Shown one piece after another: positions 1-64,000 of a stretch of DNA of 64,000 bases. The position numbers and the translations under genes are program-made. Where the stretch lies: NCBI RefSeq assembly GCF_037975245.1, contig NC_092572.1:18871989-18935988 (forward strand), written 5' to 3'. How positions within the stretch are numbered: position 1 is the stretch's first letter; each line of letters starts with the position of its first letter. The notes under the pieces were generated by a model. That model saw nothing but the letters and a program-made list of their open reading frames with translations. It was not told where the DNA came from and made no database searches. Source of the stretch: Apostichopus japonicus. Its lineage: Eukaryota; Echinodermata; Holothuroidea; Aspidochirotida; Stichopodidae.

Positions 1-525
1 GAATATACACGTATTAATTCGAATACATATGAGGATTAATTCGAATATATACATATTAATTCGAATATATACACGTATCAATTCGAAGATATACACGTAT
101 TATGACCAATTATCCGCGCATTAATTCGAATACATATGGGGATTAAATCCAATATCATGCACGAATTAATTCGAATATATACGAAAACACATTTCCGCTC
201 TCGCTGTGTACATGTATCCGCGAGAAATGTTTTGGCGGGCTCGCGAGATCACTCTCAAATAATGTTCCTTGTCTGATGGACGAGCCATGCTGTTGTCTAG
301 ATCATGTACGTTTGGTCTGGGTGTACGTCACTAGAGACTAACTTTGCAATCTCTCATTTATTGCACTGGTGAGGCTATAATGTGATAACTCTCGAAACTC
401 GTTTGTGAAAACTAAAAGACATGCCATTTATTGTATGTTTAATACGCGTATATATTCGAATTAATCCGCATGTACATTCGAATGAATCCATGTATATATT
501 CGAATTAATACGCGGATATATTATG
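1..525. repeat. AT-rich inverted-repeat block built on an ATTAATTCGAAT motif
   Basis: The left part (1-190) repeats the motif ATTAATTCGAATATATAC several times. The right part (about 440-525) carries the reverse complement, ending with TATTCGAATTAATACGCG. The two arms flank about 250 bases of non-repetitive sequence. This is the layout of a small non-autonomous DNA element with subterminal inverted repeats. Its left end is cut by the window edge, so no target duplication can be tested. Confidence 0.5.
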
Positions 526-672
526 CGGTGTTTATCCCGTATGGCGTGCCATACACGTTTCCATACCGAAAGTGACCACAGTAATTATATGACACGCTTC
601 CACAGCACGCATATTAGTATCTCATTGGTCTATCGTGTCTCTTTTAAGCTTCATGGTCTAACACCGGTGTAG

Positions 673-2090
673 GTTCATTGATCTAAAACACCGGGCATAT
701 TTGTGGCTACTACGTAATGCAAGAGTTAAGCAAACTCCAAAGTATATATGTACATAAAAAAAAAAAAAACTAACACAAAAATTTAGTGAAATTATATCAC
801 ACAGTCTCATTACTGACCATTATTCACAGAAGCATATAGCCAGAGCGAGTACATGGGCGACGTTTCATCTCCGCATAGAAATTGTCAGGAACGGCAACAT
901 GCAATAAATGGCAAAAGCAAACTAAACAGCTATGATATATAAGATAATCGATAGGTTACTTGTTATTATAGCACGACGTCATCTCTTTCTCGTACTGGGG
1001 TTTCCTCATTAGCCGTATAATACGAATTGACAAGAGATAACTCCAAAGAAGTAAACTTTGATTCAGTAAATGATACACTTCTGATTAAAGCTCCGTCTGG
1101 ATTGTCGTCTTTAATAAAAAATAAAAAAAAAACACTGAGAAATGAGATATATGGATTTACCTACCTCTTATGTGTTTTTAAATGTTTTATATCGTTCAAA
1201 CATTCATAGTTTTAACCACTACGATCATGAGAAAACGGGACTCCTTCCTTCCCCTAACTTTTCTTGCAAAATGGCGTACATTTTATAAGTCATATTTACA
1301 ACTGCAGTTAAAAGAATGCAAATGATAGCACCATTTTGCATCTTAGCTCTTTTTGCCGAAACACAATTTTCTCAAAGGGTGAACCTCCCCAAGTCCTCCT
1401 AATTGGAGTCCGCTTCAAAGACCACACACTGGCGCCATTGTTTTATAACCCTAGATTTGCCCCGATACATGTTTTCTAAAGTGTAGTTTATAAGCTTGGA
1501 GTTGTCAACTTTACACCAAATAACTCGGTCCTACAATTCAAACTAAGTTAACGTGACTGTAAAGTGTTGCATTATATTTCATTCTCTTCGTTAAGACTGT
1601 GTACTGACTTCCTGCCAAGCACGAAAACGATGTCATATTCATAGCATATATACAAGTGCATACAACTAACGCATTTATGTTTCGTAAATGTGATAGCTAT
1701 TATGCAACTTTCAAAGTTCCCTAAAGGATCAGTCAAGGCAGACTTTAAGGCAGACATTAAGTGAATCCACGAATTTCACGACATTCAGATTCTTACAAAA
1801 AAACAAATCCCTGGTAAGTCCATTTGTGTTCTTGTAACCTTCATGCATGCACATAGCACATAAAATTAAACCTAGAGGTAACGACAAACCACGGGATGTA
1901 CTTTTGCTTACAGGGAGATGACACCGCGACTTCGTTCTTGATAAAAGTGACTGGTACGCTATAGTTACTTAAAGCACACATCTGAAAAGGGCAAAGACAT
2001 TGATGCAGCGAGTGTAAATGTTAAAAAAACTTAATTGATACTTTTTTGAAACTTGCATGTGTATGGCATAGGGCAAGGTGGCTTGTTCCT
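673..2090. other. No gene recognised
   Basis: Only short open frames occur here, with no recognisable motif and no convincing splice-bounded exon. There are A-runs near 755 and 1120. Probably intergenic or intronic sequence. Confidence 0.5.
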
Positions 2091-2100
2091 AACTAAAAGG

Positions 2101-2140
2101 AACTAAAAGCACTGGGCGTTAACGCCCAGTGCTTTTAGTT
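2101..2140. repeat. Perfect 40-bp palindrome with no spacer
   Basis: The 20 bases AACTAAAAGCACTGGGCGTT are followed at once by their exact reverse complement, so the arms meet at the central AACG/CGTT-type axis without a loop. The symmetry ends at 2100 (g) and 2141 (t). A partial copy of the arm start (AACTAAAAGG) lies just upstream at 2091-2100. It could form a cruciform or be the remnant of a foldback element. No function can be assigned. Confidence 0.9.
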
Positions 2141-2945
2141 TAAATCACGAATCAATGTTGCGCTCTTGTAACAACCACGAAGCATCCCTTAGTATCTATA
2201 TTACGGATCATATAGAGCCATTGAAAATGTAGACAGTAACAATCAATCTCTTCAAGTCTTAAAATTTCGAACATTTTTTGTCTTAAGATTGAATTTTTCC
2301 TCTTGTTTATTACAAGCGTTAATACTGACATGAAAATGAATCCGAGCGAAGAAAATGGTAAAAATGATATTTATAAGGTATACACGTTGAAATTAACCCT
2401 CACTTGACGACAGTAATCTAGGCGGATATCTGATTATCATCCAATTGCATAAGTGTATTTCAGGGAATAACTCGACAAGCATTCACAAACGTTTGTTACA
2501 GGATAGCACAACCTAACAACAGCAAATATCAAGTGCTCATGAAACAATTTCATAATTTGGTATTAGTATCAACATAACTTAGCTGCGTACAAAGGAAAGC
2601 TATACAATATGTCTTTCTAACAGTGGCATATGGTTTCGGCAAGGTGACACGTTGGCTATGGTTTAGTGTATACGATGGGACGTTCAGCCGATCGCACATG
2701 TACTATCTAGACTGAACCCGTATACCGACTCAACTTGACAGGAAAGAGTAATGATAGTCAAAAGACGTAAGCTACAGGCAAACTGCCTGATAAACAACGA
2801 TATCCGTGTAGCGGTCCTTGGTAGCTTTGAGTCGTTCTGCATTTAATCGAACAGTGTGTCTTTAATAATTCTTAAAAATGATTGAAACATCGTAACGATT
2901 CCACAGGTACTAAATAATGTAATTGTAACTTGTTTTCTAGCCTAG

Positions 2946-3239
2946 CCCATCGTTTCCATCCGGCACAACGGATATGAATATGTTGAAGCGATACACACTG
3001 TCGAGGGTACCGTCGAGACATTAAAGTGTTTTGTGCAGGACGCAATACCCCCTACAACAGTGGCGTGGTCTCTAAATGGTATCGACCTGAAACGAGAATT
3101 GTTTAATTCGTCGTCGAATGCTGTTTATAGTTTTACGTCAGATTTCAAGTTCACGTCTTCTACGTCACACGAGGAAGTACACTGTTTCTATAGCGGCCCT
3201 GATATTTTGATGAGAGAAGTCTTTTGGCTATCTTTGTAA
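2946..3239 (+). CDS. Probable Ig-like domain exon (partial gene)
   Basis: A pyrimidine-rich stretch ending TTTTCTAG (2933-2940), followed by CCTAG (2945), gives plausible splice acceptors. The frame opening at 2946 then runs 97 codons to a TAA at 3237. The translation has the hallmarks of an immunoglobulin-like domain. A first cysteine sits in a strand-B context (ETLKCFVQD), followed by the invariant tryptophan (VAWSLNG). A second cysteine in a CFY context lies about 50 residues after the first. No membrane segment or signal peptide is visible. A strong donor-like AAAGGTAAGTAAG lies at about 3258-3270, beyond the in-frame stop. This may therefore be a terminal exon, an exon with a 3'UTR intron, or a decayed copy. 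Neighbouring exons were not found. Confidence 0.5.
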   Translation, partial: PIVSIRHNGYEYVEAIHTVEGTVETLKCFVQDAIPPTTVAWSLNGIDLKRELFNSSSNAVYSFTSDFKFTSSTSHEEVHCFYSGPDILMREVFWLSL

Positions 3240-3270
3240 TAGAAACTAAATCAAAAGCGAAAGGTAAGTA

Positions 3271-5480
3271 AGAACTAGTGCATTGAAAGAGTTCAAGCTA
3301 CTTAGTATGTTCCATACTACTTGAATAGCACACTGCCTAGGATACCTATACGAGGTGGTATTAAAGCTGCTAAAATCGAGCGTGACCCATTTGAAGAAGT
3401 ACGGTAACCGTTCTTTTCTGTTTGGCAGAGCGATGTTTGTCGGAGATGGTGCGTAACTAATGTGTCGTCTGCCTTGCCAATTGTTTTTGTTTTTGTGTTT
3501 TGTGAGTGGAACGTTGCCGTTCAAATTATTAAGGGCACCCTCACATAATTCCCTCGAAGCACGCCAAGTATCACGCCTTCCCGCTTTTTATTGGATCCCG
3601 TGCCTAGGACGTGTAAGTAAGGCTGTAAGGAGCTTGTTTACTCCAACGGTGCATGATGGTGACATGGAAGCTCGGTATAGTTTCGCCGCATATTTATCTA
3701 CTTTATAAAGTAAACGTATTGAATTTCACCTGACTCCTCAAGTCGCATATTTTCCGGAGTAGTCGTTCATAAATCGATAAGAAGGTATCCAAAAGGTTTG
3801 TTTGTAGTATCTTTGTAGGCCTTTTGTAAGTATTTGGCTTTTCAGAAAAAAAATTGCCTTGTCAAGTATGAAATTTGAAAGCATCTCTCGGATTTTTCAA
3901 TAAGACTAGATACTGAGCATTGAGACTGCTCGTAAGTCTATCTCAGTCATTTTTTAAACAGGTTTTGGCTGTCTAGTATCACAGACAAAATTCTTATGAT
4001 GACTACCTTTAGTAAACAGATTACTTATTCTTTCATCATTAGCTGTTTCACACAATAAATCATAAACGGACTGAAAAGGTTTCGTTTTGACGTGTCCATG
4101 TGATCGTCGAAAGATTGTGGACCGCCTTCTCCAAAACGGATGCAGTCTTCTAACTTTTCAGCCAGTTGATAGTAAAGAAGTTGATACTCTCCGTAAAACC
4201 ATACAATGTTGTCGGGAGGAGGCTGATTGGGTCAAAAATTGGGTCAGAAACACAGTTTTACCACATTGAGATGGACCTGAGACGATATATGTATAGATGG
4301 ATGAAGCCATTTAAGAGCCATGGTGGTAAATGATGAAAAAAACTTTGACGACCAACAGCAAATATAAAGTACATAAAGAAGTAGAATACAATAAGTCAAT
4401 AGAGGTAATTATTAATCCCCTTTGTTATGTAGCCACACTACCTCACCTGAAAGCCTGGTTTGAAAGTACACAGTTATATTATTGTTATACGGGGAGTTCT
4501 TCATCACGATATAACTAACGAGCGTACCTTACACACGCATTTATAGCACACACACAACCTTAAGAAAACAAGAAAAGAAGGAAAAATGGCAATCTTCGAG
4601 GAGGATTTTGATTTTTTTTGAAGGGACTAAGGGACGAGGAGAGAGTGGCGGCTTTCTGCGAGAGACAGAACTGTCAAACAGTTGTCCGCATATTAAAACT
4701 GCAATTGAGGGGCCTATGGTCCAACTGGGGTATGTTTCGACACCGGTCTCAGACGGAAAAACTTTGTACCCTGGAGTGCGGCCCATGTAGAACATGGGTT
4801 GTATGTAAGGGAGAATATACAACACTGGCTACATGGTTATTACTCCGACCGTTTGTTAAATTGGGGGACATCGATCGACGTCCAATTCGGTTTATATTTC
4901 TCATTTTTAATTTTTTTTTTTTTTTAGTATTTTCTTCTTTTGACGATAGATGTGTTCATATGACGTGAACTTCCATTAGAACTTCTCTTGTGTAGTACTT
5001 TTGTTGCTGTTTTTATTTCTTGGAGTAAGTTACAATTAAAAACAGGAAATCACTACCCATACTAAAATATCCCTCGCGTGACAATCTTTTATTATTTCTC
5101 CATTTTTTTTAAAAGAATTTTCAAAATGCTGCATGGTATTACACCTGTTGGTTCAGGAAGTTTGTTTGGTTGGTCGTTACGGACGCTGGTGTTAGTTACT
5201 CCATTTTAACTTCACTGCATGTAACGGGTCATTGTTGATATTGCTAAGGCGCGTCGCTAAGTTGGTCGTTAAGAGGAGGGTCTAATCTGAGTATGTGTGC
5301 GATTGCTCTGACACATACGCTATTGAAGATGTTTGCGTTACTAAGGAAAGATGATAACGCTGGTTGTCAAGAGAGGTGTCTACCGTGTATGCGGAGGTTC
5401 GCAATGATGCAATAATGCACAGTGTTGCGAACGAGTTTTCAAGAGGATGACACTCGGTTTTTACGAAGTGTACTAAAACG
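3271..5480. other. No gene recognised; overlapping short frames only
   Basis: Several 60-116 codon frames overlap on both strands (for example around 4087-4269 and 4541-4968). None carries a motif I recognise, and no splice-consistent pair was found. Part of it could be the flank of the decayed polymerase element that follows. Confidence 0.4.
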
Positions 5481-5505
5481 GACATTGGGTGGACTTCTGA
5501 TGCAG

Positions 5506-6960
5506 GCAAATACGACATAAATTTCATGAAAGATCTTATGTATCAAATTCTTGAAAAACTTCTGGAAAATAAGGATGAGACTGTAGCCATTAGTTAGATC
5601 ATCAAACGCAATGGTGAGTATATGTCTATTTCTTCAAAGTGGACCAAATTTCTGGATATCAAAAACTACTTGGCAGCTGGGTGTAGCTATACAAACAATT
5701 TCTATAGAAGCCTACCAATGTCAAAAATAAAGATTTTTTTTCCCATACGATTGGACGGATGGTCTTGAGAAATTATCAGTGACCAGTTTCTTCCACCTCA
5801 CGACAGTTTTTATCATAAATGAAAGGAGGTTTATATTTCCAACGCTGTATCAACATTATTGTCGACAAGTTGTGGTAGGATCACAAGATGACGTCATTCC
5901 GTGATTTATTAGTCTGGTGAAATAATAATGTCGTCCCTTTTCTGGAAGCGCTACAAAATATATTTTGTTTTTTACAAAGAAAGAGAAATTGACATGTTTA
6001 AACAGGGGATATCTGTTCCTGGACTAACGCTGAGATACTTATTCAAAGACATTCGAAATGAACACTTCTGTCTGTTTCCAGAATCTCATAAAGATATGTA
6101 CTATCTCTTGACAAACAATATCGTGGCGGCCTCTCCTATATTTTCCATCGCTTCCACGAAAAAGGTCGATCCCGTATTAGAAATGATCAAATGTGTCAAA
6201 AAGTATTAGGATTTGACGCTAACGACCTCTATTTTTGGGCTATCATGCAAGATATGCCCACAGGGATCATACTGAGGCGCAGGGAAGAAGCAGGTTTCAG
6301 GCGTGAATTCACTCATAGTTTTCATACAACTGCATCGGGTTGATTGGAGTGTAAGAGTCAGCAATGGGGTTGTTATATAAAACATAAAACAGCAAGGAAG
6401 TCCGGGTGGGGAAACGACAGCTTCCCGTGGACGGGTTTAGTAGGGACGCGGGACGAACAATCATCGTTCAGTTTCAGAGGTGTTATTGGCACAGTCACCA
6501 GTGCCATTTGAATAAAGGGAGAACACACAACGAAGTCAAGGGTGTAACTTTATCTGAATTATACCGACAGACGCTTGACAATACCAAGTATTTAAATTCT
6601 CTGGGTATCTTCTATGTTGAAATGTGGGAATGTGAGTGACAAGCGGTCAAAAACAAAACCCAGAAATAAAATTGTTTTTGAAAGATCTCTTTCCTTATCC
6701 CATACAAGAACTATGGAAAATGTCATCGGCCGAAATTTTGTCCCATGTGAAGCGTGGAAAGATTTTCGGGTTATATAAGAATAGTAAAGTTGACTTGCAA
6801 GATTTTGGAGAACACATGGCTGAGTATGCCGCGCCGAAAGGTCTTCTCCAAAAACCCCAGAGGACGTTGATTTGGTAGTATATTTGGACGCAAAATATTG
6901 ATCGCGACAACACTGCTAAAATGGTTCATTGAACATGGTCTCGTGGTAACCCAAAATTGA
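5506..6960 (+). pseudogene. Relic viral/organellar-type (protein-primed) DNA polymerase B
   Basis: Successive blocks in different frames match the order of the DNA_pol_B_2 family, which is found in Polinton/Maverick elements, adintoviruses and related elements. The exonuclease-side block with WTKFLDIKNYLA and FPYDWTDGLEKL lies at about 5640-5775. A block with GISVPGLTLRYLF lies at about 6006-6045. The block DLYFWAIMQDMPTG lies near 6219-6261. A block with QLPVDG and YVEMWECE spans about 6418-6636. A block with EIFG-like KIFGLYKNS lies near 6760-6790, and EHGLVVT near 6932. Stops and frameshifts separate the blocks, so it cannot encode a working polymerase. No capsid, integrase or protease genes and no long terminal repeats were seen. 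It is a decayed fragment of a self-synthesising transposon or endogenous virus. Assignment to Polinton versus adintovirus is open. Confidence 0.75.
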
Positions 6961-9660
6961 TCAATTATGCCAATTCATACAAGGAAGTTTATAAAGAGGG
7001 CACTTCTTATTTAAAAAGAACGACTCTCATTGGGTCTCACAGAAGAAATAGGGCACATGGCCACTGTGTTTCCTTTTTCCCCCACCACCACCAATACTCA
7101 AATCACCTCCACGTCCATGTTTGGTCTTTTATTTAGAAACTGTCGTAAGTAGTTAAAGTTGATTCTTGGAACAAAATCCATTCCGTATCACATGGAGCAC
7201 TCCCGTATTGTCGTTATATAGTCAATCCAATCATGTAATCTCTCTTATACTGAGGGCGTTAACCAATTTTGATGTTTCAATGTTAACTTGTATGTTAACA
7301 GATATCTCTTGCTTTGTTGCCTCAACACTTTTGTCTACATGCATCAGAACAGATCGCCAATGATGGTGATGGCATGGCCTTGTACCCTCCACTATAACAT
7401 CAGGTCGTTTTAAATTTGCGAGGTATCACGCAAATGCATTTATTTTACTGATACCATACTATCATTTGAAGAAATGTTGCCGCCTTTACCATACTTGCAC
7501 CAGGAACGATCTTCGAACGTGGATACAGTCGTTCAATAAGTCCGCCTCCATTCTTCTTATTGTTATATTTGTTAAACTTTTATTAATTTATTGGGTGGGC
7601 AACCTTCAATTTGTCGCCCCTTTTCCATACAATTATATTTATAATAGTGATTACAACGTAGTTAAAAAAAAACCACTGAAAAATATAGTATTTGTGTGAA
7701 TAATGACTGGCGTGGTCTAACTAACCATTTCCATTAATCCAGTATACTTAGACCTATCATAGCCACAGGCAGAGGGCGAGGGATCGAGGGCAACCATGTG
7801 ATGGGGCTTAGCATATACGGTGGGCAAATCCCCCGCCCCCCCCCCCCACAACGCACCCCTTGGCGCCGCCACTGCAGCTCAAGTGTGAAATATAAGCGAT
7901 TATAACTTCAAGATGGTATTTGAAAGATAACCATTATAAATGCATTGTACACGCTGTTCAAAAGTCGAAATACAAATAAGACTTTGCTTCTATTGACAAA
8001 CTCCAGCAATGATCCGTTCGTGACCTCAGATCGTGTCCCCTGTGTGGATACCAGCAGCGATTAGCTCACCATATGCCTATCAATAGTACATAAAATACCC
8101 CTTGATTATGTTTACCTGCAAACAAAGGTCACTTACAGCTTTCATACGTGCATAACGTGCATATGTCTCTCTGCAATTATCTGATTGCAAATCTGAGACT
8201 GGTTCACACTAACGAGTTATACTACCGCGGATTTTAAAGTTCAATAGGCTGTATTCAATTGATGTTATCATCTTGCACACAACCAAAAGGCACGCGTCGG
8301 TGGTTATACATACCTATAGAGAGACTGGTTTGTCCGAAGACCGGCCGTAACTAACGTATTGACCAAACTGTGTTGTATCAGGTATGCATGTAAACTACCC
8401 CTATATTATATCATGTCTATATCTGTAATAAGGCTATTCTTGGTAGGCCATAGTCTTGTGTTTCATGTTGCGATAAACTACACTAAGCTAGTTATAGCCT
8501 GCATTAATAGTATGTACTTACACGCTAGTATATTATAAGCAATGTCTATATGACTCTGCGTTATATACCTGATGTCATGTTCAATTCGCTGCTTCATATG
8601 CAGATCGCAGATTTAGACCCGTACTCGATGAAGCACATATGTTAAAGGCTTAATTAACGAACAATGAGAAGAATGTATATGTTTTTGTGTACAGTATGAA
8701 GTCGTTTTGGAACCTTGTAAGTTGTAACTGTTCAAGGTTAACAGATGGCACTAGACAATATTTATTATGTCAGCACGTTTTCTACGAAAAAAAAGTTGAA
8801 CTGATCAAGCTGCAACTCAACAGAGCAGCTGGCTAAATTATCAAACTGTAGAATTTAACCATGCACTGCAACATTTGCAAATAATGACGAATTACTCATA
8901 ACTCAGGTATTCCGCAGTTAAACTACTTTCTGATAACTCTTCATTTAACTTTCTCTCTGAGATGGTAGCAATTTGACGTATTGCATCAAATGGATACATT
9001 GATCATAATCTAAATATATTTAATGTAACGTATTCTATTTATCCTAAAATGAACATTGACAATTTCAATGGTGTTATACTGCGTACCGGCGTATGTTGCA
9101 TTAATTATTTTTGTCGCAATTTTGTTTTGACATAAGTTCCATACATAATCATTCCCGCTAAAGATCGATTTAGGTCACAGGTCATGTCGAATAGACGATA
9201 GGGTGTATATTATAAAGCGTTAAAAGGTCATATGAGGTCATTAGAGGTTAAAATGTATAAAACCATTGTAGACACGATATCTCAAGAACAGAATCTTGGA
9301 TGTATGTCATAATTAGTGTGGAGTGCAGCTATTAACCAAGCCGATAAAACCTATATTGTGTTCGTTTGAGGTTGTAGGTCATTTGAGGTCTTCCTACACT
9401 TTGGAAATGGGAAATGCAGATACAATTGTGTTAACATTTATTTATAAAAGTAACGGACTTACATGAGTTTTGAAAGTATCGCATTTTAACATGTTCGGAC
9501 AATCGCACATGTAGGCAAACTAGCTCTTTTGCTCCTTTTTGCCCCCGTTGCTTACAATATTTCTCACATAGAGCATCAAGAAACATACCAATCTGAGCCA
9601 GCTGCTCTGATAGCAGTATTTTTTGTTTGTACATACTTTAGGAGAAATCTTGAACACCGT
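6961..9660. other. No gene recognised
   Basis: Short frames only. 7166-7700 has two frames of 65-77 codons without motifs. The remainder is AT-rich non-coding sequence up to the 5' flank of the first SDR gene. Confidence 0.45.
7750..7880. mobile_element. Fragment of a small TIR transposon
   Basis: A poly-C run (about 7830-7848) followed by GGCGCCGCCACTGC resembles the outer ends of the small elements found later in the window (GCTCCGCCACTG at 46212-46224). Only one end is recognisable and no target duplication was found. Confidence 0.35.
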
Positions 9661-9668
9661 GACCAGAA

Positions 9669-10478
9669 ATGGCTGATCTAAAAGTGACCACATTTTGCGT
9701 TGTTACCGGAGCAAGTCGAGGTATTGGAAAAGAAATTGCTATACAGTTAGCACAGAAGTTAGGTCCAAATTCGTCCGTACAGTTGGTAGCGAGAAACCAG
9801 CAAGCGCTAGAAGACACCGCTGACAAGATACGAGAAAGAGTGGATGGCAGTGTGCAGGTCAGATGTGTAGCTGCAGACCTATCAAACGTCGAAAGTGTCA
9901 CGAATGCTAATCAAGAAATTTTCGACAATGTGAAGGATATCTCAACGTTTTCTCACGCCATTTTAGTCCACAACGCTGCTTCGCTGGGTGACACTTCCAA
10001 ATACGCACGAGAATTGGACGACGTTGACTCCTTACAAAAGTTTTGCTTGCTGAATATGTCCGGTCCGATTTCTCTAACGTCAGCATTCTTCAAAGTATTC
10101 GGTCACGGAAAAGATAGTCTTCGAAAAACAGTCGTTCAGTTGACATCAGACAATGGCACTACACCGTACAAGACCATGCACGTATATTGCATGGCCAAGG
10201 CAGGTCGTGACATGTTCTTCCGGGTCATGGCACTCGAAGAACCGGAAGTACGTATTCTGAGTTATGACCCAGGAGCTGTGGACACAGATATGTTTAAGCA
10301 AACATTATCCAGTCCCGATAAAGATTTGGTGTCAACTGTTGGTGATATTTCGAAACAAACGTACTTTCTAAAACCGGAACAATCCGCTGGAGCTTTGGTC
10401 AAGGCTTTAGAGGAAGATAAGTATGAGAATGCTACCGTGGTACGAGCGTATGACGAATTAGGAATGAAGGTTGATTGA
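9669..10478 (+). CDS. Sepiapterin-reductase-like short-chain dehydrogenase, copy A
   Basis: This encodes 269 aa, close to the 261-262 aa of mammalian sepiapterin reductase, the NADPH-dependent enzyme that makes tetrahydrobiopterin in the cytosol. The glycine-rich nucleotide site TGASRGIG is at residues 13-20. ARN at 41-43 is placed to bind the NADPH phosphate. HNAASLGD lies at 101-108. The catalytic triad is S160, Y173 and K177, with the 13-residue Ser-Tyr spacing of the family. The ALEEPEVR block (188-195) and PGAVDTDM (201-208) are also typical. At the C-terminus the family's substrate-anchoring Asp (human D257, from memory) aligns with Arg 259. The pterin substrate is therefore uncertain. 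The ORF has no intron. The ATG at 9669 follows an acceptor-like ACATACTTTAG, so a 5'UTR intron is possible. Copies B and C lie downstream in the same direction. Confidence 0.9.
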   Translation: MADLKVTTFCVVTGASRGIGKEIAIQLAQKLGPNSSVQLVARNQQALEDTADKIRERVDGSVQVRCVAADLSNVESVTNANQEIFDNVKDISTFSHAILVHNAASLGDTSKYARELDDVDSLQKFCLLNMSGPISLTSAFFKVFGHGKDSLRKTVVQLTSDNGTTPYKTMHVYCMAKAGRDMFFRVMALEEPEVRILSYDPGAVDTDMFKQTLSSPDKDLVSTVGDISKQTYFLKPEQSAGALVKALEEDKYENATVVRAYDELGMKVD

Positions 10479-10627
10479 TCTACATTTGAAGTCTTTGCTC
10501 GAAAATGTAGCGTTTAGAGTCGACATAAAATGCTGTAGTTCATATTCCTTTTATCTATTGTTTATCTAATTCTAATTATGACGCAGACTTAATTGTCGCA
10601 ATCAATGATACATGTGTGATATCAAAT

Positions 10628-10650
10628 CAATAAAAAATCAATAAAATCAA
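10628..10650 (+). promoter_or_regulatory. Polyadenylation signals of SDR copy A
   Basis: Two AATAAA motifs lie close together about 150-170 bases after the stop codon at 10478. This is a normal position for 3' end formation of the upstream gene. Confidence 0.6.
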
Positions 10651-10679
10651 TGATCATAACAACTGATATTCAGGTTACC

Positions 10680-11547
10680 TTATATTTCAAAAGTGTAAGT
10701 ATTAGAATTGAAAGTACTGACTAATGTTCATACATTGTAAATATGACATGGACTAAAGAATGTTAAGTATGTTAAATTAACAACAAATGTATAATTTTAT
10801 CCACCTTACGGGAATTTTTGCTCTCTTTCAAGATTGTTCATAACTTCCCAGCCAGTATTTCTTTGCCCATGTACTCATAAAATGTTAAGTCATATATTCA
10901 TCCAAATTAGATTTCAGTTTTTGTATTGAACTGGCAAACACGTGTGGATTATATTATATTATAACTCTCCTCATGGATATCGATAGTGAAGTCAAATTAT
11001 ATCATGGTTTTACATTTCAATTGTCTATATTTTAAATGGCATTGGACAGTTGGCACCAAAGAAACGCCAATAATAATCCTCAGCACTGGAATTCAAACAA
11101 TGGCAGTCACCTGCAACTCTGATGCGTTTCAAACGAACTCACAGATCACTTGTGAAATGGAAAATTTGTATTTGGATTGTGTTACCAAATATATACTCTT
11201 GACCGTCTTGAATGCCAAGTAATAAAATAAGTTTCCACATTTTATCATCTTTTCTGGTTATGTCCATGTGTAAACGAGGTTTGGACAAAATACTTCTAAT
11301 CTTCTTGTTAAGGAACAATTTCATGTCACCATTGAACACCTTCATGATATCTCGCATCATATCAACTTCCTTTTACTTCATGCAAAGTACTTTATCTTCA
11401 ATTGTAAACAAAATAACAAAATACCCGAGTGCTTCAATTTTCGTTCATAAGTTTGAAATTTTCGTTAGACGTTGAACATTATATTTTGAATAAAAATAAT
11501 GACTCGCCACGTTTTTTACGTTTCAAGGAAACATTCAAATAAGGATG
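10680..11547. other. No gene recognised
   Basis: AT-rich sequence with short unmotivated frames on both strands between the 3' end of SDR copy A and the transposon starting at 11553. Confidence 0.5.
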
Positions 11548-11552
11548 CATTG

Positions 11553-13179
11553 CAGGCGCGTATCCAGGGGGGGCGTTGGGGGCGCGCGCCCCCCGGGTAA
11601 GGAAAAGAGGAGAGAAAAAAAAGAGAAGAAAAAAGGTAAAAAGAGGGGGAAAAGAAAAGGAGGAGAGGAAGGAAGGGAAAAGAAAAAGAAGAAAGAGAGA
11701 AAAAGGAGAAAAAGAGGGAGTAGAAGATAAACGCCAAGACCTCGGGAAAAGAAAGAGGAACAGTCATAATTACAGCGCTGATCCCTATTATATACACAGG
11801 GTAGCCAGTGACAGATCGAGGTTTACGAAGGGGACGTGCGCCTCACCCTACCCCATACACCGACAACTCCATTTTTGACGTTCCATTTTTCCAACTTACA
11901 AGGCCTGGGAAGTGTCATTTCCAGCAATCTGGGAGGCATTTTCGGCCAAAATTTTCTTGCACGCTTCGCGCCAACTCATGGTGGCGCTACGTTTAGATAG
12001 TTTGCCTACAGGCTTCGCCCCTCCCTTGGCAAATTACTCGCTACACGCCTGTTCGAATTTGTAAAGCAAAGAGCAGATATCAGTGAGCATAGCAGTGAGC
12101 ATGAAAATGCATGTTCCAGGATGAACAACATGTGTGTAGTCAAAGGCGTAGGGAGCCCAATTGGATTTGGGGGCTGTAACGACTTGCCCGAAAAATATAA
12201 CCAAAACTGTTTGCGCGCTTCGCGCGCGTTCAGCATGTGAATATCAATATCATATAAGCAAGCATCGGTTATTACATTCCGTGGCATCGTGTGCCGTACG
12301 GTCCGTGAAAGTTGCGCAGTATACCGCCGGATGCTAATGTAAACAACGAAATGTCTTATGTCAAAACTCTCTTTTACAGCAGTAATGGCGAATTAGTCAG
12401 CCAAGCTTAGAACTTTATTTTAATTACCAAGGAGATAATTTTTAAACTATTCATTTCCTTAAGCTACATCATTGCTATATATTTTTCTTTCAGTAGGTAC
12501 CCGAAAAATTCTCAGCATATTTCGTTTTCGAAATATCTGATATCGGAAATATCTGGTATTTTTCATTTCCTTCAACGAAGTTTCATATAATAGCGGTAAT
12601 AAGAGGTTTTAATATTTGTACACCAATAAATTAACTGAAAATTTCCTGACCAACATTCTTCATCATACTTCCCTCTATTAGTGCAATTTTGACCTGTCTG
12701 TTAGGGGTTGAAGGAGGTTTTTCTATATTGTTTTTCCATAGATTGAATTTTGTGCAACATTATGAATTGTTTTGAAGTGATTTCATTCACGAGAAATGTG
12801 AATGTGAAATGTGAACAAATAATGGGCTTTAAACATTGAAAAGTGGGGCTTTCGGATATTGTGGGCCGTGACGTAGAACCCCTACAAAAGCAATGAATGT
12901 TCCACAGGACATGCAATGGGGTCGAACATAATGTGTGACTGGTGGAAATCTTCAAAAAGGTTATGGATGGAAAAAAAAAAACTATTGGGAAATACTTGGT
13001 TCTCAGGCAAAAGTGTACATCTGGTTCGTAATTTTCAAGCCCGAGAAGTGCCATTTCCGGTGATCTGGGGGGTATCAAAACCAGAAATGTTCTTGTACAC
13101 TCCGCGCCAACCGATGTTGGCGGTCCGCTTAGATAGTAATTCACGCCCCCCGGGTTAGAAATTCCTGGATACGCCCCTG
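11553..13179. mobile_element. Non-autonomous DNA transposon, TIR CAGG(G/C)GCGTATCCAGG, 5-bp TSD CATTG
   Basis: The left end reads CAGGCGCGTATCCAGG (11553-11568). The right end, reverse-complemented, reads CAGGGGCGTATCCAGG (13164-13179). The pentamer CATTG flanks both sides (11548-11552 and 13180-13184) as a target-site duplication. The same TIR and a 5-bp duplication recur at 42688-44021. CAG-type ends suggest the hAT superfamily. A hAT subgroup with 5-bp duplications has been described, but classification needs a transposase match. The interior has no transposase frame. It holds a polypurine tract, two copies of a ~100-bp shared module (about 11900-12000 and 13035-13137) and what look like older nested ends near 12000-12055. 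Confidence 0.85.
11600..11762 (+). repeat. Polypurine (GA-rich) tract
   Basis: About 160 bases almost entirely of G and A on the plus strand, inside the transposon. The long lysine/arginine-rich or proline/serine/phenylalanine-rich open frames here result from the composition and are not genes. Confidence 0.85.
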
Positions 13180-13219
13180 CATTGTATAAGGACTTCAAGT
13201 TGTATATAAGACTACTTAA

Positions 13220-13425
13220 TACAAAACAGCTCTGTACCATATTTGCATGAACAATCTGAATAAATGAGATGAAATAGAACAGTTGTTACTCAGAGTTTCA
13301 CGCGTTGAGCGATCATTAGACAACTCCTGTAGACTACAGTAGACAAATATTAGTGTTCCGCTAATCTCGAACCCCGGATTTTGTGTCACAGACCGAAGTC
13401 CGTACCACTCGACCACAGTGATTCT
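13220..13425 (-). mobile_element. tRNA-derived SINE fragment
   Basis: On the minus strand, an A-box-like TGGTCGAGTGG (13405-13415) is followed about 30 bases later by a B-box-like GGTTCGAGATT (13363-13373). This matches the spacing of an internal RNA polymerase III promoter. The predicted tRNA fold around it is imperfect and there is no clear acceptor stem pairing. A SINE head is more likely than a working tRNA gene. The tail appears to run to about 13220. No target duplication was identified. Confidence 0.5.
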
Positions 13426-13429
13426 TCTG

Positions 13430-15555
13430 GTGTGTGAATGCGTATAAACTGGCTTGTATCACTGTGTCAATGAGGGCGTATCACCTAAGTGTTATGATTG
13501 TACAGAGTGCACCCCTGGTGCTTTGAATCTGACAAGTGACACAGAAGTATACCACATTTTATAGACAAGCCAAGCCGTAAGAAAGAAAATGAAGAATGTG
13601 TAGCAAGTGGTATAACAGATATAGTAAATAAATAAAGATCAACACATAAAATTTCCGTTGAAGAAGTGGCAATAAGTTTTCTGAATTTCAAGTCCATCTC
13701 TAGTTTCATACTATTATAGGCCATAAGAGAAAAACCTCCTCAAAACAGGTCATTGATGTTAAAATGTTCATTTCTGAAAAAGGTAGCATTCGTATATGTA
13801 GCCGTCTGGATCATATCAAAATGAATGATGTGCATACAGTCATGCTTTAGTTCTAACGAATTCGCTAACAATAAATACTTTATATTTGGGGGACTCATAT
13901 AGTTTGAATCGGATGTAGAAGTTTATATGGGACTCTCCAAGTGACTTTAAGAACACATTGGGTATGCTTAGCAGTTTAAAAATGAAGTTTTAAAGTTATG
14001 TACCGTTTAGAACGAGAGTGGAATCCAATTATGATTAGAACCGGTCTCACATTGCCGGACTGAACATAGCCTTTCTTTATTTTAAAGAAATATGTTAAAG
14101 ACAATAAAGAAATACAACTCTAACTGTACAATTGAAACCAAAATTAAAGTTGAATCATTGGTATGAAAATTAAATCTGATTTCAAGTTGAAGGACCAAAG
14201 GAGCAATTCACTGGTATACATGTGTTCCCTCCTTCAAGTCTCAAAGCTTGCAAGAATCGGCGTATGTTTCAGCTTCAATGAAGCAAACAGCAATCTACAA
14301 ACGGCGTTCCATGAATAGCGGCGTTGCGGATACAGTCTTACGGCAATGTCAACACTAGCAATTGTAAAGGTCAATGTCATTCATAGTGTGGTATACAATA
14401 ATATACGTAGGCCTAGTACATGCAATCCGACCACGTATCAACCACAACGTACAGGTATGTGAACTCCTGTAGCCATGTACATTACTCCGTGGAAAGTGTT
14501 AACCAAGTATTTCTGTTGTTGAATTAATTACACATCTAAAACATTCAAACGGAGCGTCCGATGTTGACAACTGACATTGCTAAGGAGCTTTGAAGAGGCG
14601 AGGTTTGTAGCAATAAGTCGTTAGTTATTGAAGTCAGTTCGTTGTGCAAAGGTAAATACTATGGAGTATGGTATGAAATGTCAATAGCCGATGTTGAAAT
14701 GTGTGCATGTATACGCTATATGGCTGCTTGCAGTGTACCTAATACTTGTGGTCCTCGACATTTCAAGTTGCTCGGTCACATAGAGCAGGTTATAAGTTCT
14801 TATATTCTGCTCTATGATCAGGCCATGATAACGTTAGTAAAATATACATGTAAACAACGCACACACCTAAATTTGACAACATGCTTATACTGAACGGGAT
14901 TTATATGGAAATCTTAACGGAGTAGTGTATAATTGGCGTGTTTGACAATGACGAAACACACTCCGCACACATTTTTAATACAAGAAAATGGGTCAGTGTA
15001 GAAGAAGGGCTGTTGTTCTACAAGGGTGTGGACTGTGGAGGGGAAAAGAAGCAGGGAAAGTGCTCTGAAGATGGCTCGAATTATATATGATCTGAGAGGC
15101 TCTCTCTTCACTGTAGGAAAACGTACCAACAACCATGGGGGCCCATTTGTATAGCGTGCTCCCAGGTGCTACTAACATATTATTTATCCCTTTGCGAGTT
15201 CAAAGTGATAAGAATTTCGTAGACAAAAATAATGACACTGTAACTTGCATTCAGTGGAGATCTAAATATGAACAACTTGTAAGGGACATTTTAAGATGGC
15301 AACAAGTCTTGGTTATCATACTTTGTTTGTAAATGTCCCATACCCACACTCAGCCGGCGAGGTCTGTAAGTTTTAGTGCATGTTATTATTCATTTGAAAA
15401 CGTCTTTCATTTGGATTGGAGGATAAAGTTCATTGAGGTCAAGTTATGTCAAAAGAGTGGAAACCTTGTAAGCGTTGTTTCTCAAGACTGGAGTCTTGAG
15501 GTATCTGATCTGATTCGAAAAAGTAAAAAAACTAATTTCGTCATCGAAAGCTAAT
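13430..15555. other. No gene recognised
   Basis: Intergenic sequence between SDR copies A and B. Frames up to about 80 codons occur without motifs. Confidence 0.5.
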
Positions 15556-15557
15556 GC

Positions 15558-15621
15558 GTTTTTTTTTGTCTTTCTGTTTTGTTTTTTTTTGTCTTTCTGT
15601 TTTTTTTTTGTTTTTTTTTGT
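15558..15621 (+). repeat. T-rich tract upstream of SDR copy B
   Basis: Runs of T interrupted by GTCTTTCTG units, ending 24 bases before the ATG of SDR copy B. It may be a simple repeat. It could also serve as a polypyrimidine tract for an acceptor just before the start codon (CCTTGAAG at about 15637-15644). Confidence 0.6.
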
Positions 15622-15644
15622 TCATATGAAGGTGATCCTTGAAG

Positions 15645-16460
15645 ATGCCATTATCACTAAGGGTCCCGACACTAGCTATCGTCACGGGAGCCAGTAGAGG
15701 CATTGGTCGTGCGATTGCTTTACAACTGGCGAAAAGAATTGGTCCAAGCTCATCATTGTATCTGACAGCCAGATCGAAGCAAGGATTGGAGGAGACGGCA
15801 CACGTGATCTCAAAGGAAGTGAATAATAACATCGACATTACGTGCATATCATCAGACTTATCAAATGAGAAAAGTGTAACAAAGTTAACGGATAATTTAT
15901 TTGGAGATTTGAGAAAGAGGAAGTTAGATTTTTCTCATGCAATCTTGGTTCACAATGCTGCTACACTCGGCCCGCTGGGCAAGTATTCACGTGAGGTCAG
16001 CGATGCCGGGGACATACAAAACTACTGTCTTTTAAGTATCACTTCCCCAATCGTTCTAACGTCACTGTTCCTACAACTCTTCGGTGAAAATTCTGGGCTA
16101 CGAAAAACAGTCGTTCAGTTAACATCGCGATCTGGTGTGCTTCCGCAAAAGACGATGCATTTGTATGGCATGGGTAAGGCGGCGCGCGACATGTACTTCC
16201 GCGTGGTGGCGCTAGAGGAACCGCAGGTGAAAGTGATGAATTTTAACCCGGGATTTGTCAATACGGAGATGTTTAGTGGTCTACAAGGGAGTGTCGATGC
16301 CGATTTTAGAGCGTCAAGGATTTTTCTTTCAGAGCAATCTTACTTTTTAAAGCCGGAAGAATCAGCTGGTGCCATGCTTACAGCAGTTGAAGAGGATAAA
16401 TTTGAAAGCGGTGCTACCGTATTGAGTTATGACGTCATGGACATAGATATAACAAAATGA
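15645..16460 (+). CDS. Sepiapterin-reductase-like short-chain dehydrogenase, copy B
   Basis: This encodes 271 aa from the ATG at 15645 and has no intron. TGASRGIG is at residues 14-21. HNAATLG lies at 103-109. The catalytic set is S161, Y174 and K178 with the family spacing, in the context HLYGMGKAARDM. ALEEPQVK and FLKPEESAGA follow the sepiapterin-reductase pattern. It is clearly more diverged from copies A and C than those are from each other. The C-terminal substrate-anchoring Asp of the mammalian enzyme aligns with Leu 260 (ATVLSYD), so it too may act on a substrate other than sepiapterin. AATAAA-like signals lie about 115-140 bases after the stop (near 16573 and 16597). Confidence 0.88.
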   Translation: MPLSLRVPTLAIVTGASRGIGRAIALQLAKRIGPSSSLYLTARSKQGLEETAHVISKEVNNNIDITCISSDLSNEKSVTKLTDNLFGDLRKRKLDFSHAILVHNAATLGPLGKYSREVSDAGDIQNYCLLSITSPIVLTSLFLQLFGENSGLRKTVVQLTSRSGVLPQKTMHLYGMGKAARDMYFRVVALEEPQVKVMNFNPGFVNTEMFSGLQGSVDADFRASRIFLSEQSYFLKPEESAGAMLTAVEEDKFESGATVLSYDVMDIDITK

Positions 16461-16479
16461 CGAGAATATTGCGGTAAAA

Positions 16480-19400
16480 CGGGCATGTAAAGCACAAAAG
16501 TTATGTTGTCTATATTCGGTTTAGGGGAATTTGGTAGGACAAAATGTTGCATATCTTCTGAAATATGGATGTAATAAATGAAGTATTATACTGATAATAA
16601 AAAAAAAAACAATCATGGTTGGTTCTAGGTATTATTGGTAATAATGAGAACGGTGATAACTACAGGCAGACTGGCATGAATAAAATAAAATTTGTAGGAA
16701 AAAAAATCATTAGACTTAGTGTTGTTTCATTTTCTTATACTTATCTCTTGATGCAGTTCTGTGGCATCGTGTCTCAATATAACGGTCCAATCATCTTGAG
16801 TTATGACCTCATGACGTCACTGTATTCCAAACACCTCGTACGAGCAAAGATGTTAAGACAAAATTATTTGAAAATAATCTTGCTACTGCATGGTCTTTAT
16901 AGTTTGAATAAATTATCAGCGTAATGCGCTGACCCTAAATTTAAAAGCTGCATAGTGGAATGTAATTTGAGGATAACACCTTTATTCCATTGTCATTGCC
17001 ATACACATAAAACAATAAGGAAAGTCAGTCTTTATTTGTTCGCTTGTTCAAGCAAAAGTTTACCATTCAAAACTTGCTTTATTGGTGATTTTTGGTTAAA
17101 AACATAGTCGAACATAGCAGCAGCTCTTTGCTGTCTACGCAACATGGAACCAACTCCGTTCGGCTATATGGTTGTTTCTGAAACGAGAGAAACTGTAAAT
17201 TAAGTATTAAAATATTGTAATAGGAGCTACTACGTATGCAAAGCTGTATATATCACATAGTGATGTAACTCTGTTTCATTCTCGCATTCATACGTACTAA
17301 CACATGATTATCCTAACCCTATATCAATGTAAGTAAGAGATCAATGTTAGTATAAGAGATCAATAATAGTATACCAAGCAAATATTATGACATATATCCT
17401 TTATGGGCCAGTGGGTCCGGGACTCTTGTCCCATCTCGTCTGGCGTGCTTAACCCAACCCAGCAACGAAACTTACATTAACGTACATGTTTACAATGGTA
17501 CTGACTTGTATTTATATGGATACTACTACGAAAATAGCTTTGGTCTTAACAATAAACCCTGACACTGAAGTTACGTTTCGAGATTTCGATTCTTTCCTTT
17601 CGATGTTTCGACTTTTTCATTCTCGAAACCAAAGTCGAAACATCGACAACCCGATTGGAAAAGGTTGAAGTATCGGAATGAAACTGTCTCAATATGGAAA
17701 TGTCCCTTCAAGGCCACGGTATGGTCCTACCCAAGTTTGATTCAACGCCGAATGCAAACGGAATATTATGCAATGGTGATGGCGTGTGTGTGTGTGCGTG
17801 TGCAGGAACACTATTGTTTTTCGTAGAGGTCAAATGCCATTTGAGGTCAAAGAAGTCGAAGTATGAAAATCTTATTAACTCTTCTAATTTCCACATCAAA
17901 GCTTGGAAGCACTTCATACTTGGTATATGGATGCAACTTAGTGAGGAAAACCTCTGCTGAATTGCGCAGAGTTCAAAGGTCACTGGAGGTCCCCATTGGT
18001 CAAGTCTGAAAAGTTTGTAATAGGTGAAGCTTGAATGAACTTCATAGTTGCTCTTAGATGTCAAAGGTCATTGAAGTGAACAAAGATGTAAGCCGTTTGA
18101 AAGTTTGGTAAACATGATAACTTTATAGCATAGATGAACTTCATAGCTGATTTGGGGATCTCTAAAATGTAAAACTTGAATGAACTTCTTAAATGGTATG
18201 TGCATCCACCTTAATATTACAAGACCCCTTCTCTTATGGAATGTAGCAAGGAATTAAAGCCTCTCGGCTTTCTTATTTTATTATGCAGGTATGTTAACGT
18301 CTGGATGGGTGACCATTATCTGAAAACTCTAGCATTTTGTTTTCTATTTTGGTGAATGAATATTGTTCGCGTATAAGCTCCAGATTAAAAATATTACGAT
18401 ATGATATCACAATGTACACAATTGATTTACACTTCAGTGGATTCGCGTACTATATTGTATGTTATTATTAAATGAAACACGAAACCATACTCAATCAAAG
18501 TCATCCATTGCAAACATTGTATGATTGTTGGCTAGCACTATAGACATGAATTTCACCGTCTACCATTAACAATACGCATGTAACACATACAGCTTATATC
18601 GGAAGCTCGGTGACGACTCGTCTGGCATCGATCCATTGTTCGATGAGAGGATGGATCGACCCGATAACAAGGTCAAAGTATATGCATCGCCAGTCCTGTG
18701 TAATTAAAATTACACTCACAGATTGTGAACGTTTCAACAACGAAGAAGACATATGCAGCTATAGAACTTGAAAGACGGAACATAATTAGTAAGAAAAGAT
18801 CATTCAGTGAGGGCTATTGAAAGGTAAGGATATACTCGAATATTACCGACAGAGACTGATATGTTTGCGTTTAAAGCATATCATTAGCTCTAAACTAAAT
18901 AACTGTTTTCAGAAAAGAAAAAACATAGACTGGTATTCTGAAAGGTCCATAGCATCGAACAATGTCAGTTTGAATACACTATATATAATGTAACAGTGGA
19001 CGTATATACACTATGTGCTTCATTTGACACATCTACGACAGCATTGTAATAAAGGTGCATGGTGAACATATTGTCGTATATGCCGCTCTTATACACTACA
19101 TGATGTTATATATTTGCAGTGACCGTGTTACCAATGTACAAAGCTGTACTGTTATCATTCAGACTTGACATTCAGACTTGTCAACTATCCGTGGGAAAGT
19201 GGATCGCTTTTGTTGTACTGAGACAGCTGAATACACTTTAATACAAAACAAATATCGTTTGTGGTCTTCACTCAGTTAAGCAATTTAATCCCATTTGGGA
19301 TGTGTACATTTGGCATCTTTGACATTGACGCATGGACAAGCAAAATTTATATAAAAATATAAAAAGACGGGGGAAGGATGAGTGGGGGGGGGGGCGAAGC

Positions 19401-20150
19401 AAACAAGATGAGGACGAACTTTTTAGGAGTTTTATAAATAACTTTTGTAGCGTAAAGAGCGTAACTGAGGGATAAGTAAACAAGGATACACAATCTAGTA
19501 TGAGAGAAGAGAGAGTTGTTATAATAACTCCCTGGTGAGAATGGGTTGGAGCAAGATTACATCACGAAATAGCAACGTTGACGTCATGGTGCACCAGTCC
19601 TCCCTGCATGTGTCTTCCTCCTAGTGAACAATTAAGATCAGACTATAGTGAATTCATGTTTGCTGAAGTTTAATGTATTCTGAATTACTAATGTGCGGAT
19701 CTATACTTTTTTTAGGCTAAATACAGCTCCGTTTGTAGTATGATGCTCAATTGTGTGCACTGTTTGTTTTAATACTCATTCTCGTAGGCCTATTGAGAAA
19801 AATTAAAGTAAACAACAAACGAAAGGTATACTCGTGTTTACTCAAAGGTCTTGTACGCGGTTCTGCCAATCATATATCATTGTAGATTGTAGATTGTATA
19901 TGAATTTGAAGAAAAGACAAACTGTCTTCCTGACCTATGTAGGCCTATATATATATTTCTAGACATATTACTTTTATTTCCTGTCCTCGTGGATTCCTTA
20001 AATGTTTGAATTCAAAGAATGCTATGTCTTCCCTTCTGAATACCTTACGGTTGCTTCCAACATGATATCTGTCCTTTACATGCAGGTTTTGACATAGACA
20101 CCTCCAACAGTACAACATCCAGTTCAGTGAGGCAACATTCGAAAGCCCAG
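16480..20150. other. No gene recognised
   Basis: Intergenic sequence between SDR copies B and C. It contains a hairpin at 17600-17646 and a GT-rich microsatellite patch near 17785-17800. A motif resembling the C-terminus of copy B (ILSYDLM) occurs near 16790-16812 but is too short to call. Confidence 0.45.
17600..17646. repeat. Perfect 16-bp inverted repeat with 15-nt loop
   Basis: TCGATGTTTCGACTTT (17600-17615) and its exact reverse complement (17631-17646) flank 15 bases. Further TTTCGA repeats lie just upstream (17575-17600). No transcript or function is evident. Confidence 0.85.
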
Positions 20151-20179
20151 CAGCATATACTTAATTGCTTTTTGCGAAA

Positions 20180-20992
20180 ATGGCAAATCTTAATGTCCCA
20201 ACCGTGTGCATTGTCACTGGAGCGAGTAAAGGAATCGGAAGAGAAGTAGCGATACAACTGGCCCAAAAAGCTGATCCGAAGTCGTCGTTCTATTTAATAG
20301 CGAGGAATAAACAGGCTTTGGAAGAGACTGCTCAAAAAATCCGAGCAGCAGTCGGGGCAGATGTTGATATCAGATGCATCTCTGCAGACTTGTCAACCGA
20401 CGAAGGCGTCGAGAAATCAAATCGAGACATTTTCGAGAATCTCGGTGATGTTTCTCGATTTTCGCACGCCATTTTAGTCAACAACGCCGCTTCTGTCGGC
20501 GACATGACGAAATATGCACGGGAGTTAGACGACATGAACTTCCTGTAAGGCTTTTGCCGTCTCAACTTATCCGGTCCGATTGTCTTAACATCGAGATTCT
20601 TCAAGGCATTTGGCCATGGGAAAGACAGTCTTCGGAAGACAATAGTTCAGGTCAGTTCAGACAACGGGACTATACCTTACAAGACCATGCACACCTACTG
20701 TATGGTCAAAGCAGGACGAGACATGTTCTTCCGGGTCATGGCACTCGAGGAACCGGAAGTACGTATCATTAGCTATGACCCAGGAGCTGTGGACACAGAT
20801 ATGTACAGAGAGACCTTTACCAGTGCCGATAGGGAAGTAGAATCGACCGTCAAAATGATTGCAAAGCAGACTTATTTTCTGAAACCCGAACAATCGGCTG
20901 GAGCTTTAGTACAAGCTTTAGAGGAAGATAAATATGAGAATGCTTCCATTGTACGAGCTTATGACGTATTAGGGATGGAGGTTGACTATTAA
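20180..20992 (+). pseudogene. Sepiapterin-reductase-like SDR, copy C, with one premature stop
   Basis: One continuous frame of 270 codons starts at the ATG at 20180. It is broken only by TAA at codon 123 (20546-20548), where copy A has CAA (Gln 123). Everything else needed is present on both sides of the break. TGASKGIG is at 13-20. NNAASVGD, close to the family's NNAG, is at 101-108. The Ser, Tyr (TYCMVKAGRDM) and Lys of the catalytic triad are all there, as is the C-terminal FLKPEQSAGA. It is closely related to copy A, including the Arg in place of the substrate-anchoring Asp. A single lesion in an otherwise clean frame suggests very recent inactivation, a segregating null allele or a sequencing error. 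Confidence 0.85.
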
Positions 20993-21157
20993 TACTTTAT
21001 TTTTACTTGGCTTCGATATATTTGTTGTGTTTCTCAATTTCTTTATCAATAACCTATTATTGTATGTACCACATTTCATCCAAAGGCGCCATATTTACTA
21101 TAGGAAAATATTTTGAAATCATTTTCCTGTTGCCTTGTCTAGTTTGCCAAATATTGC

Positions 21158-21158
<1 letters not shown>

Positions 21159-21228
<70 letters not shown>
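21159..21228. repeat. (TA)n microsatellite at left edge of duplicated segment A
   Basis: About 35 uninterrupted TA units. Sequence to the right matches the region after the (TA)n of 55175-55244. Sequence to the left does not match. The edge of the duplicated segment therefore lies inside this tract. Confidence 0.95.
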
Positions 21229-21233
<5 letters not shown>

Positions 21234-21287
21234 TGGTATTTTTGTTTACTTCAATGCATGATAGCTGGGACTTTGGTTTACCTCGGG

Positions 21288-21311
21288 GATAGGTTTACCT
21301 GACACCAGGTA
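21288..21311. repeat. 10-bp inverted repeat with 4-nt loop
   Basis: GGTTTACCTG-ACAC-CAGGTAAACC. The same hairpin lies in copy B near 55307-55330, and more GGTTTACC/GGTAAACC words surround both. It probably belongs to a small foldback-type repeat. Confidence 0.75.
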
Positions 21312-21329
21312 AACCTAAGTCTAGGGTCT

Positions 21330-23140
21330 TCTTGTTCAATCAATTTCACTTCCTTTGAGGAATAATTATTTCGAGTTAAGAGAAAACCTCATGAACTTTT
21401 CAATTCCGAAGTTACAAAAAAAAAATCGTTCATTTAAAGGGTAAAATTTCCCCTCAAAAGTGGAGGTAATTCCGAAGGGTATATAACAGAATTACGAACA
21501 TGGTATATATGTTGATCCCAACTTTACACCTCGATTTTGACCAAATGCGGCTATATATAGTTCCGAAACTTACAGGTTCCTCTAATTACACTGAAATCTT
21601 CGTGTTTGTACTTTTTCTTCCATTAATTTGGGATATTTAAGAAAATAAGAGTTTCTATTTTAACTGGCAAATTTACACGTAACGAAACAACGCCCCCACA
21701 CATAAGCAGTTCTTTCTGTGTTCGGTGGTAGGGCAGTCGATCGGATCGTATCGTTGCTATCCCAATAGCCTACATTCAACGTTACTTTATGTGGGCCTAG
21801 CCATGTAGTCTACAAAGGAAAGTGCCGCAGGTTACCGTAAACGTTTCCCATTTGAAGTTGGCTTTTGGAACTTTGGTGGAGTATATGCATTGTAAGTAAA
21901 TTCCTTAAAAGTGTTCCGGATATATTAATAACATTTAGAGTAAATACCTTCATGCTGAACACAAATAAAGTAAGACCATGGTTAGAGTTAGAGTAGACTA
22001 GCCTAGGTCTAACGTTAGCCCTAAATTGGACCTAGGGCCTATCAGTATTACTGGCTATGGTAAATCACAGCTGCCTGCTACTGCCTTTGCTGATACTCGG
22101 AATATAAAATGTGATAAATAAATTAAAGTATATACTTGTAACAGACTGGTCAACCTACACATTTTGCAGCCTGGTGATCTTCCAGATCTTTTAAAGTAAA
22201 GGCTTAATAATTGACGCACCTCCAAGTATTACTAGGCCTACTAGGCTAGTACTACTATTACTATACTAGCCTACTACTACTGTACTGTAGCTAGTACTAG
22301 CAACTATACAGCAGGCAACCATAACTTTTTGCAGCCAAGCAGAGTTAAATATTTCATGAGTTTGAATCCATTTCAGGTATATGCTGATCAAATTGTGTTT
22401 GTGCATGTTTTGGGGCTTTTGGAAATCTTACTCCCTAAAAATAACCAAAATTACCTCAATATAATACCACTAATCTCTGGGACCTGACCTTTCTGAGGCT
22501 AGAGGCTCAGAGCATAGCAAACAGCATCCAAAGATAATGGATGTTTACTTAGGCCCTTCACTACAGTAAGCTTATCGACAGATGTGTCAATTTAGGGGTA
22601 TGAAAGAACTTGCATTCGTGCGATGCAATTTTGAACCATTTCACGAAATATAAATCTTTGGGTATGTCGCAATCTCTCTGCCATAAAATAAGGCAGTCAG
22701 AAAATCACAACTCCACAAAAACAGATACACAAGCAAACGGAACACTACAGTAAAAGAAAGGGCCTGATAGATTCCATAAACGAGTTACAAAAGTAAAAAA
22801 TGTGAAAACGTTTGCCGTCTCAGTACAATATTCATCCCCACAATATTCTCTATACTGTATGTGTTAGTGTGCATCACTTAGCCCTGTGCGTACAGTAGTA
22901 GTGGTGTGTCATTGGTTCTGATTCAGAGAACTAAGTCACACAGGGCCTCAGTGTAGCAGTGTACAACAATTTTTTGTAACATGAGTTTTTTCCCCCTGCA
23001 CCTATGGGATGAATCATGGCTGAAGGTAAACAATTGAGTATTCATTTTAGAATAACAACGCAATCATGGCTAAGTAATTTAGGCATTTTGATATTAACGT
23101 TATGATGTGGGTAGTGTTAATAGTGCTGAAGTAATAGCTT
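21330..23140. other. Non-coding part of duplicated segment A, with a truncated TIR element
   Basis: No gene seen. From about 22195 to 22610 the sequence resembles the element at 53590-54187, including its left end GGCTTAATAATTGACGCAC. It lacks that element's right end, so it is a truncated member. Confidence 0.5.
22853..22859. other. Putative transposon excision footprint TACTGTA (TA in copy B)
   Basis: Copy A reads CTCTA-TACTGTA-TGTG, while copy B at 56907 has only TA at this place. A 5-bp C(A/T)GTA insertion at TA is the canonical footprint of Sleeping Beauty-like Tc1/mariner excision. Confidence 0.55.
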
Positions 23141-23142
23141 GA

Positions 23143-23378
23143 TCAAAAGTATTCCTCAAAGTCCCACAATGCCTTCACAGGGTGACCTACTGTACAGTCA
23201 CTTGAGCACTTAGGAGTTTTTGCGAAAAGAGCAAATTCCTTGTCCAAAATTGCTAGGTTTGATCCAGTTTTACAGAGTCCCATAACAAAAAAACACAGTC
23301 TGTGATATATCAATGGAAAAGTGTAAAGATTCAATGTAACATATTTGAAAGGATTAGAGTATGTTGAAAAACCACCAG
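23143..23378 (-). CDS. Probable last exon of an unidentified host gene, copy A
   Basis: A minus-strand frame starts after an acceptor-like TTTATTTCC...ATGCATAG and runs 78 codons to a TGA at 23143-23145. The translation looks coding, with GLCKTGSNLAILDKEF and CTVGHPVKALWDFEEYF at the end, but I do not recognise the family. The same frame is open at 57197-57432 in copy B with only a few substitutions (for example Cys to Arg and Trp to Gly). The 13.8-kb transposon lies just upstream in the direction of transcription and so would be in the preceding intron. It could also be a chance open frame preserved only because the duplication is young. Confidence 0.4.
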
Positions 23379-23970
23379 CTATGCATTTTAAGGAAATAAA
23401 CAGTACCTCATTGAACCTTGCATTGTGTTCACACTAATGAGTTATGAAATTGTTATCAGTGTCTTCATCATTAAAAGCTATTAATTAGGTTGATCAATGG
23501 TCTCACATATTAGTGCAATCACAGAGGTTAAATTTCAATCAGGTTATAATGCCAAGGGAATCCAGACCTACTTCATAAAAAAAACAAATTCATGGCTCCT
23601 ATAAAAATCATTCATGATAAAAACCAGCATACATACAGTATGTGCAACTAAAGCAGTTTCATATTGGGTATCATGTCCAAATAAAAGCTCTTGATTGTAT
23701 TCAGTTTTCATACTTTTAAAAATGACCATCTGTGTGCAGTAATTTGGTGTTAGTAAGTAACATGAAAATGCACAAGACTAATGTTCAACAGGCACTAGAT
23801 AGTTCTCATGTCCATAGCACAAACCAGGGAGTTGTTCCATTACAACTCCCTGCACGAACAGGCTATTATGATCAGAGTTGTTATGGAACAAATAAAACTC
23901 CCTTGTATGATGTTAGCACTGTACTGTGTGACAAAACACTTAAATGCATACATGTGGTAACATGTTGCTA

Positions 23971-24400
23971 CACTGTTAAAAAAAAATCCGTAATTTTACG
24001 GTAAAAGTACTGGCAGCCAGGACGCCGGTGCTATTCTGTAAAATAACAGTTTTCGAACGTAACGAAATTAAACGTTAATACCGTACAGTTATTTAACGGT
24101 TTGTAAATTACACCGTATTGCTGTAATTTTACGGCAATCGTACAGTTTTAGCATTGTTTTTTAACAGGGAAATGCCACGTCATTTTACGGGTGTACCGTT
24201 ATTTGACGGGCCAAAAATCACGGTGTAATACCGTAATTAAACTGCAAATTTACGCAGTGAACAGTAATTTAACAGGGAAATATATTAATTAACGGTTACT
24301 TAACCGTAACGTTATATAACGGTGAAGGGACTGGCAGCCAGGACGCCGGTGCAAATTCTGTAAAATAACAGAAAACTAACCCACTGTAAATTAACGGTAT
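23971..24400. repeat. Left subterminal repeat region of the CACTA-like element
   Basis: Contains many copies of short words such as CCGTAATTTTACGG, TTTAACGG and GTTAATACCGT. A longer unit starting CTGGCAGCCAGGACGCCGG occurs twice (about 24011 and 24331). CACTA transposons carry such subterminal arrays as binding sites for an element-encoded protein. Confidence 0.75.
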
Positions 24401-24409
24401 ATATGTATC

Positions 24410-25330
24410 ACCACAACACACAGTAGAATACACCTACACGAATGAAACTGTTTTTACTTCAACTTTTTTTTATTAACTTCTTTATTAACGATAGTAATGT
24501 TATCTTTTTTTATAGATAAAGGATACAAGTTATATTTTGCTTGACTGTAACTAACTTCTAAACATATGACGCATACTTTCTTATTACAGAAATGACCATA
24601 AAAACACATACACTAGTTATTTTCAAATTATTTCCTCTCAAAACTTACATCTTACCTTTACCTAACTGACCAACAGGCTTTTTCAATTAATGCTCTGCAG
24701 CTAAACTTTGAAAATTGTTTAAAAAAAAAACTACTACAACTATAGGCAAAATCATGTCACATGCAATTACATATACAATCAAGACCTTTAAACAACTGGA
24801 TACCTATCACAAACAAAACATATTAATCATTCTAATGAGGCAAATGAATATAATCATTCAGTTACAAATATGTCTCTATTAGCACAAAAGATAATAACAA
24901 ATAAATGAAGGAACAAACAATAAATGCTATAACATACTGTTATTTGTGTTCAATTAAGTAACCCACTCAACATGAAACTATAAAACAATGAAACCCCCAC
25001 TTATTCAGAAGTTTCTGTTAGATGAAATATGAAAATTTTTTTTTAAGAAAAGTAGTATTAAATCCTTTAATGGCTTTCACACATTGCAAAGTTGAACAGA
25101 ACTAAAGGAGAAAAATCTATTTAACTTCATCAGGGGTGGTGGGGTGATAGGCATGTAATATATTAGGGAGCAATGCCTCTGTGCAGGTGTGGTTTTACTG
25201 CACTTCTTTTATTTCCCTTCTGTGATAGTACACAACAAGGTAAAAGTTCTATTATGAGCACAACCGCAGACTGCTCCAACACAGGAAAAAAGGAAGGGAG
25301 AAAAAGATGAAACAGCCAGAGCATTCTCTT
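24410..25330. other. Left non-coding arm of the CACTA-like element
   Basis: AT-rich, no gene. Minus-strand AATAAA signals at about 24477-24486 and 25207-25212 (TTTATT on the plus strand) could end the transcript of the second gene. Confidence 0.5.
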
Positions 25331-25339
25331 GACAATGTC

Positions 25340-26540
25340 TCTGAAGATGTCAACTTACACCATATTTGCTAAAACTATATCAAGCTTCATAAATTTTTTC
25401 CTAACCTATCTCAACAAAAAAGACAGCAAATGTTTGAACGCACAATAACATCTGCAGTATAATGACCCCACTTGGAGTGTTACCTGTGACACCTAATGAA
25501 TTCATACTGACCACTTCCTGTAAGTCTCATGACCACTGTAGAGAAATTCAGGAGAGTACAGTTCGATGCCTTTCTCTTTTGAAAAGCATTTTATATGCTC
25601 CATATTACACTTACGAACTATTTCAACATATTACCTATCTCTAACACCAATAGGCGAATGGACTTTCCTATAGCTGAGTTGCCTTTCTGCCAGGTGGATT
25701 AACTTCTAACTATATCAAGCATTATAACATATGAAGTTCATAAAATATCAACAAAACTATTACAAAGATGAGCCATTTTGCATCAGCATCAGAACCAAAA
25801 CTTCATGGACCATTAATAAATAATTTTTCCTAAACTCTCTCAACAAGTTTTGTGATCCCTCACATACTGTACATCTATAATGACCACATACAACATAAGT
25901 GTTACCTGAGACCTCAACACACTTCATACTGATCCCTGCCTCTAAGTTTCACAACCACTAATATGTACACACTGAATGTGGAGCATCAAGTTCAATCATG
26001 CAAAGAACAATCCTAAACTAAAATGCCTACAGATTATTATGACCAAATATCAACTGTATCAAGCATCATACTTGCAAAAGTTAATGAAAATAAAAACAAA
26101 CTGTTAAATCAGAACCAATATGCAGTAAACGCCTTATCATAACTTTTTCCTAAACCTCTCAACAACTCAAAGACACAAAATACTGTGATGACTGACTAAC
26201 ATCTACAGTATAATGACCCCAGATGGAGTGTTACCTGTGGCCTCAAACTAAAGAGCACATTTAAATTGACCACTGCCTGTAAATCTCATGACCACTGTAG
26301 AGAAATTCAGGAGAATACAGTTCGATGCCTTCCTCTTTTCAAGTTTTGTGATCCCTCACCACACTTCATACTGATCCCTTCTTCTAAGTTTTATATGCTC
26401 CATTCACTTTCAAAGTCTTTCAACTTATTACTGATCCTTAACACAATTGGGTGGATGGACTTTCCTTTAGCTGCTTTGCCTCTTCCTTCAGGTGGATTAA
26501 TTCCAACAATGAATCTGGTCAAGAAAAGATAAACCATTAC
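25340..26540 (-). repeat. Threefold degenerate tandem duplication at the 3' end of the second transposon gene
   Basis: Three related blocks begin near 25380, 25800 and 26130, each with a TTTTCCTAA...CTCTCAACAA start and a block around AATGACCAC..GTGTTACCTG. The third holds the real last exon (26391-26514). The first holds a decayed copy of that exon (about 25583-25700), with the same GGAAAGTCCAT and GAGCATATAA words but broken reading. The second lacks it. Confidence 0.75.
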
Positions 26541-29500
26541 TTATACATACATACATATATAGGGTAGTATATTTCAAAGACAATTTTGTGATGATCCCAG
26601 ATTTGCCCAATGCATCAAGCCCAGGAACACACTAACTATGGGGGAATGTAAAGTTTTAAATCTGCAGACCATTCCACATTTAAGCACATTTGTGCAAAGC
26701 AACCTATTTATGGGTGTATTCAAAAGCCTATTGAATATCTTTGTCAGCAGGAATGAAAACATTTTATTGTTCTTTGCTGCTGTTCATTTATTACATTCAC
26801 AGGAAGATTTTTAATCAAGTATTACAGTAACAAAAGCAAATTCCATGCACTCAAAACTTTCTTTTCAGAAACAATGCTTAGCCAGCCTCCTTATAAATAT
26901 GCATGATATCAATTGTAACACACATCAGCATGTGTAGGCTATCTACTAATATCACCAAACTAATTTTGAAGAAATTTAAAGTTATAGGTTGCAAAGTTAT
27001 TGCATCAAGATATTGAAGCTTGACCCAGGGAACTCATTACTAATCATGATATGATCACCATAATCAATCTGGGTTCATCTATTTACTATGGGTCACCCCC
27101 TCCACTTATGCGCATCACCCTGAAAGCACAGGTTCCTTTGCCAATTTGTACCTCAGTGGGAATGAAATGACTACTCCAGTCCACACTACAATACTAATGT
27201 TACATCAATGGTGCCCATCAACATCCTCACCAGTGTAACTTTTGGATACAAAGCAATTTGTGGATAACACACTGGGCACAAATCTTTATAGAAATATTCC
27301 CCATAAAAACTTCTCTCTTTACTAGTTTAACCTTAACAAATTAGTATGGATTCAGATAGGTTCCTGTCAACAGTTATTAGCCCTACCCCCCCCCCCCCAA
27401 ATGAAATTTGAAGGCCTAGTTCAACAACTTATTATAATATTTCACTGAGCAGCACTACAACATTACCTTTGAATAAATTCGGCAGTAGCTGATGCGTTAA
27501 AAGGGTATTCAAGGTTGAATACATAAAACGCACAGAACCACACACACAGAGCATCTATCGGGTTGTTTACAGTTGTGATGAACTGCCCGTCTACAGCAAT
27601 TTGGAACCTTGTTGCTTCCCATGGTTCTCCTGAAATGGAAGAAAAGCAATGACACTATGTAGCCATATTTGATCATGAAGAAAAACAATTGTCTTAATTG
27701 ACCACTTTTCTCTATTATGTTTTTTATATGACTTAACTACAGTATACAGCACATTTTACATATAAAAAATATCTACAGTACCAGGAGGGGCTCCAAATAA
27801 TTTTTGGGCTGCTTTACTGATGACGGGGGCCCTTTTTGGTTTTGCGAGGGCTGTTTCTCCTGTATAAATTGTAGCAACAATTTGATTACACTTTACAACA
27901 TTTTATCAGTAAAATTTATTGTTTGTCCGGTATATCTGGGTCCCCGGGTACTTTTAGGCAGATTTCCCATTGACTTAGTGTGGTGTTAGGCTACCATGTT
28001 GTCACGGATAACAGCAATAACCAAGGTACCTATCCTGAGCGACATACCCGGTTCCTAATTTATTACCCAAATCCTACGCAAAGTGTGATTTAAAAAACAA
28101 AAAAAACAATTGCAAACCAATGGTTAGGCAGATTTCCCATTGACTTAGTGTGGTGTTAGGCTACTATGTGGAAGAAAATATTATTTATTCATTCGTTTAT
28201 TTCATAGAAGAGAAGGCTGACAAGGAATTTATGAGATGTTTCTGGATTAAAGAGGGGATAACTAAAAAATAACAACTGCAAGTGGCTTTTTACTAATTAT
28301 TTTATTCCAAATGCGATCAAATTGCGCGAATCGCGCGGCTAATGCGAACCCTGGCCCTGCATAATAGATAAAAGTAATAACAACTGTTTAAGAGCTAAAT
28401 TAAATATTTATATGGTCTGATCCAATAGACGTGGAGAGCAAGCATAAGCAGCAGGAACAGTGTGATGTTACTGTAGTAGTAATGTTTATTACATGAAGTT
28501 ATTAACAAGTTAATGAAAGAAAAAAAACAAATAGAAATTATTGAGGAAGGTTTTATACCTTATAAATCTTACACATACGTATTTGAACATGAAAACATTG
28601 TCAGTAGAGCATATAATTCATTTGTTATGACATCCAATATGTAATTTCTTGAAAATCTTGAAACACGAGGTAAAACATTTTTTTCCAGGTACCCTGACAC
28701 CCACCTAGCTGGGAGAAAAAAAATACAAAATACACTGGTGTGCGAAAATGATCACGCAAGGAACCGATATTTTTTCAGCTAGCTAGATGGTGTCTGAGCA
28801 TACGTACAAACCAAGCTGCTATATTATAACAAAAGGATCTGCAGTCAGAGTGTTTTTCAGTGATTTTTTTCAGTCTTGTGTCATCTTCTAAATGTGCGGC
28901 GCCCGTTGACTGTACTGAGCAGTACATGTGGAGTGCGATTTTAGCAGTATTTGCATTCTTTTTTTGCCCTTGTGATTTCTTTTCTGGGACGATTTTTCAA
29001 CTTCCTAGGGCGAATCCCCCTTCGCCCCGTCTATTTTGAGCCTTGGCACCGACTACCAGGACACTGGTAAAAATACCCAAAATATGATGTTTACCCCCTT
29101 TGCAATAATGTCACTTACCAGCTGTAACAACACACGGGGTGCCAGGTAAAGCAAGTTCCCCAGAAGCTTGAGATCCAGGTTTCTTAAATTGAAATAAAAG
29201 TAGTTATTGAAACTTCTGCTCACTATATATATATATAATGGCTTCAAGGGTAAAAGAAGGACCAGTTGTACAGTGTAGACAACATTTTAGGTTTGATTAA
29301 CTCTCCTTTGACTTTATGCAACACCAACTTGCTCTTTGACCCCTACATATGATAAACACCAGGGGCCACATGAAGATATTTTAAGTACTGCTGTATTGTT
29401 ACAGATGTGCAGTATATACTCTGTGGTTATAAACTTGTTTTCTGTTCAGATTGTGAGTGAACAGAGTCCAAGTTTCATGAAAGGTTAAAGGTGGGTTACA

Positions 29501-32363
29501 TATGATTGTGCAACATGAGGTCAAATGGCAATTCGAAATATTAGGAGCCATTCTGCAACTTTGAAGCCCAAAAGGCTAATTCACTCATATATAGATGGAA
29601 TTTTCTTTAATCTACTGGGAGAGGATAGTTGATTGCCCTACAGTAGACAAGCAAAAATGAGATCATGACAGTGGCACATTTTCAGGGAAAGTAAAAAAGC
29701 ACAATTTCTGTCTCAGTTCACAGTTCGATAACTACTGAAGAATATGCAACTTACTTTGACAAAAATTGCTGCTGTGTCATCATCAAAGTATCTGCATAGC
29801 AGAATCAAGGAACCAATAATCTTTGGCAAGCTGTCACCATTACTTTCCATCACATCCTTGATAGAATGCAGGGTCTGCCTTAATCTCTGAGTAGTAGATG
29901 CCTGCTGCTCCAAGAACCTATAGAGAGTTGGTATCTTCTTTTTCGCTGACTCCTCCACTTTCTCCTTCAAGTTTACTCCAGTTAATGTACTGAAATGATC
30001 GAGCAGGTAGGCCTCCTCAAAGAGATATGGCCACTTTTCCATGAGCTCAACAAGGACACAGTCTTTACTGTTTATCATGTTTCGTTGGCTGGTATAGGTC
30101 AGATTCATTAGTTCTTTGATATTAGCACCCTGCTGACCAGATTTGTGGAGTGTTTGCAATTCCTCCATTTTTTGCTGTTGTGTTTTTTCAGTTTCCCCAG
30201 CCGGAAAAGTATCCGGTTGCCAACTGATGCAGCCATAGCTGTCAGTTTTTCTCTTTTTGGGGGGAGTACTATCATTACTCTGAGACGCTCTCTTGAAAGG
30301 ATGGCTACCTGGCAGTCGTGACAAGTTATCTGCCCTATTAACTAATTGAGCCAACAAACTATCGTAGCCAGATCCAACATCATCTTTAAATGACTCAGGG
30401 TGCTCTGCAACTATTTTTTGAGCCAGCATCCTTAACTGCTTTTTTCGAGGTAGAGAAGAAGGTCCTTTGTGAAAATGATCAATTATAATTCTAATCATTT
30501 CTTTTCGCAGTCTAGGTGTTGGTCGTTTTTTTCTGGTCAGTGATTCCGTCAATTGTTGTGGCATTTTATGCCAGGGTATGTCCCAAGTTTGATTCCTACC
30601 AAAAGCAATCTCCTGATCAACTGAGGACTCTGACGAAGATGATGGTGAAGATGATGCTGAGCTTTGTATCTGTTTTTTTCCCATTGTCGTCTGCGTCACA
30701 ATCTTCACACCTGCCCAACAGAGATTTTTGTCATTAAAAACACTGAAAATTGGAATGGATGACTATCATTACTACACACAAACTGGTTAAAAAATGTCTT
30801 TTTTACATCAGAGAATTACTGCATTGTGTATATTAATTAATAATGTTCATTGAAAGCTAACATGTCATCATGAAAAAAAGTTAAACAGGAAAGTCAAATG
30901 ACTTTGTGATTCAATGCCGAGATAAGACCAGAATGCAATACTGCATTGTGGTTTCAATGATGCTTGAAGAATAATCTTATGAATGTGACATACTGTAGAC
31001 TATAGCCATGAACAGCTACAGTATAGGATGAACAGCTTCCCTTCTTGGGATATATTGTTTACAATGTTTTCCTAATTTGACTATCTTGAATCTCAACTGA
31101 CCTCTAGCAAAACAGTAGGCCACTTGTACTCAATGTTGAAAATAAATACTTAATTTACTAGACTATATACTAGGTTTCAAAACTTGATCCCTGGTGAACC
31201 CAAATGACCTTTTACCACCAAAAACAATAGGATGATGACAGGCTGTTTTATCAGATGTAGGAAGTTAAGTATTCCCAACCCTTGCAATTTGTGTATACTA
31301 GTTACTTACTATTAACTAGATTATCTATTGAAAGGAATTTGTACAATCTTGAGTTAGGAACTTACTGAGCTATTATACAGTGGTCTAGCACACATTCACC
31401 ACCATGAATAGCATTGTACCGATAGCTTTACCCCCCCCCCCCCCATATCATGTCAGTGGTGAATCGCAACGCTGGTGAGTGCAAAATCTGTCTACATTGC
31501 AGCATATTGCACTACTCCTTGTGTAGTTACATCGATCGTCAACAAGGAACCCATTCCACACAGTTTCTACAATGAAGTACTGTACAGAGGTTACTGTAGT
31601 CAGGAGGTCCATTTTACTGTAGCAATGTCTTGTGCCATAGATAAATAGTGCTATTGCAATGTTGGGCACATTTTCTGTCAAGTCCTAATTATTAGTTATT
31701 TATGAGTTACAAATTTGCATTGTAAAGATCTGTTTGAGATACAGACATATAGGTCTATTGGTTTGCAAACTTTTGGCATATAATATTGATTTGTGTAAGG
31801 CCATTTAAAACATTGCAGGCAAATGGAAATTACAACTTACTGAGAAATTAACATTCTTTTACTTTAAAGAAAATCTGTATTGGCCCTAAATTATAGCAAG
31901 CTATATTAGCTAGTTTTCAAAAAGTGCTTTTCTGGTGGTCGAGCTACTCTCCAAATTGGTCTCAGACATTTTACATGAGCACACAAGATGACAAATTGTC
32001 CCAGTGAGGTAAATTTTCTCCAGGTGATAATGAAAACTGATAAAGAATTTGAAAATCTGGCATATTTGGGGCCAATACAACATACCTCTAAATTAGAAAA
32101 TGCAACTTACCAGTATTTCTCCAATTGCAGATCAGTTTCCTCACTTCTACTGCAGTCAGTATGTGGCTGATATCACTTTCCAACACAAATTGTAGATCTT
32201 CTGTAGACACAACACCAACCATCTGGGGGTCTATCAAAGTCTCAACCAGCTGAGCAAGTTTGACTGCCCCTATTTTGGGCAGCACAAACAGAATTGCATC
32301 TTCTATTTCAGACAGCTTGATGGTGTCACTGTCGCTACTACTAGGTGAATTTTCTGACTGCAT
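26391..32363 (-). CDS. Second gene of the CACTA-like element, five exons, 519 aa
   Basis: Minus-strand exons: 32363-32111, 30710-29755, 29182-29119, 27629-27467 and 26514-26391. Every junction is GT-AG (donors GTAAGT, GTAAGT, GTAAGT, GTAATG). The exon lengths 253, 956, 64, 163 and 124 sum to 1560, giving 519 codons plus TAA with no internal stop. Residues 1-85 resemble a SAM-like helical domain (SEIEDAILFVLPKIG...LTAVEVRKLICNW). 86-403 hold a serine-rich then basic segment with a possible nuclear signal (PPKKRKT) and a helical region. The C-terminal 110 residues include CVVTAG, an FYVFNLEYP block and FIVGINPPEGRG. I recall similar transposon-linked proteins in fish but cannot name the domain. 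It may be an accessory, TnpA-like DNA-binding protein. An acceptor-like ACATTTTAG at about 32384-32392 suggests an upstream non-coding exon. Confidence 0.8.
27956..28164. repeat. 40-bp direct repeat inside an intron
   Basis: A block of about 40 bases beginning TTAGGCAGATTTCCCATTGA occurs at about 27955-27993 and again at 28123-28164, 165-170 bases apart, within the fourth-exon-side intron of the second transposon gene. Confidence 0.8.
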
Positions 32364-32680
32364 CTTGTTTTTGTGTTATATCTAAAATGTTCAAGAAGTT
32401 TCTAAATAACTGGCGAAGCCCACTACTGTATGAAATGTATCTTGAATTAATGCACAATGTTTCATTGCAAAATTAAAAAAACACAGCTAGTGTTGGGCAC
32501 TATTTCAAACAATAATAAACTGCTTTCTACACATATCTTAATTTGTTGCTAGTTGCTACCATGTACAGTATCTTAACTTTGATGCCTTATTCTCTTGCAC
32601 CAACTTTCAAATCAATGGAGACAAACTTACAGCACTTTTTTCTTATAGTTAGCCTACTATATGTACTGTCAGTATGTGTC

Positions 32681-35446
32681 TTAAATCTGCAATGCTGGCT
32701 TATGTTTTAAAGTTACCATTGTAACACCATTAACCCTATACCCTAACAAAGGATAGTGGTCAAGAATGATTTTAAATGGTACACAGGTAACAACTGACTC
32801 ATTTAAGGAGGTATCAATTTCATAAATCCCATAATCTGAGAGATAATGGTGGGAGTGGTTCCGTACAACAAAATAGACACATCCTTGAGAAAGAAGAACT
32901 AACAACAATGAGGCAAATTTAATAGTCCCATTATCACCTGCTAATAAAAGAAACATCCCTTTTTTGTACTTTGTGCCAAACATCAAAACTTCATCAGAAA
33001 CTGAACAACCTTCTGTTTCCGCCATCTGGCTTTCAAATATTGCCTGTCTAATCTGCAATGAATACAGATCTACATGAAATGGCATTTCTTTCAAAAGTTG
33101 TATTTGCTCTGGAAACAACTGGCCATTAGAACAAAATGCTTGTAATAGCTGATGCTTCTGTGCCAAAGTGGAGGTGATATTTATGAAATTTTGACTATAT
33201 CTTGCACATCGTTTAAAGAAAGAATGCTTACTTTCAAAACGCAATGTCCATAATCTTATCAATGGGCCAAACATGGTAATGAGCCAATGGTAGTGACTTA
33301 GGAAATGATGTTTAGGGCGTAAAGAACAATTTGGAAACAAATCTGTTCGTTCTTCCAGATATTCTTCAACAAGAACTTTGAGATAAGCAATCTGAGATTC
33401 ATGAAGACAGGGGCTAACAACAATTTCCACTATATCTTTTAACTTTATGCAAAGCTGCCATACAGCATCATCTGCATCCTTTACATTTTTGAAAGCAACT
33501 AGTGGAAAAAATCTGAGGAACCACCAATTTTGTACTGCCTGTCCTCCAATTTTCTTTCCCTTTGAAATAGCTTTTAACATGTTGGCAGCATCAGGACCAT
33601 GAAATGGAAACTTATTTAGGTTTTCATTCAATAAGTCATAGGTGAACCACTTTTGTTTCACGAAGTAATCTATAAACAAGGCTAAATCATAATCTACGAG
33701 GCCTTCAAAGAGATCATGACCAAGGCACGGTGGCAATCCTGGTGCAGCTACATGAAAGTGTGACAAAGAATTAAACACAGAGTTGAACTTAACACCGTCT
33801 ATGTGATCATTTTCACTTTCTTCTAGTAACTGGATGGTTCTCATGTGTGTTTCTTTAGTGCGATAAGGGCCTTCTATGTAATGTTTACCTTCACATATTT
33901 CGGATTTTGATAAACTACAGTAACGACAAAAATATTCTGCATTAAAACTTTCACAGAAGCCTCCAATGTAATGGGATCCTAGGTTATCACCAGTAATTGA
34001 AACAACAGTGCCTTTAAGTAACTCTCCTGTATCTAGTATTATGCCTGTTTCTTCTAAGCACTTCAGGTCTGTAAGAAGTTTTGAAAATACCATTTCCTGT
34101 CCAGCTTGCTTAATTAACTTTTCCTTACAGAGAAGGACTAGTTGTATTGGGTCAATTATTGACCTACATCTGGGATCCAAGTTACCAATTGTATAATACA
34201 CTGCCAATACTTTATGTTTTGTTCTGGATGATCCAAGAGGGTTTACAACTTCAAAACTATCCTGAAAAAGGATTATCTGTAAAGCAGTTGGGAATTTCTT
34301 GAAAAAGTCATTCTGCTGGAAAACATGTCCATTTTGGATATCAGAGTATAAACCATCTTCTCCTCTAAAATGGTAGGTGTGGTTGATATTTCTATTTACC
34401 GAGCTATTTTCACAAAAACATTTTAAGCTTTCAAGTATTGGTACATAATGACAAAACTGCATTTTACCAGAGACACTTTCTACTAGTGGTATTGCCACAG
34501 GACTAATTACATTAAACTCCCGAGTAAAATACAACTTCCGAGTATACGAGGAACGCAAAACTCCAAGATCTGGAGATTGTATATTTGGTGTTAAAGGACT
34601 AGGAGCAAGAGAGCACCACAACATGGACATTTCATCAGAAATGATCTCTAGCACAAGTCTATTTATTTCCTCTTTGCTCAGTATGTTCAAAGCATCTAGC
34701 TTTGTTTTCAAACATTTTTCGAAATTTTCACAGGTCATTTGATTCAACAGGTACAACTCTTCTACAATTTCTTGAATTGTCGACTCTGGTATAAGATTCT
34801 TTGACTGGAGTTTTAGCAGGAAAAGGGCTACAGATTTTGTAAATTCTGCAACAGGAGTTTTGGTATTGATATCCTCATCATCACTTACTATATCTGGTCC
34901 AGACATGCTTCCATTCATGACACTAGATAGTGAAGAAGTTTCTTCTTCAAGACATTGACTTTCATTTGCCTGATTGATAACATATTGTGCATCTACATTT
35001 TGAATATTGTAATTTCTATGATACCGTGATACATGTGAAGAAAATGAAGACTTAATGTGAAATTGTCTACCACAATCTTTAAATGGGCAATTGACTTTCA
35101 GACCACTATCAATATGCTGTCTTAGGTGAGCCATGAGCTCCTGAAAGTTGACACACTCACGCTGGCAAAAGTCTAATGTACACCGAAAACTAAAATCATT
35201 ACACTGATATCTGTGTGAGAATGTTTCCATGTCACTATGTTGCCTAGATATGTGCGATGTAAGCCCTTTGTAAGAATGACAAACCTGACCACAGCCTTCA
35301 ATATAACACGTAAACGAAACGTTTCTATCATGTCTGTGACTCCTAGAATGCTGAACATACTTTGTTATAGTTTCAAATCTAATATTGCACAACAAACAAA
35401 CAGGTCTAGGCCTCTCACGTTTAGTAACAGACTGAATTTCTGCCAT
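32681..35446 (-). CDS. C2H2-finger transposase-like protein of the CACTA-like element, 921 aa
   Basis: One uninterrupted exon runs from the ATG at 35446 to a TAA at 32681. An upstream in-frame stop precedes the ATG. Four C2H2 fingers fill the N-terminus: C17-C20-H33-H37, C47-C52-H65-H70, C89-C94-H107-H111 and C120-C125-H138-H143. An acidic linker follows (about 160-200). The core carries QDSFEVVNPLGS (D396), TGDNLGSHYIGGF (D487), CRYC (507-510), GLPPCLGHDLFEGLVDYD (570-587) and LRFESKHSFFKRCA (735-748). D396, D487 and E581 or E738 are candidate DDE catalytic residues of the CMC (CACTA-Mirage-Chapaev) type. The third residue is uncertain. It is predicted to act in the nucleus on the element ends. 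The next gene begins 317 bases downstream on the same strand, so both may share one promoter by alternative splicing. Confidence 0.85.
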   Translation of the reverse strand: MAEIQSVTKRERPRPVCLLCNIRFETITKYVQHSRSHRHDRNVSFTCYIEGCGQVCHSYKGLTSHISRQHSDMETFSHRYQCNDFSFRCTLDFCQRECVNFQELMAHLRQHIDSGLKVNCPFKDCGRQFHIKSSFSSHVSRYHRNYNIQNVDAQYVINQANESQCLEEETSSLSSVMNGSMSGPDIVSDDEDINTKTPVAEFTKSVALFLLKLQSKNLIPESTIQEIVEELYLLNQMTCENFEKCLKTKLDALNILSKEEINRLVLEIISDEMSMLWCSLAPSPLTPNIQSPDLGVLRSSYTRKLYFTREFNVISPVAIPLVESVSGKMQFCHYVPILESLKCFCENSSVNRNINHTYHFRGEDGLYSDIQNGHVFQQNDFFKKFPTALQIILFQDSFEVVNPLGSSRTKHKVLAVYYTIGNLDPRCRSIIDPIQLVLLCKEKLIKQAGQEMVFSKLLTDLKCLEETGIILDTGELLKGTVVSITGDNLGSHYIGGFCESFNAEYFCRYCSLSKSEICEGKHYIEGPYRTKETHMRTIQLLEESENDHIDGVKFNSVFNSLSHFHVAAPGLPPCLGHDLFEGLVDYDLALFIDYFVKQKWFTYDLLNENLNKFPFHGPDAANMLKAISKGKKIGGQAVQNWWFLRFFPLVAFKNVKDADDAVWQLCIKLKDIVEIVVSPCLHESQIAYLKVLVEEYLEERTDLFPNCSLRPKHHFLSHYHWLITMFGPLIRLWTLRFESKHSFFKRCARYSQNFINITSTLAQKHQLLQAFCSNGQLFPEQIQLLKEMPFHVDLYSLQIRQAIFESQMAETEGCSVSDEVLMFGTKYKKGMFLLLAGDNGTIKFASLLLVLLSQGCVYFVVRNHSHHYLSDYGIYEIDTSLNESVVTCVPFKIILDHYPLLGYRVNGVTMVTLKHKPALQI

Positions 35447-37560
35447 TTGTAATTTAGTCGATTCAACATGAGGATTTAATTACCAATTACCCTTGCTAGG
35501 CGGTTGGCCTGCATCACAAGGTTAAACAATAGTGTAGGTGAATGGGTATAGGCTGGGCTACTGCCCAAGTTTCTGAAATACATTGTAGTCCCTAGGTCAC
35601 TTTTGCTATTTATTACTACTAGTACTAGGCCTCACTTCGGTATCAAATTCAAACAATGAATTACACAACTTTACAAAGGTAGGCTAGGCTGCTAACCGAG
35701 GGTAAAACATATGAATTATCCCCTAACTGGTGTGATCTATTAATATTTTTGTATGCACTGTTATACGTTAACTTAGAAAGTGTTAATCTAACTTTTCTAT
35801 GACCCTGCATGAGCCGTCCTAGTGTAACGTTAGACTAGGCCTAGCTTACTTCTGCACTGCCCTTGCTTACGTTAAAATGAGCCTGCCGGACGTGTGTTAG
35901 GCCAACGCTATAGGCTACACTGAATCGTTAGGCTAGGTAGGTTACTTAGGCTCATAGTCATACTAGCTACACCTTTGTTATATTTTCCCAATATATTTTT
36001 ACATAACACAAACAAAAAATCCAAAAAATCTACCCACGAGAATTAATCAAATGTTGAAGTGAGCGCCACCAAAATATTATTGAAAAGAAGAAAGTGGTCG
36101 ACGAAACGTCAGTCATACAAATTACAATTTACGAGGTATCCGAGTCAACGTCTTCACATATAACCACTGAGTGTATAGATCAGTGCATATAACCGACGCG
36201 ACGATGGGCCGGGCGTGCAATGTGCGTTGATTATACCCAATGCCGATAACTTTCCACTAAACCACAGTTCATAGTAGAAACATATCATATAAAAAAATCA
36301 TATATGATGAAACTTGCTCTGTTATATCGTATGAACATCTGCAACAATTATTTATATTAAATATTGTTAGTAAAATTGTATGCTATATAATAGAATTGTT
36401 CATAATATCGAAAATAGTTATCTAAAGATAATGTTTAAAATAAAAATGTAGAAACATTATTACACATTTGCCGCCAGTTCTCAACCTCCACGTACAACGC
36501 AACAACGATGGCGCAATAATTTAAGACCAATCACTGATCGGTATATTTAGGACCAATCAGATCAGAGCTTACTTTTTAGAGCAGGTGAGATTTTAGCCAA
36601 AAAACATGGGCGGAGATACCGGCATTTTACAATTTGCCAGTGGAAACAAACACGTATAGTGCTAAGCTGGGCTCTACTGATGGTAAAAGTTTACCTCTGA
36701 ATAGAAAACTTTGTTAAGTCTAGAAAAATGTGTCCAATTGTCGCACAAAATTGAACATTTGTGTACAAAAACCTCATTATTACGGCTCAATTTACTGGAA
36801 GCCTCTTGCAACTGCATGTACCAATTACGTTTGTGGGAGGGTGGGGGGGGGGGGGGTTCATTCCACCTGTTCCTATCCAGTATCATAAAACCTATATGAT
36901 TGGACTTTCTATTACTGTACCTATAGGAAAGTATCTACAGATAGCTGTACGTATTTCGTTTGCATCGGGGTTTTTTCGACTTCGCGGATCTCTTCAATAT
37001 ATAGGAGAATATTAAGATTTTTGTTACTTTGACTTATTTGTGAACAACTCATCATTTTAACAATTTTCAGTGTCACTTTAGTGAATGCAATCGTGTACTT
37101 CATGAGTTTAGAAATATGCGTTTAGTACATGTCTCTTCCACGCTTTCGTGGGAAGCTGGTCGTAAAGGTGCCAAATGTCTTGACGACCACCCCCCCCCCA
37201 CCCCACCACCATCCTCCAGACCATCCAAACATACAACTATAAAATCGACGCCGTTCCTGTATGGATATTATGAAGCCTCTGTTCAATTGCGATTGATATA
37301 GGAGTGACCAATTGCAATATTTTGACAAAAACCACCAAGGGGAACTTGCTGTAAAGATGGTACATGGGTATAAATTTGAGAGGTTTTATGGAAAATAATA
37401 TTATAATGTATTTTAAATAAAGACAGAAACCAAAACGTTTTATTGTATTTAAGTAGTGTATGGAGGTAACTGAAACGGAATTGTCTTTTTTTTTATGTAC
37501 AATAGGTAAGGGTGGGGGTCAGTTATAGTGTTGTCCATTATGTACACAAACAGAGGCCTG
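35447..37560 (-). promoter_or_regulatory. 5' region of the transposon genes, no further coding sequence seen
   Basis: This 2.1-kb stretch lies upstream of the transposase start and reaches the right subterminal repeats. Any promoter must lie here, but I cannot point to a TATA box or start site. It contains poly-G (36841-36855) and poly-C (about 37190-37200) runs. Confidence 0.35.
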
Positions 37561-37569
37561 CAAAAACGG

Positions 37570-37799
37570 TTATTTTTGTTAGGAATCGTAAATTGACGTG
37601 GTATGTCTGTCGTAATTTAACGTTAATAGTAACGTAAATTAGTAAAAACGTTTTTTCTTGTTAACTTACGCCGAAAAAGTTGTAAAATGAACTTCTTTCG
37701 TAATTTCACCAATATTTTGCCGTTTTTTGTGAAAACGGGTAATCGCCGTTATATTTACGGTGAAATTCGAACGTAAAATCACTGTTTTTTTTAACAGTG
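37570..37799. repeat. Right subterminal repeat region of the CACTA-like element
   Basis: Repeated CGTAAATT, CGTAATTT and ACGTTAATAGTAACG-type words lead to the terminal TTTTTTTTAACAGTG. They mirror the word content, but not the exact order, of the left end. Confidence 0.7.
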
Positions 37800-38955
37800 T
37801 ATGATCCGATACTAGCTGGTTGGGTGTATAAATAGATCACCATTATGCAAACTGCACTGCACATGGTTTCCATTATGTAATAAGTTTCATTTTATGAATT
37901 TGTCAATCTGACATGTATGCTACTGTACAGTATATGTGTAGGCTGCATGTACAACTTATTGTATCTTAATAATATACAGCAAAAAACTATTGAGAACTGT
38001 GATAAACAACATTTTCAAAGTGACAGTTGGGGATCTAAAAAGACCACTGAAAGCCTTCTGTAGCGATATAACATGATACTAAACATTATGTATCTCTGCA
38101 AGCTAGTGTACCCTGCTTTGAGATGTAATGTTTAAATAAGGTTTTCACAAGTTTGCCCTGTTGACCCAACCACTGGCCTAGACATACCAATAAATAGATC
38201 TATCCATGCTTCAAATTGAGTTTTCACAATTTGACCATATTTACCTAAATTTCCTTTGACCTTCACCAAAAACAATAGGCTTCTTGTACTTGTGATGCAT
38301 CTATACATACATACTGTATCAACTATGAGATCTGTCCAATAAAGCTTACTGTCATGAGAAACTGTGTTTACAAGCTAGGATCACAAACACAGTACTCCCA
38401 CCAACGCACACGCACACATATGCCATCGTGAGTGGAAAGTTTCAACATCATTGAAACCAAACATTAAAAATGAACTCAGTCATAATGCCAAAGTCTGTGT
38501 ACACGAGTACAGGTAGTCCTGAGCTTAAACCCCAAATGATACGTTGAGAGACTAAATGTACCGGTATACATAGTCTAGGGGTCTAGGTAATTTTTAAGTA
38601 AATGAACTGCATGCGGGATGAGGCATTGAACCATGCATGAATACTCAGTCAATCTCTTGAAGTGATTGCATGCTAAATTCCTGGGTACAACTTACATACC
38701 AAATAATAGATCAATATTCAAACTTAGTAGTGTGGCATTTTTCTCAATTGTTGCATATGCGGTTTCCATGAAAAAAGTGATAGCTAAATTAACTAAACTG
38801 ACATGAATATTGGACAACATGTACACTAAGTGTTGACATCAAATAGGGAACTGCACTGTCAAGACTTCCACCTGCAATTTATGAAACAATTATCTGGACT
38901 TATTTATGTTCATTCTCTTATCAGAAAAGATGGCTTAAATTTGGCACAATTTGAG

Positions 38956-39178
38956 GAATGCATGAATGCAGAATGAGAACACCACAGCAGATATGCTCCA
39001 CTTTATTGCAAGAAGTACAGGGCTGCAAATTTCAAGGTCGACACAGGATATCAAAATACTGTAACTTTGAGCTGCTGGTTCATGCTGACCATGGGATGCA
39101 GCGAGAAATGGCTTATATGGAAATAAGGAGCTCCCACAAGCATATATTGCAAACATCCCCAGTTGTCTTTAATATTCA
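38956..39178 (+). other. Coding-like plus-strand frame bounded by splice-like signals
   Basis: A 74-codon frame from 38958 is preceded by an acceptor-like CACAATTTGAG and followed at 39179 by GTAAGT. The translation (for example HADHGMQREMAYMEI) looks protein-like but matches nothing I recognise. The whole block is missing in copy B. Its direction conflicts with the minus-strand frames next to it, so at most one orientation is real. Confidence 0.25.
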
Positions 39179-39276
39179 GTAAGTATTGACTGTGAGATAT
39201 ATTTTAAATCCCTATGACCTGAAGTTAGTTTTCTAAAGTCTTCCCTTTAATATCCTCTAAGTCTGATCAACACACA

Positions 39277-40104
39277 CTATACATAATATAAATTTACTGT
39301 ACTAAGTTTCAACACGAACAAAGATGATGAAAATTTGCTGTTTATTTTCAAAAACTGTAAACGATCTAAGGCAACGGCTAACAAAGTAATGTAAGAAAGA
39401 CTTTCCACTTCCCACCAAGTCCACTGCCAAACCTTTTGTTTTACTTTGCTACTTCCACCATCATAGAATGTCATCAGAATTGAAATGACTTTATGTGAGT
39501 CTTTGAAAACGAAATGTACTGTAAATCTGCCATCTGGCAGACTGGAATGAATTGTAGGTAGGATTGTGAAGCAAAGACTTGAGGTGTTAACACACCATCA
39601 CATTTTAACCTTGATTATGATGTGTTTATTTGTACCTTTTGCAACAATGTCAATATCAAAATGTGAGGCTTTAAAAAAATATTTACATGGAATGTACTTC
39701 AGTGAAACTTTGACATATGATTGAAATGTTGTTTTGGTTTGTTGTAGGTTAACAAGAGCTGGTGGAATTTCTCCACAAGAGAAGGAAGTACTGTCATCAA
39801 TAAAATCTGCAGACAGAAGAATATTTTTACTGAAGATCAAAATTTTCAATGAAAGGAAAGGCTTTCGAATAAAATTGGACAAACAACTTCTGTAGATACA
39901 ATGAGGACTAGATTTATATGTCATTGCTTGGAGCCAGGTACGGTGCATTCTGTGAGTTTGAATTTTTCTTTTTAGTTTCTGGACAGGTATATGACATGCA
40001 GCATACAAATTAAAATTTGTTAATGAATTTTCTTCCTTCACAGCATCATAAAATTCATTATTAATAATCCATTTATACAAATTCTTATGTTGCTGTATTT
40101 GAGA
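39277..40104 (-). pseudogene. Coding-like minus-strand segment with one in-frame TGA, unidentified
   Basis: After an acceptor-like CTCAAATACAG, a minus-strand frame starting QHKNLYKWIINNEF (40104) stays open for about 168 codons. It meets a single TGA at 39598-39600, then continues in the same frame through LPDGRFTVHFVFKDSHKV and KVWQWTWWEVESLSY to about 39277. The composition looks genuinely coding, but I do not recognise the family. The TGA could be a null mutation, an intron boundary or an error. Copy B keeps only the first part (59133-59354) because about 950 bases are missing there, so copy B's version is certainly truncated. Confidence 0.4.
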
Positions 40105-40214
40105 ATAATTTTCGTTAGTAAAACAAAGATTTTAATCATATTCATTTAACTATTATTCATGTAACTCCCTTACTTCACTGTATCAAATAAAACATTGTTT
40201 CACCAATCCATTAT

Positions 40215-41505
40215 TCCAGTTGTTATACTGCTGGGAGGGGAGACACCAAGGTCTTTCAATACTTCAGTTACCCAATTAATGCTAAATAGACGCTCAATAA
40301 TGCTTCCCACAATGGGGATGTTGGGTCTAGCAAACCTTAAGTCTAGTGGACCCTCAATGTAATGGGCATCCCCCCCCCATGTTGGTACTGCATGTGGTAT
40401 ACTTTTGTTAGTGAAACTAAAAGTTTCATCCTAGTCATTACATTGAGGGATGCTCTTTATTAAACTCCCTTACTTCACTGCAGCGTATTGGTAATCAACT
40501 ATTCTAGTTGTAATGTTGCTAGTACTGTATTTGAGAATCCTTTTGTTTGTGAAACGAAGAGTTTAATGCTATCCATTACATTTAGGAGTACTCTCTAAGT
40601 GTCTACCTTCACAACATCATATAATAAATTATTAACAATCCATTATCTCTTTATATTTATGGCAGAGCTGTAGTCGAGTCCAATAAGCCAGAGCCCAATC
40701 CAAGTCCGAGTCCATCTGGTCTGAGCCAAATACAAGACCCCTCAAGTCCGAGCCGACTCCAGATACCAAAGATCACCTTTGGTAAAAATTCTTGAACTGT
40801 TATGATAATTATGCACCCAGGAGGAAATTTACCTCATGCTATAATTTTTTCGGACCTGATAAGTGGCAGCAAGCTCTTCCTGGTTCATAAATGTTATAAA
40901 ATTACTGGGAGGGGAGTCACCAAGGTCCTTCAATACTTACAGTTACCCTATAAATGCTAACTAGACGCTCAATAATGCTTCCCACAATGGGGGTGTTGGG
41001 TCTAGCAAACCTTAAGTCTAGTGGACCCTCAATATAATGGGCATCCCTCTTGTTGGTACTGCATGTGGTATCCTTTTGTTAGTGAAACTAAGAGTTTTAT
41101 CCTAGTCATTACATTGAGGGATGCTCTTTATTAAACTCCCTTTTTTCACTGCATCGTATTGGTGATCCATTATTTCAGCTGTAATGTTGCTAGTACTGTA
41201 TTTGAGAATCCTTTTGTTAGTGAAACGAAGAGTTTAATGCTATCCATTACATTTAGGAGTTAACTTTCTAAGTCTCTACCTTCTCAACATCATATAATAA
41301 ATTATTAACAATCCATTATTTTTTTATATTTATGGCAGAGCTGTAGTCGAGTCCAATTAGCCAGAGTCTGAGCCAAGTCCGAGCCCACTTGGTATGAGCC
41401 AAATCCAAGACCCTTCAAGTCCGAGCCGACTCCAGATATTCAAATATGATCACCTTTGGTAAAAATTCTTGAACTGTTATGATAATTATGCACCCAGGAG
41501 GAAAT
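40215..41505 (-). repeat. Tandem duplication of a ~675-bp unit, copy A
   Basis: Two units begin at about 40227 and 40900, each with ACTGGGAGGGGAG.CACCAAGG and ending in a TAGTCGAGTCCAA...GAGTCCGAG-type patch. Read on the minus strand, each unit contains a coding-like block (YIEGPLDLRFARPN, GSIIER, VTEVLKDLGVSPPSS). In unit 2 this block is disrupted after the GSIIERLVSI part. The same arrangement is in copy B at about 59505-60840, so it predates the larger duplication. Confidence 0.8.
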
Positions 41506-41735
41506 TTATAGGAAGTTTGTATGCAGGTGTATCATGTGCTGAGTGCTCTTAGCCAAGTCAAAGGTTATTTGAGGCCAATATAGGTAAAATCTGAAAACCT
41601 TCATGATCCCATACTATCTAGTATCTGACTAGTAGCTGCTTTAATAGCTGAATCTTAGGGCAATTAATATATTTATCAGAACAAGTAATGTACCTCAAAA
41701 GACTTCTTAAGCTCTTTTGAGCCCCATTCAATATT

Positions 41736-42000
41736 TCAGTGTATTAACTTCATCATTCTTTTAACAAATTTACTCCAAATTGCTAGTTTCATGTTCTGGC
41801 AATGAACCTTTGTCATATCATGTTGCATGAGTGCTGTAACTGGTTTACAAGCTTGCAAAAGTCTTAAAAGGAGGATAGGGTGTTGGGATAAATAGTTCAA
41901 AATAATATTAACAAAATTGTACCATATTTTGCTTTTCTTTTTTCCCATATGTTGCCACTGCTTGAATAAGACTAGTTGATAGGACTTTTTGTGAGCTCCA
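41736..42000 (-). CDS. Possible internal exon of the unidentified host gene, copy A
   Basis: A minus-strand frame from about 42000 (GAHKKSYQLVLFKQW) through SKIWYNFVNIILNYL and IWSKFVKRMMKLIH ends at a stop at 41736. Copy B keeps it open (61734-61998) with a few amino-acid changes. It has a coding-like composition but no recognised domain. The terminal stop in frame means that it would need a donor before 41736 or be a last exon. Confidence 0.3.
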
Positions 42001-42687
42001 CCTTTGACAACAAGGTACAGTAGACTTCAACTGCATCTTGTTGGCAACATCCTAGGAAAGTTTCAATAAACACAGATGTTTCTATAAATGAGGAATCTGA
42101 TGAACATTCCAATACTGCGAGTCTTTATTGGACATTTCAGCAGGAGGCAATAACCAATTCTGCTATCGTTACATACTGTAGGTCCTTCATAAAATGCCAC
42201 TTAAAGAACTGTATTACTTCCTTGGGAAGGTGAATTTTATTGTCAAATACAACATCTGTCAAATATTTAGTTTCCCAACCTGTCCAACTCCCCCCCCCCA
42301 CCCCTCCATTTATCCCGAGTAGTTTACAGAAACTGGGACAGAACATTTTTTGTGGGAAACAAGGTTAAATAATGTTGTTTGAGGTATTGAGCATTTATCT
42401 ATATGTCCCTTTCGAATCTAGATAGGAGGAAGTAGCAAACAATGCAAGGAAAACATGAAGTTCAAGTGGATGCTTTAATTGCTTTTACCCAAAACATTGC
42501 TATATTCATTGATAAATATAATCCACTTCAAATTCAGTACCGTTATACAACATGCAAAAGAGTTATGATATTGATGTACTTTCTGAATTTAGACCATTGC
42601 AGGTGAACAAGTTTAACATTGGTTTTTAATTTGACTGTATGTAGAAAACACCGGTTACATAATGAACCTCAGATACAATGTCGTGTA

Positions 42688-44021
42688 CAGGGGCGTATCC
42701 AGGATTTTCCAATAGGGGGGGCGCCAGGCATGAATGATCGCCGTCCTGGGGGATGGGTCTAAGGGGAGGGGTGTACAATTTTTGCTTTCAAAGAAGGGCT
42801 GAAATGCAAAATGGTGTCATATGCATGGGCGGCGATCCGTACTTCCGAGTGGGGGGGGGGATATGACCTTGTTGACTATCTAAGCGTAGCGCCACCATGA
42901 GTTGGCGCGAAGCGTAAAAGAAAATTTTGGGATTAACAAACCCTCTAGATGGCCGGAAACGGCACTTCCCGAGGTTTCCAAGCGGCATATACCCAACTTT
43001 AAAATAGGGATGTCATGTCCTAAATATCTCATAATCAGGATCCAAAATACTTTTTTTTTTAATTTCGGGTGTTATTTTGGGAAAATTGCCCCTGTCAATC
43101 TTGTTTCAGGCGCAACGTTTGAATGTTCGAGAGCTCTGTTATATTATTCGATGAAGAAAATGGCCTCATGCAGGCTATTATAGGCCTATACACATGCAAT
43201 ACACAATTACACATAGTTACATTCCTAGGTACCGATTGCTAGGGCATCCAGGTGAAACGTGTATTAAGCATTACCTTGGTTACATGAGATTCTCAGCTGT
43301 TCGAGGGAACATGTACGTGTGTAGGCCTACTATAGGGCCTCTATGAATACTATGAGGGTGCATATATGTACTATATCAATACCGTGGGCGCAATAATACA
43401 TTTTGTTGTTATAGGGCCAATGAAGCCTACAGTCAACTATTTTTGCTTTATAAAGACGCTTTATTTGAAAAGATCGCACTGCGTTTATGGTAGGCGAGAA
43501 ATGAAGCTAAAAAAGAGCCGTACATTAACGAAGATGCATAAATGTAGGCATGAAAATATTCTTATCCCTGGCATTTGGTGGGTGGGGGGGATATGGTGCA
43601 TTACATCCCCTCCACCCATTTTCATGGGGTATATATCCCCCCTCCACCCAGGATCGCCGCCCATGGCCATATGTGATCCATTTTTCGACCTTAATAATAA
43701 GCAACATTTCCAGTAAATATGGACACAAAATGCACAATTTAGTATGGCTGGCATGTCATTTAGTGTTTATAGTGATAATACAAACACAATTACCATCTAT
43801 GTTTCTAAAACTATTATGCCGCCGAACTTCGCCAGATCCTTTTTTTGGCAAACAAAAAATAAAGCATACGGGAGGGGGGGGGTTGAGCGATCACCGACAT
43901 CTCACATAAAGGTCGTCATCAATTTTTTTTTTTTTTTTTGCTAAACTTTTCTCTTTTTTTTGGTGACGGCCAATAGGGGGGGCGCGCGCCTGTTGCGCCC
44001 CCCCCCCTGGATACGTCCCTG
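42688..44021. mobile_element. Non-autonomous DNA transposon, 5-bp TSD GTGTA, absent from copy B
   Basis: The left end is CAGGGGCGTATCCAGG (42688-42703). The right end reverse-complements to CAGGGACGTATCCAGG (44006-44021). GTGTA flanks both sides (42683-42687 and 44022-44026). Copy B near 62660-62668 has a single GTGCA in otherwise matching sequence, so this is a true insertion of 1334 bp plus 5. The TIR is the same family as 11553-13179. No transposase frame. The interior carries the shared ~100-bp module (about 42878-42985, inverted) and a second, inner pair of inverted ends. Confidence 0.92.
42824..43666. mobile_element. Nested inverted-end pair inside the 42688-44021 element
   Basis: CATGGGCGGCGATCC (42824-42838) and GGATCGCCGCCCATG (43651-43665) form exact inverted ends about 840 bases apart, each bordered by CATATG (42818-42823 and 43668-43673). 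This suggests an older insertion within the outer element. CATATG is itself palindromic, so the duplication is weak evidence. Confidence 0.5.
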
Positions 44022-44731
44022 GTGTAAATACATATTATTACTGCTAGGAGCTGTTTAACAAACTGAAAGAAAAATTTATTACTTGACTATCAAGAGATTC
44101 GCAGAACTCCACTCCTTCAACAATATTTACAGTGGTGCAGACTTCAAAGCAGTGCAAGGGCAACAACTGCCTATCTCTTTAAGAAATTTCCAAGTGCTTT
44201 CATTTTTAGCATTTGCATATGTTCAAAAGAAAAATGACAAATTAAAAGATGTGGTCTTTTCAACATGTTACCACATCTCCCCCCCCCCCCTCTCTCCCCC
44301 ATCAAAAAAGTATTGCATGTACAGCAGTAACCCTTTTTGTACATGTGCAATATATGGGGCAGAGCCTTATTCATGACTTGACCAAGCCCTTTATCCATTT
44401 GAATAGCACAAGTTAAGTCAGTGGTATTCACATCAATGCCTCATAGAAAATGTGCCTCATGGTCAATTTTCTAGCTGATAGCATGAATGTGAATGAGCTG
44501 AAGTTGTAGAAGTTGCTTTGTTTATATATTTCTGAAAGTAACATGAAATTTCATATTGATTTTTAATGAAAATATTTGCATTTATCAGTAATAAACAGAA
44601 AGAAGACATAATGATTTCTGCTATAGTGTCTTATCTCTGCCTCTTATGTTAAATTTGTGTTCATTGGTTGGTCCTTGTACTTCGAACATATTGCTCCCTA
44701 ACTCAGCAAACCCATATTCGATCTGAAGATG

Positions 44732-45093
44732 CTAATTCAGACAGCTTACTGTTCTAGCAAGTTCTCGACCAATTATATTGATGAATTTGCATCTGGATGA
44801 ATTTGCACTGGATGAATTTGAATCATGCCAACTATGTAAGGAGCCATTTCTTTAAACCTTGCAAGACTGGTCTATAGAGTTTCAGCTAATTTAATACAAG
44901 CCGATCCATGAAGAATTCAAATACTGTGTAATCCTATCCTACTTCAAAGGTGTACGTGGTCGAAAGGTTTCCTAGTAAAATTACTGGTCCTTTCAGATCT
45001 GCAACTTCATCTTGAGAACTTCTTTTTGGTCACATAGTAGCTTGAAACAATTGAAAGTTGGAGACAGTACTTTGAAGATATGTGCTTCGGCAC
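44732..45093. other. No gene recognised
   Basis: Sequence after the part of copy A that can be compared with copy B. No coding sequence or repeat is seen apart from two short GGATGAATTTG-type repeats near 44796-44820. Confidence 0.5.
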
Positions 45094-45101
45094 CATGTAC
45101 C

Positions 45102-45650
45102 CAGTGGCGTAGCCACGGGGGGAGGGGAGGGGGTGGGGGCGACAGCCCCATGAAAGCTTGTCGCCCGCCCACTGGGATTTTGGGTGTCGAAAAAATTACA
45201 TGTGCGAAAAATATATCATTCATTGGTCTGCATGGTATCGAATCTCCATGATGACCACTCATGAACGACCCTTCGACCGCGGACCGGCAGTAGGCTATAG
45301 TTGCTGAAAAACCTGACGTGACATAGCGCATAGGCCGAGATATGTCATGATATTTCAAAGCAACTTACTTTTTTCTTCTATTTCTCTAAACTATTTGATG
45401 ACCATATCAAGACATGGGGATCTCAAAATAAAGGATGTTGTGAAACTTTAGAGCAGCTTACAAGGTCTGGGAAGTGTTATTTCCAACGATCTAGGAGGTC
45501 TTTATAGCTGAAAATTTCCCGTACGCTGAGCGCCAACCCATGGTGGCACTCCACTCAGGTAGTAACAAGACGCCCTCCCAGGAATTGGTCAAGCCCCCCC
45601 CCCCCGAAGCGCCCACCCCCTCCACTGGAACAATCCTGGCTACGTCACTG
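45102..45650. mobile_element. hAT-like MITE with 8-bp TSD CATGTACC
   Basis: The left end is CAGTGGCGTAGCCACGG. The right end reverse-complements to CAGTGACGTAGCCAGG. CATGTACC is duplicated at 45094-45101 and 45651-45658. 8-bp duplications and CAG ends are typical of hAT transposons. 549 bp, no coding capacity. It contains the shared ~100-bp module at about 45462-45562 and G- and C-runs next to both ends. Confidence 0.88.
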
Positions 45651-45849
45651 CATGTACCACAGGTTTATCTGATATCAAAGTGAAAGCGGCTTTCCACAAG
45701 AATAAAGAAAGCATATCTACATTTTTGTGTAACACCTACACAACTCAATCCCCACGCAAACAAGACTACCTACGTATAGTTTTCATTGAGGATTCCAATA
45801 ATTCCTGCAATTTCCTACCAATAACATATGGAAAGTCACTCCTGTTATC

Positions 45850-46225
45850 GTGGCGGAGCTAGGGGTATTGGTAAGAGGGGGTGAAAATGGTCTGTATGGG
45901 CGCTTTCGACTTTATCTAAGCGGAGCGCCACCACAGGTTGGCGCAGAGCGTACAGAAATCTTTTGAGTAAAGATACTCCCTATATGGCCGGAAATGACCC
46001 TTTCCGGGCCTTGCTAATATGCAGATAAACGAAGAATAAATAGGTGTCATCGCCAACAAAATGTGACAAATGTCAATAGGTAGATGAGAGCGCCATAAAA
46101 AAGTCAATAATCGCGAATAAGTGAAAAAAAGTGATAAATAGCTGAAAAGGGCGCCAGCAGTCCATATGAGTCCGTTGGGGGGGGGGGGGGCATTCGCCCC
46201 GACTGTATTGACGCTCCGCCACTGT
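45850..46225. mobile_element. TIR MITE related to 47947-48275
   Basis: The left end is CGTGGCGGAGCTAGGG. The right end reverse-complements to CAGTGGCGGAGCGTCAATAC. The interior shares long stretches with the 47947-48275 element, including the inverted ~100-bp module (about 45910-46015). The left tip seems to have lost bases (CGTGG instead of CAGTGG) and no target duplication is clear. Confidence 0.7.
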
Positions 46226-46229
46226 TGAG

Positions 46230-46930
46230 AGCTCAGTGTAAGAAAAGAAGGGGGGAGGGACGGTATTTTTTAACGGTTTGAGTGAGCGTCTGCAATGATT
46301 CGTAATGACATGTTATCGCAAGCGTTCAACATGATCAAATAAAAAGAATGAATGAGGAGGAATTCATATCACTTTTTAATCATTTTTTTGAAACAAATTG
46401 AGCGAATTGATCGCTAGTAATCTTGAAATTGGTTTTATCACGGTCATTGTCATGTTTCTCATATGTACCTTTCTCATATAAAAGAATTCTCTACGTAATG
46501 TTATCAGAAATACTTTTAAAATGACACCAAAGAGATTAAAAATTCTTTTCGAATTTGTTAATAATATTGTCTTTTAAGAGACACCGTAGACACGTTGCTC
46601 GGTTGGGTTTACTGCAATAGTGGCAAATGGAGACCATTAACCGCACTTAGTGGACCTAATGTTATAGTCGTGCATTGACCTTGAACAGAGGGGCCTACCG
46701 TGAAAACGTACGGAAAATTCATCCTTTTATATCTCAGCGAGACAATTCCACTGGATACAATAATACGACTCAAAAGTCCTTAGATGTGGTCATCATAACA
46801 ATCACAATAAAAGATATGTATGAAAATCAGATTAAAGATATGATGGAAACTCAAATGTGGACCAAAAACACGATGTCCCTACGGATGCTGTTTAGTGACA
46901 TTTACATAATTTGTGTGTAGTAGGTTCCGT
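46230..46930. other. No gene recognised
   Basis: A frame of 81 codons (46675-46920) has no motif. Otherwise non-coding. Confidence 0.45.
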
Positions 46931-46939
46931 AGCTCTTTT

Positions 46940-47840
46940 GTGGAAAAACTTTGTAATATGCTTAAAGTTGGTAGTTCATCCATGCTTTAGATTAATGAGA
47001 GACATAGATCATCACGTTTTATGAGGAGGGAGGCTATTTTTAAAAATCTGGGTAATAGGTACTGTAATTCTTTTCTTGGAGAAAGCTTGGAATATGCGGA
47101 TAAGGAAGAAAGTTTCGAGTTCCTCCCACGCATTAGATAAATGAGGGACCTAGTTCATCACGCTTTGCGAGGATATCTCATATATTAGGTGTAAGAGAAG
47201 CGGTGATTGTAAGGAAGGGAACTTGGGGAGAATGGGGGGGGGGGTAAATGATGTAACCAGGGGGACCTAATAATTTGTCCTAAATGAGATTTAAAAACTT
47301 CATTAATGTAAGTAAATTTCATTACTGCCTGCTCTCGCTGATTTCTTTTAACCCTATAGAGCGGAGTGTGTGAGGTGAAGAAGGGTAGGGCAGGATGGGG
47401 GAGGGATGATAAATGACGATGTAACCAGGGGGCTGATAATTCGTTCAATAACAGATTTGAAAATATATATATATGTAAGTTTATATCATTAATGCCTGCT
47501 GTCACTGATTTCTTTCAACCCTAAGTTACGCTTATCGGAAGACTATACGCCGATAATACAATTCTTTAACAAGGAGATGCTTCTAATTTATTAAACTGTG
47601 TAACTTTCACTAATCTATTTGGAAAAAATATGCTTTTAAGTTGAAAGACTCAGTAAGGATCAATTAAGTAGAACAAGGATCGTTGCGTGCTGAGTGTAAC
47701 GATGAAGTTTCCTACATTGGGATGGAAGAGTATCAGGGAGTGTAAGATTGAGTGGGAAGTTAAATGACGGTGTAACTGAGAAATTAAAAAAATCTTAGTG
47801 ATAAAATCATTATTGCTTGCTCTTTGCTGATTTAACATTA
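46940..47840. repeat. Degenerate tandem repeats
   Basis: Two related ~130-bp blocks (about 46955-47035 and 47090-47170) share ATTA.ATGAG.GAC.TAG.TCATCACG. They are followed by three related blocks (about 47213-47355, 47375-47520 and 47700-47840) with GG-rich starts, AAATGA.G.TGTAAC and a TCATTA.TGC.TGCT..C.CTGATTT end. Origin unknown. Confidence 0.6.
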
Positions 47841-47946
47841 GAATAAGTGTCTCTAATCATTAGATATTCCTTTAACATACGAGGTTCGGTTGGGGAAGGG
47901 GGGGGGGGGGATACTAGACGGATTGACGGGGAAGAAGATTGGGAGC

Positions 47947-48275
47947 CAGTGGCGGAGCTAGGGATATTGGTCAGAGGGGCGAGAAAGGTCTGTACGGGCG
48001 CTTTCGACTGTAAGCGGAGCGCCACCACAGGTTGGCGCAGAGCGTACAGAAATCTTTTGAGTAAAGATACTCCCTATATCGCCGGAAATGACCCTTTAGG
48101 TATAGGTGTCATCGCCAACAAAATGTGACAAATGTCAATAGGTAGATGAGAGCGCAATAAAAAAGTAAATAATCGCGAATAAATAAAAAGTGGTGAATAG
48201 CTGAAAAGGGCGCCAGCTTCCCATTTGAGTCCGCCCCCCCCCCCCCCGCCTGACTGTATGGACGCTCCGCTTCTG
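47947..48275. mobile_element. TIR MITE related to 45850-46225
   Basis: It starts CAGTGGCGGAGCTAGGG and ends GACGCTCCGCTTCTG (reverse complement CAGAAGCGGAGCGTC). The interior is about 90% like the 45850-46225 element by eye. It contains the inverted shared module and a C-run near its right end. No clear target duplication. Confidence 0.72.
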
Positions 48276-48446
48276 CCCTTTATGACATTAGAAACACATA
48301 CTGATATGAGATGAGTGTGGTATATACCTACTGACGACTGATAACAGTATTATAGTGCATGTTCTAGCCTTTTGACATCGTATGAATCTAGCAGACAACG
48401 TACAGGTACCGTCTGGTACCATTATCCGTTTTGAGTGCTATTTAGG

Positions 48447-49312
48447 GGTTCTAGGACAAAATCCCCCGGACAAAATCCCCCAGACAATATCCCCCTGACC
48501 CATACAAAGCCTGCCTGCAACAACCAGGGATGGCCCAGGTGTGACAGTCAAGGCATAGGACATTGCACTGGTTAGGGTACCGTTCAGGGGATTGGTCAGG
48601 GGACTGGTCAGGGTACTAGTGAGGGTACTGGCGAGTGTAACTGTGAGGGCTCCTGTTAGGGTACCTGTGAGGGTACTGGTCAGGGTACCGGTCATCATAC
48701 TGGTCACTCTACCAGTCAGGGTTCCACTCAGTGTACTGGTTAGGGTACTGGTCAGGATACCAGTCCGGATACTGGTCAGGGGACTGGTCGGGAGATCATT
48801 GAGGGTAATTGCGAGGCTACCTGTTAGTGTGGCCATGGGATATAGCTCCATGGTGTGACATTTAAGTGACCGGTCAAGGTACTGGTCAAATTACTGTTTA
48901 TTGTACCAGTACTAGTAAGGGTACGTTTCAGAGTATGTGTCAGGGTGCCTTTCAGGATACCAGTTGGGATACCGGTCGAGGTACCGGCCGGGGTACTGGT
49001 CAGGGAGGGGTACCGGTGGGGGTAACTGTCAGGCTCACTATTAAGGTACCGGTCGGGGTATGGTCGGAGTACTGGTCCGGGAACCACTGAGAGTACCACT
49101 GAGAGTACCAATGGAAATACTGGTGAGGGTACCGGATGACGGTACTGGATGACGATACCGGGGACCGGGATGACGCATTTTTGTAAAGAATTGATGGGAT
49201 TTTTTATAGCTTGGGGAGATTTTGGCTTGGGTGGATTTTGTCCTAGGAGGATTTTGTCCAAGGGGATTTTGGCTCTGGGGATTTTGTCCTAGGGGGACTT
49301 TGTCCTGTCACC
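48447..49312. mobile_element. Foldback-like element with minisatellite core, 9-bp TSD CTATTTAGG
   Basis: Ends GGTTCTAGGACAAA (left) and GGTGACAGGACAAA (reverse complement of right) continue into inverted arrays of GGACAAAATCCCC units. CTATTTAGG is duplicated at 48438-48446 and 49313-49321. The core (about 48560-49160) is a tandem repeat with a period near 12 based on CTGGTCAGGGTA. 9-bp duplications with TIRs made of short direct repeats are features of Mutator-type and Drosophila foldback elements. No transposase. Threonine/leucine- or valine-rich frames here are composition effects. Confidence 0.82.
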
Positions 49313-49324
49313 CTATTTAGGTAT

Positions 49325-49840
49325 TAGTATTGGACCAAAAACAGTATTAATGTCGGCACGAAACAAACGTTAAAGAAAGCTCAAATGTTGTTTGTCCATC
49401 TCTAACATCCCTGGTGGAACCATGGAAATATTTGAAAATTGTCAGCACTGGGGCAAGTCCCCAGACATTTTGATATGTTACCATTATAGTTAACAAATTG
49501 GGTAAAGCCTGTTCAGGGAATGATGATAAGCAGCCCCTCCACTTTTATGTTTTTGACAAAATACTATACACTCAAAGCCAGATTTTTAAAGCAAAAAAAT
49601 TATGGCTCAGGAACTAATGGTATACTGGCAGTTTTGAACTAAAATCGACTGTGAATATTACATGAATTGCATCAGAACATAATTTAAGTAATGTATAAAT
49701 GCATGCGCAGTTGCAACTGTTCACTGTATGTTTATTTTTTTTCACTCCTCAGAGGAATACTGCTACAAACAGTCAAACAACAAACAATTTTCAATTGATC
49801 TGGAATACAACAGAAAGTGTCCCTTTCTGTACACTACTGT
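49325..49840. other. No gene recognised
   Basis: AT-rich non-coding sequence between two small transposons. Confidence 0.5.
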
Positions 49841-49853
49841 ACAGTATACTGTG

Positions 49854-50297
49854 CAGCGTTACCAGCGACAGTTGACGAAAAAACGCTAGATTTGCGAAAA
49901 TAAAACCCTAGAAAACGCTAAATGGTAGTTTCCCTAACTTTCGTGTTGTTTCGAGTCAATTTAGCACAGATTCGTAGCATGAATGGTCACCGATCACAAA
50001 ATAGATTTTGAATAGTTGATTTGAGTGATAGTCTGACCCAGATAATTTGAAAAAAATATGGAAATTTTTGGTAGGAAATTCCGAAGATTGGGTAAAAATA
50101 CTCAAAATAAATTTGGATGGGTCTCCAAGTAAGAATTTTGTCTAAAAAATCTGAAAAATGGTCTATTTTTGGTAAATTTAACTAGTTTTAGGCAAAAAAC
50201 GGTAGAATTACCAAAATTAGAAAAAACGTGCGCTAGAAACCCAGAAATGACTAAAAACGCTAGATCTAGTGTAAAAACGCTAACTCTGGTAACACTG
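49854..50297. mobile_element. hAT-like MITE with 8-bp TSD ATACTGTG
   Basis: The left end is CAGCGTTACCAGCG. The right end reverse-complements to CAGTGTTACCAGAG. ATACTGTG is duplicated at 49846-49853 and 50298-50305. 444 bp. The subterminal word AAAACGCTAGA recurs inside on both strands. Confidence 0.85.
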
Positions 50298-50305
50298 ATA
50301 CTGTG

Positions 50306-53300
50306 TTGCTGACTCCAAACATAAACAGAGATAGAGGCAGTGAATGTGATTGCTTAAAATTCATCAAAAATTGTTGACGATTTGTTTTTTTTTAAACTTC
50401 TACCCAGAAATCTGGCTTATTACCAAACACATACAGTAGTGGAGATTAGCATGATATTAAAAGGCGAGACACAATAAAAATTGTACAATCATATTCAAGC
50501 AGTTGATTGTATTTTCAATCCCAGTTTATATTTTCCACAAGATTTATTTCACATAAACCAGGATACTTGCACTATTTCATGACCTCAATTTACTGACCTC
50601 TCTCATACATGAGAAACATTTTGGGAACTAACTTATATCTCAAGTATTTATCTAGACTTACCAGTATAGGCTGTACCTAATACCGTAACCAATGCAAATT
50701 ACCACAATATCATGGAGTTCCATGCTTGTAGGGACAAAATTATACACAATACCCCTGGATTGCACAATTTCATACCTATAGTTACAAATGTTGTGGTTTT
50801 ACAGTATGTTTCATTGGGCTGCACTAGGTTTCCATGACATTGGTGCTAGTTGCATGTGCCTTTGCTGTATTCACGCCCCTCAATTTTGAGGGGAAATAAT
50901 TTAATTTTGTTTAAAGAATAAACTGGTTCTTGGTGTAATAAAAGACCACAAGCTTTCAGTAATTAAGTCAGGCCTAACATTGTAAACTTTTCTCATAGCA
51001 TAACCCCTGAACCCCACTTGTAGAATTGTGAAACTGTGGATCAGTAACAATGCAGTGTACCCCTGGAGATTTTGAGGGATAAAAGTTTGAAAGATTTTTA
51101 TAATAGTAATCTGCTTAACAAATACCCTTAGTCCTGCACAAGTATCTGTGTGGTGGTTGTTGAAAATTACTGTACTATGGCTTGCTGATCTTGCTTGGAA
51201 TACAAAATTAAAACATCTTAAAACATGAGAAATGCATTTAAGAACAGTTAAAGCAAGGTAAGGCAGCAAAATATCCAGTAACCTCAACACTCAAGCATCA
51301 GGACCACTTCAGTTGTATAACAAGTTCCATGTTCTTGACAAGCAGCTGCAAATGTTCCCTAATACTTACAAAAACATGTAGTGCCACAATGTCACCAAAC
51401 TAAAATATTTCAAGAAGTACATTGCAAAAGAATGAGTCCATTCATACAGTTAAATATGTACAAGACTTCCCATGAAGACTGGTCTGCATTCTCTTGGTTC
51501 TGTCTGCTTGAAGCTTATAATATTAATTTCCTCTATCTTTTATATGGTGTAACAGTGTAACATATCCTGGAACTAGTTAGTTTTCTGTTACTGCTCTGCA
51601 TTTATGTGAAGCAAATACTACATTACTGTGCCAATCCAACAACTATTCCCAGCAACTTCCTAACTCCATTGAAAGATGTGCTGTGTCCCAGAGGATATAC
51701 ATGAGATGTGTGAATCTACTTCGCGATTTACAGGACATACTTTTGCTTTGCTTGGCATCGTCTTCTATGCAAGCTTTTAATTGATAAGCCCAACAAGGAG
51801 CTACTGTATACCACTATGTACAGCATGATGAAAAGCTTGGTTGATGATTGTATTCACCCCACTGTAAACTGTGTGATAATCTTGCCTGGCATTTCTAATT
51901 AGAGCATATCCTTTGCTGTATTAGCCTGTAGATCTATCCATCTGTTGGTACAAAAAGAAAAGCTTTCTCTTAAAGATATGCTGATTTGGTCCCAATTATA
52001 GCACGCGCAATATAGCTTGGAATGTTTGCGATTACCGATTAGACCTCACACTCTACAAATGAAGAAAACAATGAACTGCTTTACAAAACTAAATCTCCTG
52101 TAATTCAGCCAATATTTTAATCATCTCACAACCTTTCATATATACTATTTTCACTTTAAATTTCAATTCGTTTATCCATCCCATTTTGGGCCCATTAATT
52201 CTTGATTCATCTTGCCTTGTATACAACATTACACATTTTATTTATGCAGCCATGCATTCAATTGGAGCTGAAATAGCTCCCTACCATATCAAGTGCTTTT
52301 AAAAGTTGCAAGTCATTCAAGCTTTACCAATTGTAAAGATTTCAAAATTTAAATATACATGTACATTTTATGTGGACCTAGCCTGACAATTTGGTGTTGT
52401 CTTGCATTGACCTTTAAGATTAAAAACCAGAGAGTGGATATTGCTCTAGTGTAGTTAAATACTATGGACATAGAGGAAAAGATACCACCACATTAACCAG
52501 ATCATACAAAAGTTTTCATCCCTTCTGATTGTTTCTTTCTTCATTCCATAACTTTGGAATAAATTACCTCAGATGTTACTCATATTTGAGATAAATTGAT
52601 AATAGAGTCCTATGGTGTCAAGTTTATGCGATGTCAAACCTACAGAATATTAACTTACTTTTTGGTTAATTCAGAAAATATCTTCCATTTTGCTGTCAAT
52701 GATGCAGTAGGTCACCACATCAGTCTGTCCCAGACGGCATCTGTGCTCTAGCTATGATTGCTACCATTCCAACATTGACTTTTTCACTGCATGGCAGCTA
52801 CATCGTACAGTGTTATTCCCTTGGATAGTGGGCTGTTGTCATTCATCTTGAGATTGAGAATGTTGATCATGAAATTTGTCTGAGAAAACATTAACAGTGC
52901 CAATCAAATAAATATCAAATGGTCAGAGTGTAGATGTGCATTATTTCAATTTTTATTGTACACTTCTCTCCAATATATTTTGGGCCAATACAGAGCTCAG
53001 ATCTTTAACACTGAATATTGCACATTTAGTCAACTTGGTATTACTTATGGATCTAAACAGACTTAACAAAATGACTTACAGTATATGCAAGGGAGGGGAT
53101 AGAAGGCTTTATCGAATTTTTGTGTTATATAGATTTTTGGAGGATGTTAACTTTTAATTAGGTGCACTCAGCTTTTGTAATAGTTACATTATGGAAATGT
53201 ACTGACTCAATAACCTTTTGGATGCATGGCATTGTTATTTTGTACAAATTTTGGCTAGTTATAAATAAGACACTTGAAACACAATGCATCACTTGAGAGA

Positions 53301-53580
53301 CTTAGATTAAAGGTATTCTGCATTGGCCCAAATTTGATGCTGGATTTTCTAGTATTATATCCTTTAACTGTTTTTATTGATACCCTCACTGGGATATTCA
53401 GACATCTTACAGTACAGTGGTGTTTACAGTTAGAATGTCTGAGAATATTTTGGAGAGTAAAGACTTCCAAGAACTTTTTGAAAAGTTCTAGCAATTATAG
53501 CATCTCTTATTCAATACAGGCTACTTGTAAGTTACATTTGCATGGTGACTTCAGTCTCTAATAATCTAGGCATAGCTACT
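50306..53580. other. No gene recognised
   Basis: A long AT-rich stretch. The best open frame (50901-51290, minus, 129 codons) has no motif or splice context I trust. Many TACTGTA/TACAGTA words occur. It may be intronic or 3'UTR sequence. Confidence 0.45.
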
Positions 53581-53589
53581 GTACAGTAT

Positions 53590-54187
53590 AGTAAAGGCTT
53601 CATAATTGACGCACCCCCGTAATTGACGCACCTTAAATTATTACTAGCAACGATACAGCAGGCCACCTAAACTTTTTTGCAGTCAAACAGAATTACATAT
53701 TTCATGAGTTTGAATCCATTTGAGGTATTTGCTGACCAAATTGTGGTATTTTTTAAGCTTTTAACACCCTCCCCACAGTTTTTCACGTTGTTTGGCCATT
53801 TGGAAATCTTACACCCTTAAAATACCCAACATTACCTCAATATGATAACACTACTCTCTGGGACATGACCTGTCAGAGCTTAGAGGCTCAGAGCATAGCA
53901 AACAGCATCTTAAGTCAATGGATGTATACTAAGGCCTACACTACAGTTAGCTTATCGACGAATGTGTCAATTTAGGGGTATGAAAGAACTTGACACGGCA
54001 GAAATTTTGTGGTCAAATTCTGCTCAATTGTACGGTGCATAAGCACAGAACCTTAAATATTTTGAGATCAGAACATTTCTGAGGAACTACACATATGAAA
54101 AACACATACAGTTGAGTAATTTGGATTTTTCCTTGATAGATATCATTGATCAAATCTTTAAGTGCGTCAATTATAAGCCCACCATGC
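53590..54187. mobile_element. TIR element with GGCTT.ATAATTGACGCAC ends
   Basis: GGCTTCATAATTGACGCAC near the left end and, as the reverse complement, GGGCTTATAATTGACGCAC near the right end form inverted repeats. TACAGTAT on both sides (53582-53589 and 54188-54195) may be an 8-bp target duplication. TACAGTA words are common here, so this could be coincidence. Truncated relatives lie at about 22195-22610 and 56213-56670. Confidence 0.6.
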
Positions 54188-54195
54188 TACAGTAT

Positions 54196-55118
54196 CTGGT
54201 CATGATTAGGGCAATGTACAGTAACATAATTGTCCAGCAAAATCTAAGGCCATAGGCCTATATGATACATACATGCACAGTAGGCTAAGAAGTTAAGCTG
54301 ACCTACTTGAAATCTAATTTCTCTGGCAGTTGGTATTAATTTGTAGCTCAAACTACAGACCAGTTTACCCTTGACCCAATGCTAAGGTAGTGTTAGGACT
54401 TGGACTATGGCCCTAGGCTACAGCCGAACGTAGGCTAGGCCTTACAAGTTTTAGGCTAGAAGCTAGTCTAGACTATAGTATTGAAATATGGGTATGAACA
54501 AATAACGTGAAGCTGTATGCAACAACGTTATAATATCAAGCAACAACGTTATAATATCAACGTTATTAATATCACCAAACTTTATTGACTAATCTCATGG
54601 AACTTACCTGAAGTTTTTGGTGAGACGTTTTCGTGTTAACGGTACTTTTTTAAGAAAAAGTCAACAAGGAAAAAACCTGGGCACGAAAACCAAACTACCC
54701 GGCGAACGACTGACCCGATCTCAAGCCCAGTCCCCTTGCATCGAAAGGGAACAGATACTACACATCATCCTATATTAGCCGAAACTGTTATTGGGTTGCA
54801 TGCAATGCAGCCTACGGGTATGCTTTAGCGTTAGCCCTGGCGTATACAGTGTACACAGTGTAGAGCGTATATACACTGAATACAGACTACTGCCGCTGTC
54901 AAGAAAACTACGGATGCCTGTACGTCAGGTCAACTTATATACCAACTGGGGGATATACTTTGAGAGCAAGACTTAGGTTTACCGTAAGGGTTTGACCAAT
55001 TGGATTTTTCCTTGCCAAATGACCCAAAAAGTAGGTAGCAACTTATAACGACTGATATGCAGTCCTAGTACCATAAGGTACACTGATGTAAAATTTCAAG
55101 TTGATCCAATCATTTTAC
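54196..55118. other. No gene recognised
   Basis: Non-coding, with TAGGC-rich patches (54250-54480) and a short direct repeat of CAACAACGTTATAATATCAA near 54520-54560. Confidence 0.5.
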
Positions 55119-55122
55119 CTCA

Positions 55123-55173
55123 GGTAAACCTAAGCACCAACTTGGAGAAGTAAACGTAAATACCAATCCAGTG

Positions 55174-55249
<76 letters not shown>

Positions 55250-55298
55250 TGGTATATTTGTTTACTTCAACGCATGATAGCTGGGACTTAGGTTTACC
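55123..55298. repeat. Inverted repeat flanking a (TA)n tract
   Basis: The left arm 55123-55173 begins GGTAAACCTAAG and ends ATACCAATCCAGTG. The right arm 55245-55298 is its imperfect reverse complement, CACATTGGTAT...CTTAGGTTTACC. Seventy bases of pure TA (55175-55244) lie between. The whole could fold into one long hairpin. Copy A has only the right arm. Confidence 0.8.
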
Positions 55299-56516
55299 TC
55301 GGGGATAGGTTTACCTGACACCAGGTAAACCTAAGTCTAGGGTCTTCTTGTTCAATCAATTTCACTTCCTTTGAAGAATGATTATTTCGAGATAAGAGAA
55401 AACCTCATAAACTTATCAATTCCGAAGTTACAAAAAAAAAATCGTTCATTTAAAGGGTAAAATTTCCCCTCAAAAGTGGAGGTAATTCCGAAGGGTATAT
55501 AACAGAATTACGACCATGGTATATATGTTGATCCCAACTTTACACCTCGATTTTGACCAAATGCGGCTATATATAGTTCCGAAACTTACAGGTTCCTCTA
55601 ATTACACTGAAATCTTCGTGTTTGTATGTTTCCTTCCATTAATTTGGGATATTTAAGAAAATAAGAGTTTCTATTTTAACTGGCAAATTTACACGTAACG
55701 AAACAACGCCCCCACACATAAGCAGTTCTTTCTGTGTTCGGTGGCAGGGCAGTCGATCGGATCGTATCGTTGCTATCCCAATAGCCTACATTCAACGTTA
55801 CTTTATGTGGGCCTAGCCATGTAGTCTACGAAGGAAAGTGCCGCAGGTTACCGTAAACGTTGCCCATTTGAAGTTGGCTTTTGGAACTTTGGTGGAGTAT
55901 ATGCATTGTAAGTAAATTCCTTAAAAGTGTTCCGGATATATTAATAACATTTAGAGTAAATACCTTCATGCTGAACACAAATAAAGTAAGACCATGGTTA
56001 GAGTTAGAGTAGACTAGCCTAGGCCTAGGCCTAACGTTAGCCCTAAATTGGACCTATCAGTATTACTGGCTATGGTAAATCACAGCTGCCTGCTACTGCC
56101 TTTGCTGATACTCGGAATATAAAATGTGATAAATAAATTAAAGTATATACTTGTAACAGACTGGTCAACCTACACATTTTGCAGCCTGGTGATCTTCCAG
56201 ATCTTTTAAAGTAAAGGCTTAATAATTGACGCACCTCCAAATATTACTAGGCCTAGGCCTACTAGTACTACTATTACTAGCCTACTAATACTGTAGCTAG
56301 TACTAGCAACTATACAGCAGGCAACCATAACTTTTTGCAGCCAAGTAGAGTTAAATATTTCATGAGTTTGAATCCATTTCAGGTATATGCTGATCAAATT
56401 GTGTTTGTGCATGTTTTGGGGCATTTGGAAATCTTACTCCCTAAAAATAACCAAAATTACCTCAATATAATACCACTAATCTCTGGGACCTGACCTTTCT
56501 GAGGTTAGAGGCTCAG

Positions 56517-56560
56517 ATAGATAGAAAATTTATTGTCCATTTCAGAAAATACAAAATTAC
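56517..56560 (-). mobile_element. 44-bp 3' tail of a non-LTR retrotransposon, 5-bp TSD CTCAG
   Basis: Present in copy B only. CTCAG is duplicated at 56512-56516 and 56561-56565, and copy A has a single CTCAG. Read on the minus strand the insert ends with GGACAATAAATTTTCTATC plus TAT repeats, that is an AATAAA followed by a short microsatellite tail. This fits an extremely 5'-truncated LINE-type insertion. Confidence 0.65.
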
Positions 56561-56980
56561 CTCAGAGCATAGCAAACAGCATCCAAAGATAATGGATGTT
56601 TACTTAGGCCTTCACTACAGTAAGCTTATCGACAGATGTGTCAATTTAGGGGTATGAAAGAACTTGCATTCGTGCGATGCAATTTTGAACCATTTCACAA
56701 AATATAAATCTTTGGGTATGTCTCAATCTCTCTGCCATAAAATAAGGCAGTCAGAAAGTCACAACTCCACAAAAACAGATACACAAGCAAACGGAACACT
56801 ACAGTAAAAGAAAGGGCCTGATAGATTCCATAAACGAGTTACAAAAGTAAAAAATGTGAAAACGTTTCCCGTCTCAGTACAATATTCATCCCCACAATAT
56901 TCTCTATATGTGTGAGTGTGCATCACTTAGCCCTGTGTGTACAGTAGTAGTGGTGTGTCATTGGTTCTGATTCAGAGAAC

Positions 56981-56987
56981 TACAGTA
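56981..56987. other. Putative excision footprint TACAGTA (TA in copy A)
   Basis: Copy B reads GAAC-TACAGTA-AGTCAC where copy A (22932) has GAAC-TA-AGTCAC. Confidence 0.55.
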
Positions 56988-57196
56988 AGTCACATAGGGC
57001 CTCAGTGTAGCAGTGTACAACAATTTTTTGTAACATGAGTTTTTTTCCCCTGCACCTATGGGATGAATCATGGCTGAAGGTAAACAATTGAGTATTCATT
57101 TTAGAATAACAACGCAATCATGGCTAAGTAATTTAGGCATTTTGATATTAACGTTATGATGTGGGTAGTGTTAATAGTGCTGAAGTAATAGCTTGA

Positions 57197-57432
57197 TCAA
57201 AAGTATTCCTCAAAGTCTCCCAATGCCTTCACAGGGTGACCTACTGTACAGTCACTTGAGCACTTAGGAGTTTTTGCAAAAAGAGCAAATTCCTTGTCCA
57301 AAATTGCTAGGTTTGATCCAGTTTTACGGAGTCCCATAACAAAAAAACACAGTCTGTGATATATCAATGGAAAAGTGTAAAGATTCAATGTAACATATTT
57401 GAAAGGATTAGAGTATGTTGAAAAACCACCAG
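57197..57432 (-). CDS. Probable last exon of an unidentified host gene, copy B
   Basis: Counterpart of 23143-23378, with the same acceptor-like ATGCATAG, the same length and the same TGA. It is still open despite several base changes between the copies. The product family is not recognised. In copy B no transposon separates it from the upstream coding-like segments. Confidence 0.4.
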
Positions 57433-57621
57433 CTATGCATTTTAAGGAAATAACAGTACCTCATTGAACCTTGCATTGTGTTCACACTAATGAGTTATGA
57501 AATTGTTATCTGTGTCTTCATCATTAAAAGCTATTAATTAGGTTGATCAATGGTCTCACATATTAGTGCAATCACAGAGGTTAAATTTCAATCAGGTTAT
57601 AATGCCAAGGGAATCCAGACC

Positions 57622-57628
57622 TACTGTA
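57622..57628. other. Putative excision footprint TACTGTA (TA in copy A)
   Basis: Copy B reads GACC-TACTGTA-CTTCAT where copy A (23569-23570) has GACC-TA-CTTCAT. Confidence 0.55.
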
Positions 57629-57876
57629 CTTCATAAAAAAATAAAAAAAAATCATGGCTCCTATAAAAATCATTCATGATAAAAACCAGCATACATACAG
57701 TATGTGCAACTTAAGTAGTTTCATATTGGGTATCATGTCCAAATAAAAGCTCTTGATTGTATTCAGTTTTCATACTTTTAAAAATGACCATCTGTGTGCA
57801 GTAATTTGGTGTTAGTAAGTAACATGAAAATGCACAAGACTAATGTTCAACAGGCACTAGATAGTTCTCATGTCCA

Positions 57877-57883
57877 TACTGTA
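57877..57883. other. Putative excision footprint TACTGTA (TA in copy A)
   Basis: Copy B reads GTCCA-TACTGTA-GCAC where copy A (23815-23816) has GTCCA-TA-GCAC. Confidence 0.55.
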
Positions 57884-59132
57884 GCACAAACCAGGGAGTT
57901 GTTCCATTACAACTCCCTGCACGAACAGGCTATTATGATCAGAGTTGTTATGGAACAAATAAAACTCCCTTGTATGATGTTAGCACTGTACTGTGTGACA
58001 AAACACTTAAATGCATACATGTGGTAACATGTTGCTATGATCCGATACTAGCTGGTTGGGTGTATAAATAGATCACCATTATGCAAACTGCACTGCACAT
58101 GGTTTCCATTATGTAATAAGTTTCATTTTATGAATTTGTCAATTTGACATGTATGCTAAGTATATGTGTAGGCTGCATGTACAACTTATTGTATCTTAAT
58201 AATATACAGCAAAAAACTATTGAGAACTGTGATAAACAACATTTTCAAAGTGACAGTTGGGGATCTAAAAAGACCACTGAAAGCCTTCTGTAGCGATATA
58301 ACATGATACTAAACATTATATATCTCTGCAAGCTAGTGTACCCTGCTTTGAGACGCATGGTTTAAATAAGGTTTTCACAAGTTTGCCCTGTTGACCCAAC
58401 CACTGGCCTAGACATACCAATAAATAGATCTATCCATGCTTCAAATTGAGTTTTCACAATTTGACCATTTTTACCTAAATTACCTTTGACCTTCACCAAA
58501 AACAATAGGCTTCTTGTACTTGTGATGCATCTATACATACATACTGTACCAACTATGAGATCTGTCCAATAAAGCTTACTGTCATGAGAAACTGTGTTTA
58601 CAAGCTAGGATCACAAACACAGTACTCCTACCAATGCACACGCACACATATGCCATCGTGAGTGGAAAGTTTCAACATCATTGAAACCAAACATTAAAAA
58701 TGAACTCAGTCATAATGCCAAAGTCTGTGTACACGAGTAGTCCTGAGCTTAAACCCCAAATGATACGTTGAGGGACTAAATGTACCGGTATACATAGTCT
58801 AGGGTGCATGCAATTTTTTAGTAAATGAACTGCATGCGGGATGAGGCATTGAACCATGCATGAATACTCAGTCAATCTCTTGAAGTGATTGCATGCTAAA
58901 TTCCTGGGTACAACTTACATACCAAATAATAGATCAATATTCAAACTTAGTAGTGTGGCATTTTTCTCAATTGTTGCATATGCGGTTTCCATGAAAAAAG
59001 TGATAGCTAAATTAACTGAACTGACATGAATATTGGACAACATGTACACTAAGTATTGACATCAAATAGGGAACTGCACTGTCAAGACTTCCACTTGCAA
59101 TTTATGAAACAATTATCTGGACTTATTTATGT

Positions 59133-59374
59133 TCATTCTCTTGTCAGAAAAGATGGCTCAAATTTGAGGACTAGATGAGGACTAGATTTATATGTCATTG
59201 CTTGGAGCCAGGTACGGTGCATTCTATGAGTTTGAATTTTTCTTTTTAGTTTCTGGACAGGTATATGACATGCAGCATACAAATTAAAATTTGTTAATGA
59301 ATTTTCTTCCTTTACAGCATCATAAAATTCATTATTAATAATCCATTTATACAAATTCTTATGTTGCTGTATTT
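59133..59374 (-). pseudogene. Truncated copy-B counterpart of the 39277-40104 segment
   Basis: The minus-strand frame keeps YKWIINNEFYDAVKEEN and the following ~55 codons, with intact acceptor context. It then runs into sequence created by loss of about 950 bases and stops. The rest of the copy-A frame is absent. Confidence 0.4.
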
Positions 59375-59504
59375 GAGAATAATTTTCGTTAGTAAAACAA
59401 AGATTTTAATCATATTCATTGCATTAACTATTATTCATGTAACTCCCTTACTTCACTGTATCAAATAAAACATTGTTTCACCAATCCATTATTCCAGTTG
59501 TTAT

Positions 59505-60840
59505 ACTGCTGGGAGGGGAGACACCAAGGTCTTTTAATACTTCAGTTACCCAATTAATGCTAACTAGATGCTCAATAATGCTTCCCACAACGGGGATGTT
59601 GGGTCTAGCAAACCTTAAGTCTAGTGGACCCTCAATGTAATGGGCATCCTCCCCCCCCCCCATGTTGGTACTGCATGTGGTATACTTTTGTTAGTGAAAC
59701 TAAGAGTTTCATCCTAGTCATTACATTGAGGGATGCTCTTTATTAAACTCCTTTACTTCACTGCAGCGTATTGGTAATCAACTATTCTAGTTGTAATGTT
59801 GCTAGTACTGTATTTGAGAATCCTTTTGTTAGTGAAACGAAGAGTTTAATGCTATCCATTACATTTAGGAGTACTCTCTAAGTGTCTACCTTCACAACAT
59901 CATATCATAAATTATTAACAATCCATTATCTCTTTATATTTATGGCAGAGCTGTAGTCGAGTCCAATTACCCAGAGCCCGATCCAAGTCCGAGTCCATCT
60001 TGTCTGAGCCAAATACAAGACCCCTCAAGTCCGAGCCGACTCCAGATACCAAAGATCACCTTTGGTAAAAATTCTTGAACTGTTATGATAATTATGCACC
60101 CAGGAGGAAATTTACCTCATGCTATAATTTTTTCGGACCAGATAAGTGACAGCAAGCTCTTCCTGGTTCATAAATGTTATAAAACTACTGGGAGGGGAGA
60201 CACCAAGGTCCTTCAATACTTCAGTTACCCAATAAATGCTAACTAGACGCTCAATAATGCTTCCCACAATGGGGGTGTTGGGTCTAGCAAGTCTAGTGGA
60301 CCCTCAATATAATGGGCATCCCTCTTGTTGGTACTGCATGTGGTATCCTTTTGTTAGTGAAACTAAGAGTTTTATCCTAGTCATTACATTGAGGGATGCT
60401 CTTTATTAAACTCCCTTTCTTCACTGCATCGTATTGGTGATCCATTATTTTAGCTGTAATGTTGCTAGTACTGTATTTGAGAATCCTTTTGTTAGTGAAA
60501 CGAAGAGTTTAATGCTATCCATTACATTTAGGAGTTAACTTTCTAAGTCTCTACCTTCTCAACATCTTATAATAAATTATTAACAATCCATTATCTTTTT
60601 ATATTTATGGCAGAGCTGTAGTCGAGTCCAATTAGCCAGAGTCTGAGCCAAGTCCGACCCCACTTGGTATGAGCCAAATCCAAGACCTTTCAAGTCCGAG
60701 CCGACTCCAGATATTCAAATATGATCACCTTTGGTAAAAATTCTTGAACTGTTATGATAATTATGCACCCAGGAGGAAATTTACCTCATGCTATAATTTT
60801 TTCGGACCAGATAAGTGGCAGCAAGCTTTTCCTGGTTCAT
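59505..60840 (-). repeat. Tandem duplication of a ~680-bp unit, copy B
   Basis: Units start at about 59505 and 60188, matching the pair at 40227 and 40900. The coding-like block (YIEGPLDLRFARPN...SIIEHL) is intact in unit 1 and altered in unit 2. Confidence 0.8.
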
Positions 60841-61510
60841 AAATGTTCAGCCCGGGCGCTCAACTTTCAAACCATGCAGGGAGAGGCAAAATCATATTCA
60901 AACCACGACCACCGCCAGGTTAGAACGTGCTTGTGAGAACCCTGCTCTACTAAAAGTGAAATTCTAGTTACATTTAGGATTGCTCATTAAGATTTTCAAA
61001 TCATCATCATTGTCATGGTTGCTACTTTTTCTGATGTCATCATCATTTGTGAATTATTGTGATTGTTGCCATGTTACATTTGCCAGTATCAATTTTGCTT
61101 ATTGTTCTCTCAAAATTGCAGAGTAGAAGGAAGAAATGTTAGCTAATAGTTATTATACCATATGTTCTTGGTCTCTAAATTGTTTACGCTGAGGTCAGTA
61201 TGAACAGAAGTGTTTATAATAGTTTTCCTTTCTGTTAAAGTATTTTCTGAATCATTTCATTAATTTTATATTTATACTGGAATTTTCAGTAGGTGTTGGC
61301 CTCATTGAGGGTCAAGGCTACTCAAGGTCAATAGAGTAACATAGAGCATCTAACTCAACAAGGAAAAGTTGGTAGTCATATGTAGTGCATATAGGTTTCT
61401 GACATTGAGTACTATTCTATAAACAGTATAGCAGAAGCCCATGTGAGATAACTAGATATCTGAATCTGAAAGCCATGTTAACATGATAGTTCAATGTTGG
61501 AATGATGAAT
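60784..61510. other. Block present only in copy B
   Basis: About 727 bases that copy A lacks (junction at 41508-41511). No target duplication or TIR was seen, so this may be a deletion from copy A. No gene recognised inside. Confidence 0.7.
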
Positions 61511-61733
61511 GGAAGTTTGTATGCAGGTGTATCATGTGCTGAGCTCTTAGCCAAGTCAAAGGTTATTTGAGGCCAATATAGGTAAAATCTGAAAACCTTC
61601 ATGATCCCATACTATCTAGTATCTGACTAGTAGCTGCTTTAATAGCTGAATCTTAGGGCAATTAATATATTTATCAGAACAAGTAATGTACCTCAAAAGA
61701 CTTCTTAAGCTCTTTTGAGCCCCATTCAATATT

Positions 61734-61998
61734 TCAGTGTATTAACTTCATCATTCTTTTAACAAATTTACTCCAAATTGCTAGTTTCATGTTCTGGCAA
61801 TGAACCTTTGTCATATCATGTTGCATGAGTGCTTTAACTGGTTTACAAGCTTGCAAAATTCTTAAAAGGAGGATAGGGTGTTGGGATAAATAGTTCAAAA
61901 TAATATTAACAAAATTGTACCATATTTTGCTTTTCTTTTTTCCCATATGTTGCCACTGCTTGAATAAGACTAGTTGATAGGACTTTTTGTGAGCTCCA
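61734..61998 (-). CDS. Possible internal exon of the unidentified host gene, copy B
   Basis: Counterpart of 41736-42000, open with a few substitutions (for example Leu to Ile and Thr to Lys within the LLRLLQACKPVTAL block). Same limits on interpretation as for copy A. Confidence 0.3.
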
Positions 61999-62998
61999 CC
62001 TTTGACAACAAGGTACAGTAGACTTCAACTGCATCTTGTTGGCCACATCCTAGGAAAGTTTCAATAAACACAGATGTTTCTGTAAATGAGGAATCTGATG
62101 AACATTCCAATACTGCAAGTCTTTATTGGACATTTCAGCAGGAGGCAATAACCAATTCTGCTATCGTTACATACTGTAGGTCCTTTATAAAATGCCACTT
62201 AAAGAACTGTATTACTTCCTTGGAAGGTGAATTTTATTGTCAAATACAACATCTGTCAAATATTTAGTTTCCCAACCTGTCCAACACCTCCCCTCCATTT
62301 ATCCCGAGTAGTTTACAGAAACTGGGACAGAACATTTTTTGTGGGAAACAAGGTTAAATAATGTTGTTTGAGGTATTGAGCATTTATCTATATGTCCCTT
62401 TCGAAACTAGATAGGAGGAAGTAGCAAACAATGCAAGGAAAACATGAAGTTCAAGTGGATGCTTTAATTGCTTTTACCCAAAACATTGCTATATTCATTG
62501 ATAAATATAATCCACTTCAAATTCAGTACTGTTATACAACATGCAAAAGAGTTATGATATTGATGTACTTTCTGAATTTAGACCATTGCAGGTGAACATC
62601 TTAACATTGGTTTTTAATTTGACTGTATGTAGAAAACAAATGAACCTCAGATACAATGTCGTGCAAATGCATATTACTGCTAGGAGCTGTTTAACAAACA
62701 GTGAAAGAAAAATTTATTACTTGACTATCAAAAGATTCGCAGAACTCCACTCCTTCAACAATATTTACAGTGGTGCAGACTTCAAAGCAGTGCAAGGGCA
62801 ACAACTGTCTATCTCTTTAAGAAATTTCCAAGTGCTTTCATTTCTAGCATTTGCATATGTTCAAAAGAAAAATGACAAATTAAAAGATGTGGTCTTTTCA
62901 ACATGTTACCACATCTCCCCCCTCTCTCCCCCATCAAAAAAGTATTGCATGTACAGCAGTAACCCTTTTTGTACATGTGCAATATATGGGGCAGAGCC

Positions 62999-63626
62999 CA
63001 GGGGCGTAGCGAAGGGGTTTTTGTTGGGGGGTGTGGAGTATTTGATTTGCCGACGAATCTGGAAGTAGTGACTGAAATGGGCGAAGGGGTCTAAGGGGAG
63101 GGGGTGTCCCCCTACCCTTTGGCAATTTTTTAGTTTTGAAACGTCCTTAGATGCAATCTGGTGCATATTTTAAGTCAAATTTGATATGCCGACGGATCTG
63201 GAAGTGGCGACTGAAATGGGGGAGGGGTCTAAGGGGAGGGGGTGCCCCTCCCCTTTGGAAATTTTTTAGTTTTGAAACGTCCTTAGATGCAATCTGGTGC
63301 ATATTTTAAGTCAAATTTGATATGCCTACAGATCTGGAAGTGGTGACTGAAATGGGGGAGGGGTCTAAGGGGAGGGGGTGCCCCTCCCCTTTGGAAAATT
63401 TTTAGTTTTGAAACGTCCTTAGATGCAATCTGGTGCATATTTTAAGTCAAATTTGGCACGGAAGAAGCTCCCGTTCTCCTTTTCTCTATTCAGCTTTCCT
63501 TCTTTCTTCCCCTTCCGCTCTCTTCACCTTTTCTCATTTTGCCGACAGACCCAAAATTTGCCGACAGCGACCAAATTATTGGGGGGGTGTGACACCCCCC
63601 CACACCCCCTGCTCGCTACGCCCCTG
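62999..63626. mobile_element. hAT-like MITE with 8-bp TSD GCAGAGCC, absent from copy A
   Basis: The left end is CAGGGGCGTAGCGAAGG. The right end reverse-complements to CAGGGGCGTAGCGAGC. GCAGAGCC is duplicated at 62991-62998 and 63627-63634, whereas copy A has one GCAGAGCC at 44359-44366 in matching sequence. The interior has three tandem units of about 137 bases starting near 63049, 63188 and 63323, then a pyrimidine-rich patch. No coding capacity. Confidence 0.93.
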
Positions 63627-64000
63627 GCAGAGCCTTATTCATGACTTGACCAAGCCCTTTATCCATTTGAATAGCACAAGTTATGTCAGTGGTATTCACA
63701 TCAATGCCTCATTGAAAATGTGCCTCATGTTGAATTTTCTAGCAGATAGCATGAATGTGAATGAGCTGTAGTTGTTGAAGTTGCTTTGTTTATATATTTC
63801 TGAAAGTAACATGAAATTTCATATTGATTTTTAATGAAAATATTTGCATTTATCAGTAATAAAACAGAAAGAAGACATAATGATTTCTGCTAAAGTGTCT
63901 TATCTCTGCCTCTTATGTTACAAATGTGTTCATTGGTTGGTCCTTGTACTTCGAACATATTGCTCCCTAACTCAGCAAACCCATATTCGATCTGAAGATG

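Follow-up and report, generated by a model that had tools for sequence, protein, structure and literature searches.

A complete, probably autonomous CACTA/EnSpm-group DNA transposon and its empty site in the sea cucumber Apostichopus japonicus

Introduction

A stretch of 64,000 nucleotides of the Apostichopus japonicus genome (contig NC_092572.1; hereafter the window) contains a 13.8-kb segment with two genes, together with a duplicate in which the flanks of this segment meet directly, which raises the questions of whether the segment is a complete mobile element, to which group it belongs, and how the two states of the site are related. The reading favored here, to which we assign a probability of roughly 0.93, is that of a DNA transposon of the CACTA/EnSpm group (CMCT assemblage) that is complete and probably autonomous, with a proposed mechanism and an inferred splicing pattern. 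Complete CACTA-group elements from animals that have open genes, defined boundaries, and nearly identical copies are candidate active systems beyond the plant kingdom, and the literature search found no paper on a CMC-EnSpm DNA transposon in a sea cucumber.

Boundaries and Subterminal Regions

The initial annotation had described 15 identical terminal bases, a TA on each side, and a duplicate joining the flanks with a single TA, all of which are confirmed. The terminal inverted repeat CACTGTTAAAAAAAA matches exactly at 23971..23985 on the plus strand and at 37785..37799 on the minus strand, with no other exact match in the window. The left flank reads ...GTTGC-TA and the right flank TA-TGATCC..., and the duplicate reads GTTGC-TA-TGATCC; by alignment, the flanks are joined in its copy B at 58036..58037 with one TA, the empty site, and both boundaries are therefore fixed independently of the repeats. 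Comparison with the duplicate likewise identifies the TA target-site duplications at 23969..23970 (left) and 37800..37801 (right). The exact terminal pair counts as evidence because its ends are fixed by the duplicate, not because of the number of matches: a third match in the window carries two mismatches, and three matches at up to two mismatches were reached in 7 of 100 shuffles, which is not beyond chance, whereas an exact pair at ends fixed by the duplicate is expected with a probability of about 2.5e-9 from base composition.

Inside the left end, a subterminal array of near-palindromic units such as CCGTAATTTTACGG extends over 23986..24406, as determined by motif count; it is concentrated in the first 430 bp of the element, with 12 distinct motif sites within the first 600 bp, and a 23-bp GC-rich repeat, ACTGGCAGCCAGGACGCCGGTGC, is present twice in the same region. 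With one mismatch allowed, the window holds 18 motif rows, comprising 13 at 23988-24397, one at 37771, and four outside the element. Motif search of the right subterminal region (37540..37784) revealed degenerate units (CGTAATTTAAC, CGTAATTTCAC). The 11 sister elements described below are likewise asymmetric, the motif being denser at one end than at the other. Subterminal repeat arrays mark the CACTA/EnSpm family, and the clustered motif conforms to this pattern.

The Transposase

The transposase gene occupies 32681..35446 on the minus strand and encodes 921 residues in a single open frame, identified by its reading frame, the genome protein search, and alignment. Motif search located four C2H2 zinc-finger motifs at residues 17-143 (35018..35398, minus strand); the Pfam profile zf-C2H2_4 matched with E 1.4e-6 and 29.0 bits against a cut-off of 27 when the finger stretch was scanned alone, and fell below the cut-off in the whole protein. 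A RAG1/Transib-like core follows at residues 202-783 (33098..34843, minus strand), delimited by alignment and predicted fold, with the putative catalytic signature D396, D487, C507, C510, H714, H718, and E738.

In PMC12730594 the CMCT signature is given as two D and one E, with C(2)C and H(3-4)H placed between the second D and the E, and this arrangement is found in our transposase and in the aligned paralogs. In an alignment of ten proteins, composed of ours and nine paralogs (27-56% identical to it) chosen among the remaining 48 for their diversity and open reading frames, all seven residues are invariant (10/10). In a wider set of 17 that includes near-identical copies, the D and C columns are conserved in 17/17, and H714, H718, and E738 in all 15 proteins covering them. 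The signature alone is weak, because its spacing also arises in 250 of 5000 shuffled versions of the protein; invariance and fold make the case. The fold predicted for the transposase contains a RAG1-like core (model pTM 0.60), in agreement with the Transib/RAG1 fold; a single-sequence AlphaFold model of the core (pLDDT 33.7) was discarded. Relative to mouse RAG1, as given in PMC4914335, the second D and the C are separated by 20 residues rather than 19 and the histidines form H-x3-H rather than H-x4-H, while the distance from H to E is 20 in both.

The transposase core invoked by the initial annotation is thus borne out by the invariant signature and the predicted RAG1-like fold, but not by profile, since our transposase matched neither Transposase_21 nor any other CACTA profile in Pfam and NCBIfam. 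Transposase_21 and DUF4218 are plant CACTA domains. Matches to Transposase_21 (PF02992) below the Pfam cut-off occurred in 3 of the 10 proteins, ours not among them (best E 5.3e-4, 19.7 bits against 28.6), and matches to DUF4218 below the cut-off in two, again not ours and in paralogs other than those matching Transposase_21. The core profile found no match among PDB sequences at E up to 10; the whole-protein profile matched 91 PDB sequences, of which all 60 listed align to the finger region, with no RAG1 or Transib chain among the matches listed. Six transposase peptide patterns gave no hit in IMG/VR, and a tblastn search of phages yielded two records, at E 8.

The Companion Gene

Downstream on the minus strand lies a second gene with five exons, located at 32111..32363 (exon 1, starting with ATG), 29755..30710 (exon 2), 29119..29182 (exon 3), 27467..27629 (exon 4), and 26391..26514 (exon 5, with the stop). 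Its splicing is modeled with four GT-AG introns and gives an open frame of 519 residues, in agreement with the earlier claim that both genes are uninterrupted after splicing. Neither Pfam (E up to 1) nor NCBIfam (E up to 10) yielded a match to the companion protein.

In the sister elements, the companion follows the transposase in the same order and on the same strand. In 9 of 11 sister elements, exon 2 shows 34-35% identity; an insert divides it in C2, it is partial in C7, and copies C22 and C15 carry a stop within it. The end of exon 4, FNLEYP...EFIQR here, reads LNIEYP...E-(F/L)IQR with small changes in all 11 sister elements scanned, the C12a pair described below being left out; presumably, similar endings occur in uncharacterised animal proteins. 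Conservation of the companion across families with transposases of about 40% identity indicates that the predicted protein contributes to the working of the transposon. A direct repeat of 46 bp (98%) lies in a companion intron at 27954-27999 and 28124-28169, 170 bp from start to start.

Copies in the Genome

Copies were searched in the 671.6-Mb assembly of 35 contigs. The terminal 15-mer occurs 76 times, compared with 51 for a reversed control, so many single hits may be due to chance. Their arrangement is more informative: neighboring hits less than 30 kb apart form 14 convergent pairs, three same-strand pairs, and no divergent pair, against at most two convergent pairs in 1000 runs of random placement. 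The transposase search returned 58 rows, reduced to 49 loci after nine second pieces were dropped, with 49 of 394 candidates having been scored. Of the 49 loci listed, 22 cover the query from residue 24 or before to residue 915 or beyond with no stop, and the rest are partial or contain stops; these counts are lower bounds. An exact 15-mer lies within 20 kb of 29 of the 49 loci listed, and 40 of the 76 15-mers are within 20 kb of a listed locus, compared with a random mean of 0.23.

The other 13 convergent pairs were all retrieved and examined. One, on C14 (L035-L036), is a sibling with both of our ends and 99.0-99.6% identity to our element; its transposase is broken by a stop at codon 50. 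A TATATA tract of this sibling, near our position 29225, also holds a nested insert of about 2.1 kb. Eleven pairs represent a sister family with different subterminal sequence and 93.5-98.8% mutual identity. The remaining pair, C12a (G000:C12:5997082-6022833, L032-L034), belongs to a wider sister group and consists of two complete inverted elements about 1.9 kb apart, which are 99.966% identical over 11,925 bp (three mismatches, one gap). Each bears the exact 15-mer at the outer end and a variant of it at the inner one, and they have separate duplications, TG for one and CA for the other. The pair reflects a very recent transposition over a short distance and could give rise to inverted-repeat RNA; its interpretation as a single 25.7-kb element without a duplication was rejected in favor of two inverted complete elements with their own duplications.

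Among the 15 two-ended elements, CACTG is present at both ends in every case, and 14 show a matching 2-bp duplication (TA in 10, TG in two, CA in two), the lone exception being the shortened element C15, which reads AA/TA. Counted with C12a unresolved, 2-bp duplications in 12 of 13 pairs have a binomial chance of 2e-13. The duplicated target is thus 2 bp but not always TA (4/14 TG or CA), a refinement of the initial annotation. The exact boundaries it proposed are supported: the sibling shares both ends, the sister elements share the CACTG termini, and no differing boundaries were found among these elements.

Our exact family is small, and the sister family is larger. The left end (450 bp) was found at six places, including ours and the C14 sibling, the others being C14:12212008-12212435 (96%), C12:5759410-5759857 (94%, close to a stop-bearing transposase remnant), C17:25551833-25552113 (two pieces, 94%), and 150 bp on C21 (90%). 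The right end (300 bp) was found at four: ours, C14, C17:25563432-25563734 (94%), and a 59-bp piece on C12. G000:C17:25551833-25563734, where the left and right ends of our family lie about 11.9 kb apart, is probably a third, older copy.

Several of the sister transposases are interrupted by stops. Among five intact ones, seven of 10 comparisons gave dN/dS of 0.18-0.52 on few changes, two gave 2.34 with one synonymous change each, and one showed no change; the comparison of our transposase with L042 was saturated. The recent mobility suggested earlier finds its best support in the sister elements, namely the near-identical C12a pair with its own duplications, and is less well supported by the present copy.

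Superfamily Placement

The CACTA/EnSpm-like assignment is supported by the CACTG ends, the 2-bp duplications, and the signature and predicted fold of the CACTA-Mirage-Chapaev-Transib-RAG1 group. Of the two contrary outcomes that the initial annotation had named, differing boundaries in other copies and a transposase grouping with a superfamily of another duplication length, neither was encountered. The short inverted ends of the form 5'-CAC...GTG-3' that characterize CACTA/EnSpm occur in all 15 two-ended elements, and the duplication, 2-3 bp in that group, is 2 bp in 14 of the 15 and at the empty site in the window.

There is a minor but real chance that the transposase represents a distinct lineage within the CMCT group, such as a Mirage-like lineage or an animal counterpart of fungal ESTA, rather than EnSpm proper. 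The preference for TA (10/14), the weak Transposase_21 matches, and the description of ESTA as 'EnSpm-like with TA TSDs' in PMC12730594 favor such a lineage, but the CACTG ends and the TG/CA targets oppose it, as do the below-cut-off matches to Transposase_21 and DUF4218, although these fall in different paralogs. ESTA resembles our element in its EnSpm-like transposase and TA duplications, and differs in being described from fungi with TA, whereas ours has TG and CA as well (PMC12730594).

Within the CACTA/EnSpm group as preferred here, several known systems can be compared. Maize En/Spm has subterminal repeat arrays and duplicates 3 bp instead of the 2 bp seen here; it shares the CACT- ends and the order of a transposase gene followed by an intron-rich gene on the same strand, comparable to tnpD/tnpA. 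Unlike the two genes described here, the En/Spm proteins arise by alternative splicing of one unit (PMC1636069). The animal EnSpm/CACTA elements (Repbase; TRC, SmTRC1) resemble ours in their 2-bp duplications and several encoded proteins, both reported for SmTRC1, and SmTRC1-like proteins have been reported in Strongylocentrotus and Danio; SmTRC1, compared by its published description, differs in its CCC ends, 54-bp TIR, and length of 4.5 kb (PMC1636069), against CACTG, 15 bp, and 13.8 kb in our element, which also has C2H2 fingers and possibly a tail resembling BAH. PMC4298943, PMC7204232, and PMC9004415 were also drawn on.

As for Transib, RAG1, and BbRAGL (ProtoRAG), our element differs in its 2-bp duplication, in a core profile without sequence match to PDB chains, and in a companion protein without a kelch or PHD profile. 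The Transib target-site duplication is 5 bp, and the 2 bp seen here do not fit Transib proper.

Origin of the Empty Site

The duplicate is a tandem segmental duplication, which refines the earlier description: unit A (21155..55171) holds the transposon and is followed head to tail by unit B, from 55172 to about 73704, the last part of which lies past the window end and was fetched from the assembly. (TA)n tracts are found at the starts of both units and at the end of unit B. The units differ by 111 mismatches and 27 gaps over 6659 aligned bases compared, with three gaps of at least 20 bp. Around the junction there are no substitutions in 300 aligned columns to the left, which include one 5-bp gap, or in about 100 to the right. 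Most likely, the transposon entered copy A after the A/B duplication.

It is rather unlikely that copy B is instead the other parental haplotype, misplaced in tandem by the assembly, so that the empty site is allelic and the insertion polymorphic. Substitutions between the units (1.7%) are of a magnitude also seen between alleles in many marine animals, and the units join at (TA)n tracts, where assemblies can break; however, the collinearity of unit B with unit A extends over about 18.5 kb, and unit B closes at a (TA)n tract resembling the one that ends unit A, as expected of a tandem duplication. Still less probable, at the level of a slim chance, is precise excision of an element once present in both copies that left B without a trace: cut-and-paste elements can excise, and the window alone cannot separate an old empty site from a perfect excision, but 58036-58037 bears no footprint, the junction shows only the 5-bp gap, and an original empty site requires one event fewer.

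Proposed Mechanism and Target Choice

For insertion after duplication, the following course is proposed. The C2H2 fingers and the RAG1-like DNA-binding region of the 921-residue transposase would recognize both the 15-bp ends and the near-palindromic array next to them, and the companion protein, in a TNPA-like role, may assist in end binding. The RNase-H-like D-D-E site of the transposase would excise the element, which would then be inserted at a pyrimidine-purine step, either TA or TG/CA, with cuts staggered by 2 bp, giving the 2-bp duplication. Tc1/mariner elements insert strictly at TA, and a TA-inserting transposon of such a superfamily, resembling CACTA at its ends only, has a negligible likelihood and was rejected: this copy and 10 of 14 duplications show TA, but TG and CA occur twice each, the signature and predicted fold are RAG1/Transib-like, and the element measures 13.8 kb with two genes. 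RAG1 is the enzyme that cuts antibody genes, and the RAG1-like predicted core could serve as a test bed for DNA cutting and joining in the RAG1/Transib/CACTA branch, including the duplication of 2 bp here versus 5 bp in Transib.

A C-terminal BAH-like domain is suggested at residues 781-911 (32714..33106, minus strand) by predicted fold only; at the sequence level, a profile of this region against PDB gave three unrelated rows (E 0.55-1), with no support for BAH. That the transposase ends in a BAH-type chromatin reader, through which the elements may steer their insertion or own activity via histone methylation, is a doubtful proposal based on this model. Such a tail would suggest a chromatin-guided transposase, in which a chromatin reader would be joined to C2H2 fingers and a cutting core of the RAG1 type within one protein, the 2-bp target being confined to TA or TG/CA steps. 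The literature search found no paper combining a BAH domain, a transposase, and CACTA.

Other Features of the Window

A tRNA and Rfam search of the window gave no match. A tandem repeat of about 670 bp lies at 40231-41508 and 59509-60847; its matches suggest that unit A has two copies and that unit B, longer by about 725 bp at this place, has more. About 950 bp at 38943-39901 in unit A is missing from unit B and has no obvious transposon ends. Three adh_short (short-chain dehydrogenase) genes, which presumably resemble sepiapterin reductase, stand in a row at 9663-10478, 15636-16460, and 20165-20992, the third being broken by an in-frame stop.
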